In this document: positions 1-64,000 of the stretch, one piece after another
How positions within the stretch are numbered: position 1 is the stretch's first letter
How the letters are laid out: the number at the start of each line of letters is the position of its first letter
Assembly (NCBI RefSeq): GCF_032118995.1
Contig: NC_092652.1
Coordinates: forward strand, 26,339,044 to 26,403,043
DNA from: Asterias amurensis
Lineage: Eukaryota; Echinodermata; Asteroidea; Forcipulatida; Asteriidae
Length of the DNA: 64,000 nt
Reading direction: 5' to 3'
The notes under the pieces: generated by a model
Told to the model about the DNA's origin: nothing
The model's input: the letters and a program-made list of their open reading frames with translations, nothing else
Database searches by the model: none
Program-made: the position numbers and the translations under genes

Positions 1-395
1 TCTCCGAAACCGTCCGGAAAGTGGACAAGCCAGGAATGGCATATTGTGTGGTGTGCAAGAGGGAGATTTAACGACGGCAAGCGGGGACAAGTGGCTCGCA
101 CCGACCATTGTAAGGTGGCAAAGCATCGGGAGTTGATTAAGTTGAGGAAAAGTAACTATTGTTTCCCAGGTAGTTATGAAATTTGCATAAAATTATTATT
201 CCCCCCCCAAAAAAAAAAAAAAAACGATTTTTTTTTTTTTTTTTTTTTTTTTTATTCTTTTTTTTTTTTTGGGGGGGGGGGATAATAATTTTATGCAAAT
301 TTCATAATTACCTGGACAACAATAGTTAGTTTTCCTCAACTTAATCAACTCCCAATGCTTTGCCACCTTCGAATTACGGTGCATACATAGGCAAG
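1..395. repeat. Foldback repeat with a decayed transposon-type zinc-finger remnant
   Basis: Positions 112-208 and 271-369 are long inverted copies of each other, separated by runs of A, T, C and G, so the stretch folds into a large hairpin. The outer left arm, read with one frameshift near position 68, gives CVVC, then a basic stretch, then HCKVAKH. That is a CxxC...H-x5-H arrangement like the small zinc fingers at the N-terminus of hAT-type transposase-derived proteins. The frameshift and lack of any continuing frame mark it as a dead fragment. The family assignment is inference from the motif alone. Confidence 0.5.
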
Positions 396-582
396 GTGTT
401 TTTTCCATGTTATTTTAGTTGTATAAAACACTCCACTTTGTCTTACATGCTAACAATGAACCTAAGAGCATAAAAAACCTCAACACTTTTTAGGGTACCA
501 TTGTGGGTCTCGAAAAGTTTCCTCTTTTTTTTTCATCGGGCAGTTGCATGCCTGATTCAGCCACCTATTTGACTGCACGTGG

Positions 583-765
583 CTCAGGCCTGGTACTTCA
601 CGGAGGCAACTAAGGCGATTGCCTCCATGTCCCTGGCCATTGCCTTGGTGCCATTGAAATGCTCTAGTATTTACAATTTCCTCATAGGGTGCCCTTTACC
701 AATGAGAACGTGCCTTGGTGCCCTTGCCCTTTCAGAAACGAATCTTAAACAGGCCTGTAAAGTAA
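583..765 (+). repeat. Dispersed repeat, 'gcctg...cttcacgg' family, copy 1
   Basis: This roughly 180-bp unit contains a cattgccttggtgcc-type core and a downstream cctttaccaa segment. It recurs at about 4332-4482, 20507-20690 and, inverted, 52806-52922. It is AT/GC mixed with no coding sense kept between copies, so it is a dispersed non-coding repeat of unknown class. Confidence 0.6.
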
Positions 766-863
766 ATGGGCCACATCGAAAAACCATACACGCTGTCGCC
801 ACCTGTAGATTTATTTCCAAGTACTTGACTCTATTCAGCCACCTACGGCAGACAACAACATAA

Positions 864-3396
864 CAAGCAAGTCAGTTTTTCAAATCATTCAAATCCCATT
901 TGAATATAGCTCAATCATTTCTTGCCGAAATAACATCCAATCTTTGCACTGCGTGGCTTGCAGATGGAGTGGGTTTTTTTCTACATTCCCTTCCTACAAA
1001 AAAAGAGATAGAAAATTGCTATATTTTTTTGTGTTCCTTGTGTAAATGTCTAGAGACTTAGAATAAAACAGTAAGCACGTTTTCACAAACTTAGAACTTA
1101 TTCGATTGAAACAGATTTATCAACCTCTTTTCGAGCGAAATTCAGTGTCAACTCAAAACAAAGTGACAAATCAAGATAGTGTCACAAATTGACACATTTG
1201 GAATTATTCAAAAACACCATGGCACGTTTTGTTGTAATGTAACCGAAAATTGTCCGGGAAACTGAGCATTTTTCACCGCGCGTGCCTGGCCAGCTCTACG
1301 GGCTTGATCGATGCATTACCCGGGTCTGGTTTGTGTCTCAGTGTCCACTCCAATTTACCCTTCACGTAAACAATGTCATCACGCAGGGTTTGAATTAGCT
1401 TTTGTCGCTAAACGGTAATACGAGTAATTACCAAAGTTACTGTACACGGGAAGAGGCGGGTACCCGACATGTATTTACAGACACTTAGAATGAGATTGAA
1501 TTTCTTCCAAATGTCAAGCATTGATATATGTGTGTTTCAATATTTGTTGCGTGATACATGGGTAATGATGATGTTCACACGCATGGGTTACAGAACAATC
1601 TTTGATAACTTCAGTTGAAGGTCAAATGCTCATGAAAACAAGATGGGTATTAGTCAGTGGTATTAGGTACTAACTAGGCCATAGACCCTGTACCGCCTCG
1701 TTTGTTTGTTTGTTGGAGTGTTTGTGTATCTGTTATGGTATGTTGAAGCCAAATTTTGTATTCATGAGTTCCAGTTTTTATTGACTTTATTTGTTTTTGG
1801 AAGAAAGGCTCTTTGCCTTTACCGCAAAACCCAACCAACTTGTGAGGCTGTCATCAAAAGGGTGATCGCGTTTCAATGACGACAGCAAAAAAACGGTTGA
1901 TGTTTTGTCATTTGATTTCATGCACAATCATGTGTTTATTTCGATTGCTGGGATTCAAATAGTGGTGGTGGCTGGAAAGTATTCAATAACAGTTGATTGT
2001 GCCTGTGCAAACAAAACCATTTGTTGTTATAAATAGTACCGCTATGAACATTATACAATAAAAATAGTTTGGATTCCAAAACTTGTTTCGTCTTTCAAAC
2101 TTAGGCTACCAAGAAGAGAAAAAACATGCCATAAAAATCGTTATGGCATAATATAATTTTTCTTGTAGTTTCAATTATTGAAAGTTTGGTAAGTCATGTT
2201 TTACTTAATCTGTTCCTATTGTGAAGTCAGTAAAGAAAGTTGGTGTGAGTAAGTAATGAAAGGGGCCGTCATGGCGTCAGTCAGTTTTAACGGCTCTCAA
2301 ATTTACAAATTGTGGTGGTTTGTGCTTCCATCTCAGACAAGGAATATCTGGGCCAGTATTTATTTACTTTCTAGATCTCAATAATTAGTTTCCGGTTCCA
2401 ACAATTAAGTGCACCTCCCACCTCAATAATCGGTGTATGTAGATGGCGTGTATTAATAACACACGTTTGTGTTTACTGTCTTGCCCCAATACAATCATTT
2501 TCAAATGTCCAGTTCCATGGTCGACTTTTCAGCAGAAAGTAATTCCTCATTTATAATAACTGATTCCTTTCCCTGGTCTCATTATATATTAATAGCCTAA
2601 CCTGATTTGCTCTCCATGAGGGAAAAGGGGCCGTCATGCTGCTACGAATCTGTAAAGAAAACTGTCCCAATTTCGGTCATAAACAAACATTTTGACTGAC
2701 CTAAATCTTCGCTCCATATCAGTTGAAAACACGACCCGACCCAGTTGGTCCCTATATCTTCCCCTTGTTCATTTTATGACAACAACTTGGAAATCTCAAG
2801 TCTATTCGGTCTTCATTACAAACCATTATGTACTTAGTTGTATCTAGTTCGTGCACAGTAGTTCCAACACTCTTGACTGTTAGAATTGTTGATTCATAGG
2901 ATTGCCTGGGGATAAGTAAATTGCTTTGCCGAAAAAGGTGTTAGTTTTCTGTGACCTTCTCCTGTTCATGCTATTTCAAAAGCTGGAATTTGATTGAGCA
3001 CCAAGCTTAACCTTTCAATGATTTGAATTTGGTTAACTCCTTTTGTCAAAACCAACAATTTAGAGTGGGTTTTTTTCTTTTTCAGTGGTTGAATCCATCT
3101 CTATTACCAGTGGTTGAATAGTAATCATTTTGTAAAGTGAGTAATAATATGTCGTTGCTGGGTGTTTTGGGTGGGATTCTTTCATCAGATTTCGTCTATA
3201 GCTACTACTGTTATAATGGGTATGCCATACAACTGTTCAAAAAAAAATAGTTATTATGACTTGACGTTTCTACCCTATCCTGGGTCTTTCTCTAAGGCAT
3301 ATGGAGAAATTGTTACAATTTCGTTGATATTAAAATTTGGTTTGCGGTACTTGCCAGGTAGAAGTTGTTATACTCCGCTGTATAGTATAGTAAAAC
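864..3396. other. Intronic/non-coding stretch, no gene seen
   Basis: About 2.5 kb of AT-rich DNA with stops in all frames and no tRNA or clear inverted-repeat element. It should belong to the intron (or 5' flank) upstream of the homeodomain exon at 6109, because that exon starts at a splice acceptor and no Hox first exon is found to its left. Confidence 0.5.
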
Positions 3397-3506
3397 TTAA
3401 AGGCAGTGGACACTATTGGTAATTACTCAATTGTATCCATATGTTGAGATACACCAAGTGAGCAGACTGATCTTTGACACTTACCAATAGTATCCACTGG
3501 CTTTAA
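3397..3506. mobile_element. Internally deleted MITE of the TTAAAGGCAGTGG family
   Basis: Both termini of the window's commonest MITE are present (TTAAAGGCAGTGGACAC at the left, its inverse at the right), but the internal 280 bp are missing, leaving about 110 bp. Full copies are near 380-395 bp. Internal deletion with both ends kept is typical of non-autonomous DNA transposons. Confidence 0.75.
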
Positions 3507-4331
3507 ATATAGCAATACAGTTAATACACACATGGTGTTACCGCAAACCAAATATACATTGTTACCTCACCATGCAATGCCTCAAATCCCATAGTATACG
3601 TTTATATCGCATTAAGTTAAAATTTTTATCTATTAAACACCCTGGTGTTCAATCTGCGTTATTGAAAACACTGTCGAGCTGTTAAAACAATAGACACACA
3701 GCTCAAATCTAAAATTGTTTGTAACTTAAGCATACTAGAAACTGCAGTATGTGTGAAAAATCAATCTGCAAGGTTTGGCTAGTTTTTACAATTAGTTAGG
3801 CACCAAATTTGTAGTGTGGGGAAATTTTTAGAAACCAACTCAGCAGCTTGAAGCAAAACGAAACGTAAACATGTAATAACAAAAGAGCCACAAATCCCTA
3901 CTCTCGGCAAGGAAACAACATCAAAGACACTTTAGTTGAATGTATTGGTTTTTATGGGAGAAAAATATTTTGAAAACATGGCAGGTTTTTTTTTGCTGGT
4001 GCGTCTCCAATCACCCTTAACGCCTCCCATCACATGCCCGTCGAGCCGCACCGCGTCTCGGTTGGCTGATCTCGGTGTAGGGAGCTGGATCGTATGGGTG
4101 GAGAAACATTCCTAATGGTGTTTGGGGGGAAATGCATAATGCGGACTGTTTGTAGCGAAAGGGCAAGGGGAATGTACTAATGTGAAGAATTCAATGTGAA
4201 CTCGAAATTTGGATTAGGTAAATAGTGATTTCTAAGGGTTAAACGGTAGTTTTTAGAAATCCTAAATTGACTTTATATAGATTGATGTGATGTTACTGTA
4301 CATGTATATAAAGACCACATACTTGTTCAAG

Positions 4332-4482
4332 CCTGATAATTCACGGCGGCAACGAAGGCGATTGCTTCCATGCCCCCGGTCATTGCCTTGGTGCCCTTGA
4401 AATGCTCCAGTAGAAATTTACAAATTCCTCATAGGATGCCCTTTACCAAGGAGAAAATACCTTGGCGCCCTTGCCCTTTTTA
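4332..4482 (+). repeat. Dispersed repeat, 'gcctg...cttcacgg' family, copy 2
   Basis: This shares with the copy at 583-765 the cttcacgg...gcaac start, the cattgccttggtgccctt core and the ccctttaccaaggag end. Its divergence from the other copies indicates old insertions. Confidence 0.6.
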
Positions 4483-4876
4483 AAGGGGTAAAAACATGGA
4501 CATTTGAAGAAAAAAAACGCTTACTTTTCCTGAACCTTTTAATAATGTAACCTTTTGAACATTTTAGTTGGTTTACTGAAATGTGCAGTTAGTCACGTCT
4601 CAGTAGGCTTGCGTGTTTTGTTGCATGTTTCATCATGATATTATTTGTCATGTTATTAAGGCAATAATGTGCTAATCTTACTGTATCCTTATTTGAAAGC
4701 GATAATGCATCATTGGATTTTTGGCGGAATAAATCTTGTTTCCTTCTTCAAAATTTCAATAAACAGCCAATACATGTGATTTCAACAACATCAACAACTC
4801 ATCAACGTTTTAGTGCACATTTGGTGGGGTTTGTGTACTTAAATATTCTTACTTCGATCGCTGCAATCAAAATAAC

Positions 4877-5270
4877 TTAAAGACAGTGGACACTATTGGT
4901 AATTACTCAAAATAATTATAATGTATTAGCATAAAACCTTATTTGGTAACGAGTAATGGGGAGAGGTTGCTAGTATAAAACATTGCGAAAAAAGGCTCTC
5001 TCTGAAGTAACTAGTTTTCGAGAACGAAGTAATTTTCCACGAATTTGATTTCGAGACCGCAGAATTAGATTTTGAGGTCTCGAAATCAAGCACCTGAAAG
5101 CACACAACTTCGTGTGACAAGGGTGTTTTTCTTTCTTTATTATCTCGCAACTTCGACGACCAATTGAGTTCAAATTGTCACAGCTTTTCTTTTCTTTTTT
5201 GCATATAATGAGATACACCAAGTGAGAAGACTGGTCTTTGACAATTTCCAATAGTGTCCAATGTCTTTAA
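4877..5270. mobile_element. Full-length MITE, TTAAAGG(C/A)CAGTGG family
   Basis: The element starts with TTAAAGACAGTGGACACTA and ends with the near-inverse ending CTTTAA, about 394 bp. A second inner palindrome sits in the middle (tttgaggtctcgaaatca and its complement). The TTAA at both ends may be a target duplication, as in piggyBac-type insertion, or part of the terminal inverted repeat; the palindromic sequence does not distinguish these. There is no transposase. Confidence 0.85.
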
Positions 5271-6108
5271 CGATGATAATTAATCTTATGCAATTTAATT
5301 GACTTTGATACATTTAAGATGGGAATAGTTTTTGGGATTATTGGTACATGGACTTCAAAATCAAAGAGCCTTTAGTTTGACACTGTTCAAGTTTTTCCTA
5401 AAGTCCTGAATATTTTACCGTAAGTGAGCCGCGAAACTGTTCCTAGAAAAAGAAGGTAGACTTTTTATGATTCTATTATGACAAAATAGTGTCAATGGTG
5501 TTTGCCCATCGTCAATAAAGCCTAACCACAACAAGTCACATGTATATTGGTTATCCTTGTACGTGGGCTAACTAGACCAATAATCAATATTTGTCTGCGG
5601 TGAGCGTGTACTAAAATAAATATACTAAAAATATAGATTGTATCCAAACCATTGCCAACTCGACCTTATTGACTGATTGACTCATACACGAGTTATTATC
5701 TGAAGAACAAAGTCGACAGACAGTAACACTTTGAAATCTGACTTTGTTAGATTGTGCTTTGCTGATGTGTCAGTCATCAGTTATTTTAGTTAACTGTTTG
5801 TGATTCAAAAAATTGATATATTTTTGTTTTTTATAAATATGTTCACATCAGTATTCAAAGGAATTATACAGGATCAGTAGTGCCGACAAACAATCACAAC
5901 TGGGCTGATTTATCACCAGAGCTAAGATTGAGTATTGGGTTCAGTTCTTTCATTAGATAATCAGCAGCAGATATGGGTTCCATTCTAGACTCAGATCGCT
6001 TCTTGCTCTGTCATTGAATCAGGAAAAACATTCCCTTCTGACCAAATGATAAAGAAATTGGTTTCCAAGGTTACTTATGATTGGATTGTTTTCTTTCCAT
6101 TGCTACAG
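5271..6108 (+). other. 3' end of Hox gene A intron with acceptor
   Basis: The stretch ends in a polypyrimidine tract and acceptor (ttctttccattgctacag at 6091-6108) directly before the homeodomain exon. No other feature is visible in it. Confidence 0.7.
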
Positions 6109-6521
6109 GTGGTGCATCATCTTGCAGCCTGCTCGCCACATTCACGACCACACCAAGACGTACAAAGCGCCGACCGTACTCCAAGTTTCAAATCTACGAA
6201 TTGGAGAAAGAATTCCAGGCGAATATGTATCTGACACGGGACAGGAGGTCGAAGTTATCCCACACCCTCAGCTTGACGGAGAGGCAGATTAAGATTTGGT
6301 TTCAGAACCGGAGGATGAAGCTCAAGAAAGTCAACGAGAAGGAGAAGAAGTGTCCGGATGGTGAGCCCGCCAAAAAGAAGATGTCGTCTGCTCAGAGCGG
6401 TCAAGTTCAACAACAGCATTTGGGTAATCATGGTCACCAGGGTCAACACATGAGCCAAGGCCACTCCCAACATGGTTCACATGTAATCTCATTATCGCAT
6501 AGTACTGTACTGAACCGGTAA
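6109..6521 (+). CDS. Hox11/13: Posterior Hox protein (Hox11/13 type), homeodomain exon; gene A, 5' partial
   Basis: This last exon of a Hox transcription factor has 413 nt and a TAA stop. It opens at the acceptor ending at 6108 with two bases of a split codon (phase 1), as in gene B. The 60-residue homeodomain is coded by 6156-6335: it begins [10 protein letters not shown], has the helix-3 core [10 protein letters not shown] with W48, F49 and N51, and carries the LTRDRR signature of posterior Hox proteins. A His/Gln-rich tail of about 60 residues follows. The protein should bind AT-rich DNA in the nucleus and pattern posterior or larval tissues. Exon 1 is not found in the 6.1 kb upstream, so it lies outside the window; gene B's intron is 7.3 kb, so this is plausible. 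Paralogue letter is uncertain: if the terminal Hox gene is B (see there), A would be 11/13b. An AATAAA at 809-814 of the 6-kb block (6809-6814) is a possible polyadenylation signal. Confidence 0.95.
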
Positions 6522-7218
6522 AAAGAACTGTTGAATTTTGGGGTGTGCCAAAACAAAATTACCCAAACTGCTTCATGACGTAGTCCATCGAAAGCCTTCA
6601 AATTGTAGAAATTAACTTCGCCAAATACATGTAGACACATCAAGCCAAACTCTGTGGTGTCATATTAATAATTATGTTCTGCTTTATAAATGTTGAACTT
6701 TTAATTTCGTTATTTTGAGAGAAAAACGCATAACGTCCCTATAGCAACAGATATCCGTTGGAACATTATCATGCAACCATGCTTATTTTGTTTTCTTTTA
6801 TAAAGTCAAATAAAACACGCTTAAAGGCCTTTTCACACTAGGCAACTTTTACAGGCAACCAACTGCAGTGCATGATACAGGACCACTTTGGTAGCACATA
6901 ATATAAAATTTTCCAAAACAATGTCTTTCGGTCCTCAGGAAAAATTTGAAGAATGTAATGCCTTTCCTTCTTGGTGTAACATGGCCTCGTGTGACATAGC
7001 CCAAAGATTTCATGCAACAATCTTATCCTACTCTATAAGAAGCAAGGCCTGTTGATCTCGTGTCTTGAAAACCAAACAAATGCATCCTTGGCTGGTAGAA
7101 AAATCACGGCAGTACGACAATTCTGGTAATATTGTACATGTCACATTAATAGGTTTTAATTTTTAATATGGGATAAAGAATATTATTTTGTTTTACCCTA
7201 ACACCGATGGGTTTAAAC
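6522..7218. other. 3' UTR and flank of Hox gene A
   Basis: No coding potential. Positions about 6822-7010 contain ccttttcacactaggcaac and the loosely inverse ggcctcgtgtgacatag, which suggests a decayed inverted-repeat element related to the short one at 9908-10000. Confidence 0.4.
6809..6814 (+). terminator. Possible polyadenylation signal of Hox gene A
   Basis: An AATAAA hexamer lies 288 nt after the stop codon and just before a short inverted-repeat element starting near 6822. Other AATAAA sites follow further on (for example near 9145 and 9200), so the true 3' end is not decided by sequence. Confidence 0.3.
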
Positions 7219-7415
7219 ACTGTATACTCAGTAGCTTTCCGAGTTCTGTGTAAGAATCGTTGCTAAACCATAAGAATGCGAACTAGCTACCGGGCAATCT
7301 CGGTGGTCTAATTGGTAAGACACCTGCTCTGGATTGGCAAAGGTCTGGGTTCGAATCCCTTTTTTTTTCGATTTTATTGTTTTACAGAACCCGGGAAAGT
7401 ACTGAGTATACAGTG
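7219..7415. mobile_element. 197-bp element with perfect 16-bp terminal inverted repeats carrying a tRNA-like SINE core
   Basis: CACTGTATACTCAGTA at 7219-7234 is the exact complement of TACTGAGTATACAGTG at 7400-7415. Inside, about 7296-7360, is a tRNA-derived segment with an A-box-like stretch (ggtctaattggtaagacacc) and a perfect B-box (GGTTCGAATCC), followed by a T-run that could stop RNA polymerase III. The tRNA part has no good acceptor stem, so it is a SINE or pseudogene, not a tRNA gene. Confidence 0.65.
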
Positions 7416-8364
7416 CTTACACACAATAGGTGCAAGGGTAACCCAAAATGAATTATCATATAAATTTAAAATAAATTAATAGTTGTGCTAGTCATTACTT
7501 ACTATTCTTAGCCTGGAGAATCTGTAAATATTCACCGCATTTTGTGTTTTATGGTTGGAAATCAGAGAATACTGGAAAAGAAATGGTGTATGAATAATTT
7601 CGGTAAAAGGTTTCATTTGTACATAACTTGAACCTCGGCTTGTATTTTGGGGAATGTAATTAATTACGATTTCTTTTTAACTCTGTTAAGTTATCGCCAT
7701 TCATAGGCATTTTGATATTTTTGTCTGTAAAGAAGCGAAAGTATGTGTAAATTGTTAGTGGATACTTTTGCTTATTTCTCCTGAAGTGTCAATTTCTCTT
7801 TGCGGATTTTCATTTTTTTTATTTAAATATTTTCATTAAAATAACAACTCATGTGAATTATCAAGTAAGTGCCTATCATAGCAGTATGTTGATTTAAAAT
7901 GTATTACCTTTCGCTCTTAATTTTTAAATTTCCACTCCAACTTTTTAAAATAAGATTCTTGTAGCTGCAGGCAGCTTTTCCTTAAACTTAAGGAACTGGA
8001 GAAGATTGCGAATAATTTAAACGTTTATTGTTTTCTTCATATTTTGACACCTCTCTTTTTTTAATTGGGGCTAGGCTGGCTCCTATTGTTTATACCGTTA
8101 CATCATCATTCATTAATATCCAGTTTCCTGCATGTGTTTATTATACGTCAAAATCTGTCGTCAGATAAGGGTTTTTTCTGGACGATTTGACTGCAATAAA
8201 CTCAGAATAGTTATAACTGGATGCCGAACTGAAACATAAGTCAATGTTGTATTGTTTGTTTCTAAATTTCAAACTGTACAAGATGAAAAAGGATTTGTCT
8301 GGGATGCATTGTTGGTTCGTTAGTAAACTAATTAGTATAATATTAATGCAACTGTTTACCTCTT
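7416..8364. other. Intergenic stretch, nothing recognised
   Basis: AT-rich DNA with short T-runs and no open frame, tRNA or inverted repeat that I can support. Confidence 0.4.
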
Positions 8365-8737
8365 AAAGCCATTGGACACTTTCGGTACAGAAAAAAAAAA
8401 TAAAAGTTCACAGATTTACAAATAACTTACAGGGTTTAAAGAAGGTAATGGTGAAAGACTTCTCTTGAAATATTATTCCATGGAAAGCTTTACTTTTCGA
8501 GAAAACATTAAAATAATATCATTTCTCGATATCGAGAATTACGGATTTATATTAAACACATGTCATGACACGGCGAAACGTGCGGAGACAAGGGTGGGTT
8601 TTCCCGTTATTTTCTCCCGACTCCGATGACCGATTGAGCCTAAATTTTCACAGGTTTGGTATTTTATATATAAGTTGTGATAAACAAAGTGTAGGCCTTG
8701 TACATTACTGTTTGCCGAAAGTGTCCAATGGCTTTAA
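8365..8737. mobile_element. MITE, AAAGCCATTGGACACTTTCGG family, copy 1
   Basis: The ends are TTAAAGCCATTGGACACTTT and its inverse aaagtgtccaatggcttta. The interior holds tcgatatcga and a cgtgcggagacaaggg segment and cannot code for a transposase. A shorter relative is at 20793-21086. The ends share the TTAAAG start with the commoner MITE family although the inner sequence differs. Confidence 0.85.
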
Positions 8738-9907
8738 GGTAATATGTATTTTAGATTGACATATTTATGGTTTCTGCAGTTTACTCCATGAGTGAGCTTT
8801 CAATGTTTTGTTTCTTACATGAAGACTGATTGATACCAAGTTCCTTAAAAACTTTCGCAAAAATATCCCTACCCTCTTTTTCTTCTATCCAGACCAACTG
8901 TTGAAACATTACACAATACATGTAGTTTTGTGGGGGAGGGGGGATCAACGACATAAAGAATAGTTTACTGAGAATGGCTGCCTGATCGTGTCCCTAAATC
9001 TTTTGAGAGTAATGAGTGACCCAGACCCACTTTTGTATTGACGAAATTCCCGGCTATTAAATATTTTATGCCCGCATAGCAAACAAAACAGTTTCCTTTT
9101 CTCTGTATTCATTTTTAAGCTTTGTAAGGATTTGATGTTGAAATAAACAAACTCGATGTAAATATTTTTGTTCTGTAATCAGATTGTATATTGCGTAGTG
9201 AATAAAACAAATACTGTATATATCTGAAAGTCAAAAAGTGTGTTTGGTGTAGATTCATTACATGTTACTGTATGTCTAACTTATAAATGTTTTGTTTACC
9301 CGCTTGCACCAATGTGTATTTTAAAAGCACTGTTTTCTCAGTACCAGAGATGATAAAAACATAGGCAAATCACTCGGTGGGATTTTCACAGATTTGGGGA
9401 ATAAAGGGTAAAAATATATTTGTTTACCCCCGATGCAAAAATTAGTATCTATTAAAGTCTAACATGTGTTTTTATCCCTCTCATTTGCTACGATTAATGT
9501 CATAAAATATTAATTTGCTCGTTTTGGAGAAAGAGAATATCCATGAACTAGGGGCCTTTGAGGGAACCTGTGTACCAAAATTAGAATTGTCACGCTGCGG
9601 GCTGCCTTAAATTGAATAGTAAAATGAATATTTATTGGACCAATGGTTAGAATCTTTAGCCGCTTATTCAGACCATGAAATTGATATCGTCTCTGGGTGA
9701 GGGCCTTCTGTTAATCTCACACCATGCTCATAATACTGCGGATCCGTCATGCACGCTTGCCCCTTTCCACTAACCTTTTTCCTAGTTTTAGTAATGCCAA
9801 CTAAAGGGAAAGATAATATTCAATGTTGTTGAATGCCAAACTTTGATGTAACGTTCACTTTGTTGTAATGAAAGAGTGAAATATTTACAAAGAAGGTGGA
9901 GAAATAA

Positions 9908-10000
9908 GCCCCTTTCACACGAGAGCAATCTAGCAAGGGTCCCTTGCTAAATTGTAGCTTGTTTGTCTAAAATTTTACAAAATGTACCTCGTGTGAAAGG
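9908..10000. mobile_element. Short 93-bp inverted-repeat element
   Basis: Left end cccctttcacacgag and right end ctcgtgtgaaaggg are inverse copies flanking a short interior. This is a typical minimal MITE. Confidence 0.6.
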
Positions 10001-10678
10001 GTAACAATTGCTGTACTGTCCAGTATCCCTGGTGAAATACTTCCAAACATTGCTACATCTTACATGTACATGTACTGTTTATTTCTTTCATCTGTTTATT
10101 AGATATTTTGTGTACAAAGCTAAAGCTGTACCTGCCCCTTTTTCGTTTCCTTGTTTTCGCAACGGTGCTAAACTGCGTGTGCCCCCCCCCCCCCCACTCC
10201 AACCCAAAATAATAAATTTAAAACAGGGGGGAAGGAGGTGATTTGAAGTCAATATTAATAAAAGATAGCCCTAACAGACGACGATTTAAAAACCGTTCTG
10301 CCGTCAATGATTAACACTAAACGCCGTGAAAAGAAAACTGTGACAACTTTATAACTGACCGGGGAAATTGTTTAAAACCAGCCAGGGCAAAATTCGAGAC
10401 ATGTTGAAGCACAGACACTGACCCCCTTCAACGTTTTTTCCTCAATAGTAGATTAAAAGGTTGTTCCTCAATAGTGGATTGTAAATATTTTTTTGAGGAA
10501 AAACAGTTTTTAAAACCATGGCAGAATATCTCAAAGTTACAATCGCTGTGTCAATGATGAATAAAAAGTGCCTGAATTTGTCAAATACAAGATTGACAAT
10601 GAATTACTCAATACTTATCTGTGCTTTACTTGGTTCGGTGTATTTGGACCAAAAATGTATTTTTGGTACGGTGTATTT
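10001..10678. other. Intergenic stretch with a C-tract
   Basis: A run of about 14 C lies near 10183. No gene, tRNA or element boundary can be supported here. Confidence 0.4.
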
Positions 10679-11300
10679 GTAACAAAAAAATGCACCCACT
10701 AACTCGCGATTGTGGCTGTACATATACATTTAACGATCGCTTGCTGGGCTGGCTTTTAGTACATGTGTACTGTTTACCCAGACATAAGCTGACCGACGAG
10801 AGTACCAGATTTTACGGGTGGAAAATACAGACCTTTTCGGTGTTTTTTCCACAAAAATCACATACAAGGAGTACTCAATTTGTCAGTTGCTTATTGTAAC
10901 AACAAGTGCACCCACGAACTCGCGATTGTGGCTGTTCACACATTAAGCAATCGCTTGCTGGGCTTGCGTTTACATTTACCCACATGTACATGTAAGTTGA
11001 ACGATGAGAGTACCAGATAAAACGGGTGGAAAACACAGACTTCTTTCGGTGTTTTTCAAAAACAAAATCGAATACAAGATTTACAAAGGAATACTCCATA
11101 TTTATCAGTCGCTCATTTGATGTCTTTGTAACAAAAAGTGCACCCAAGCTTGTGGCTGTACACATACTTAAAGATCGCTATTGGCTGGATTGATAATACG
11201 TGTGTACTGTTTACCAAAGTTGACCTACGAGAGTACCAGATTCCACGGGTGGAAAACTGAGACCTTTTCGGTGTTTTTCCCAAACTCGGTTAAGGCCAAG
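10679..11300. repeat. Three-unit tandem repeat, about 170-230 bp per unit
   Basis: Units start near 10679, 10900 and 11133. Each begins with a run of A then tgcaccca, continues through cgattgtggctgt, a gatcgct...tggct segment, cgagagtaccagat, and cgggtggaaa...acagac, and ends in ttttcggtgtttttc. Units are diverged by substitutions and small indels, so the array is old. No open frame is shared by the three units. Confidence 0.8.
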
Positions 11301-11649
11301 TCATGGAACATTTTAGTCCCCCACATGTGTCTTAGTGATTCACGACCACTGCACCGTCCGAGAGTAATATTTTAATTAGTCAGTGACGTGTAAGCCACGC
11401 CTCTTGCCCCCCCTTGAGAGCCTAGGGGGCAACCCGCTGAAGTCTGCTGAGGTTTAGAGACAGGAAAAACACACACGTCCAATTTATCTGAAAAATAATT
11501 CATTTTTACAGGTGAAATAATCCATCGGTTTCGATTGGAGTTTTTAGATTTTATTATTAGTTTAACATCTTAAGATCTGGATATTGTTTTCATAATTTAT
11601 GCAAACTTTTGACAAACCGAGAACAGCATCTAGAATGGCTGAAGAGTAC

Positions 11650-11825
11650 TGGGCCCAATTTCATAAAGTCTGTAAGCATTGCTAAGAATAGAAAACTCTC
11701 GCTAGGTATGTCACCAGCCAAACGGTTTACAATATTGCAACTGGTGCCCACTCCTTGTTGTCATAGCAAAGATGTTGGCTATTTGCTAAGCAGTATTTTC
11801 TGATTAACAGCTTTGAGATTGGGAC
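11650..11825. mobile_element. Decayed MITE, GGGCCCAATTTCAT family
   Basis: The left end gggcccaatttcataaag and right end ctttgagattgggaccc are degenerate inverses. The motif gctaagca found inside is shared with the intact copy at 17586-17812. Confidence 0.55.
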
Positions 11826-12267
11826 CCTGCCGCAGCTTCAATTAACTAACCGAAGACAAACAGGTTTTGTCTTTGAAAACAAAGTTGTGTGGTGGTTTTT
11901 AATATATCTTGAAGGAAAATTGTGATGTCTGACCATACAAATTGACAGTAAGGACATCGAATGGCCTGGACACTGGTCTGGCAAGTCACTTAACCGAATT
12001 AGGTCAGAAAACTAAATCATTTTCAAATTCACTCAAAAAATAAAAAGGTGTCCTTGGAGAATACACAGGGTGTGAAATATGGAGAAAGCACCCGTCAAAT
12101 TCGTCAAAATTTGTCCGGGACCGGGGTGCCTTTTGATTTGAGCTCACCCTGGTTTTGGCTCCCGACCTTGGGGGCTGGGACGTCGGCTAGTAGGTCTTAT
12201 CGGTCATAATTCAAACAAACTGAAATTGTTTACTGTGGACTTGAAAGTGCACTTGAAGTAACAACAA
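11826..12267. other. Intergenic stretch, nothing recognised
   Basis: No reading frame or repeat boundary stands out. It leads directly into the long microsatellite. Confidence 0.4.
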
Positions 12268-12598
12268 GTTGTTTGTTTGTTTGTTTGTTTGTTTGTTTGT
12301 TTGTTTGTTTGTTTGTTTGTTTGTTTGTTTGTTTGTTTGTTTGTTTGTTTGTTTGTTTGTTTGTTTGTTTGTTTGTTTGTTTGTTTGTTTGTTTGTTTGT
12401 TTGTTTGTTTGTTTGTTTGTTTGTTTGTTTGTTTGTTTGTTTGTTTGTTTGTTTGTTTGTTTGTTTGTTTGTTTGTTTGTTTGTTTGTTTGTTTGTTTGT
12501 TTGTTTGTTTGTTTGTTTGTTTGTTTGTTTGTTTGTTTGTTTGTTTGTTTGTTTGTTTGTTTGTTTGTTTGTTTGTTTGTTTGTTTGTTTGTTTGTTT
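12268..12598. repeat. (GTTT)n microsatellite, about 82 uninterrupted units
   Basis: About 330 bp of pure GTTT/TTTG repeat without a single interruption. All three open frames over it (Phe-Val-Cys-Leu repeats) are artefacts of the repeat. Its purity means recent expansion and strong length polymorphism, or an assembly-limited length. Confidence 0.95.
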
Positions 12599-14914
12599 AA
12601 AAACGTAGATAACGAGTTAATCCTTTCATGAAAAGCTTAAACAATCGTTATGAAAATACCGATGCACGTATAATGTTGCATTAGGATACAAATTAATTTT
12701 CTACGGTATTTGATGATACGAATTACCAACAAGTGAAATGTTCATTTTGACATCTAGTGAGACCTTTACTTCGTTTTCCGTCATTTGTCAAACAATTTTA
12801 GTATATTATTGATGATTTCTCGTTTGAAAGGTAGTGTTTTGGTTGGCTACATGTATTGTTAAGGATAGGTAGAGATGACAAAAAAGGTCGCAGACGGTGT
12901 TCATGTTTTGTATGATCAACCTTACAGAAAATAATAAACCGTGAAAATTGTTTGGTTCAATCCGTTGTGTGAGTCATGGGAAAATATCCAAAAAAACATA
13001 CACAATAATCAGCAAGTTGTCCTTAATTTTGGTAGTAACCACCGAAATCAGCTGTTACGTTTGTTAATAGGTTTTCATCAGTTTACTTAAACATATCTTC
13101 ATTTCAGAGGGAAATATGTAACAGGAAAAAAATGGTTAGTGCATGAACTTCATAATCAACAGGCAAAGTTTCAAACTAAATTTAATCAATAATGATGTTA
13201 TTCTTACTAATCATGTGTATAAAACCTTTCAAGCACAACAGACGTTTTAACGCTGTTATAATTCTTAAAAGTAATAAAGTTTTCAAACATTGCAGCGTTG
13301 TTCTATAAAAAATCAAGGCTTTGTTAGCATACTTCAAGATCATTAAATACAAGAGACTAAAATCTGTATCTGGGTGTCGTTAAACTGATAATTTTTCTAA
13401 ACAAATCCATAAACCAGTAAGATCTCAAACCAACATAAATATGATAAATTATTTATAGAATTCAAACCTCGCCGTCATGGCATGTCGTCGTGTGCCCGCC
13501 CGCACGAAGAACGAGTCCGGAGTAATTTGTACTGGTGACGGGCGAAAGCAATCGAGTTCAGTTCCGCGTCTGAACGGTTCTAAAGTTAGACCGAATCAAG
13601 TTTAACCCACAAACAAATTTAGACCGTTGGCTAGTCGCCAGCGATATTGTTATATTACAATGAGAGTCTACTGTATTATATTCCATGCTACTTAATAACT
13701 TATTAGAAATTTATTTGAATTAATTAATAACTAACCATGGGTGAGATTCAGTGTTAGCATCATCATATTGTTGCAGATTGAAGTTGCAAGAATAACCCAG
13801 ATATTCAAAGCTTTCGATGGCATTTCGTAAATTTTAGTTTTCAAGTTCTCTTGGGTGCATTATTTCAAAACAAAAAAGTATTTTTGAAAAACTATTCTTC
13901 GTGGGGTTTGTCTTAATAATTGCTCATCACCAAGGCGTGAATTTGATCTCTCTCATGGGTGTAAAGATGTAATAAATACCCGGCACCATGCCCTTCACTT
14001 CAGAGGATACACACCGGGAAGGGAAACGGATTTGACCCATGTCAACCCGGCTGGCCCAGGGGTCAATTCCGGAGTGTAAATTATCAAATTCGTAACCAGT
14101 GATTCCACCGTCCCATGTGGATGTCTGAGGACTGACGAAGTCACCCCTCAGAAAGAAGTGTTGTGTAAATCATAAAAAAAGGTACAGTGTGAAAAGAGAT
14201 AACTCAATTTAAGGCCAAGTAAAATAACAACATGTTTAGAGTACCTGCCCGCTTCCTTTTAAGGGGCCACCTCATTTTATTTTTTTGGGGGGTGGGGGTA
14301 AGGACAAAATTTGTTTTGATGAAAAAAGTACACGTTTTAACGATCTCAGACGTAAAAAAATTTAACTCGAAAAATAGCCTAGCCGGTTCTCTTTAAAAAT
14401 GTGTCGGGCGATCATTTAAAAGGGAAACAGAAAAATATGCCCTCCTCCTTTCCTTTTTCGAAAAGGCAGGACGCTTAACGAGTTTTTTTTTATTTTTTTG
14501 CCTAACACTGAGAGGTTGGTTGCACGTAGTTGACCGAGTTTCGTGGGTGAGTTTAGTCTAAAACACGGCAGGCACTTCTCCCGAGTTATGGAGAGATGTC
14601 ACGAGCCGCTGTCGGAGAACTGGTTCACTGAAGAAACATGATCAACAGCTGATGATTCTCAAATAAATTAAAGAAGGATGTTGTACACTGTCAGATTAAA
14701 GTGTAACGCCCATATTTCCTCCCCTTCCTTCTTATAAATCTTCAAGGAGTGTGTTGTCTTGAGCAGTCTTGTATCGTTAGTGAGAGTTACTATGATACAT
14801 CCTCTCTAGAACAACAACGTCCGGCCCGAAATAACAACAACAACAACAGTAAACATGATTACAACATGAACAGCACAATACTATTCGGGATGTTTTGCCC
14901 GTATACGATGTGTA
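12599..14914. other. Intergenic 2.3 kb, no gene
   Basis: Mostly AT-rich. A higher-GC patch at about 13470-13600 (ccgtcatggcatgtcgtcgtg and following) stands out from its surroundings and could be a regulatory element, but only composition supports this. Confidence 0.35.
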
Positions 14915-15299
14915 TTAAAGGCATGTGGACACTATTGGTAATTACTCAAAATAGTTATGAGCATCAAACCTTAGTTGGTAACGAGTAATGGGGAGAGGTT
15001 GATAGTATAAAACATTGTGAGAAACGGCTCCATCTGAAGTAACCTAGTTTTCGAAAAAGAAGTAATTTTCCACGAATTTGATTTCGAAACTAGATTTTGA
15101 TGTCTCGAAGTCATGCATCTGAAAGCACATAACTTCGTGTGACAAGGTTGTTGTTTTTTTCTTTCATTATTATCTGGCAACTTCGACGACCAATATTGAG
15201 CTAAATCACATGTTTGTTATTTCAGGCATATAATTATTGAGATACACCAAGTGTGAAGACTGGTCTTTGACAATTACCAATAGTACCCAGTGTCTTTAA
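14915..15299. mobile_element. Full-length MITE, TTAAAGGCAGTGG family
   Basis: Starts attaaaggcatgtggacac and ends ccagtgtcttta. It carries the same internal markers as the copy at 4877 (gtaacgagtaatggggag, gaaacggctcc, ttcgacgacc). Confidence 0.85.
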
Positions 15300-15314
15300 G
15301 CAATGTATATATGG

Positions 15315-15640
15315 AAAAAACACGGGCAAATCACTCGGGTGTGATGCGAACTCTGGAAGGTTCAAAGTAATATACATGTACAGTGCTTATACACAAGTGG
15401 TGCAGCGAAAACAAAAACATATTCTTCATCATCGATTCAAAAATTAACATCTACTAAATCATTGCTGTACCCGCTGCTAAAAGCTAGGATGTGGACTGCC
15501 TTTACCACAGGGCTTGCTGGTAAAGACATCTGCTCAAGCAAAGCAAATGTATTGGGTTCAAATTCCAACCGATGAGGGTTTTCTTTTCTTTCTGAAGAAT
15601 CCCGAGTGTAAATTAATTATTTATCCCCGAAGCAAAATAA
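15315..15640 (+). repeat. SINE-like composite with tRNA-type B-box
   Basis: The segment contains gggcaaatcactcgggtg (also near 9365), then a tRNA-like core around 15510-15585 with a degenerate B-box GGGTTCAAATTCCA and a T-rich tail. It is related in layout to the core at 7296-7360. Degenerate stems exclude a working tRNA. Confidence 0.45.
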
Positions 15641-16440
15641 CTTATATTAAAACGTTGACATTAAAACACAGCAGCAGCTACCCAAAGCAGTAGAACAAAA
15701 AGTAGAATTTGTTTACCATGTTTACCAGATTATACCAGAATAATCGCTGTTGTATCGAACACTTGGTTTGTTTCTATCCTTCATTAGGAGTATTATTATG
15801 AAGACGGACAAATCTTAACTTGTTAATTTTATTTGACGAGGTAGTTGTTTCTATGAAAGCTCATGCAGGTTTTTGTGTAAGTTAGTTTTAATTTTTTATA
15901 TTACCACATAGTTTTATTTATCTGACTGACACGGCTATGGCGATTATTTCTTTTTTTACAGAAGACACTCGATTTTTTTCTTGTTTAATAACAAGCGGTT
16001 TTTTGGACGCTAGATCGCGACAGTGTCCATTATTCAATCGCATTGAATTTGGTTTAATCCGGTCATTGCAGGGACATGTGTAACAGCCTAGTCAACAGTA
16101 CATGTATGTATGTAAGGCTATTGTGGGTGGGTTTTGGGCTTTATATCAGAATCAAGATTTGAAGAAAAGAAAAAGTAAAATGTACAGAAAATCTGGTTGT
16201 ATATTGCACTGACCATCAAATATGTTTCCATTGACATTTAAACCTCGATGTGTTTCCGAATTTTGTTTACAAATTTACTGTAATTATCATTTTGTCCATA
16301 AAAAAATCATGGGCCGAAGACATCTGACTGTGTTTTTAACTCAGTTGACACAAATTGTTCATTGTTTGTTATATTTAATTGGCATGTTCCTCTTGGTGTA
16401 CATGACTTGTGTCCTCTTTTTCATGTGGGATTGAACACAG
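15641..16440. other. Intergenic stretch, nothing recognised
   Basis: AT-rich. An open frame at 16222-16434 with hydrophobic residues has no recognisable domain and no splice context, and I do not accept it as a gene. Confidence 0.35.
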
Positions 16441-16442
16441 AA

Positions 16443-16525
16443 AACTTGACTAGAGCGGGATTTGAACCAACGACCTCATGGTTATTATAAACAGTGCGCT
16501 CTACCAACTGAACTATGTGTCTGAA
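16443..16525 (-). repeat. tRNA-derived SINE or tRNA pseudogene, minus strand
   Basis: On the minus strand it reads an A-box-like agttcagttggtagagcgc and a B-box GGTTCAAATCCC at normal tRNA distance. The acceptor stem does not pair, so I call it a tRNA-derived element rather than a tRNA gene. Confidence 0.5.
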
Positions 16526-17585
16526 GTCTAAGATAAACACAAAGGAAGGAAATTTACTAAAAAGATCGACTGGAATAGATCATTTGATAGTATCTGTGAT
16601 TGGCTTATCTGTGGGACTTTTAATAGTCCGGAGATTAAGATTCCGGAGATTTGTTTCTAAAATGATGCCAAGGAATGCCATTACAAAACATATATATATT
16701 CATAAAATAACTTATTTAATTGGAAAAAAATAGTATTAAATGTACATGTATCCCTATTTTGTATCAAGTTTCCTGAAACGTTGCATGTTTCGGTTCATTT
16801 GATTTCAGTAAACTTTCCAGAGTTTGTATAAACCTTGGGGAATAGAATCTGACACCGAATGTAATATTTTTGATTGAAGACAAAAAATATCAGTGCGGTT
16901 GAGCAGTGTTGCCATTCCCACAGACTACACGGTATCGTTTTGCGAGTCCGTATTCGTGTTCAACGCGAGCGGAAAATAGTCATCGAGCCAGGCGGTAAGT
17001 TTGCGTTCGTGCACGGTAGTAGTTTGCCCGCGTTTGCCAGCTGAGGTTTGTGTTTTCGGCAGTTATTCCAACGTTAAGAATTATCGCACACAAAATTAAA
17101 TATTCGTTATCAAAATACATTATTTAGAAACGCTGCTCTTGCATAGATGAATCGAAGACTAACTATGATTACTTTTAGTTTGTACTCAGGCAATCATGCT
17201 TAGTTTATTTGAATCAAGACATTAATATTTACCGGCCGACAGTCACACTCTAAAAGTAGAAATGCTATCTCTCTTTAAAAAAAATGTCTAATTGTACAAA
17301 TCTGTTGCATGATCAAGCTTTGCATTTAGTTTATTATTGGTTTTTATAGCTCAATTACAATCGACTGTTGCAGTTGCATTCGAAACATGAATGTAAGTCA
17401 TTCGCCGAGACGTGTTTATTGTCTGAGTAGGTCTACGAAATCAATCCGTATTCATGCAGTGGGTGACTTCACTAAGCACTAGGAAATAGATCATAGACTC
17501 AAATAGTATTCCATGGTTTTATGTTTGTATTTTGTTCGTACAGTTTAATTATACAACATCATCTATATCATCATAATCATCATCA

Positions 17586-17812
17586 GGGCCCAATTTCATA
17601 GAGCTGCTTAAGCAAAAAATTAATTGCTTAGTAAAATCAGATTACCGGCCAAGACTCCACTCAATTGTAATGCTATAAGTAAACAACAGCTTAATACTAG
17701 TCATAAGCAATGTATATGGCGGGACATTTTGGCCAGTAACATGTGTAAAATAAGCGAGCTATTTTCGTGCTTAAGCAAACTTTTTGCTTAAGCAGCTCTA
17801 TGAAATTGGCCC
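17586..17812. mobile_element. MITE with about 30-bp terminal inverted repeats, GGGCCCAATTTCATAG family
   Basis: Left end GGGCCCAATTTCATAGAGCT and right end AGCTCTATGAAATTGGCCC are near-perfect inverses that continue inward through cttaagcaaaa. The 227-bp element has no coding capacity. Decayed relatives lie at 11650-11825, 34650-34740, 40565-40745, 41853-41930 and 46085-46235. Confidence 0.85.
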
Positions 17813-20506
17813 AAGTCCATGTCCTCCCATAGCTTCGGAAAGGTCTCTCCCGCTATTATGAGGTATTTATATCTTCAGCGTATGTAGCTTATCGCAAGAG
17901 TCGAACGTGTAGGCCCGGAGTGTACTTCCTAAGTATTTGACCGTGCAACTGAAACTCCCAGGCAACATTATTAAATCAAATGTCATGACCATCTATGGTG
18001 TTACATGTTTAAATTATTATCCGATGTCAGTATTAGATGTATACATATGTGGCTTGATCATTACTTAGGCCTATATACTTCAAATGAGGCATTCACACTT
18101 ATGACTCAACCTAGTTTGTACTTCAGTCTTCATTTCACGACGTTTACGTCTGGAATCCAACCTGTATGAGATAATTTCTTATAAAGTCAAGCATAATGTG
18201 ACGACAGATTTGAGATTAGTCGGTTACACCTTCGTTTAAAAATGATTGCTACACTCGCTCACAATATCAGGTCTAACCATGTTGACAAAGTAATACTAGT
18301 TATGAAGATGAAATGATAATAAGACCAAGTCAGTATTGTGTCAGGTTTTTAGAACATTGCCTTAAAAATTTAAAAGTCGATAATGAGATCACTGCAAGCA
18401 CGGAGTAAGGCGTATAACAGTAGTCTTCTGACGATGACTAGAGCAAGCTAGTCGAAAACAGTAAGACCAATTCAAGAACTGACTCCGGGGTAGTACATTT
18501 AATCACGATCCTATAAGCTAAAGTAGTAGTCCTAGCCTATTTCTATACCATCCGCCTGGGTAATACTTAAAAAGCAGAACAGTTCTTTTCAGAACTAAGA
18601 AGTCTCCCGAAACCCCGAACATCTACTCCTGGCAAGTAGATACAAACATGGTGTTACCGCAAACCAAGATACATTGATACCTCACCATGCAATGCCTAAA
18701 AACCTAAATAGTAATATAGCTTTAAACTGGCAAGCAAATCCGGAAGTCGACAGATGTTATAAACAGGAATACTTACTTCTCTTGGGAAAATTGTTTAACA
18801 ACACCATATCGTTGAATTGTTCTTTGTTCATAATTGCTAGGCTTCATATGAAAAGTCTGAACTAAACCGCCAGTGTAGCCTGTCAATTTGTATTTAACTA
18901 TAGAACTTTTAAAACTGAAACAGGATGTTCATGCCAGTCCGACAGGCTCCGGGAAGAAAGAATTTCCCGGCAGATCCACCAAATCGGCGATTCGCTTCTA
19001 CTTCTGAACAATACTCGAAACTCTTTCAAATCAATGGTATATTAAGTTTGATTCTTTGTTTGAATCTGACATATGCACAATCTGGATACTCACTTTGACT
19101 TGCTCTTGCCGTCCATTTATTCTGAGTTCCGGCCCATTATTGTACATTTTGACAGCCACGGTATCGCTCAATTCCCCCCGATCTAGGTTACCGTGTCATG
19201 CCCGCTGAGGCATACCGTGCCGGAGGCGTTTATCGCGGTGGATCTCTCTGCCTTCTCCCGCACACAGAAACACCAAACGGTTATCAGCAGGATTGTCGTT
19301 TTGTTAGCTCCTTATAAATGTCTTTTTCAGGTCTTGATTTTAAACTAGTCCCATTATAATACAACCATTATCAAGCTAAAAATATAAACAGTGGGTAATG
19401 TTCATCATTTATTACCATTTATGGCTACATAATCTGTATCCAGTTACCTGTGTTAAACCTCCATTTTGTCTTGGTCGGAAAGGAAGTCTTATTTTATGGT
19501 TATAATTATGCCGTAAGAACCGGTCAATGGGAGTTTATATTGCCCGTGGAGTTAACTAAGATGTTGAATATTCTTGTCTTAACATTGAATTTAATTACAG
19601 TGTGTAATTGGCCATTTTGGACTGCGTTTACACGCAATTTTATTCTGTCTTTTCCCATAGCGCTTCGCTGTGTTTCGTTTTGAAGCAGTCGACAGGACTT
19701 CTGGCCACGATCCGACTGTAGCGGCAAAGATAAAAGGCCCAGTCACATATTAAGAAGATGACAAAAATGTTTTCTGTGCCGAATGTCAAAGGCAGAGAGT
19801 ACTTGTGTCTTTGTTTCCATCATTGAAGCTTTATCACAATTGTTAAATGCAACAGAGCACATAATATTTGTAACAAAAAAAATGTTACGATCTTTTCGCT
19901 ATGGTCTCTGGGCAAAGCTCCCGTTCAAAACTCAAATTGCTTTCCCTCCAGGCAGATTTCTCATTTTTGAAAACATTCTTTTCATCAACAACAACAAAAA
20001 CAACACAATGGGGTGCGCGCAGGTGGCCAAATTTGTGCTAAATATGGAACTCAAAAGGGGTGACGTGTTAGGGGAGGGCAGATTGCCTAAGATACAATTT
20101 GGGTATTATTGTCGATTTCACTGAGCCGTGAACTTTTCATATATGAGATGATTGCATGTAGATTCCTGACTCTGATGCCAAATGGTTGGGGTTGAAACAC
20201 AGGTCATTCTTCAAACCTAAACAACAACAACAACAAGAACAACAACAATTTGAAAACATTACCCAAGGGTTATAAAACCCAGTTTTTTGATCAACTCTAT
20301 TGAAATACATTTAGAATTAATCTATTTGGTTACATTCATTTCATGTGGCAAAAGATGCATGATATGATAACATTTCTCGATGCATGAACATACTGACAAT
20401 GGTTGGGCTTTATCATTGTATTGATGTATAAGGTAACTGATTCGCAAAGTCACACGAGATTTGTGCAACTGATATAGAAAGAGAATTTTAACATATTATT
20501 GTACAT
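17813..20506. other. Intergenic 2.7 kb, no gene; one higher-GC patch
   Basis: No credible exon. Positions 19120-19280 are richer in GC and CpG (including cataccgtgccggaggcg) than their surroundings. A segment at 18645-18700 (atggtgttaccgcaaacc...tcaccatgcaatgcct) repeats the one at 3530-3590, so it is another dispersed repeat. Open frames at 19450 and 19783 show no domain. Confidence 0.4.
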
Positions 20507-20690
20507 TCAGGCCTGATACTTCACGGAGACAATGGAGGTAATTGCATTCATTGCCCCCTGGTCATTGCCTTGGTGCCCTTGAAATGTTCCAGTAACAATT
20601 TACAATGTCCTCATATGGTGCCCTTTACCAAGGAGAAAATGCCTTGACGCCTTTGCCTTTTCAAAAACGAAGCACACAGGCCTGTATCTT
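20507..20690 (+). repeat. Dispersed repeat, 'gcctg...cttcacgg' family, copy 3
   Basis: Same core as the copies at 583 and 4332. Here the right end reads caaaaacgaagcacacaggcctg, so the element may be bounded by aggcctg/caggcct-type short inverse ends. Confidence 0.6.
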
Positions 20691-20792
20691 TGTACACTCT
20701 GGTGGCAATAACACTCTGATGGCAATAAATTACCAAATAATAAAAAAAATTACCAGTTTAAAGGGAAAACATGCACAGTCTTTTTATACTAA

Positions 20793-21086
20793 AGGCCATT
20801 GGACACTTTCGGAACAGGAAAAAAAGAGGTCACAGATTTACAAATAACTTACAGGGTTTAATGGTGAAAGACTTCTCTTGAAATTATTATTCCATGAAAT
20901 GCATTACTTTTTCGGAAAACATTAAAACAATTATCAATTCTCGATATCGAGAATTACGGATTTATTTTAAACACATGTCGTGACACGGCGAAACGTTCAC
21001 AGGTTTGTTATGTTATATATTTGTTGTGATACACGAAGTGTGGGCCTTGTACAATACTGTTTACCGAAAGTGTCCAATGGCTTTAA
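20793..21086. mobile_element. MITE, AAAGCCATTGGACACTTTCGG family, copy 2
   Basis: Ends are aaaggccattggacactttcgg and ccgaaagtgtccaatggctttaa. It lacks about 80 bp of the interior present in the copy at 8365-8737 (the cgtgcggagacaaggg segment). Confidence 0.85.
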
Positions 21087-21298
21087 AAACATTCATTTTG
21101 TGAGTATGATAACTCCTTCGGATCCACAGAGCCTTTTCAGTTCTTGAATGAAACGTTGTGAGACTATTTTGGAAACTTATTTATTGTATTGTATTTCACC
21201 CATTGTAATCTTATACACTGTGACATGCCAGCGGAAGTGAAAATGCATTATCGAAAATGTTGAGTTTATTCCATTGATCTTTGTTTAGTTTAGCTTTT

Positions 21299-21435
21299 AG
21301 CCCGGTTCATACTTCCTGCGAATGTTGACGTCACAAATCCGTTTTCGCTGCAAATATTTCACATGAGTTAAGCTTCTTCCGAACTGTTCATTGCGAATGT
21401 AACATCAAAATTCGCGTGAAGTATGAGAAGGGCTT
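21299..21435. mobile_element. 137-bp inverted-repeat element
   Basis: Left end agcccggttcatacttc and right end gaagtatgagaagggct are imperfect inverses; inner gcgaatgt and its neighbours also pair. This is a small MITE. Confidence 0.65.
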
Positions 21436-22948
21436 TACTGTTACGAAATTTCTTGTTATGATTAAATTCAACTATTTTTGTTTTAAAAGTTCCACAAATG
21501 AAAACGCAAAAGAGCAATACCGCAATGTTTCAATGAAATAGAGTTGTGTTTAGATCCAGAATGGTCAAGCGAAGAACACAAATAATAAACGGTGCAATCT
21601 ACCCACTAAATAACGCTCTTATCTCATTAGATTAAACCTCTACCACTCTAACAACAATCCCCCAAAACACCTCATCCGATCTCCCGAACAAGGAAAAACA
21701 AGCAATTTCCTCAAACTATCCAACAATGGCAGTACATCCGAAGAATAAGATGCATCCCCTTACAAGTTCCGACCTGGATGACATGACAAAGAAGTTTAAT
21801 TTTGGCCAGAAGTTGTTTAGGGGTACTTTGAGCTCTGCCGATAGGACCCACTTCTCGGACCCGTTGTGTTGGCGTTTATGGCCCCGTCGGTAGCCCTTGA
21901 TGTACCGCTGATTGTACCCGTTTGGAATTCCCTTTTACGACATTGCTACACGTATGTAAAACTCTCCTGAATGAAGCTAGATTCTGAAGATTCTTGATTT
22001 TATTGGCAGGGTGGCTAATGTCTTGCCATGCCCACCAAATGGTAAAGTGTTGATTCTTTGACTCATGACCCTAGAGGGCGTCACAAACACAGATTGACCG
22101 TTTCCAGGAATGGAAAAAACGTCAACATTCTAATCTTTTTTAGGAACAGTTCTCTGTTTTTGAGACAATGAAATCACGTCACAATGTTATCAGCATCTTG
22201 GAATTATGTTTGATTTGGACTCACGGGCACCTGTTAAGAAGCACGCCTCTTAAATTCATCATAACGCCTCCAAAACAAACTTCTCTCTATGTCATCAGCA
22301 TAAATGATAACTCCTTCATAACCATTACCATTTTGATAACATGGTTATCGTTATCGCCATAATGATAACAAATTATTATCATCACAGCATCAGCTTAGAT
22401 TAAATTAACCTCATTAAATCTCAACAAAATACTACGTTAATTTCACTGCATTGAGATACATTTTGACCAACTGATTCTGAATGAGCTGACGTTGTCATTT
22501 GTAATAAATGGTCTATGTTATTTCTGTCTCCATAGTTACACTAAAATACCTATTGGTTTGTGTTGTGTTGTAATGTTATCTTTGATGAAGACTGGGGTTG
22601 AAACGCCAGGCCATTAACTATTTTTTGCATTTATAACACAGGTCATTTCTGGTAATCAGTTTGCAACAACTGATTATATTTTCTCGTCCTATAATAAACT
22701 AGTGATATTTTGTACCCTCTTAATCAAAGAGACAATGTCTGGCTAAAATACGACAAACCAAGACAATACGATTATTTGTCTTCTCTTTTACTGCCTGTCC
22801 TCCTTTTTTATATCTTGATGTATCCCCCCTTTTTACTGTTTTCCAATCCAGATGTGTATATTTATATATTTAATGTTTTTAAGAGTTTTACCCTTTACGT
22901 ATAAATTATTTGCATTTTTGTATTTTTATGTGAATTGCCAAATAAATA
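21436..22948. other. Intergenic 1.5 kb, no gene
   Basis: AT-rich with no supportable reading frame. Positions 22585-22625 (gaagactggggttgaaacgcc) and 20180-20210 share a ggttgaaac phrase seen in other dispersed repeats. Confidence 0.35.
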
Positions 22949-22977
22949 ATAATAATAATAATAATAATTATTATTAT
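22949..22977. repeat. (AAT)n microsatellite turning into (ATT)n
   Basis: About eight AAT units run directly into ATT units, giving a short self-complementary hairpin. Confidence 0.85.
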
Positions 22978-23152
22978 TCTTGCATGCAATCTTTTCATTG
23001 TCAATAAAACCTTTCTCAACTAGCTTTTTGAAACTAGTTATATTCACTGCGAGAAACTTGCTTAACAATGTTGATGAAGCCCTCACTATTATTGAAAAGG
23101 CAAATCATACCTTGTTCGGTTTTCGAAACTTGTGAAAGTTTTATTTTTCCTT

Positions 23153-23528
23153 TTAAAGGCACTGGACACCCTTTGAGGCACTGGACACTATTGGTAATTA
23201 ATCAAAATAATTGTTAGCATAAAAACTTACTTGGTCACAGGCAATGGAGAGCTATTGGTGGTATAAAACATTGTGAGAAACGGCTCAAAAACAAAAAATT
23301 CTCACTCATATATTAAAAGACTTCAGGTCTGGAGCTTTTTTAATAGGCATCTGAAAGCAAACCATTTTGTGCAACAAGGGTGTTTTTATTTCTTTATTTA
23401 TCCTCTTGCAGCCTCGATGACCAATTGAGTCCAAGTTTTCACAGATTTGTTTGTTTGATATATTTTGGGATACACCAATTGAGATTACTGGTCTTTGACA
23501 ATATTACCAAAGGTATCCATGCCTTTAA
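23153..23528. mobile_element. MITE, TTAAAGGCACTGGACAC subfamily
   Basis: The first terminus is duplicated: ggcactggacaccctttgaggcactggacac. The interior lacks the long tttgaggtctcgaaa palindrome of the other copies and has instead acttcaggtctggagc, also seen at 30905 and 32338. It ends tatccatgccttta. Confidence 0.75.
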
Positions 23529-23790
23529 CCAAACAACTAAAACCAAACCAGATTGTTTCGAGCTGAGAGCACCGGGCTTGCCCCATCACGTCATCACTTC
23601 CCCCTCTCCAAAGCCGAAGGACTCTCTATGGGTGGCTTCATAAAATGACGACGAGCAATCAATTTTGACTGAGGGTAACCAATCAATTAGATTCGACTCA
23701 CCTGTGCAAAATGTAAGAGGGTTTAGGGTTAGTCGGACCATGGTCGGACCAATGTTTGTGGCCTTGTGATGGGAGGGAATCGTAAAGTCA

Positions 23791-23946
23791 ACTATTCGCA
23801 GATGATGGCAACAAAAATAACACCTACCAGACTATTTCTGGATGTCTGTTTTGAAGTCACTTTTGAAAACTATTCGCAGATGATGGCAACAAAAATAACA
23901 CCTACCAGACTATTTCTGGATGTCTGTTTTGAAGTCACTTTTGAAA
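23791..23946. repeat. Perfect 78-bp tandem duplication
   Basis: The 78 bp from 23791 (actattcgcagatgatgg...) are repeated without a mismatch from 23869 to 23946. The length is a multiple of three so an open frame stays open across both copies, but there is no flanking gene signal. Identity indicates a recent event or an assembly duplication. Confidence 0.9.
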
Positions 23947-23950
23947 ATGT

Positions 23951-24306
23951 TTAAAAGGAAGGTACATGTTTGGTAATTACTCAAAACAAATATTAACTTA
24001 AAAACTGCCTTGGTAACGAGCATTGGAGAGCTGTTGATGGTATACAACATTGTGCGAAACGGCTCCCTCTAAAGTAAGCATTGATTTTGAAATACAGGTA
24101 ATTTCTCACTAAAATAATAATTTATTCCTATCAGACAGCACACATATTCGTCCAACAAGGGTGTTTTTTCTTTCATCATTTTCTCCCAACTACGACGACC
24201 GATTGAGCTCAAATTTTCACAGGTTTGTTATTTTATGCATATGTTGAGATACAACAAGTGAGAATACTGGTCTTTGACAATTACCAATAGTGTACCTTCC
24301 CTTTAA
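23951..24306. mobile_element. MITE with AAAGGAAGGTAC ends
   Basis: The interior is the common MITE (ggtaattactcaaaac, gaaacggctccctct, ttcacaggtttgttattttatgcatatgttgagatac) but the outer ends read taaaaggaaggtac and gtaccttccctttaa. It is a subfamily with replaced termini. Confidence 0.75.
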
Positions 24307-24562
24307 AGTCGAGAAAGTTCTGTGAAGGATGCAGCAGGACTGAATAGATTTATTAAGTTGGTAATCCTTTGATTATATCGTCGTGTCATTTCACCAAATA
24401 CCCAATCAACGAGGTTAAGATAGGGGTGTGAAGTTAACTGACTTGTTTTACCAAATGGCATAATCTGAATGGGTTGGTTTTTGTGCCAGTGCCGAAACTA
24501 TGAAAACATTTTTAGCGGCACAAGTGTGTGTACCATTTGTATGTAGTTTCTACTTGAATTTC

Positions 24563-24765
24563 CTTAAACAAACCCCTTTTGGCACTCTGTTACTTTTAAT
24601 CTCAAAAGTCTACTTCAAATGAGGGCAACCCTTGGTATGGGGAATGGACGCTTTTGTATAATGTTTTGCTTCAGTTTATCTTTCATGTTCTTAACAAGAC
24701 CGTTTGGGCACTCTGGTTACTTTTAATCTCAAAATTCCACTTCAAGTTGGGGCCATCCCCACATC
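24563..24765. repeat. Imperfect direct repeat, about 70 bp, two copies
   Basis: ggcactctgttacttttaat near 24581 and ggcactctggttactttta near 24707 head two copies that both continue into a tctcaaaa...acttcaa...gggc segment, about 125 bp apart. Function unknown. Confidence 0.6.
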
Positions 24766-26107
24766 CCCTTGCCCTCTTAGTAAAACCAATGGGTTTTTTT
24801 CCATAAAAAAATTATTTCTAGGGTCGAAACGTCAACCATCATCCTTATAACGACCAAAGCGCTGGGTGTTCAAGGCGCAGTAAAAACTCAAAACAAAACG
24901 AAAGGAAACAGACACAACAAAATTAGTCTTTACAACATGTGACATAAGATAAGTTTTGAGAACAGATTTGAATTTCTTTTCGCAATATATGTTTCAGCAT
25001 TTTGGTTGGTCAGCAGTTTGTTGGTAAACAACTAATGAGAAAAAATGTCTCTCTTTTCACAGATAGTTAAACCACAGTTCAACTGTTGATTTTAAAGTAT
25101 TTTTGAGTTTGGAATAAATTTAATTTAAAGAGTAGTCTTCCCTTCAAGACCTTCGAGAGTTCATTGGGTCACGACCGCACGCATCTTGAGCATCTTGAGC
25201 ATCTTGAACATTACAAGCTGTTTCATCCTCAATGAATGCCAGCAAACAACACCCACTTCTTTCAATTCATACCCAGGATTATCTAAAAGATGCAATCCTT
25301 TCCTTTCTATAGGATTAACGATGTAGATTACAGATTAAACCCATCTCCATTTCAATCATGATGCATAGTCAGTCAGGCGTTACGTCTTGAAAGAGTACAG
25401 TCCTCTCTCTAAGGAAAAGGAGGAAAGAATTCATGTTTTGTGTGGATTCAGACAATGGTGTTTTGCGGCTGTAAGATGTCGGCACCACTGCTGCCAGGCG
25501 GGTTCCGGTTGGTACAGTATCTATTTCTGACACGCTCTATTGAGTTTGTTTGGGGTATCAGTTTCGGTTGGTTTTCAAGCTCCAAAGCAACTGCTTTCGG
25601 ATTACAGTGGGATTAGGGTTGGATAGCGCGTGGCAATGGCTTTGTCCAAACCCTTTACTTGGGAAAATATTGACATTCATGACGAGCGTTCGGTATTCTT
25701 TGATCTCACCGTGCTCTGTTGCGCAACCAGTGACGCAATGAATAGGGTTAATGCAATGGGTATGGCTGGACTGCCAGTACTTTTTTATATAGTTGGTGGC
25801 AATAAAGCACACAAGAGCGCTTGTTCAGAAGTCTCCGGTTTTTATTGATATGTTTGATTGTAGTCAATGCACTATTTGAATTCACTCATAATATCTTTCT
25901 TTGTAATGCCTTCCATTCACGGGTCATACTTGGGTCACACGGTTTAATGAACCTATTTTGAACCTGTTGCGTTCAAGGTGTTATCCTGTCTTTTTTATTC
26001 ATTTTGTAAAAGTTTGAATCCAAATGGAACCATATTTACTTCCTCTGTTCTGCGAAATCCTAACGCTAGTGAAGTATAGGAACTCATCGCTATCGACTTG
26101 GGAAAGC
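24766..26107. other. Intergenic 1.3 kb, no gene
   Basis: A short catcttgag triplication lies at 25180-25210. Overlapping open frames on both strands at 25550-25850 show no domain and no codon-position pattern that I can support. Confidence 0.35.
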
Positions 26108-26502
26108 TTAAAGGCAGTGGGCACTATTGGTAAATACTCAAAATATCTATATGCATAAAACATTACTTGGTGACGAGTAATGGGCAGAGGTTGATAGTAT
26201 ACAGCGTTGTGAGAAACGGCTGAGCCACTCCCTCGCTAACATATAGTTTTCGAGAAAGAAGTTATTTGCCACGAATTTGATTTCGAGACCTCAGATTTAG
26301 AATTTGAGGTCTCGAAATCAAGCATCTGAAAGCACACATTTCGTGTGACAAGGGTGTTTTATTCTTCCATTGTTATCTCGCAGATTCGACGACCAATTGA
26401 GCTTAAACGTTTACAGATTTGTTATTTTATGCATATAAGTTGAGATACACCAAGTGAGAAGACTGGTCTGTGACAATTACCAATAGAGTCCAGCGTCTTT
26501 AA
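26108..26502. mobile_element. Full-length MITE, TTAAAGGCAGTGG family
   Basis: Starts cttaaaggcagtgggcac and ends gtccagcgtctttaa. The internal inverted pair cgagacctcagatttaga / tttgaggtctcgaaatca is intact, so the centre forms its own hairpin. Confidence 0.85.
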
Positions 26503-26716
26503 ATCAATTTAACACAATTTTTGTTGAAAAGGGTGCCATCAAATCAAATAATATTGATATATATCGTCAGAAAAAGCAGGTTGTTGGGGAATTTGTTGAT
26601 GGGTATTTGCCTGATTTTCATTGATGCTTTTTTTCCGGGGTAGAAGGTCGATTCTTAGGGCCTTGAAGATTCGTCTTGTTTGGCACAAGACTTTGATGTT
26701 GAACATAAGACCATTA

Positions 26717-27008
26717 TTCTCACTTGATGTATACAAACAAACTGTGAAAACTTGGACTCAAGTTGTCATCGAAGTTGCAAAAGAATAACGAAAGGAAAAT
26801 ACCATTGTTGCGCAGAAGTGTACCTAAAAGGTATTTTATTATTAATTTGAGTGAGAAATTACCTCTTTCTCAAAAGCTACGTTAATTCAGAGGGAGCCGT
26901 TTCTCACAATGTTTTATACTATCAACATCTCTCCAATGCTCGTCACAAATTAAATTGTTATGCTCACAACTATTTTGAGTAATTATCAATAGTGTCTAGT
27001 GCCTTTAA
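26717..27008. mobile_element. MITE of the same family, inverted and with one end lost
   Basis: The element reads in the opposite internal order (tcacttgatgtatac, then gtttctcacaatgttttatac, then gagtaattatcaatagtgtc) and ends in gcctttaa. The left terminus is missing. Confidence 0.7.
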
Positions 27009-27130
27009 GATTGCACAGCCAGAGGAAAAAAAACGACTCATTTGAATAGTAAGAATTTTACAGTCTCGAAGAGTTGCACTCTCCGAAGTATACCTGTACG
27101 GGCGTGGATTTGCAGATGGGGGATTTGTTT

Positions 27131-27190
27131 AGTTGTTTGTTTGTTTGTTTGTTTGTTTGTTTGTTTGTTTTCTTTGTTTGTTTTTATTGA
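27131..27190. repeat. Short (GTTT)n microsatellite
   Basis: About eight GTTT units with one interruption, the same motif as the huge array at 12268 and the small tract near 1703. Confidence 0.85.
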
Positions 27191-29873
27191 AGGATCTTCC
27201 CCCAAAGTCGTTTAAATCAATGTTAATTCTGATCTCCGTGAATGTGCGAAATGGACACCATTAAATTGTTACCTCACTGTGCATTATTTCGAGAAAATAA
27301 AATTAGCTGTTTCTAACCGCTTGTCAACCAAAGGATCTATGGAAAAATGCAAACAAACAGTTGCTTGACCGTTTCGACCCTAGCAGAGTCTTTCTCGAAG
27401 GGTAACATTATTCCATAACCCATAAAAGAAAATGGTCGGTAGGAACACATCCTGGCCTTGAAGTGGCGCCCTCTGTTGATTGCTTTATTTGAGTGAACTC
27501 ATTGTGACTTCACTGTTTCGCTGATCGTGATTGACCAACCCGGTCAGGACAGCAAGTGTAAGCATTTGGTTCTATAAAGACGATGGGGCCCGACGGTTTA
27601 CCCCCTCTCCAGCCCTAGTCTGGTCATGCACAGTTTGTCCGAAAGGAAACAAAATGGAAGCCTGAACATCTGATGTTACACTTCGAGGCTTGCAGATAAA
27701 GACAGAGGCACAGTCTAACAAGATGGCCGTTTGATTATTATTGTTATTTTATTCGCCATTTAACAAGAGAAATAATACCAAATACACGGGGGGAAACCCC
27801 AATACCAGTAAGGACAAAAAGGTAATGGCACATGCGTGCCTAGAATAAAAAAAAAAAAATAACTAAATAACTGTAATTCGGAAGACTTTAAAAGTATGCA
27901 ACTGGCTAAATTGTAAATTATAATATGATAGGGTTTTAGACTGATTGTAAGTCAGAAATTTCCGAGTCGAGTCCTATACACCTCATGTAAAGAGGACGAT
28001 GCTTTTTTTAATGTATTGTTCACTTGTTGCCTCTTGTACCAACATCGTTAATTGGTTAATGTTTGACATTTCACTGTAAAAACCTTCTTCTTTTTGTACA
28101 ATAAAATATTAAGTGGATTGCATGGGAAATGTTATTTACTGTTCGTATTATAAAACATTTTAGCTAGGCAGAATAGTTTCAGCGCTATTGTTGGTAAAGT
28201 TTGCACAGCGCCCTCCCTTGATAAACAAAGTCCAATGCAACTCATTGCAAGTTTACTTTCGCATCAGGTGCTGATCCAGGAAACAACAAATAAAGTTTAA
28301 ATAGACCGCGCTTTTACAGTGAATTTCATCGCATCAGAATTTCATTTCATCAACAGTTTCATCCTATTTTAATTAACCGTGAGTTGTGTTTCCTTGCATC
28401 AATGACGAAATACATCAACAATAATAACAAAGAAAACAACAGATTGTTTACTTTTTTCCATCACGTGAATTCGGTTCACATATATACGCCCTCACGCGGT
28501 CAAATAAACAGGGCTGTATTAGGACACAAGTTTAAAGTTCACAATGGGAAAAGAAAAACAACCCCCAAGAGCAGGGCGGGACTGGAACCCTAGACCCATC
28601 CTCTGGATCCGCGCCTTATAAGAAACATGTTCTCTTTTCTAATTCAATGTCCATAATATTTAAGTATGTATTTGTTTGCGAAGAAACATCGTTCGGAAAT
28701 AACATCATGCAAATCGTGCGCGCTTCGGTAAGCACTTGAATTGTGGTTTATTTACATTTTCTGCAAACTATCGAACCGACAAACCTGCCTTTGATGTTCT
28801 GCCGGTCCCCTCGGAGAAAAAATAGTACAGCAACAGAAAAAGTCATAAAAATCTTGATGAATATAGTTCAGAACTTTGTGGATAATAAAATCCAGTGGAG
28901 CTTTGTTTGGTATAGACTGCTTGGATCTCTCGTGAAGCTAGTCCATCCATCGTCAGTTTGAAATCTGTGGTAGACCGGTGCTTAGGGCAAGAAATGCAGG
29001 GGTGAAAGTCATTATAGAAATTAAACTCGATCGTAAAACTCGACACATGTGTTTTGTTTTTTATTTTGGTGGTGGGGGGGGGGGGTCGTTGGAGGCGAAG
29101 GGTCCAACAGTTCCTTAGATAATCGTAAGAAAGCTTCTCCTGCTGCTTGCGGAGTGATTTTGAAATGTCACGCTGGCCAGTAATCATCATAGAGTCCAAC
29201 CGCCATAAAAGTCAGTTTACGTTCACAGGAAATAATTCACCGTGTCAGACTTGAGGGTCTTGTGGGGGATAACGCGCCTCCTCTCCCGGGGATCTCCCGG
29301 AATGAATTACGCTTCTAGATTACTCTTGGGGTACGCTCCCGTGTTGTATGCCTTAATTTAAAAAGGTATACTGTCATAAATATTTTTGTTTAGGGTTAGC
29401 TTTATAGGACATGGCATGATAGGTTCGAGGGAGTGTATTTAGTTACAGCAGAAGCGTCAGTGATTAACTCTAAGTTACATTTCCTAAAATTTGTTTCGAA
29501 CATTACTTACAAATTCCTCTCTCAGAAGACAAACAGTCCACATAAAATACGGCAGAATCTTGATCACTTATTTCAAACTAAAATTGACATTATTATGTTT
29601 AATTCGTATCATAGTGGAAAAAGTCAAGCTCTTGATTTTATTCTCAGGGGGGCGAACATAGAGTTTGATGTTGAGTTTGAAATTTGTCTTGTTGCGAGAA
29701 AAAAATTTTGAGTGTGAGAAATACAATAAATCAATCTTAAAAGTTTTGTAGATTGAGTAGGTCCGGACAATGGAGACTGCCGAACCATACTCATTCCTCT
29801 CTCATCCACTACATCATTTTAATCTTTCCCAAACACAGATTGTAGGGCCCACTTTAATAGAGCTTAAAGGGTA
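27191..29873. other. Intergenic 2.7 kb, no gene
   Basis: The only structured item is a degenerate minus-strand tRNA-like segment at about 28565-28640 with a B-box variant ggttccagtccc. Open frames at 28743-28961 and 29433-29711 have no recognisable domain or splice context. Confidence 0.35.
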
Positions 29874-30637
29874 TGGGTACTTTTACACAATGTCCACAGA
29901 TTTACATTAAACTTAAACAGTTTGAAGATAATGATAGTAGAAAGCTCCCCTTAAAATTTACTTGCTGGGGTGCTGTAGTTTTTGAGAAATGAGTAAAACA
30001 GTGTCACGGAAATTATTTAAGTCTCAGTTTTAGCATGTAAAAACGTATTAACCAGGTATGGTTTTTTTACCATAACATACCATAACTGGTTAAAACGTTT
30101 TTACACGCAAAATACTTTTCCCCTAACTGACAGACTGAGACAAAAATTATTTTTGTGACATTGTTTTACTCATAAGAAACCAAAATCGTGAAGATCACAA
30201 ATTTACATAAAACTTACACGGTCTAATGATGATGATAGTCAAAAACATCCCTTGAAATATTTCTGGCTGAAATTTCATATTTAATGAGAAATAAATAATC
30301 TAACTTCGCGTTTGGAGTTTATCGCTCAGTGAGCGTTTTATTCATTTTTATTTTGGCATCGATGCAATGCAAAATTTGTAATCGGTTTTTAACTATTCTC
30401 TCGTGACCCAGATGGCCGATCGATCTCAAACTTCTACATGTTTGTCAGTTTATGTATATGGTGGATTACATAAAGTGCTTACACTGCCAGCAATTGTTTT
30501 GTTAACAAAAAAAACAATTCTGTAATGTTCATTTAAGGGAAGCTTTCTTCCATCGTTATCTTCAAACTGAGTAAGTTTAATGTAAATCTAAGGACATTAT
30601 GTTTTGTTTTAAAAACAAGTACTCAAAAACCCTTTAA
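29874..30637. mobile_element. 764-bp non-autonomous element with TTAAAGGG ends and an internal foldback
   Basis: It begins ttaaagggtatgggtactt and ends aagtactcaaaaaccctttaa, imperfect inverse ends with the same TTAAAG signature as the other families. Within it, 30035-30110 is a tight inverted repeat (taaccaggtatggt...accataactggtta), and cacaatgtccacagatttac has an inverse-like partner near the right end. No transposase frame. Confidence 0.65.
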
Positions 30638-30736
30638 ACACACAGACTGTATTGCCAAAAGCCATCGATGAAGACCGATCGTGTCGTCATTTTTGGATCG
30701 AGTGACAACACACGACCCGTAAGTCATCAAAAGTTT

Positions 30737-31084
30737 ATAAAGGCACTGGACATTATTTGTAATTTACTTTATAAAAAAAAACATAAAAACTTATTTGAAC
30801 GAGCAACGGGGAGCTGTTGATATTATAAAACATTTTGAGAAACGGCTCCCTAATGAAGTAACGTAGTTTTTGAGAAAGAGGTAATAATCTTACTCAAGTA
30901 ATAAAATACTTCGGGCCTAAAGCCCTTTTTAGGCATCTGAAAGCACACAGTTAATTATGTGCAACAAGAGTGTTGTTTCTTAAATTTATTGTTCTCTCTT
31001 GCATATCCGATGAACCAATTGAGTCAAATGTTCACAGATTTGTTGTTTTATGCATAGCTTGGATAAAGGTGTCCTGTACCTTTA
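30737..31084. mobile_element. MITE, TTAAAGGCACTGGAC subfamily
   Basis: Starts ataaaggcactggacatt and ends gtgtcctgtaccttta. Its interior matches the 23153 copy (acttcgggcctaaagccc, tgcaacaagagtgtt). Confidence 0.75.
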
Positions 31085-31777
31085 ATACAGTCTAATCCTG
31101 AATAATACAGACCTACATTATTACCTGTGCCGGTTTGTTTATTGCCACACATCTATTCCAGGTAGTTGTTATATCAACTATTATCAATTAAAGTTAGTTC
31201 GATGTGCTCACAGCTCCAGGTCATTTTGGGACAAGGAATATTAAAAAATATTATGACTGCAACTCCCGCGCCGATGCAGGATACCAGCGGGGTAACTTTT
31301 CACTTTTCCCCGGGTGTGAGTTTTACGACGTATGCTGCGTGAATGAATTGCATGGTTTTATGGGCTGGTATTGCGTAGTTAAGCCACCGTCAAAGGTGTA
31401 ATGGACTCGGTGTCGCGTCGTTTGATGTCCGAGAGAGTTGTCGATTGGAGAGGAGGGCAAGATTTATTCAGTGTCATTCCCTCCCCATTCAACTCAACTA
31501 ACAATTAATCAAACTCCTGAACACTCCGTTGTTAGTATTATTATTTTTTCGATGGTCATATTTCTCATTTGTCACTGTCAGTTTTGTTGGAAGGTTTTTG
31601 AAATACTGGCCTTGGGATACCGTTCCAAACCATTGTTGCCAAACTTCGGTGTCTGGTTCCTGTACGTCAAGTCTATCATTATGACGTTGATTGTGAAGTG
31701 AGCTTATGTTCGTGCCAACTTTGGTTTGGCCCTCATTTCGAGTGATGGTCACTTTCTTCCTTTGATAGCTTCATTCC

Positions 31778-32375
31778 CTTAAAGGAACTGTTACCGTACA
31801 CTTCTGGTAATTACTCAAAAGAATTGTTACATAAAAACTTCGTGGAGCTGTTGATAATATAAAACGTTGTGAGAAACGGCTCCCTCTGAAGAAGTAATAC
31901 GTTTTTTTAAGAAAGAGGTAATATCTCACTAAAATATTTGAATCTTAAAGGAACACGTTGCCTTGGATCGGACGAGTTGGTCAAAACAAAAGCCCTGTAA
32001 CCGTTTTTTATATAATGCATATGGTTGGAAAGATGTTTTAAAAGTAGAATACAATGATCCACACAAACATGCCTCGAAATTGCGTGGTTTTCCTTCTACT
32101 GTGCGAACTATCACCGTCGGCCATTTATGGGAGTCAAAATTTTGACCCCCATAAATGGCCGACGTGTTAGTCGACGAGGTAAAAGGAAAACCACGCAATT
32201 TCGAGGCATGTTTGTGTGGATCATTGTATTCTACTTTTACAACATCTTTCTACCCATATGCATTTTATAAAAAACGGTTACAAACGTTTTTCAAAGACCA
32301 ACTCGACCGATCCAAGGCAATGTGTTCCTTTAAGTAGACTTCAGGCTTGAAGCCTTCAGTGCCGTTAGAGAACGT
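31778..32375. mobile_element. MITE interrupted by a second, palindromic element
   Basis: The left part (31778-31947) is the 5' half of a common MITE through atctcactaaaatattt. The phrase that normally follows, an acttcagg...gaagcc segment, resumes at 32338 after a 385-bp palindromic element. The host copy was therefore present first. The host's right terminus is not seen beyond 32375. Confidence 0.65.
31945..32335. mobile_element. Near-perfect 390-bp palindromic (foldback) element, copy 1
   Basis: The two arms are inverse copies over about 190 bp each and meet near 32140 (catttatgggagtcaaaat / ttttgacccccataaatg). Ends are TTAAAGGAACACGTTGCCTTG and its inverse. Open frames on both strands over it mirror each other and are not genes. 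A second copy is at 48138-48528. Confidence 0.9.
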
Positions 32376-35045
32376 TGGTTGGGGCTTCCGTATCGCTTAT
32401 CGCTTACTATTGAGGGCGTTGTTTGCAAAGGTCAACGTTGATTTGTTTATCTCCTCTTTCAATGGGTACGTTCAGACGAGGAGTTTTATAGTTATTGCCA
32501 TTATTCGAAAAGTGCTAAAATAACCCTCCGTTGGAACGCACAAAATGTTAAAACAAGATCTTTAAGTACGTCTTTACACTTTGCCTGAAATCTGAACAGA
32601 TATATACGTCCAACCACACCATAAGGCCTGCATTTTAAGAAGATTTAAAGTTCCGTTTAATCAACTTTTCTTCTAATATAATTATGTAATGCTGGTGTTG
32701 AGACTATACAACTTAGTACAAGTTCGAGCGGCAACCATTTTGCCAACCACTATAGTCAATGTTCCATGGTTACCTATGCATGCAATGCATCATGGGTACC
32801 AGAAAAAAATCGCCAAAATGGTCGACAAAAGTCTGCCGTGATGACCTGCTTTTAATATCCATATTATTGTTTTTACCTTGCAGTTCGTCAGTTATCATCA
32901 AATTAAAAACATTAATAAAACAAAAGGCGTAAACAAAAACACGCGTGAAATTGAAATCTGTCATCGTCAAAGTATGTTTCACAAGCTATCAACTTACAAA
33001 AGAAATAATTAAGCTCTGGTTTCTGTCGATAATGTCCTTTGAGCAACTATGGAGGTCCAAGTGTCCCTGAATTACTTATCTTTAGTAACTTTATAGACCA
33101 CACCTTTCCTGTTTCATGTCATCACTTTGATCCACTCTTATTTTTCCCGAAAACGATCGTCTAAAAAATAACTATCCCAGTGACCCCATGATTATAAGAC
33201 CTCCTACCTAACCCTCCTCCGCCCCCATAAATGAAGATCAAAGGATACCGCCAGACAGTCCAGCCGGTGTTCTCAGACCATACCTGTCCATAGCCACCCC
33301 CCCCCCCCCTCCATCAGCCATCACCTGTCAGGAATGATGAGATGGGACACAGTGTTCCAGTGAGATACCACCTTGGATGGAATGCGCATGGGGGAGATGT
33401 TTTGGTGGATTTGCTTGTACATTAAACAGTCGTCAGCCTTGAGATGATCATCTGGTCCAAATATGTTTCCCCGCCATTGCCAGGTATTTCACATGGTACC
33501 GTGTGACGGTTTTGGGGACACTTGTGTAAAATTGATGTTTACGGTTATGGAAACTTCTGCTCAAATATAATCAATATGTTGATCTTTTTATTTGGAAAAG
33601 TTTATAATATATTAGATCGATAAATTGATCGACAGTTTTTTTTCTAAAGAAGATATTGCTGGAAAATTTGATACGAAATAGTTCAATTCAATTCATCAAA
33701 TCGGAAATGATCTCATTACTGTGGCCTGCCTCACTCTCCCCACCCTGTTCCCAAAGAATTACATCCTTCCCAAATGAAATTAGATTTGGGGAAAGTCTTA
33801 TAAGTTTCCAATGTTCAACTACCCCACTCCCAAGAAGACCCAATATTGTTGCACGCTTTGACGGGATCCATTGAGTTTTTCACAATTTGTTAACGAGGTA
33901 TGCTCATGGTAGGCAAAACCTTATGACTCAAAAAACTTTGGATAATTTAAACTTTTCACTACATACATCACAATATTATATGATTTTTTTTAATGAGATC
34001 ACTGTTTTTGAAGTAACACAAAAACTTTGGGCAGGAAACATTATTTTAACAACACTCTCACAAATACACATCAATATTATGTACATGTAGTGATCGACGA
34101 ATCTACGTGTATGAACATTATGAACACAAAGGGAATCAGGTAGTTTGTTTTGTTTGAGGGAAGTGATTTATAAGAAATATTATAAACTGATTTCTTAAAA
34201 AGTCACCAAGATTGTGTACAGAATGCATTAATGTTGTCATGTATACTTTCTATATTGCGCTCCTGTCGTGTCGAATCAAAAAAGATAAACCGATTTTGAA
34301 ACCATTTTGCATGTCGATTCACGAACAAGATTCGAATCCTGCCAAGCTAAACCGCTGATTTCACACGATGACTTGAATAAGTACTGTTGTCTATTACTGA
34401 TACACAGTTTAGTGATTTGTGCAATTTGTATGTGCGAGACTGGGTGTTGCTAGTATGGTGTTTATATCCCCTTGTGGAAGTTTCCCAAGTTCCCTTGACG
34501 GGATGATCATCTAAACATACAAAAATACAGACACCTTGTCATAAGCAAACTATACCGTCCCATTAACATGAATGGTTTGGAAGGTGAACACAATGATGTA
34601 GAAGATAACTAAACATTTAAAATGAAGAAAGCTTTTATCAGTGTCCTAAGGGAGCTGGACCCAAACGGAATCCAATTCTTATTTTTGCTTAGCAGAATAC
34701 TGTTAAGCAAATATATTCTGCTAAAGCAGCTTTAGGCTCTAGAGACTCCGGAGAACAACACTATTTGAAAGATCAGAGACACCTCTTCGTCAAACAATCC
34801 TTCCCCACCATGCAAAGCCTCAAGTTCAACATGGAGTGTCTCATCCATGTCACAATGTAGTTGAAGAGTTATGTCTTACATCACAGTTAACCCAAATAAC
34901 TTTTGACATTTTTCTAGATCTGGATAAATATTTTCAACCCTCTAATTAGAGCCAAACGAGAAGAGAAGATTGTGAAGAATTTCAGTTTGAGACGTTGGAG
35001 GAAAACCCCAAATAATTATTACAGAAAAAACCCGCAGTCAAGAAG
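32376..35045. other. Intergenic 2.7 kb, no gene
   Basis: A C-tract lies at 33299. Positions 33200-33500 are less AT-rich than average. A decayed MITE of the GGGCCCAATTTC family lies near 34650-34740 (gcttagcag...taagcaaat). No reading frame is credible. Confidence 0.35.
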
Positions 35046-35125
35046 TACCCCCGGTAGGATTCGAACCGATGTCCCAGAGGTGGAAGGTGAGGCAAGACAC
35101 CACTACACCAACCTGGCAGTTTTAA
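35046..35125 (-). repeat. tRNA-derived SINE or pseudogene, minus strand
   Basis: The minus strand has an A-box region (ttggtgtagtggt) and a perfect B-box GGTTCGAATCC. The anticodon arm does not fold properly, so this is a tRNA relic. It lies about 110 bp past the stop codon of Hox gene B. Confidence 0.55.
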
Positions 35126-35207
35126 TGATGAACTTTTCTTTCTCACGACAACAGTGCTGAGAAAAGGTAGTCTTGTTGAAAAAAACATCCCCGATCACTT
35201 CAGGAGG

Positions 35208-35213
35208 TTTATT
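35208..35213 (-). terminator. Possible polyadenylation signal of Hox gene B
   Basis: AATAAA on the minus strand, only 20 nt after the TAA stop. That would give an unusually short 3' UTR for a Hox gene, so a more distal site is equally possible. Confidence 0.3.
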
Positions 35214-35232
35214 TCGTTAACTCCCTTTCGGA

Positions 35233-35507
35233 TTAGTCGTTTTTCGGGTCGTTTTTCTGGGTTTGTCTTCCTTTCTCCTTGTCGTTCACCTTCTTTTGTT
35301 TCATCCTTCGGTTCTGGAACCAGATCTTGACTTGTCTCTCCGTTAGTGTGAGGGTCTGGGCTAGTCTCGCTCTCCGGTCTCTTGTGAGATACTGATGTGA
35401 CTGAAACTCCTTCTCCAGTTCGAAGATTGTCATCTTGGAGTAGGGACGACGCTTCGTGCGTCTTGGGAGAGCGGCTAAGGTGAACATCCAGCCTGGCGGG
35501 GGACCTT
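35233..35507 (-). CDS. Hox11/13: Hox gene B exon 2 (homeodomain)
   Basis: This exon carries the linker, the homeodomain and the short basic C-terminus ([16 protein letters not shown]). The acceptor could also be six bases upstream (35513), which would insert two residues before the linker. The overlapping minus-strand frame at 35195-35536 is out of phase with the homeodomain and not real. Confidence 0.95.
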
Positions 35508-38500
35508 CTGCTCCTAATCATACAATGAAACAACATAATGTCATAATCAAATATTTTACTTTTTGAATCCTTAACTCAGGTTGCACATTATAGTAATTAC
35601 TGACTCAATTACTGACTTAATAATTTGGCTGTTTTCTCCCACTTACACTACACTGTAAAAACCGGGGTGTTAAAACTGTTACAATGGGTGTTATAAAAGA
35701 TGTTAAATTTTGCATCGGGGATAAAGAATATTAATTTTGTTTTTTACCCATACACTGTTTTTTTACAGTGGGTGTTGTCACATAGCCATCGTATGATGTT
35801 AAAATAACACAAATAAATTGTATTGGCAAAAATAAGTGTCATTTTGACACTCTGTGGTGTAAATCTTCGGTATATTTAGTGACAACACCTATATTTTGTA
35901 AATTACAATATTGCAGTTTTGCAGTGTATAGTGGTACCGCTAGAGTCTAGAGATATAACCTACCCATCCAGGGTGGGCCAAATTGTTGAGTTTCTGAGCT
36001 ACCTTTCATTAGTGTCTTCATCATGCTGTAGTAGTTATTTTGTGATTCCCAAAACTAGGTTGATTGCGCACCCTTTTAAACTTCATAAAGTTGTTTCAAA
36101 GAAACTTCCATAAGATATAACGATAACGATTTCCTTAAAGTTTGCGTCTGACTTTAAACTCTTTAATGATGATCCGTTGGAAACGTCCAATTTCCATCTA
36201 CCGGTTTTTAAACCACCCCAAAAGTACCCCTACCCCAAGCGGGGACCTTAAACTGACCCCCTCTATCCTCAAAATCTATCTTTCCCTTTATGCAATAACT
36301 TGATGACGTCATTGACTAATTACCAGACGGCAATAAATTGATCAGAGTAATGGTCACTTCTAAGAATAATTGAGGATCAGCAGGTGTTCTCATTATTACA
36401 GAGTTGCCGTTTTTAAGGTGTTACTTTTATGTATCCTGATGTCGTCTACAGGATATTCAACATAATTATTCGTAGCCATTGATCAAACATCTAAAGGAGT
36501 AGAAGGTGTTATTTATGAATGTGTGTCTTGTCTCAAAGATGCATGGATTGAAGTGAAGACCTTGTAGCAGTCAGACGCTAGACTACAAAGTCTGCTTTGC
36601 TGTTTGACATCCTTGCAGAAACTTAAACATAAAAAAACATTCAAAACAAGTCCGTATTGACCACAGATGCATTGATCATCTTGATAGTCATCATGGTTTG
36701 ATCATCTTTGTTCAGTTCCCTGTATTTGCAAAGTACATTACAAGAAACTACTATCATTATAAACAAAGTCGAGCCTCAGCCTGCCATCGTAGAGGACTAC
36801 ATGTACATCTATTTGTTTGTTGGTTTTACATCTTGAATTGCTAACTTTTTTTTTCGTTGGTTTGGAAAACTGTCAAAAGTTGTCTCGTGTTTTTCCTGTT
36901 GCATTTCAATTGTATACTTTCTAAACCATATGGTGTTTTCTTCGTTTGGTTAATTATCCATTAACTTATCATAATGGTGGCACTTCAAGCCGACATAATG
37001 TTTAGATATGTAAAAGTATGCTGCACTCTAGTTCTATCTAGCAGTATCAAAATGAAGATAAAAAAGGATGGAAACAATCACTTAAATTGTTATTTAACTA
37101 AAAGGGTACTTTCGGGTACAATAATTAACTTGTTTTAAAAATGATAAACTCGCCAAAGTTGATTTGAAATGGGACTAACTTTCTGATCTCTGTAATAAGT
37201 ACTGTAGTTAATTAATTCGTGTTGCAAGAGGAATGTTCGCTTAAAGACAGTGGACACTATTGGTAATCGTCAAAGACCAGTCTTCTCACTTGGTGTATCT
37301 CAACACATACATAAAATAACCAACCTGTGAAAATTTTAGCTCAATCGGTCACACGAAGTTGTGTGCTTTCAGATGCTTGATTTCGAGACCTCAAATTCTA
37401 AATCTGAGGTCTCTAAATCAAATTCGTAGAAAATTTACTTCTTTCTCGAAAACTATGTTACTTCAGAGGAGCCATTTCTCACAGTGTGTTATACTAACAA
37501 CAGCTCCCCATTACTCGATACCAAATAAGGTTTTATGCTAATAATTATTTTGAGTAATTGCCAATAGTGTCCACTGCCTTTAATTAAACAAAAAGTTTTG
37601 TTTACGAAGGAAAAGGGGGTTCTTTGAACTGAAATGGTTGATTGTTTTTATGTAACAGTCCATTGGGTGGACGTATCAATACTTGCATATTGTAGGAATC
37701 TTACAATCTCCTTGACCAGCACGTTAAATACCCTTCAGCAATTAGCACATGTAAGATAATGTCACACTAATTCAATTTACATGCTGAACGTGCTGTTTCA
37801 CCGCCGGACTCTGTCCTTGTTCGTGACAGCCGTCACTAGATATTCATGGGGCAAATTGGGATTCTTGACGGCGGGAAGTTGGCGCGAAAACAGAGAACCG
37901 CGGATCAAGGTTGGGACATGATTATTGAGAGAGTGATTTCGAGCACCGTATAAAAAGTACTGTCTTTCTTATAATTTGGTGGTAGTTTTGATGAGTTTCC
38001 TTTTTTGTTTGTGGGGGGGGGGGGTATTCTGTGATGTGTAGCAAATTTCGTAGTGTATTGGGGTTTTTTCAATGAAGTTTTCACCCATACAAAAAACTAA
38101 TTTCTAAATTAATGAAATTATGCTATATTTAGACAGTCAAAGCATCAAATGCATGGTGAGACAATTTTAATTTATAAAGTTTTGAAAAATGTGAGAATGA
38201 GTTGTAAGTCATGTTAAAACATCATTGTTTCAAGCAATTGGAATGATAGTATTTTACGAAAGATATTACATACACGGTTAGTGGGTAAAGAGTTGTTGGG
38301 TAAAGAGCTTATGGAACTCTGTTTATCGAGTTACATGTTGACTAACAGGTCGATTGTTTTTTGTTTGTTATTACTCCTAATGTTGTAATTAGGTTGAATG
38401 TCTGATTTCTAATTTGTCCATTACTAATGTCATGCTCAGCGCTATATAGAATATCAACATTATTAAGGCGCTATATTATTATTGGTATTATTATTATGAC

Positions 38501-41500
38501 CATTTGGAATTTGGACTTCGCAGAACACAATAAATTAACTTACAAATTGGTTCAAACGAGCGTAGGTAGTCCTAGTCTTTGGATATTCCATTAGTAATCA
38601 GTCAACGAAATTTTTGCTAAAATCACTCCGTAAGTGAAATGTTGAAAGCTTGCCACCTTCTTGTTGTAATACGCCAAACATTGTTAACAATTATATCTAA
38701 TAGTCTGTGTAAAAAAGGACATGGGACAGCATCGGTAGAATATGATTTCAAAACTACCAATAATAAAATAACTACTGAGGCGTTGACGTAACATTGAGCT
38801 GGTATAAGTGGTTTTTTTGCAAGAAAATGATGTGCTTGAATTGTCACATCTGGGAGAAAATAAATGAACAGCTAAATAGATCAAATGATGAGGACAAACA
38901 AATTACTTTGTTATGCGGTGTAAAGGCACTGGACACTTTTGGTAATTACTCAAAATAATTGATAGCATAAAAACTTGGTAACGAGTATTGGAGAGTTGTT
39001 GGATACATGAAGTAAAAAACATTGTGAGAAACGGCTCCCTCTGAACATTAAGTAGTTGTTGAGAAAGAAGTAACTTCTCAGTAAAATGTTTGAATTGCTC
39101 ATGAGACCTCTCAGAAGAAAGCATCTGATATCACACAACTTCGTTTGACAAGTGTGTTTTCCCCCCTATGATTATCTTGCAACTTCGTTGACTAATTGAG
39201 TTCAAATTTCCACAGGTTTGTTATTTGGTGCATATGTTGAGATACGCCAAGTGAGAAGACTGGACTTTGTGATATTAACAAAGGTGTCCAGTGTCTTTAA
39301 TATTAAAGCAAGCACTTGTTTTGACGAATATTACGGGGATATTTTGGTGTTTGGAAAGTTGAATTGATTTGCATTGAGTCTACCCTTCAAAAAGCCTCAA
39401 TTTTACTCAAGCCCCCCCCCCCCCCTCAGTGACACTAGATAATGATGTTACCAAAAGTTATAATTCAAAATTCTTGTGACTGAAAAACCTACTAAAATAA
39501 CCACAGAAGAATATCACACATGATTCATTGTTATATGATTCTATTTGAGTCATAATTGTTTCTTCGAAAACATTCTTCTTGTGGGACCCTACAAGGTCGT
39601 AGCTACCCCCCCCCCCCCCCGTCCCAGCTGCAAAACCGATCCACACTTGCAGAACCGACAAAAACAAGGACAAACAGTTTCATAAAAATGCCAATTAAAT
39701 TCCTCAAATATGAGTTCGTTATGTAATGAATGTGCGTTATTTTCATTTTCAGACGGGTCTTTTTGCAAAAAGAGGTGTTCTTTTTAGACTCTATTAAAGC
39801 ATTATATGACTATAAAAACTATTCACAATTTGTCATATTATTTTGAATCAATTTTGAGTGTACTATTAATATGACAGATTTATTCAAGTTTCATTGTTTT
39901 ATGAGCTGTAAATATTACATTTTCTTTGTCGCTATAGCATGCACAATGCAATTCGATGTATAGTCCTACTTCAACATTTTCATATTATTTCAAGTGACAC
40001 GAATAACTTAACTTTTCCACAGACAAGTTTTTAGAGGCAAAAATGAACTAGTAAATATCAGCATTTTTGAAACTTTTCAGGGGAACAAGTTGTGCATACT
40101 AATTTAAGTGTCACCAGGGGCTCTTCGTTGAAGGTGAATCCAGAGGGACCCCCCCCCCCCCCCACCCCCCGTCATTCCATGGTAAATACATTAACATAGA
40201 TAGAAATATAATGTTTCCTCTCTCTGGCTTAGCACTGTGTAATTCTTACAATTATTTGTTAGCATGAATCTTTCCCATTCAATCCAATAACCAGTCATAT
40301 GGACCACCATTGATGCGGGGATACCATGGTAACCGTGGTGATAGTTAATTTGTTTGCAAAGTCATTGTCTTTATTTTGAGTCAATGCTACAAACATTTTT
40401 TTGTTTTGATACGCAAACCTCGACAGTTTTAATATTGCACCCTGTTTTGGAATAGTTCACTATTTCCTTAAACAAATTCGATGATTGAGCAATTTAAACT
40501 TTTAGAACAATTCTTGTTCAATACTTTGATTTGCCTGTGGCCGCGAGGAGTAAATTGCTTTCGTACATGTTGACATATTTTTTTAATGACGTATCTTAAG
40601 GACGTATGAGAGCTTAGATTGATCTTAAGATGTGTACTCCCAAATGCTAAGCAAAGCTTTATGTTACACTAACAATCAATACGGTGATATTGACCACACC
40701 CATCTTAAGATGCATCTTAGTGCTTCGTGAAATCGAGCCCTGGACGCAGTTCTTACATCAAAACTGTTCTTTCATCAAAACTGTTCTTTCATTGGTTGTT
40801 CTTAACACCAATTACAAGCCGGATCCAAAGTAAGAAACTCTCTGGATTACACCCTTTGATAGCCATGCCCATCATGGGATCGTTGTATTAATAAAAGATC
40901 TGAGTATGTTACTGCCTGATATGGTAATATTTACATGTTCGGTTAGGGTGGGTTTAGGGATAATGGTTCTCGTCATATAAGAGGTGGTGCTTCGAAATCT
41001 AAAAGCGAAAAATTAACTAATGTTTAAGCATAGCAGAGTCTTTCTCGAAGTCTTAAGTGACAACACTATATACAATGAGGTATAAGTGTAACAGAGGCAG
41101 TCAAGTGGAAATAATATGAAGAAGTAAATAATTATGGAATGTGACAGACAAAAAAGTGGGGAAAATGAGAAGGCAAAACCATAAGTGTTTAACATTTCCT
41201 TATTGTAGGTTCAGACCATGGGGTTGAATGGTCTGGAAAGACCTTATCCAAAGTTTGGAATTATAGTCTTTATTTCACAAAACAAGCAAGGAGGATGAAT
41301 TGAAAGAAAAGATTAAGAACGAATGTTTAAACAACCACTTTTAGTTGTTTTCACCTGGTTGTTGTTATACCATGGGCTCCTTCTTTTTAGGTGGTAGTAT
41401 TTCATAATTTTTAACCCATGAGTTATCATGAACTTGTCAAAATTCTGAATTTGTTTGTCTCCAAAGGCTGTTTTATCATCTTTTCAACTTCAGTTTATTC

Positions 41501-43321
41501 TTCATATAACAATGATCATATTAATATTGATTTACAAATGTGTCCTAAAAATTGTTGATGAAAAAAGTGCAATCTCAAAGCAAACATGAGATGCAAACCT
41601 TTGATATAGACTTATTGAAACGTTGATAAAGAACGGTAAAGAACGAGTTGGCAAAGAAGAAAAACTAACTTTGGAGAGAAAAATGCGTGACTCCTCAATG
41701 TCTTTTCCCATGAGTAGCACTCGGTCAATTTGTGGACATTTTAGTTTAAATTACAAGAACTCTCTCTTTGCCATTACTCATGCTCTCATCAACATTTGAT
41801 TTTAGCGATGAATTTTGAGGATTGTTTCTAAATTTTACAACTGGTGTTCATGGCTCGATTTCATAAAGCGCTAAGATTTTATTAAGATTAGTTGTCAATA
41901 TTGCTTAGCAGTAAAGGTTGACACACAATATTAAAGGGAAGGTTTACCTTTGGTTATCACTATTAAATCTAATGGCAATACAAATCAATTGGTTATAAGT
42001 TACCTTTCGGTAGTTTAAAGCATTTTCAGTTCACTTCGAAGTAATGTGGTTATGGAAAGTGATATCAGTTTGTATCCCCCAAAAGTTAAATCTGGGAAAT
42101 GTTTCTGTCGGATGCGTTTCTCAAATTGTGTATTCCAATTACGGATAAATTCTTTCTGCGTGGACCCATATAGCCACTCCGGATTTACGGCGAGATCTCA
42201 AAAACGCTTCCACCTTTTGAAATTAAATTTGCACAAGTTAGTTTTATAGGATTATTAAAACGATCGAACGGTTCAAATAACCAGAGTTAAACCTTGCATT
42301 TGAGACAAATCTTAGCTCTAAGTTAACTGCTTGGGCATGAAAGACTATCAGCTTGCCTTATTCAGACAGACACTTGCTTGAATAAATGCTCATATCAGAT
42401 ATGTCATTGGACTGTTTTCTTTCTATAATTTTAAATTGAAAGCTTCGTTGAAATCAAACCCACTTCTTTCAAGTTATAGTAGGATTTGAAACTTTGCGTG
42501 GTATAGGTATAGCCAAAATAGCCTCCACACCATGTGAATATCTTTTGAGCAGTGTCGGCTCTGAAAAGAACTGGTGGTTAACGACTCAACGTTTCGATCG
42601 GTATGCTCTGATCGTCCTCAGGAGATTGCATCGTTCATGTTTCTTCAAAGATTTACAGAGTGATGCTTTAGATACCTCGGAGGATAGCTTACATGGATCA
42701 ATCACAAGAAACTTCAGCAATGTCCCCCAATGCTATTCTTCTCAAGCATAAGACGTTGATTTGTGCTTATCTTTAAGCTTAACAACTTATATTAAGCTTA
42801 CCTGAAATGCCGAAAGGATAACTTGGGTTAGCACAGCTTGGATAGTTGAGGCACGAGAGATGTTGCTGGGTAGCATGGTGGTTACTTGCCCCGTACATCA
42901 CTGCAGCAGCACTGCCCACCGAACCAGAGTATCTCATCGGGCTTGTAAAGTCCATCCGATGATGACTGGAATCATGCCCAGTGGATAGCTCCATACTGTT
43001 GAAGGAAAGAGCTGCCGCTGTAGCAGAGGTCCGGTAGCTCTTGTACTGTTCATCGTAGGAGGCAGACGGAGGAGGGACAGCCCCGGGTTGAACGAAGCGA
43101 CAGTCGGCACGAGTGTAAGTGGCAAAACCGCCCGGTCCGGACACCGGGGAGTGATGCAGGTGGGCGTTGGATGTTGACGGGCCGCGATCGATAGTTCCCG
43201 GTACCTGCATGAAGCCCGTACCGACCCCGGCAGACCGGTTTGGGGAGTAGCCACCACCGCCGCCACCTGAGGCGGTCATGGAGCAAGGTTTGCCCCCGAA
43301 AGCTTGCGTGACTGTCTCCAT
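35233..43321 (-). CDS. Hox11/13: Posterior Hox protein (Hox11/13 type), gene B, complete, two exons
   Basis: Two exons, 43321-42802 and 35507-35233, join in phase 1 to give 264 residues. The donor is tca-g|gtaagctt and the acceptor is a doubled gattag-gagcag. The start chosen, [10 protein letters not shown], has A at -3 and G at +4; an in-frame ATG at 43378 in poorer context would add 19 residues. The N-terminal half is rich in Gly, Ser, Tyr and Ala with no YPWM hexapeptide, as usual in posterior Hox proteins. The homeodomain (35463-35284) begins [20 protein letters not shown] and holds [10 protein letters not shown]; only about 18 residues follow it. It is about 47/60 identical to gene A's homeodomain. 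It is transcribed toward gene A, with a non-Hox gene next on its other side, which would fit the terminal member 11/13c, with A as an inverted 11/13b. This letter is inference. Confidence 0.95.
37241..37582. mobile_element. MITE, TTAAAGACAGTGG family, in the Hox B intron
   Basis: Ends TTAAAGACAGTGGACACTAT and its inverse with CCTTTAA. Internal orientation is opposite to the copy at 4877. Confidence 0.85.
38921..39300. mobile_element. MITE, TTAAAGGCACTGGACAC subfamily, in the Hox B intron
   Basis: Starts gtaaaggcactggacac and ends gtgtccagtgtctttaa. The interior has the usual gagaaacggctccctctga segment but lost the tttgaggtctcg palindrome. Confidence 0.8.
42802..43321 (-). CDS. Hox11/13: Hox gene B exon 1 (N-terminal region)
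   Basis: 520 nt, 173 codons plus one base. It codes a Gly-run (seven residues near position 23), then Ser/His/Tyr-rich low-complexity sequence, ending NPSYPFGIS before the donor. Base composition is clearly GC-richer than the flanks, as expected for a first exon. Confidence 0.9.
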
Positions 43322-43788
43322 GATTAAATCACTTGATGATGGTGTCCTCGTAGAAGTACAAAATAGATCATAAAACATGTGGGAAAGGGAACGAAGTGTC
43401 ACAACTCTAGACGGAGATTATCACTCGCACAAAATCCTTCAAAATGTACCGTTTCTGTTCTAAGACCTCAGGCTAAAATTCAGATCCTAAAACATGCAAA
43501 ATCAGCCAGAAATTGTGTGATATTTTGGATGCATCGCCTGAAGACAAAAACTGTCTTCTTTTTAGTGCTGGATTAAGGTCAGAATCGGTTGTAAATTCTA
43601 GTGCTAATGATACTCATGTTTCAGCGCTGAGGTTGCCTGACGGTCTTTGGCGGTGAATCGTTTTATCAAGGTGTCGATTGTGAGTTTACGGCCATCGTTT
43701 GATGCAACTTTATGGTCTCACATTGGAACTCAAAGTGCAGACGACATCGCCCTCCGGAATTGGCACAGCAGGTCGGTGCTCTTTGCTC

Positions 43789-43804
43789 ATTTGAATATTC
43801 AAAT
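43789..43804. promoter_or_regulatory. 16-bp perfect palindrome upstream of Hox gene B
   Basis: ATTTGAATATTCAAAT lies about 470 bp upstream of the start codon, and ctcatttgaatat is repeated once more 26 bp further on. The half-site resembles POU/homeodomain octamer-type sites. A regulatory role is inference from position and symmetry. Confidence 0.3.
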
Positions 43805-46235
43805 CTCGTTTTTCTCATTTGAATATCTCAAAGTTCGGTTTGAAATTGAATACTGAAACTGTTGTATTTCATATCATTTTTGCAGTTTTGACATTTTCTG
43901 TAAATCCATTTTTAGGTGTTTAGTGCGAATTGTTTTAGAAGTCACACTTACTATTGAATACACCAGTGATTTTAACTCAACATAATGTTTTGTTGGAACT
44001 TAGTGATCTAGTGTCAATATTTGGTTTGATTTTATATGATTTGGTAAGAAGTTTATCAAAATATGACCGTGGCTGACAACAGCTGAGTACAGTCAGAGCG
44101 CTTACAAATATGTTTCTCTGAAAAAAATACAAATAGCGTTTTAAGAGATATATAATCAAACGCTATACAAGCATAATTCGGAATAGAGTCAGTGAACTTT
44201 CCAAAGAAATCCGACGATTTGTGAAAAACTCCTACCTTGTCAGAAAAGAACGTAAAATGTGTATTTTTTTTAACCACAACAAGATCGTAGAAATCATCAT
44301 GAATGCGTTCTTTCAAGTGAATGAACGTCTAGTATATTGTATTTTTCATTGATTGATTTTATTATGTTTAATATGAGAACCTTCAAACTTTAGTTGTTTA
44401 ATATGAAACTTTTCATTATTGCAGAACTATTTTCAATCAAGCTTTCGGTGACCCCATGTGATAAGTAGTGTGTGAAATATTGTGGCCTGTTTATTACAAA
44501 ATCCTCCGCTGTCAATTTAGAAACCTTCAGACCGAAGAAATGAATGAACACTATTTCAATAAAATTTGACTCCTACTCCTTTGTCTCCATTTTAAACCGC
44601 CATGACCCATTTTCACAATTTTTGTGTCAGTAACTTTCCCAAATCGATCAAACTTCTTCACTCTGAAACTTTTAAACCCATTTTAGAGAGTCTAATACAA
44701 TCGTTGCTTTTAACCCATTCATCACTATCACTCATATCACTGCACAATCTAAAAGGCAAAAAAAACTACTGGCAGATTGTATTTTACCAGCAGTCTTTAT
44801 GAATTATAAACGCTTGAAATTATTGACGAATTTCAGTCTTGGATTGGTGTTTACGAACTCTCAGAAGTGGTTACTGGAGTAGGTTCATTTACCCGACTAA
44901 CAAGACAAGAGTGCAATGCATGGAGGATTGCCTGTTAAATCACCTTATAAAATGAAAACAATAACACAATATTATTGCTCATTTTCCACGGGTAAGCGAG
45001 CTCGTTGTGGCGTTTACGACGGGTCGCGAGGGCACTCAACACGGCCGCTGCTCGGCCTGAGCACCGCCACATGCCCGTCGTTAAAAAGCGGAGTCGTTGC
45101 CGAATTTGATTGAAAAGCTTTTTTTACTTTAGAGTAATTCACATTCGCGGAAATTGTTTATTCTTCAATTGGGTGTTACTTTACGGTTCATGTGATCACA
45201 TTGCACTCTGTAAAGATTAATGGCACAATATTAGAAGTAAAAAATATACGCTTGGCAAACATCGTTTATTGTTCTGTGAGAAGTAGGCCAATACGCAAGA
45301 GATTTTTACAACACCACAAAGTATTATGAATCTTCATTAATTTAACTGGTACTTCAAATCTCTCAAAAGACCGTTCTCCACTCTAATTTTTCCCGAGTTC
45401 CCAAGCCTGTCAGTGCAGCAATTTGCTGAGCGAAGGAAAATCTCGTCACTAAATTTTGCCAAAGAAATTGTGTCACAGCATTGTAACATTGCGAATAGTA
45501 GACACTCATCATCTTCATTCAGAGCATCGGATGATGGCCCTTTTGCCATCATCTTTCAGTTGCTGATTAATGCCAGGGGGGCGCAACTCCTCCTGGTAGC
45601 CTAAAACACGCGTCACTTAATTTATACTAATATTTGGACTGTTATCCTTAGCAAAAAACTGTTTAGCCATTATTTTCTGCTTAGAAGAATAAATTTGAGC
45701 CCTGTTGTTGTTTGTGGGGTTTGTTTTGTTATTTTTTTGTATATTTTTTTTTTTCACTACACAAGGCACTTTTGTAAACCGTCTGAAACTTTGCCCCTGA
45801 AGTCGGGCAGAGTATTCGAAACGTCACCATCACACCTCCCCCACCAAAAATTTAACCTCAATAATTTGCCAACCAAGTAGAGTTAGTGCGCACGCAATAT
45901 GTAATTTACATATTCATAAGAGCGTCTATTGAATAATATTGAAACCACGCGCTGCTAAACCCGTTACGACGATCGTAAAACCATCGTGTGAAACCCAACG
46001 TTACTTTTTACTACCAATTAATGACCTATTAATGAGATTCAATTAATTGTTTCCATGACTGGATGGATGAAAGACGTCATACGAGAACATAGCTGTGCCA
46101 GATTTCACAGAGCTACAAAATTATGCTTACCATAATAAGGGTACCAGCAAAACTACCATCATGTTACGTGTACAATTTGTGACTGGTATCCTACTAATAT
46201 CTGCTAAGCAGAAAATCGTTAAGCAACATTTTTTG
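43805..46235. other. Upstream/intergenic region between Hox gene B and the receptor gene
   Basis: No exon is seen. A GC-rich patch at about 44985-45105 contains gtggcgtttacgacggg and a loosely inverse cccgtcgttaaa near its end, so it may fold. Positions 46085-46235 hold a decayed GGGCCCAATTTC-family inverted-repeat element ending in tgctaagcagaaa. Confidence 0.4.
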
Positions 46236-46620
46236 TTAAAGGACACTGGACACTTTTGGTAATTGTCAAAGACCAGTCTTCTCACTTGGTGTATCTCAAC
46301 ATATGCAAAAAATAACAAACCTGTGAAAATTTGAATCAAATTGGTCGTCGAAGTTGTGAGATAATAATGAAAGAAAAAATACCCTTGTCACACAAAGCTG
46401 TGTGCTTTCAGATGCTTGATTTCAAGACCTCAAATTCTAAACCTGAGGTCTCGAAATCAAACTCGTGGAAAATTACTGCTTTCTCGAAAACTACTATTCT
46501 TCAGAGGGTGCCGTTTCGCACAATATTTTATTCTATCAACAGCTCTCCATTGCTTGTTACCAAGTAAGTTTATGTGCTAACAATTAGTTTAGTAATTACC
46601 AATACTGTCCACTGTCTTAA
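46236..46620. mobile_element. Full-length MITE, TTAAAGGACACTGGACAC subfamily
   Basis: Starts ttaaaggacactggacac and ends tactgtccactgtcttaa. It carries the internal hairpin pair cctcaaattctaaa / tttgaggt-type segments. Its open frame at 46331-46567 is shared by other copies only because the MITE sequence is shared. Confidence 0.8.
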
Positions 46621-48137
46621 GCAGATAAATTTGCTGCACATTTTGTGCGAAGCAAAACGCAGCGAGATACCACTAACAACAGTCAAGCATTGTGCATTAT
46701 GACATGGTACCTGACTGGAAACCTTATTATGGTACCTTTGGCAGAAGAAGCTGATGATAGACAGAGGTAGCTTTGTCATCGATTAGCAAAATTTGATTGA
46801 ATCGATTTACCAATACTCTATCAATAATCTGTGTGTGTAACCTTTGTATAGATATTGATTCGTTGAAAAGACGTCTTCATTTAGAGTGATTGAATGTACT
46901 GTTTTGCAATGATACACGTGTGCAACAGCAATCACCACATAATAACAACCAACTTGCATAACTACATAAAAGTATAAGCCAACTTCCAGCAGTAAATAAT
47001 GCCCAGACGAGCTTCGTACGTGACTTATTCAAACCGGCCGGCCATAACCGTTAAAACACGCATCAACCAGGGGGTAAATGGCCCAACAACTTCGCTCAAG
47101 GACCTTCTCCTCGGACTCTCAGTAACCAGACTGTTTGATAACTTTCCGGAAGATATTCTTCTCTTCTTCTGAGAATGTTTCAAGTTTTATTCTTAAGCCA
47201 CACACGCGGTCAGCGCAGGTGTTGTCTGATGTTTCCGAAGACCGTGCCTCTGTCCATGTTGGTTAGGGGATGTTTTGGGCGTTAACTCCCGGGCTGGATT
47301 GAGGGTCGTAACTCTTGATGGTCAGTTATAATCTTGGTCAGTTTCTGTCTTTGGTGTTATTGCCACCTGTGCTTCGCCTATCATTTTGTATTCCCGCTTA
47401 GCAGAAACAACTGCTTGTAATAATATATGTATTTCCGCTATAAAATGAAAAATATCAAATATTCTGCGTACAAGTGGTTAAATAAAAATTATGAATATAC
47501 TGATGATTAGCAAAATGATCTCATTGTATTTAAACCGCATACATGCGTTCATGACTGCATAACATTGGTATGATTGAAAATAGTTTGAGATCCCCAAAAT
47601 CTTATGTTTGTATAAAAACAGTGACGTTGGTTTTCACTATTTCCCCGTGACTCCACTAACTGAGCTTAAACTTTCACATGTGGGGGTTTGTGTTTGTAAT
47701 CACAAAAGTTCGACTACGTGCATGTACATGGTCGTTAGAAAGTTACAAAGGTTGGCCGCATGAGTGCGCTTTCAAAGAGGGACTATATTATTTATTCCTA
47801 ATTTATCATCAATGTTTTATTTAGCTTCGATAATAACGCAATATTTACACAGCATTAAGACTGACATATTATTACATACAATTAAATTAAAAAGAAAAAA
47901 TACAAAAAGTGTAGTTGTTTCTTTTGAAGGAACAATTCTGATTTTAAGTTAAACACATAGATTGGTAAATTCTTAAAATGTTAATGACCATGAAACATAC
48001 TTTGTAAAATGTCCCTTGTTGATAGAAACTATTTTGGGAAAAAGGATTTCGATAATTCTCACCCCAAAACAATTGAATCTGCTTAACAAACTCATGCATG
48101 AGTCGTTTCTCATATTTCTGATGGACTGTCTTTGACT
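46621..48137. other. Intergenic 1.5 kb, no gene
   Basis: AT-rich, no supportable exon or RNA gene. This is the 3' flank of the convergently placed palindromic MITE and the receptor gene. Confidence 0.4.
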
Positions 48138-48528
48138 TAAAGGAACACGTTGCCTTGAATCGGTCGATTTGGTCTTTGAAAAGCGTTTGTAACCGTTTGT
48201 TTTAAAATGCATATGGTTAGAAAGATGTTTTAAAAGTATAGAATACAACGATCCACACACATTTGCCTCGAAATTGCGTGGTTTTCCTTTTACTCTGCGA
48301 ACTAACACGGTCGGCCATTTATGGGAGTTTAAAATTTGACTCCCATAATGGCCGACCGTGTTTGTCGACGAGGTAAAAGGAAAACCACGAAATTTCGAGT
48401 GATACTTGTGTGGATCATTATATTTTACTTTTCAAATATCTTTTTAATCATGTGCATTTTTATAACAAACGGTTACATACGCTTTTCAAAGACAAACTCG
48501 ACCGATCCAAGGCAACGTGTTCCTTTAA
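48138..48528. mobile_element. Near-perfect palindromic (foldback) element, copy 2
   Basis: Same arms and ends as 31945-32335 (ttaaaggaacacgttgcc...gtgttcctttaa), meeting near 48335. TTAA stands at both outer ends. It lies 287 bp downstream of the receptor stop codon and could fall in its 3' UTR. Confidence 0.9.
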
Positions 48529-48814
48529 ATAATTGTACATAATTTTGTTATTATCCTTCTTTCACCAATATGGAAATAAATGTTGATTGAATTTAATTGA
48601 ATTGAAATACTGCCGCAAGAGATGTGGTTGGTACCCGTTGTCACCTATGCGACGTCCGTGACATTTTGTTTTTTTGCTGTAATAAAAATAATTATTCAGC
48701 CAAAACTTTCAAAATATGTGACTTTTACTGTATCTTTCTTTACAGTTTTGCAACAAAAAATCAGCAGCGCTTTGACAAAAATCAATCTGAGACCCTACCT
48801 TTTAACCGTTAAAC

Positions 48815-51527
48815 TTAATCTAGAAGTAGAGGCGGCATAGGCGGGGGAGGAGGAGGCGGTGGTATAAAGCCAGTCGGTGCGGGAGTGTCGCCAGGCGGTA
48901 CAGGTGACGAGGAAGCCGCTATGGGAAGTGATTGTTCTGTAGGGGCTTCCGTACTTCCCAGGGGAGGAGGGGCTACGGGAGGTTGGACATCATCAGATGT
49001 AGGCGGGGGCGGAGGAGGAAAAGAGGGGCCGCTGGACGTCGGTGCAGCAGGGATGCGAGTCGACGACGTACGATGCATGGTTAACGTGGATGATTTCGTT
49101 ACATTGAGACTTCCAGAAGGAGGAGGAGGCGGAGTCTGAAAGGGAGGGGCTGCTGTAAAAGAGGGGTGCAGTGGTGGAGGAGGTGGAGCATTGGAAGCCA
49201 CATCCTGGGCAGTGGGCGTTGTTTGACTCACCCTCCTTAGCACGTCCTTAACCGACACTGATGATATCGCTGCAAGGTTGGGAGCGATTGGCGTAGAAGC
49301 AGCTGAGGGAGCAGTGCTAGGAGACCCTTGAAGATGGTGAGGTATTGATTGCTGAGATGACATACTTGACATGTGATGAGAAGATGCCGCAAGAGACTCT
49401 CGTCTTAGTCGTTGCTGCTTGAAGGGATTCATGGGTCTACCAGAAGGGCTTGTTGTGAAATGTGAAGACCCCCGTGCCAGTTGTGGCTCATCGGCAGACA
49501 AAACAGACTTCTGCAATGACATGGTGCTTGAGGGTGGCTCTTGTACAATGTTACTATCTAAGAGGTTCTCATTGTGGGAACTTGGAGGTGTTTGAATGCT
49601 TGACTGATTCTGTTGGGATGTATCTCCAGGAGGTTGTACATGAGCATGGGGGTCTCCGTAGACGTCAGGCTCACTACTTCTTGGAGTAGCTTGACGGCTT
49701 TGTCTGCTCTGGACCTGGTCTTCCCTGACACTTTCTGATGTTGAAGAAGGAATGAGGGGAGGGACTGCGTTTGAGAACATTGATGATGCTTTGGGCAAAG
49801 AAGGACCGATTGATCTCTGAGAGGTTAGACTGGCGACTGAAAGGGGAGAAGGCTTCGGACTAGCTCTGGTTAAAGAATGATAAGATGCTGTCAAAGCTGG
49901 CACAGAGCTTCCGCGTGTTGGAGTCACTGGTTTGGACGACCTAGCGGAATGTGAACTCGCTTGTCTCGGCACTCGAGGGATCTCTGGTACAAAGTTCTCT
50001 AGTTTTACTTCCGAGTTGGAATATAAATCCGCGAGTTCAGGAAGCATGTTTGAGGATTTCGGTAGGTGGGAGCTACTTCTGCTCATGGATCTCGGAATGT
50101 CTTCTCTGGGGAATAGATTGTCTCTCTCGGAGACGAAACTCTCAATTTCTACTTCTGAGTCGGAATCTACAGGTTCAGGAAGCACAGTTGAGGATATCGG
50201 CGGGCGAGGCTTTATACTACTCCCAGATCTGATAATGTCTTCTCTGGACAAAGGTTGTTCTCGGGGGTTCTCGATTTCAAACTCAGAATCTGAGTCTGAG
50301 AGATCAACAGGTGCGAAAGAAGATCTCGACATGTAGGACTTACTTGATTTCTGTCCGACCTCTCTAGGTGGGAGAGAAACTTGTTCAGCTGAGTAATGTT
50401 TGATTTCAATTTCACTGTCAGATTCGGAAAGATCAGGTGGCCCTGTGTGAGATCCTCTGGGAAAGGATCCACTGACGGGAGCTTGAAGAGAAGAGGGACT
50501 TATGCTTCTCGACCGTGGACTCTCTGGTTCAGAAGAGCTCGGGGATCGTTGTGTCCTGAATGGCGAAGAGGTTGTCCTGGCGTCCATGGAGATTAGAGAC
50601 GGACTGATGGGTTGAGCCGGTCGATGGTCGGTTGATGAAGACCTCGGGACTAAACTGGCATTCGAAAGCTGTGGTAAGAACCTTTGTAATGCGTGGACGT
50701 CCTCCCTGTGAAACTGTTGATAAGATGGTGATTGGGGCTGGCTTTGATGAAGTGACTCCCTTGGTAGACTGTATAGATGCGAGGATTGCCTTGAAGGGGT
50801 TGATGCTTCTTGATACTGGTGTGGATGGGGCATGGTTGGTTCGTCATAAGCGGGGTGGACGTGCTGTACCGAGTGGTGCGATGAGCGTGGATGATCAATC
50901 GAAACCCAAGAATGTCTTGGTGTCAGTTTAACCTCGACAGATGTCTTGTGTTCCGGAAGGTAGTGTGGCACTATTAGTTCGTCATTCACTGAGTGATGCG
51001 CTGAGTGATACAAAGATTCAGGTTGGTCAATCTGAACCAAGTCGAAGGTGATTCGCGATTGGGCATGGCCATCAATCGGTTCACTGGTGATTCGCCTTCC
51101 TCGATCTGCATACTGGATTCCGGACGTGGTTGGCCCTGGCTCGGAAACAGAATCATCACTTGCAAATGATATAAGTACATCCCTCCTCTTAGTGGAATCG
51201 TCCAGCTCGTCTTCATCATCACCGTCATCACTATGGCTGGGTTCCTGACGTATCACTTTCAAACTATCCGGCTTCTCCTTGTCATCAGCAGCTGACTGGT
51301 CAACAAAAGTGGTTGTGCGATATATCTGTGATTGTATATCTTCGTCACTCGACGTTTCATCGAGGAGTCTGGCTGACTCCCTCTTTTTACGTACTGCCCG
51401 GGTCCGGGAGGTGTCACTTTTCTCCGACTCTGTTTCTGTCGATTCCTCTTCGGTTTCGGAGTCTATGATCGCTACAAGTTCGTGCTCTTCGGCCATTTTC
51501 TTTCTGCTTTGTTTGCCCAGGGCCGGT
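48815..51527 (-). CDS. Receptor exon 11: ~900-residue disordered cytoplasmic tail
   Basis: One 2.7-kb exon coding a Ser/Pro-rich tail. First, an acidic stretch after a VAIID motif (tail residues 8-30, counted from the internal Met at 51496). Then basic/acidic blocks, three YxxP sites (YDEP 217, YSLP 242, YGDP 613), and four acidic repeats of the SDSE[IFV]E type near 355, 398, 443 and 490. The last 130 residues carry polyproline: PPPPPLHP, TPPPPPSG, SFPPPPPPTSDD (826-836) and an eight-Pro run near the end. It could be read as an independent gene from the ATG at 51496, but the upstream acceptor (taacag at 51528) and matching phase favour splicing to the TM exon. Confidence 0.85.
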
Positions 51528-53755
51528 CTGTTAATTGGATTACAACAAGGTTACATTGTTTTAATACAGATGAACAAACCATACACACAGCCGGCCTCAA
51601 CTAGAAAATTCATAAATCCTTAATTGATAAAGGTTTCAACGGTCTTCACGAAAGCTTTTTATAATGTAATACAATTTAATTAAAATCACTTGACACCGTT
51701 TGTTATTACTCAAAAAACTAGTAGCATTGATTACGAGCAATATAGAGAGATGTTGATAGTTTTAAAATATTGTTTTTTCTTTCATTGTTCCCTTGAAATG
51801 CTTCGTAATGGTCATCTCTCTTCCAGCTATTTCAAATGGGTAAATGTGGAATGTTCTTCCTCTTCATATTCAACGGTTCATCGAATTTCAATCGGTCAGT
51901 CTTTCCAAGTCTTTTTGTGAAATGTGTACGCAATAGACCTTTATCACTGTGAGGTCATTTTGATTTTACTCCATTCCAACTCATTGTAACCAAACTGAGG
52001 CTGAACGAAATAATAGTCTGGTGCCATGCGCAATGAATGTTAGCATTCATTACTGGGTGGAAACAGGGAACATGACCAAGATGGCGACAACGTGATAAAG
52101 GTCTATAACATGAAGTAAAGGACACAGTTTAGTTTGTGTACGATGTCGTAAGGCAGTCGCTTTGCAAACCGGTTTTTCTATGATTAAATTGAGTTGTTTG
52201 TTTGTAAAATATGCAGCCACCTACCTACGCAGCCAACACAACAGTAGAGCCACTGCAATGAGCACCGAGAATACGCCTCCAACCATAAGAACAGCTACGA
52301 AAGATTTCACTGCAAACGCAAAACAGAAAATGGGAAACATACTTTTAGGATGTGAAACTATGCAAAGTGGATGTATACAAAAAGGTTTGCGGTCATGTGA
52401 ATACATGAATATCACTTTTGGACAAGTGTTGGTTCCCTACCACCGGTTCTTTCAAGAATCAACTCTTTTCAACAGAGATATTGACATGATGTTACCGCAA
52501 ACCTCAAAATCTCTTTTAAGAAACGTATTTGCTAAGAAATGATAAGTTTTGTCACTTTCATCAAACAAACTCCGTAGCTCTCTAGTCTCACAAACAAGCA
52601 CTTATAAAATAAGTACTTGTGTAAGGTTGTAAACACACAAAGGGCAATGTATCTGCATGCTCTGTATAGGGCGCTAAACAAACGGCGCTAGTGAAACGTT
52701 AAGCAGGCACAATATTGTCACAATATTAAATGAACTATTTTCCTTTATTAATAAGTCGTGAAACGTACATTATACAGGTCAGTATGCTTCGTTTTTGAGA
52801 GGTCAATGCCACCAAGTTAAAGGGCACCTTATGAGGAAATTGTAAAACTTCTACTGGAGCATTTCAATGGCACCAAAACAATGACCATCGCCTTCGTTAC
52901 CTCTTTCAATAATCAGGCATAATTCAAGGGCAGAAATATATGATTATACCTAGACATTGCTTTGGAGATGTTGAACCGGTCGTGATTGTGAATTGATTGG
53001 GTGGACACGGTGAGCAGTCCCCGGCACCGTATGACGTCTGGTACGTCCCGACCGGGCACTGAGAACATTCCACCCCGTCAATCCTGCTGTAGAGTCCCGG
53101 TCCGCAGGCAACTACGAGATGGAATAAAAAAGAAACTCATCGTCAAGAAAAAAAAATACCTACAAATAAAACAAATTCTCTCTTTTCATGTTTCAGATTC
53201 GGATGTTCTGATGCAAAGCTTTCGATTTGAGGGACTCTAATAAACTTACCGCATAGAGACGAGTGTAGACCATATCCCAGACTACAGTGATACTGTAGAG
53301 AGTGTTCTACCGAGGCAGGGATCAGACCAGCCGTAACTCGTTGGTACATCCCATTCGAGTTCTGCGGAGTGAAGAAGGCTGCTAGCTTGGTTTGAATCTA
53401 CAAAAGGATCGTCATGAACAAGACACAATATGTGAATATTATTTACTAATTAAAAAATATTTAGATTTGAATTTGTTTGTTGATTTTGTACGGGTATTCA
53501 GCTTGAATTATTCTTTGAACTTTGTATTGTTATTAATCAAACTTTACAAACGGCTTTTATTAAAATAAATACAGAAAAAAACAGCTATACAGCAGGTCCT
53601 TGTGGCGCAATCGGTTAGTACGTTCGGCTGTTAACTGAAAGGTTGGTGGTTCAAATCCACCCAGAGACGAAACTTTTATTGTTTTATATTAATCAAACTC
53701 TACGAACGGCTTTTATTAAAACAAATACAGAAAAACAGCTATACAGCACGTCTCT

Positions 53756-53808
<53 letters not shown>

Positions 53809-53925
53809 ATCCACCCAGGGACGGAGTTATTCTTTTAACTGTTATTGTTCAAAATTAATAAAACTTTACGAAAGGCTTGTATAAAAACAAAGTTACAGAA
53901 AATAACATCTATACAGCAAGTCTCT

Positions 53926-53978
<53 letters not shown>

Positions 53979-56315
53979 ATCCACCCAGGGACGGAGGTTT
54001 TCTTTTCGTCTTTTTGCTTTCATTTCAACGAAAACTTACAGTGCAGTTCTACTTGCTATAAGTGAGGAGTGAACTATGAGAGGAGAATGGGGAGTTTTTT
54101 CATTTGTTCACAATTTCTCTTAATGCTGGTGCATTCTGCTTCTTTTTTTTCTTTGGGGAGGGGGGGGGGGGGGCTATTTTTCAATTGACATGCCTCCCTC
54201 CCCTCTCCCCTCCCCAACTCACCAGTGCCATTCTCTGATCCATTTCTCCAATCATGCAACTCGAGCTGCATTCTGCGATCATCTCATGCCTGACCACGAG
54301 GTCAAATTTGACCAATAGGATAGTACCATGGGTAGATCTGGCAACTGACCCCGGCACGCCCCCAACACAGAGAGCGACTAAGTTTGAGATTTGGAAAGAG
54401 ACATCAATTGCAATGATGGCGGACTGGAGATGTGTTCCGAGCTGTTGCTTGAAGACGCTACTCTGTTGGGCGTTGCAGTCTGGCGTGGTGAACGAAGCTG
54501 ATATAGTGTAGACAAGGTCTGGGAGGGTGTACACTGAAATAATGAGAGCAGATTTGGAAGTTGAACAAAGAGAGAAATTTACTAACTGAGGACTCGAACC
54601 AATGACCGGATTAACGTGCCGGCACTCTACCAACTGCTAGCCCTATAATGGCGGTCTCCTTGTTTTGTCAAAATTCAGGTTTTCAGGCAGAAGCCATACA
54701 ACCGTGAAGTTGCCAGGGATCACGCCCAAATTACGCTACAACCTGGGAGTCACCAGTGAAATATTAAGAGTTTCAAATACCACTTTTAGACTCGGTTGTT
54801 ACAGAACAGTTTGTGAACTTTGGGTCGACTCGTCATGGCTTCAAACATGGCACTGGATTGTCGTCATGGTTGTCAGGATCACGGCCTGATGGATTGTTCT
54901 TCTTTTAATATTTTTCGAAAAGCAACGAACATAAAATGCTTATTTCAAAACGGGGTTGTGGTAACACATTTCTTCTTATAAGATCATATAATATAAAGAC
55001 CTGAGCTGCACATAACTGTTTATTAAATTGACATTGGATTAAGTTTTCAATGTATTTGGCACCAAGCTTTTCCATGACTCTTATAATCCGCAGTGGAAAC
55101 CTATTACGACACATCACATTTTAATTTATCAAACTCAAACCCATTTTAATGGTGGACACAATACTGTGAAATTTAATTTGTCCGGTTACACTCAAACCAA
55201 ACAATGCACTTTGGTCCACCATACCACAAGAAGGCTAATTTATTCAAACGCTTACCTTCGATATTATATTTGAACGTTCGCTTTCTTTCATTCCCTTTCT
55301 CTGGATATTTGAAAGACACCTCACACTCCAAACTCCCTGTATCGACAGGGTCAACATTCGATATTTCTAGAATTCCTCCGTCAATTGTTAAATATCTAGC
55401 ATGATCAAACGTCATGATGACGTCGTCGCCTTTAGACTTCGGTCTTCGCCATGTGAATTTGAGACCAATAATTGATTTCCTCATGTGTGCCACGTTGCTA
55501 GGCAGGCATGCGAGGTATTGCGTTCTTCCTTGCAAAACGTACGTGAAATCTGTAACAAAATATAAAAATATAAAAAACACATGGGAGATTAAATTTTGCT
55601 CTGGTGTCGTTTCAGTTATGGTCTGGAACTAGTTTGAATATTTCTTTTACTTGCCATCTTTTGTTCTACTTTTCGCTACAGTTTTAGATTTATATTTAAT
55701 GTAATGTACATCAAGTTGATAATGAGCAAGGTCTGGGAGGTCACATCTTTTTTGATGACAATTTTTCGACTTTTGCCTTTCCCTGGACGGCCTCTACTTG
55801 TATAGTTATTGCATTGCCAAGAGTTAAATAGAAAAATAAAAAACTCTTATTGAGGCTTAAATGTCTCCGTGATGAAGACATCATGTGTGAGTAATACTTG
55901 AAAAACGTGAAAAGGGTTCGACCAAGAACCAAAAAACGTAAATTTGATTGTAAAAAGCGCCCTATACGCCTCTTTTAATATGTTTGCATGAGGCACGTCA
56001 CAATGCTAACTCAAAACGAGGCGATGGGCGCAGCCACTGCAAGTGATGGGGGACGTGCGCCCATAGCCACGTTTTGGGTAAAAATTATGACGTCATGCAT
56101 AAATATTAAGAGAGGCGTATACGCTTTCAGCAATCACATCATGGTAGCAACGCAAGATCGATAGACAGTTTAGTTTAATTTCAGATATTTGTTCCTATAT
56201 GCTATGATAGGATTAAGTGCAATAACTTTTGCTTCTATTGTTTTAGTTCTAATCGGCGTCATATAGGAGATCCCCCCCAACTTTAAGAAAAACAACAGCT
56301 ACACAGAAAGTCTCT

Positions 56316-56368
<53 letters not shown>

Positions 56369-56550
56369 ATCCACCCAGGGACGGAAAATTGTTTTGAACT
56401 CAAGATCGAGCGACGTTTTAGTTCAATTTCAGAAGAACATTTTGAGCTATTATTGTTTGATATGAATAACTTCTTCTGCGAGCCGCTATTTTGAACATTT
56501 ACACACACAAAACTGAAAATAGATAGCAAGTCTCTGTGGCGCAATCGGTC

Positions 56551-56588
<38 letters not shown>

Positions 56589-59500
56589 ATCCACCCAGGG
56601 ACGGGATAGTGTTTTAACTAAAGATCGAGCGGAATTTTAGTTTGATTTCAGTTGTTTTCAGCAATTTCAAAACTTGTGATTATATTGTGTTCCCTCTCTG
56701 CCCGATGTCACATGGTACTCTGTTCAAATGATTCTGTCTCATTGTAAGTACGGAAGTTAGTGTTTCATTGAAATCAATGGCATTGAAGGTTTTTTTTATT
56801 TTATGACGATGTCACCATCTTGGTCATGTTCCCTGATCCAACAACAGTAATTGGCTCTAATTTTATTGTACAAAAAGGAACCAGACTAATTCTCCTTCCA
56901 GCCTCAGTTTGGTTACATTGATTTGAATGGGTGAAAATCAAGATGACCGCACCATGATAAAGGTCAATTATCAGCAGACATACCTCCATCATTTTGAAAT
57001 GTATGTAACATCTCATCGATATCTACAGGTGGAATCTCTAAATCGGCTACTGCACTATCATTCCCTGAAGGTCTGTCGAACTTCGGTTCCTCATGGAAAG
57101 GGTCGTCAGTGACTGTCCATATATTGAAATAAGAAACATACAACTGTGTATTAAATCCATGTCACAAGAAGCAATTTACTGGCAACCAGTTCCAGGCAAT
57201 CTTCAAGAAGAAAACAAACATTCACGCTTTCATCGTCTCTTCACATTAATTGTCTTGGGTGCTGCCGAAGTTTTCCTTTTGCGTGTAGTTAAGTTGCTTG
57301 CCCACAAGTTGTCTTAAACAAAATATTTTTGTGGGAAATGATTTCTTTCTCGAAAATTTCGTTACTTCAGATTCAGATTACCTTGATAAGTCTTTTTAGC
57401 CTTTGCTTTTCAAAGTGTTTCTCTGTGAAGCGCCTTAAGACCTCTCCGAAAGTTTTAAACGCTGATCAAACTCGCAATTTTAATCTTGCTACAAAAGTGC
57501 CACAAGAGGGCGGAATAACTCTTTATTTTACCGTATTCTTCATCATGGTGAGGCTTCAGAATTTCCACTGCGGCAGATGATTTCTCGTCCTCAACGGCTA
57601 TTTCAGTCATTATGGAAATGAATAATTAGAAGTTGTTACACATTGAACAATATTGTACACAGCATGAGAAGAGTATTCAATCTTATATTAATACATTGCA
57701 CAAGGTAAGGTTCCCGCCGAAAAATGTTCCTTTGTTTTTGCGCATCATGGATCTTTTTAAGTAATGGTTATCAAGTCTTGATTGGTTGAAACTCTAGTCT
57801 GTGTATTGTCGCCGACATAGGGCGTAATATCGACTGGCTCGGAGTGAGTTTTGGCAAGTCTGGCAATTAAATTTTGGTTCGAAGCGAGTTTAAAAAAAAA
57901 AAAAAAACGTAATCAGATGTTTGCTTGATACAGATAATACCTTCTTTAGTAATTCGCGTTGATATCGTCGACTACTTGTTATTAAAACGAACTTTCACAA
58001 CCAAGACCCGTTGTGAGCTCTTCAGGGATCCACCTGTTTTTGTTTTTTTAAGCACATTTTTCTGATTTTATATCACACTGCAATCCAAAAACGTTAAGCA
58101 AAAACAGTTTCAACTGATCTCGTTTTTACCTTTCCCAAGCTGAAATCTTCGTCCTGCCACGAAAAAGTGTTTGTCGTTGTATGCATCACACACGTAAATC
58201 CCAGCATCATTAACTGGATTGTAATGTTCTATGATCAAAGTTGTAGCAGTTGGGTCAATGTAGACGTAACTAGGTAAAGATGGACTTCCTTCTTTCGCCC
58301 AATCGTACTCAGCATCAACACCCGGCACCCCGACGATCATGTAGTTTTGGGTATGGATTACCACTTTTCCGCCTGGAGGGGGCTCCTTTAGAACTGTTTC
58401 AAGAAACAATGATTAACCTAACTTAAATGTTGCAGTAAAATTACAAATAAATTAGTTCCCTATGCCAAGATTCAGTTAACGTAGTTTAGCCCTTTATTTC
58501 CTAAGGGTTCTGGTGGTACTGGTATTTTTTTGTTTACTAGTTGTAAATTAACTGCGTTTTTTTTATTAATTGTTTGCATCACAAAACATTGGAGTTGTTA
58601 ACAAGTGTTACACTTGGATTCGAGTCCGTATCGTGTCCGTTTTAGCATCGACTTGTGACTTGACTGGACTTGCAAATAATAAATGTATTCTTGAATTGAA
58701 TTGAATTGAAATCATGACTCGCTGCAAACTGTGCAAAAACAATCCATGTTGTTAATATTTAGGCTACTAAAGGTTTCTTTAGACGTACTTCAACACGAAG
58801 TCAAGACTATGCACTGTATGCATTTATCTGGTTTAAAATCAATTTATGTGAATTGAGTCGTTTGAACATAAGTTACATTTGGACATTTTCTATTCCTGAA
58901 TTCATGTCTTGAGTTCTTTATATCAAAATGTGGACATTCTGTAACCCGATAATCTAAGATGTAAACCAGTTTTGTAAAGCGTCCTGAATTGTTGAACTTT
59001 TGTCAGTAATTTTTCTTAAAAGCCAACAGGCATGAAAGAAATCCCCGTCACATTTTGTACACACAGATTCCCACTGCATCATGCAGCTGCCATGCAGCTG
59101 CCGAACCCTCAGACCAATCAAAACACAGGTTGGAAAGCTAACGTCACTGCACGTTTATCCAATGAAATCACAGTATCACATGAAATCACTGCTGATGTCA
59201 AACCAGTACAAGTCTTTATTCTTGCAGAAAAAGGGGAACCAGTCTTTAAGACACTGGACACTATTGGTAATTTTCAAAGACCAGTCTTCACAGTTTGTGT
59301 ATCTCAACATTTTGTTAAACATAACATAACAAACCTGTGAAAATTTGAGCTCAATCGGTCGTCGAAGGTCCGAGATATTTATTTATGAAAGAAAAAAACA
59401 CCCTTGTCGCACCTTGGTCACACGAAGTTGTGTGCTTTCAGATGCTTGATTTTGGGACCTCAAATTCTAAATCTGAGGTCTCAAATCAAAATCGTGGAAA

Positions 59501-60794
59501 ATTACTTCTTTCTCGAAAACTACGTCACTTCAGAGGGAGCTGTTTCTCACAATGTTTTATACCATCAACCTCTTCTTAGTCCTATTTATCCCCATTAGTC
59601 GTAATCAAGAAAGGTTTAATGCTAAAAGTTATTTTGAGTAATTACCAATAGTGTACACTCTCCATCCGAGGATGTTTGAGGGCGCAATTTTAAAATTACT
59701 TACCTACTGGTAAACCCTCAACAACAAAATTCAGTTGAACTCTTCCCTGACCACTTCCAACAGTGGCCTTAAAACTGTTCCTAAAGACGTCATAATCTAA
59801 TAAATCCAAGATGGTCAGTGAAGTCCGGTTTGGGGACAGAATCATGTTAACAGGAGGGCTCCCTCCTTTGAGCAGATCCACTACTTTCAGAAGGAGTCGA
59901 TTCTTCATCTTGACCCGTCTGTACCACGAGATGGGTGGTAGTTGGTTCGAGTCCAACTCGGCCTCGGAATCCGGTGTTATATGCAGATTAAGAGTTACCA
60001 TCCTGCCAACGATAGACTGAATGAAGCAGGTGTTGGTCCTCGACTTGTATAAAAAGCAGGTTTTATCTTGATCCTTGATGTTTACTTGCCAGCCTGGAGA
60101 GAATACAAAGAGGTTACTCAGTTTGAAATCATCAAAAGATTCACAAGAGTGCGTGCGGCCAGTGGGTGCTCTAAAATATTAAGTTGCACTTGACAACATT
60201 TAAAAAGTGAAATTTAAATTGTCAAAGTTAAATTTAACATTGTTGGAAGTCTTTTCAATCAAGTGAACTTTCTTTGCAAAGAATATACTCATAATCATTC
60301 ACTGCACTGTCTCCAGGTCTAGTAATGCTGAATTTAACACTTGGTTTTATAACAACAATCCTTATGATGGGTTTACGGTCGCGGTACTTTCCAGACAAAT
60401 CAAAAGACCGTGGCTATTTACTAAAAAAGACGAAAACATTCTGATAGAACGTGACAATTAAAGAGCTACGATTATCGCAGCTCTTTCGTTTTACCGTCTG
60501 ACATTTTTTTTTAAATGAGCTGCAACTGCTGATGAAATTATACACAACTATACTATCCTTCTTTATGTTAACGTCATAATAAAGACTGGAGTAAACATCC
60601 GGACCTTACACTACAGTTACGTGGTGCCGAAATGTTTAAATAGATCAACCTTCCAGTTTTCCCCTCTCACCTAAGTTTATCTTACCTTTTGCTCTTTCGG
60701 AAGATAACAAAACGAAGATGAAGATTACACGAAATAAAAGGAACACAATATCAGCGTTTCCTTGGAGTTGTCGATGTTGCCTCTTGAATAGCAT
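48815..60794 (-). CDS. Novel single-pass receptor: Ig x3, SCUBE/SEA-like, GCC2/GCC3, TM, ~900-residue disordered tail
   Basis: I assembled eleven exons: 60794-60686, 60093-59704, 58393-58130, 57597-57532, 57112-56984, 55549-55256, 54533-54223, 53397-53250, 53111-52950, 52309-52225, 51527-48815. Every junction is GT-AG; phases are 1,1,1,1,1,1,0,1,1,2 and the frame stays open for 1,556 residues. Order: signal peptide (1-36), Ig1 (37-167), Ig2 (167-255), acidic linker (255-320), Ig3 (320-418), SCUBE/SEA-like region (418-571), GCC2/GCC3 module (571-625), TM (627-650), basic stop-transfer (RRPALGKQSRKK), disordered tail to 1556. Seen: domains and splice sites. Known: Ig and GCC2/GCC3 modules are extracellular adhesion or receptor modules. 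Inferred: a cell-surface receptor linking to actin. I do not recognise the family. The weakest link is exon 10 to 11, but its phase matches and the joined basic residues fit. Five tRNA-Asn genes sit antisense in introns 5 and 7. Confidence 0.85.
52225..52309 (-). CDS. Receptor exon 10: transmembrane helix
   Basis: VAVLMVGGVFSVLIAVALLL, about 22 hydrophobic residues with small-residue GG and ALLL motifs, then CWLR. The donor at cgtag|gtaggt leaves phase 2, matching exon 11. Without splicing, the frame meets a stop immediately. Confidence 0.85.
52806..52922 (-). repeat. Dispersed repeat, 'gcctg...cttcacgg' family, inverted copy
   Basis: Reads in reverse the core found at 583, 4332 and 20507 (gggcaccttatgagg, ggagcatttcaatggcacc). 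In intron 9 of the receptor. Confidence 0.55.
52950..53111 (-). CDS. Receptor exon 9: GCC2/GCC3 (ephrin-receptor-like) module
   Basis: The cysteine pattern ACGPGLYS...ECSQCPVGTYQTSYGAGDCSPCPPNQFTI...QC is the classic GCC2/GCC3 repeat, with CPVGTYQ as its hallmark. A single module lies just outside the membrane. Confidence 0.92.
   Translation of the reverse strand: MPADRDSTAGLTGWNVLSARSGRTRRHTVPGTAHRVHPINSQSRPVQHLQSNV
53250..53397 (-). CDS. Receptor exon 8: SCUBE/SEA-like region, part 2
   Basis: Codes IQTKLAAFF through LQYHCSLGYGLHSSLC. The ending YxCxxGY..x..C resembles the last strand that leads into GCC2/GCC3 modules. Acceptor tttgtag, donor gcg|gtaagt. Confidence 0.75.
53596..53669 (+). 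tRNA. tRNA-Asn(GTT), degenerate copy
   Basis: The same 74-nt layout as the next copies with anticodon GTT, but with changes that break the acceptor (position 4) and D stem (gtac for gcgc). It is probably a pseudogene. It lies in intron 7 of the receptor, on the opposite strand. Confidence 0.75.
53750..53823 (+). tRNA. tRNA-Asn(GTT)
   Basis: Acceptor GTCTCTG pairs with CAGGGAC, D arm GCGC...GCGC, anticodon loop CTGTTAA (GTT), T arm GGTGG-TTCAAAT-CCACC, discriminator G. All stems pair. T-rich sequence follows as a possible Pol III stop. Confidence 0.95.
53920..53993 (+). tRNA. tRNA-Asn(GTT)
   Basis: Identical in sequence to the copy at 53750. Followed by gaggttttctttt, a good Pol III terminator. 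Confidence 0.95.
54223..54533 (-). CDS. Receptor exon 7: SCUBE/SEA-like region, part 1
   Basis: The exon begins VYTLPDLVYTISASFTTPDC and holds five cysteines. A YxIxxxFTTPDC opening and a hydrophobic-alternating body ahead of a GCC2/GCC3 module resemble the spacer of SCUBE-type and related deuterostome proteins, which often show a SEA-like fold. Donor ctg|gtgagt ends in phase 0, the only such junction. Confidence 0.75.
54575..54645 (-). repeat. tRNA-derived relic, minus strand
   Basis: On the minus strand: gttggtagagtgccggcacg and a B-box GGTTCGAGTCC. No stable acceptor stem. It sits in intron 6 of the receptor. Confidence 0.5.
55256..55549 (-). CDS. Receptor exon 6: canonical Ig domain 3
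   Basis: LACLPS, FTWRRPK and DTGSLECEVSF give the normal Cys-Trp-Cys Ig signature over 98 residues. This is the only Ig of the three with both cysteines. It is followed by a basic NERKRTFKYNIE strand. Confidence 0.92.
55963..56121. mobile_element. 159-bp palindromic element, copy 1
   Basis: Ends tatacgcctctttt and its inverse; inner gatgggcgca...gcgcccatag also pairs, so the whole element is one long hairpin. A near-copy is at 61514-61671. It lies in intron 5, between tRNA-bearing stretches. Confidence 0.85.
56310..56383 (+). tRNA. tRNA-Asn(GTT)
   Basis: Same sequence as the 53750 copy; in intron 5 of the receptor, antisense to it. Confidence 0.95.
56530..56603 (+). tRNA. tRNA-Asn(GTT)
   Basis: Differs from the other intact copies by one D-loop base (ggtc for ggtt). 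All stems pair. Followed by gatagtgtttta. Confidence 0.93.
56984..57112 (-). CDS. Receptor exon 5: acidic linker
   Basis: 129 nt, phase 1 to 1, coding an acidic hinge without cysteines (includes VADLEIPPVDIDEMLHTFQ). Acceptor tggacag, donor ggag|gtatgt. Exons 4 and 5 could be skipped without loss of frame, because all flanking introns are phase 1. Confidence 0.65.
57532..57597 (-). CDS. Receptor exon 4: short acidic linker
   Basis: A 66-nt microexon, both ends phase 1, coding AVEDEKSSAAVEILKPHHDEEY. Acceptor gaaatag and donor acg|gtaaaata. It is supported only by phase and open frame, so it is less certain than its neighbours. Confidence 0.6.
58130..58393 (-). CDS. Receptor exon 3: Ig domain 2 with one canonical cysteine
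   Basis: The strand-F motif DAGIYVCDAY and the core Trp (EYDWAKEG) are clear. The first cysteine, expected 11-14 residues before the Trp, is replaced (around YMIVGVPG), leaving a lone Cys. Confidence 0.9.
59244..59663. mobile_element. MITE, TTAAAGACACTGGACAC family, in receptor intron 2
   Basis: Starts tttaagacactggacac and ends ttaccaatagtgtacac. The far terminus is degraded. Its overlapping open frames are MITE artefacts. Confidence 0.75.
59704..60093 (-). CDS. Receptor exon 2: degenerate Ig domain 1
   Basis: The Ig framework is recognisable by VTLNLHI, ISWYRR and SLTILDLLDYDVF. At both canonical cysteine positions other residues stand (Leu in VTLNL, Ala in FKATVG). Two cysteines near the start (CFLYKSRTNTC) may form a different bond. 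One N-glycosylation site (NRT) is present. Confidence 0.8.
60686..60794 (-). CDS. Receptor exon 1: signal peptide
   Basis: Starts MLFKRQHRQLQ, then a hydrophobic core VFLLFRVIFIFVLL and a polar SSERAK end: a typical secretory signal peptide, a little long. Two earlier ATGs (60836-region and 60812-region) are followed at once by stops. The donor is aaag|gtaaga. Confidence 0.8.
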
Positions 60795-61513
60795 TGCGTG
60801 TTTACTCGTTCATAGTTCGTGTCGAATACGGGACATCTCCGCCTGTCGACACTCGGCTTCGTCTGTCGACACTCAACCATTAGCACCAAAATTCATTGTT
60901 TTGTTTTGTTTTAATATTGATGTAGAAAATGTATTGTTATCGTGAACATGGTGAATCTTTTGATTGTTAAAGCTATAAAATGCCAACCGAATGTTTAATG
61001 GCGTTTTTCATGTTGCTTTCTCTACTCTACAGAGGCTATTGCGTCTCGCGTAAGACGCGTAGCGCGCCGACAACGCCAGACGCTGTGTACGCTGACCGGG
61101 CTTAACGCGAAATGCTACAGGGACGTATGCTGAGGTCGCGCGCAAATAAAACGGCTATCGTCCAATGATTATCTGCCTTTGACACAACACTTGCGCAAGT
61201 GCAAACGCGCTGATATCTAGCCGTAACTCTAGCGCCGAATTTCGCTACTTTCCGTCCGCATCGAGGCAGACTTGACTCAAGTCCCCATCCCGTGCCACCC
61301 CCAGGAAACTACTGTTTTGTGATGCTCTGCAGTCCCAAACCTGTTCCACATGCGGGAGGGATCACATTTTGACGGCGAGCGCGCACTGTACTGTACATAC
61401 GCGTTGTTTCATAGTAAGTTTGGGTGATGCTTAGGGACCTCTAACACGAGAATGGGACTTGAAGTCTAGCTGCGAGGCTGTAGCTCTGAAGTCGCCGTTT
61501 CGGACACACGGCC
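60795..61513 (-). promoter_or_regulatory. GC/CpG-rich upstream region of the receptor gene
   Basis: Positions about 61030-61420 are rich in CpG (gcgtctcgcgtaagacgcg, gcgcgccgacaacgccag and later), in sharp contrast to the AT-rich rest. It lies 240-630 bp upstream of the start codon, so it is a plausible promoter island. No TATA box was identified with confidence. Confidence 0.4.
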
Positions 61514-61671
61514 TATACGCCTTTCTTAATATTTATGCATGAGGTACGTCGCACTGCTAACTCAAAACGAGGCGATGGGCGCATCCCCTGAAAGTGATGG
61601 GGGACGTGCGCCCATAGCCTCATTTTGGGTAAGAACTATGACGTCATGCATAAATATTAAGAGAGGCGTAT
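61514..61671. mobile_element. 158-bp palindromic element, copy 2
   Basis: Matches 55963-56121 along its length with a few substitutions; ends tatacgcctttctt and gagaggcgtat. Two copies so close suggest local transposition. Confidence 0.85.
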
Positions 61672-61689
61672 GAGAGGGCACTTTTGGCT

Positions 61690-62110
61690 CCAGGTAGGGT
61701 GTCAGATGCAATTATGTCCGCCATGCAATACTTTCCGCTCCGGACACTTTTGGATATGCAATCGTGTCCGGGGCTATGCAAAAACCGTTCGGACTTGACT
61801 GTACATAATAATGTGCGCGCGTAAGCGAGCATGCATGCACTGAACCTGAACATTCACACGTATTTTATGATTGCAGCGAAACCCAACGGCCGAACATTTC
61901 CCGTAACATTCATGACATGCCCTTGTAAAAAAATAAATGGCGAACATGTTCCGTCGACCAACGGCGTTTAATTTACTGCAAGGACGGTTTTGCATATGCA
62001 GATGTGTCCGGGCGGACACAATTGCATTATGCAGCAGCGTCCGGGCGGACACGATTGCATATGCAAAACCATCCTGTAGACATTATTGCATATGCAATAA
62101 TGTTCTCCGG
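61690..62110. repeat. Cluster of TGCATATGCA and GTCCGGGCGGAC palindromes
   Basis: Short palindromes recur irregularly: ggatatgcaatcgtgtccggg, gcatatgcagatgtgtccggg, gtccgggcggacacaattgc, gtccgggcggacacgattgc, ttgcatatgcaa. The GC and AT palindromes alternate. It is not a simple tandem array. Confidence 0.7.
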
Positions 62111-62289
62111 ATAGTATTGCTTAGAGGACAGAATTACATGTGACAGGGGCGCTTTTTTAGTGTGTTGTTCTGTTTTGCCTCTCAGCTGATAAAATCAGTG
62201 GTGGTTTTTGTATTGATAGTGCTTTCCAAGGATTGAACTCTAACACCGCGATACTCAGCTACTTTATAATATGAAAAATAGACCAAAGA

Positions 62290-63260
62290 CTGAAAAAGCA
62301 AAAGAGGCAAGTCTAGCATATCACAACTTGGCAAATTTTTTAGTTTTAATTTTAGGCTCTAAAATGATACAGAGGTTCTACTGATGTTTTTTTTTAAATA
62401 ATAATAGTTGATCGGGAATGTAGGGCCTTTGCATTATTTTGACAAACGTTGATGCCGTTGAAATAATATAAGCAACATTTTGAAAAATTGTTCCTCTTTT
62501 TTTTTGTTAGGCTCAAAAATTTTGCAATCGGTTCAGCTGATGCCTTTCCTGCCCAAAGAATTCAGCTTTACTTTGAAAAATATTAATGATTATTGGCCAT
62601 GAATTCAAACAAAATCATAAGGGGTAAGACTAGTATTTTAATCAAATCTCAGCTATAATTTGACATAGGATAGTTATTTTATGCTCTTTTTTCAGAATGA
62701 TTCACGTTTCAAAAAGAGCAAGACGTGGATAAAATCAAACATGAAAGGTAAGTCAAGCATTTTGTTATTTTATTTTTTATTTTTTAGCCTCTAAAATGAT
62801 ACGGTAGACTCAACTGGTGCTTTTTTCTTTTTGACGCAGGATACGAATCTTCATAATTTAAAATGGCCAAAACTTAAAAAATAAAAATCATAAGTGGTAA
62901 GTCCAGAATTATTTCCAAGCTAGTGCCAATTGCTTGGCCCAAGTTTAAATTTCTAATTTTAAGCTCAAAATGATGCAATCGGTTCAACAGATGCTTTTTT
63001 ATATAAGAAATATTCATTGTTGAAAATTAGGCCAAAAGTATTAACAAAATCATTAGGGGCAAGTCCATCATTTTCATCAAATTTGAGTAAATGTAAAAAT
63101 ATATATATATATTTATTAGGTTCTAAAATGATGCAGAAGGCTGTACTTATGCCTTTTATTTATTTTGACCCGATATAAAAGCTTCATTTGGGGGAAATGA
63201 TGATACTTGAAAAAAGGCCAATAACTAATTTTCGATTTGTTGCAATCGGTTCTGCTCAAT
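62290..63260. repeat. Degenerate tandem repeat, about 155-175 bp period
   Basis: A block ggctctaaaatgatgca...ggttcaactgatgc recurs near 62355, 62511, 62789, 62963 and 63119, each preceded by a ggtaagtcnag-type block (62307, 62622, 62747, 62895, 63057). Spacing is near 156-174 bp with one gap. Diverged, non-coding. Confidence 0.65.
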
Positions 63261-63680
63261 AATCTTTGGCGCCCACTAAATATGAAGTGCGCCCTCTCTC
63301 AATGTTCTGATCACTAAGCAAGTCATTCCGGTGTCATGTGGGACTTTGGACTTCCGAGGGGTTAGGCAACTTAATAAGTCTCATCAAACCAGCCAAGAAC
63401 ACAGTTAGGCAACAGTCTGCATGTGCATTTGTGTGAAGTAAAAGTCAATTACGAAAAACGTAGAGTTTAGTTAGGCAGTTGGAACCCCTCGCTAGCACAG
63501 CAGGCGAAAGTAGATTTTACTTTCATTACATAAACCACATAAATACTTCACAATTGATACTTTCATACTTTGGTCATACCCAATATTATTTAATTTCGAA
63601 CACACAATTTCAATTGGTGAAAAATGCGACATGTTAAAACTCAGAGATGCTTTTTCAGTTTACAATGATAGGTTGAGTAA

Positions 63681-64000
63681 TTAAAGGCAGTGGACACTAT
63701 TGGTAATTGTCAAAGACTAGCCTTCACAGTTGGTGTATCCCAACATATGCTTAAAATAACTAACCTGTGAAAATTTGAGCTCAATCGGTCATCAAAGTTG
63801 CGAGATAATAATGAAAGAAGAAAACACCCTTGTCACACGAAGTTCTGTGCATTTAGATAGTTGATTTCGAGACTCAAGTTCTAAACTTGAGGTCTCAAAA
63901 TCAAATTCGTGGAAAATTACTTCTATCTCGAAAACTACTCCACTTCAGAGGGAGCCGTTTCTCACAATGTTTTATACTGCCAACCTACCCTCATTACTCT
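63681..64000. mobile_element. MITE, TTAAAGGCAGTGG family, cut by the window end
   Basis: Starts ttaaaggcagtggacac and continues with the standard interior to ccctcattactct; the right end lies outside the window. Confidence 0.8.

Follow-up and report, generated by a model that had tools for sequence, protein, structure and literature searches.

The question raised by this locus is whether the chain of open frames on the minus strand of the window (the whole 64,000-nucleotide stretch of Asterias amurensis DNA that was analysed, C5:26339044-26403043) encodes one membrane protein or two separate products, and to which family, if any, its extracellular part is related. A sequence-only reading had joined eleven exons in correct phase into a 1,556-residue receptor with three Ig domains, a SCUBE/SEA-like part, a GCC2/GCC3 module, a transmembrane segment and a 900-residue tail, and had recognized no named family in this combination. 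Translation of the spliced exons, running from 60794 to 48815 on the minus strand, bore out the chain: all eleven exons have GT..AG borders and join in phase (outgoing phases 1,1,1,1,1,1,0,1,1,2), and the spliced coding sequence of 4,671 nt makes up 1,556 codons plus a single stop, which is terminal. The exons are as follows, "ZPBP-like" anticipating the comparison with ZPBP/Sp38 given below:

60686..60794, minus strand: exon 1, which carries the start codon and, at aa 14-32, a hydrophobic signal sequence
59704..60093, minus strand: exon 2 (aa 37-167), read earlier as Ig1; no Pfam match, putative Ig
58130..58393, minus strand: exon 3, Ig2 (aa 167-255); Ig_3 0.0053 alone, below cut-off
57532..57597, minus strand: exon 4, acidic linker; weak splice sites, phase-neutral, inclusion uncertain
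56984..57112, minus strand: exon 5, acidic linker; phase-neutral
55256..55549, minus strand: exon 6 (aa 320-418), Ig3, which supplies the Ig of the ZPBP-like unit
54223..54533, minus strand: exon 7, part one of the ZPBP-like middle domain, read earlier as SEA-like (aa 418-521)
53250..53397, minus strand: exon 8 (aa 522-571), part two of the middle domain, then the Cys-rich end beginning with C..GYG
52950..53111, minus strand: exon 9, GCC2/GCC3 (Ephrin_rec_like); PF07699 6.6e-12
52225..52309, minus strand: exon 10, transmembrane helix (aa 631-649, at 52292-52236)
48815..51527, minus strand: exon 11, basic start and Ser/Pro-rich tail of about 900 residues; no Pfam domain

To assess coding potential, the tail and two Hox frames served as the training set for a codon score that penalises stops, and 3,000 same-length intron pieces supplied the background. 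For exons 2-9 the modelled frame scored best and was equalled by at most 0.1% of the 3,000 intron pieces; the score of exon 1 was equalled by 3.9% of them, and that of exon 10 by 15.6%, another frame being equally good, which is not significant. Splice sites were scored with general splice matrices, each being ranked against every AG or GT of the gene. By this ranking introns 3 and 4 have poor acceptors (62% and 36% of the AGs, respectively, score as well), and intron 9 has a poor donor (22% of GTs). Because exons 2-6 are all symmetric (1-1), phase does not test for exons 4 and 5, whose inclusion is uncertain.

Hydrophobic stretches were strong at aa 14-32 and aa 631-649, and weaker at 456, within the ectodomain. 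The stretch at aa 631-649 is followed by basic residues. The tail frame runs for 911 codons without a stop; its 903 residues past the join comprise 18.9% Ser and 13.7% Pro, with no Cys and one Trp. It matched no Pfam family and is probably disordered. Two features were located in it:

49898..50437, minus strand: four diverged repeats (aa 1017-1196) around S[DN]SE[IFV][EK][IL], spaced 43, 43 and 48 aa apart
48839..49186, minus strand: poly-proline tail end (aa 1434-1549), with proline runs 5-8 residues long and a single FPPPP

The repeat motif was picked after inspection, and 0/20,000 shuffles had two copies of it; no repeat pairs were found when the tail was compared with itself by BLASTP, nor DNA-level repeats in the tail by TRF. 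Proline runs and FPPPP suit profilin, SH3 and EVH1 partners. At the start of the tail, a SUMO-motif-like LVAIID lies ahead of an acidic run, and basic stretches are present.

That the tail and the ectodomain form one protein is likely, given the good donor, the fitting phase, the basic residues after the helix and the lack of an AATAAA in the gap. The in-phase tail join and its basic stop-transfer sequence, which had been held to argue against two genes, are indeed present, but neither alone excludes them. It is possible, though rather doubtful, that a ZPBP-like membrane protein ends after the helix or in another last exon and that the tail is a separate single-exon gene, whose product from the ATG at 51496 would be a soluble, acidic, proline-rich protein; the LVAIID motif and the basic stretches are features that a soluble nuclear protein could have as well. 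This ATG (51494..51496, minus strand), ten codons from the start of the tail exon, stands in a strong context, with an A at -3 and a G at +4. Were intron 10 retained, a stop codon would stand directly at its donor, after ...CWLRR, but this donor (52225) is the best GT between 52450 and 51530 and falls within the top 1.5% of the gene, and phase 2 fits. The acceptor at 51527 is mediocre, 22% of the AGs in the gene being as good and five better ones lying within intron 10; against a gene boundary, however, only ATTAAA, at 51680 and 51565, occurs between helix and tail, in a gap that is A+T-rich (GC 0.34-0.41).

When the assembled protein was searched with domain profiles, the GCC2/GCC3 match was clear, Ig matches stayed below cut-off and a faint match to PF20626 appeared. 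PF07699 (GCC2/GCC3) covered aa 576-623 of the ectodomain at 6.6e-12 (45.5 bits vs a cut-off of 23.1), which establishes the module that had been proposed. As to the three Ig domains, Ig2 and Ig3 were matched below cut-off only, the best stretches being aa 195-239 (Ig_3) and aa 379-407 (V-set), with Ig_3 reaching 27.4 bits on the ectodomain vs a cut-off of 30; exon 2, taken for the first Ig, matched no Pfam family. The SCUBE label has to be dropped, since Pfam found no CUB or EGF-repeat match in the 653-aa ectodomain, where the sole EGF-named match was EGF_Sp38_C, below cut-off. SCUBE is a GCC2/GCC3 family; it is absent from the list of best solved-structure matches by sequence. NCBIfam gave no match. 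Both the gene model and the architecture in outline (exon chain, GCC2/GCC3, hydrophobic helix and tail frame) are upheld.

Because PF20626 is the C-terminal domain of ZPBP, its faint match prompted a comparison of aa 320-625 with the zona-pellucida-binding proteins ZPBP1 and ZPBP2. The two sequences were typed in, and Pfam confirmed them as Sp38 (6.4e-50 to 6.1e-27 over two domains). With this typed pair, hhalign gave a probability of 97.6% over 260 columns at 27% identity, and the typed-pair profile scored 57.2 bits on the whole unit; plain shuffles reached at most 8.7 bits and Cys-fixed ones at most 10.7 (5,000 of each). Taken by parts, the middle scored 20.2 bits on the piece and 17.7 on the unit (best unit shuffle 9.2), and the Cys-rich end 18.3 and 14.3 bits (best unit shuffle 13.0), while the Ig profile, at 6.0 bits on the unit vs a best shuffle of 10.2, was not significant. 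In 5,817 frames, four N loci being excluded, the typed-pair middle-domain profile matched only exon 7 at E<0.01, in four overlapping loci.

A profile search with the three-row alignment scored 7,995 candidates and returned 171 proteins at E<=1, of which 120 were listed. All of these 120 carry PF07354, PF20626 or both, and there is no invertebrate name among the named proteins of the 120. The database profile (120 ZPBP1 alone) scored 30.8 bits on the starfish unit, the maxima in 10,000 shuffles being 7.0 (plain) and 13.7 (Cys-fixed), and hhalign gave a probability of 96.7% at 28% identity over 243 columns. With this profile, Ig3 reached 1.6 bits vs a best shuffle of 8.4 (Ig2 was higher, 3.2), the middle 10.2 bits when scored as a separate piece but 8.2 inside the whole unit (vs at most 8.9 in Cys-fixed shuffles), and the Cys-rich end likewise 13.0 and 7.4 bits (vs at most 14.3 in shuffles); for the middle piece by itself hhalign gave a probability of 7.4%. 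Since the single parts are weak or marginal with the database profile, it is the whole colinear unit that carries the ZPBP claim. That the score fell from 57 to 31 bits may reflect the composition of the database profile, with its 120 mostly land-vertebrate ZPBP1 sequences and no ZPBP2. In BLASTP, the alignment with the database ZPBP1 protein P0001 covers 92% of the starfish unit at 22% identity; for the 120 listed ZPBPs coverage ranged from 15 to 92%, and one had no BLASTP match. The Cys pattern and the landmarks C..GYG, C..C and YGA..C are in register with ZPBP, and the first half of the GCC2/GCC3 module in exon 9 aligns with the ZPBP C-terminal EGF-like domain.

PF07354 (Sp38 N-terminal Ig) had no match at E<=10 in Ig3 or the ectodomain, and PF20626 (ZPBP C-terminal EGF-like) scored 12.5, 15.7 or 17.7 bits, according to which piece was searched, short of its cut-off of 24; as both cut-offs are missed, the starfish protein is not classed as a ZPBP member. 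To this extent the verdict of no named family stands, but Ig3, the SEA-like part and the first GCC2/GCC3 half do match ZPBP/Sp38. Judged by sequence comparison, aa 325-604 are ZPBP/Sp38-related and homologous as a whole, and within reach of the searches made here the architecture would be a new form of ZPBP-related protein. It is very improbable that the protein is an ordinary Ig and GCC2/GCC3 receptor unrelated to ZPBP, alike through common Ig and Cys-rich patterns: the marginal or non-significant single parts with database profiles, and unrelated frames elsewhere that score as high or higher on ZPBP C-terminal models, would fit this, but the whole-unit score lies far above 10,000 shuffles, half of them Cys-fixed, and the colinear match spans the middle domain, where Pfam matched no family.

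As a description of fold, SEA-like is a reasonable term for the middle domain. The model of ZPBP1 P0001 (34-sequence alignment, mean pLDDT 64.5, pLDDT <50 from residue 300 and the C-terminal end unmodelled) shows an Ig at about 61-166, a strand at 168-178, a helix at 185-205, strands at 207-221 and 225-238, a helix at 255-272 and two short strands. SEA-like folds follow a beta-alpha-beta-beta-alpha-beta order; the model shows strand-helix-strand-strand-helix at 168-272, but the SEA profile of Pfam found no match in the starfish ectodomain. The middle domain probably has a SEA-like strand-helix order. Starfish exon 7 folded alone had a pLDDT of 41.8 and was unusable. Foldseek with the ZPBP1 model placed the dystroglycan complex 1st, protocadherin-15 28th and cadherin-23 36th, with TM-scores of 0.14-0.29 for these rows; in the Foldseek and VIA rows mainly the Ig domain was aligned, and no SEA-titled entry occurs among the matches listed, which is uninformative.

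Searches for relatives covered the protein database, the starfish genome and the literature. Neither the whole 1,556 aa (7,978 candidates) nor aa 320-653 (1,738 candidates) had a match in the protein database, which contains vertebrate ZPBPs; this is uninformative as the echinoderm content was uncontrolled. Across the genome, PF20626 gave six matches, none over cut-off, and PF07354 six, one over cut-off (on contig C17, 23.6 bits); the present locus is in neither set. The C17 match sits in a frame read as leucine-rich repeats and was rejected as a ZPBP. Another locus, L003, scored 20.7 bits with the typed-pair C-terminal profile vs 15.3 for the gene's own exon; in the 10 kb upstream of it no match to the middle or Ig profile exceeds 6.0 bits, and it was taken as chance, although introns may be longer. 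A search of the genome with the ZPBP2 protein returned nothing, not even the present locus, so that a further starfish ZPBP may exist. Exons 7-9 gave 51 listed genome matches, three of them their own; no other covers the exon 7 part, and the remaining ones are GCC-module matches. For Ikaros, a neighbour of ZPBP in vertebrates, a linkage query with a finger returned 222 matches to C2H2 genes over many contigs and was uninformative. No echinoderm ZPBP appears in the titles or abstract openings of the literature on ZPBP with invertebrates, sea urchin and echinoderms.

For the locus as a whole, the best explanation, to which we give somewhat better than an even chance, is a single-pass type I protein with a ZPBP/Sp38-related membrane-near ectodomain, a helix and a 900-residue tail. 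One or two more Ig-like domains and the acidic linker would lie N-terminal to the ZPBP-like unit, whose Cys-rich end would be part of a complete GCC2/GCC3 module. The protein may be displayed on the sperm surface or the acrosomal membrane, the ectodomain could bind the egg coat or an acrosomal-matrix glycoprotein, and the proline-rich end might recruit profilin, EVH1 or SH3 proteins, coupling adhesion to actin. Because a ZPBP-like ectodomain, a membrane helix and a proline-rich tail occur together, the simplest reading would be an adhesion receptor linking egg-coat contact to actin; the sperm role is inferred, and somatic roles are equally conceivable. Mammalian ZPBP1 matters for fertility: it is described as located in acrosomal membranes and matrix and termed a secondary zona-binding receptor, and knock-out mice are described as infertile (PMC7827414). 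In sea urchin sperm, actin is described as being polymerised into the acrosomal process (PMC9563080). A membrane-bound starfish relative would root the ZPBP family outside vertebrates, would suggest that the ZPBP Cys-rich end is a GCC2/GCC3 module, and would be a candidate sperm-side receptor in starfish fertilisation. A further-reaching proposal, which we consider unlikely, is that the starfish protein represents an ancestral-type ZPBP, an egg-coat-gripping sperm receptor whose proline-rich tail directs acrosomal-process actin; vertebrate ZPBPs would then have arisen from it by reduction and stayed on Hox-bearing chromosomes, and the ZPBP "EGF" would be a shortened GCC2/GCC3 module.

A distance of 5.4 kb separates the gene from a frame on the minus strand (42779-43417) that was read by eye as exon 1 of a posterior Hox gene with its homeobox at 35236-35517 (-). 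A second homeobox in the window, likewise named by eye, at 6081-6521 (+), is the only plus-strand one of four homeobox frames found over 264 kb, 60 kb of it masked or unchecked, which suggests that part of the posterior Hox cluster has been inverted locally. Past the high end of the window, two frames at about 53 to 59 kb are read as zeta-COP exons; on that side 122 of the 194 frames of the nearest 60 kb were scanned, and one matches the clathrin-adaptor small-chain family (1.1e-9). Vertebrate COPZ and ZPBP genes are presumably also on Hox-bearing chromosomes. A nanos-like zinc-finger frame (by eye; L039, C5:26301638-26302255, plus strand) lies amid posterior Hox genes about 37 kb before the window. 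Within the gene itself, five tRNA-Asn (GTT) genes lie within 53596-56603 on the opposite strand (+); intron 7 harbours three of them and intron 5 the other two. Just past the tail stop codon, a long near-palindromic stretch (48140-48530) is perhaps a mobile-element relic. The translated frames 47973-48431 and 31929-32249 resemble each other, and a long tetranucleotide array at 12204-12636 is open in all six frames (NKQT or LFVC repeats).

Among known systems, Ig receptors (RAGE, IL-1R) occupy most of the top Foldseek rows of the ZPBP1 model, and the membrane-near modules of dystroglycan and of cadherin-23/protocadherin-15 show at most a likeness of arrangement to it. The best solved structures by sequence are Mastigoneme-like protein, ELAPOR1 and thyroglobulin (7.5e-8 to 1.3e-4), which like the starfish protein carry a PF07699-type module; in the starfish, by comparison, the module is single-copy and membrane-adjacent. 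With ZPBP1 and ZPBP2 (Sp38, IAM38) the starfish protein shares the order Ig, middle, Cys-rich end, the length of the unit and the Cys landmarks. However, the 120 listed ZPBPs are 258-485 aa long, compared with 1,556 aa in the starfish, and P0001 stops at the Cys-rich end, without a full GCC2/GCC3 module, membrane helix, tail or extra Ig-like exons. Relative to ZPBP, the starfish protein has in addition two more N-terminal exons (one Ig-like), a complete GCC2/GCC3 module, a helix and a 900-residue tail.
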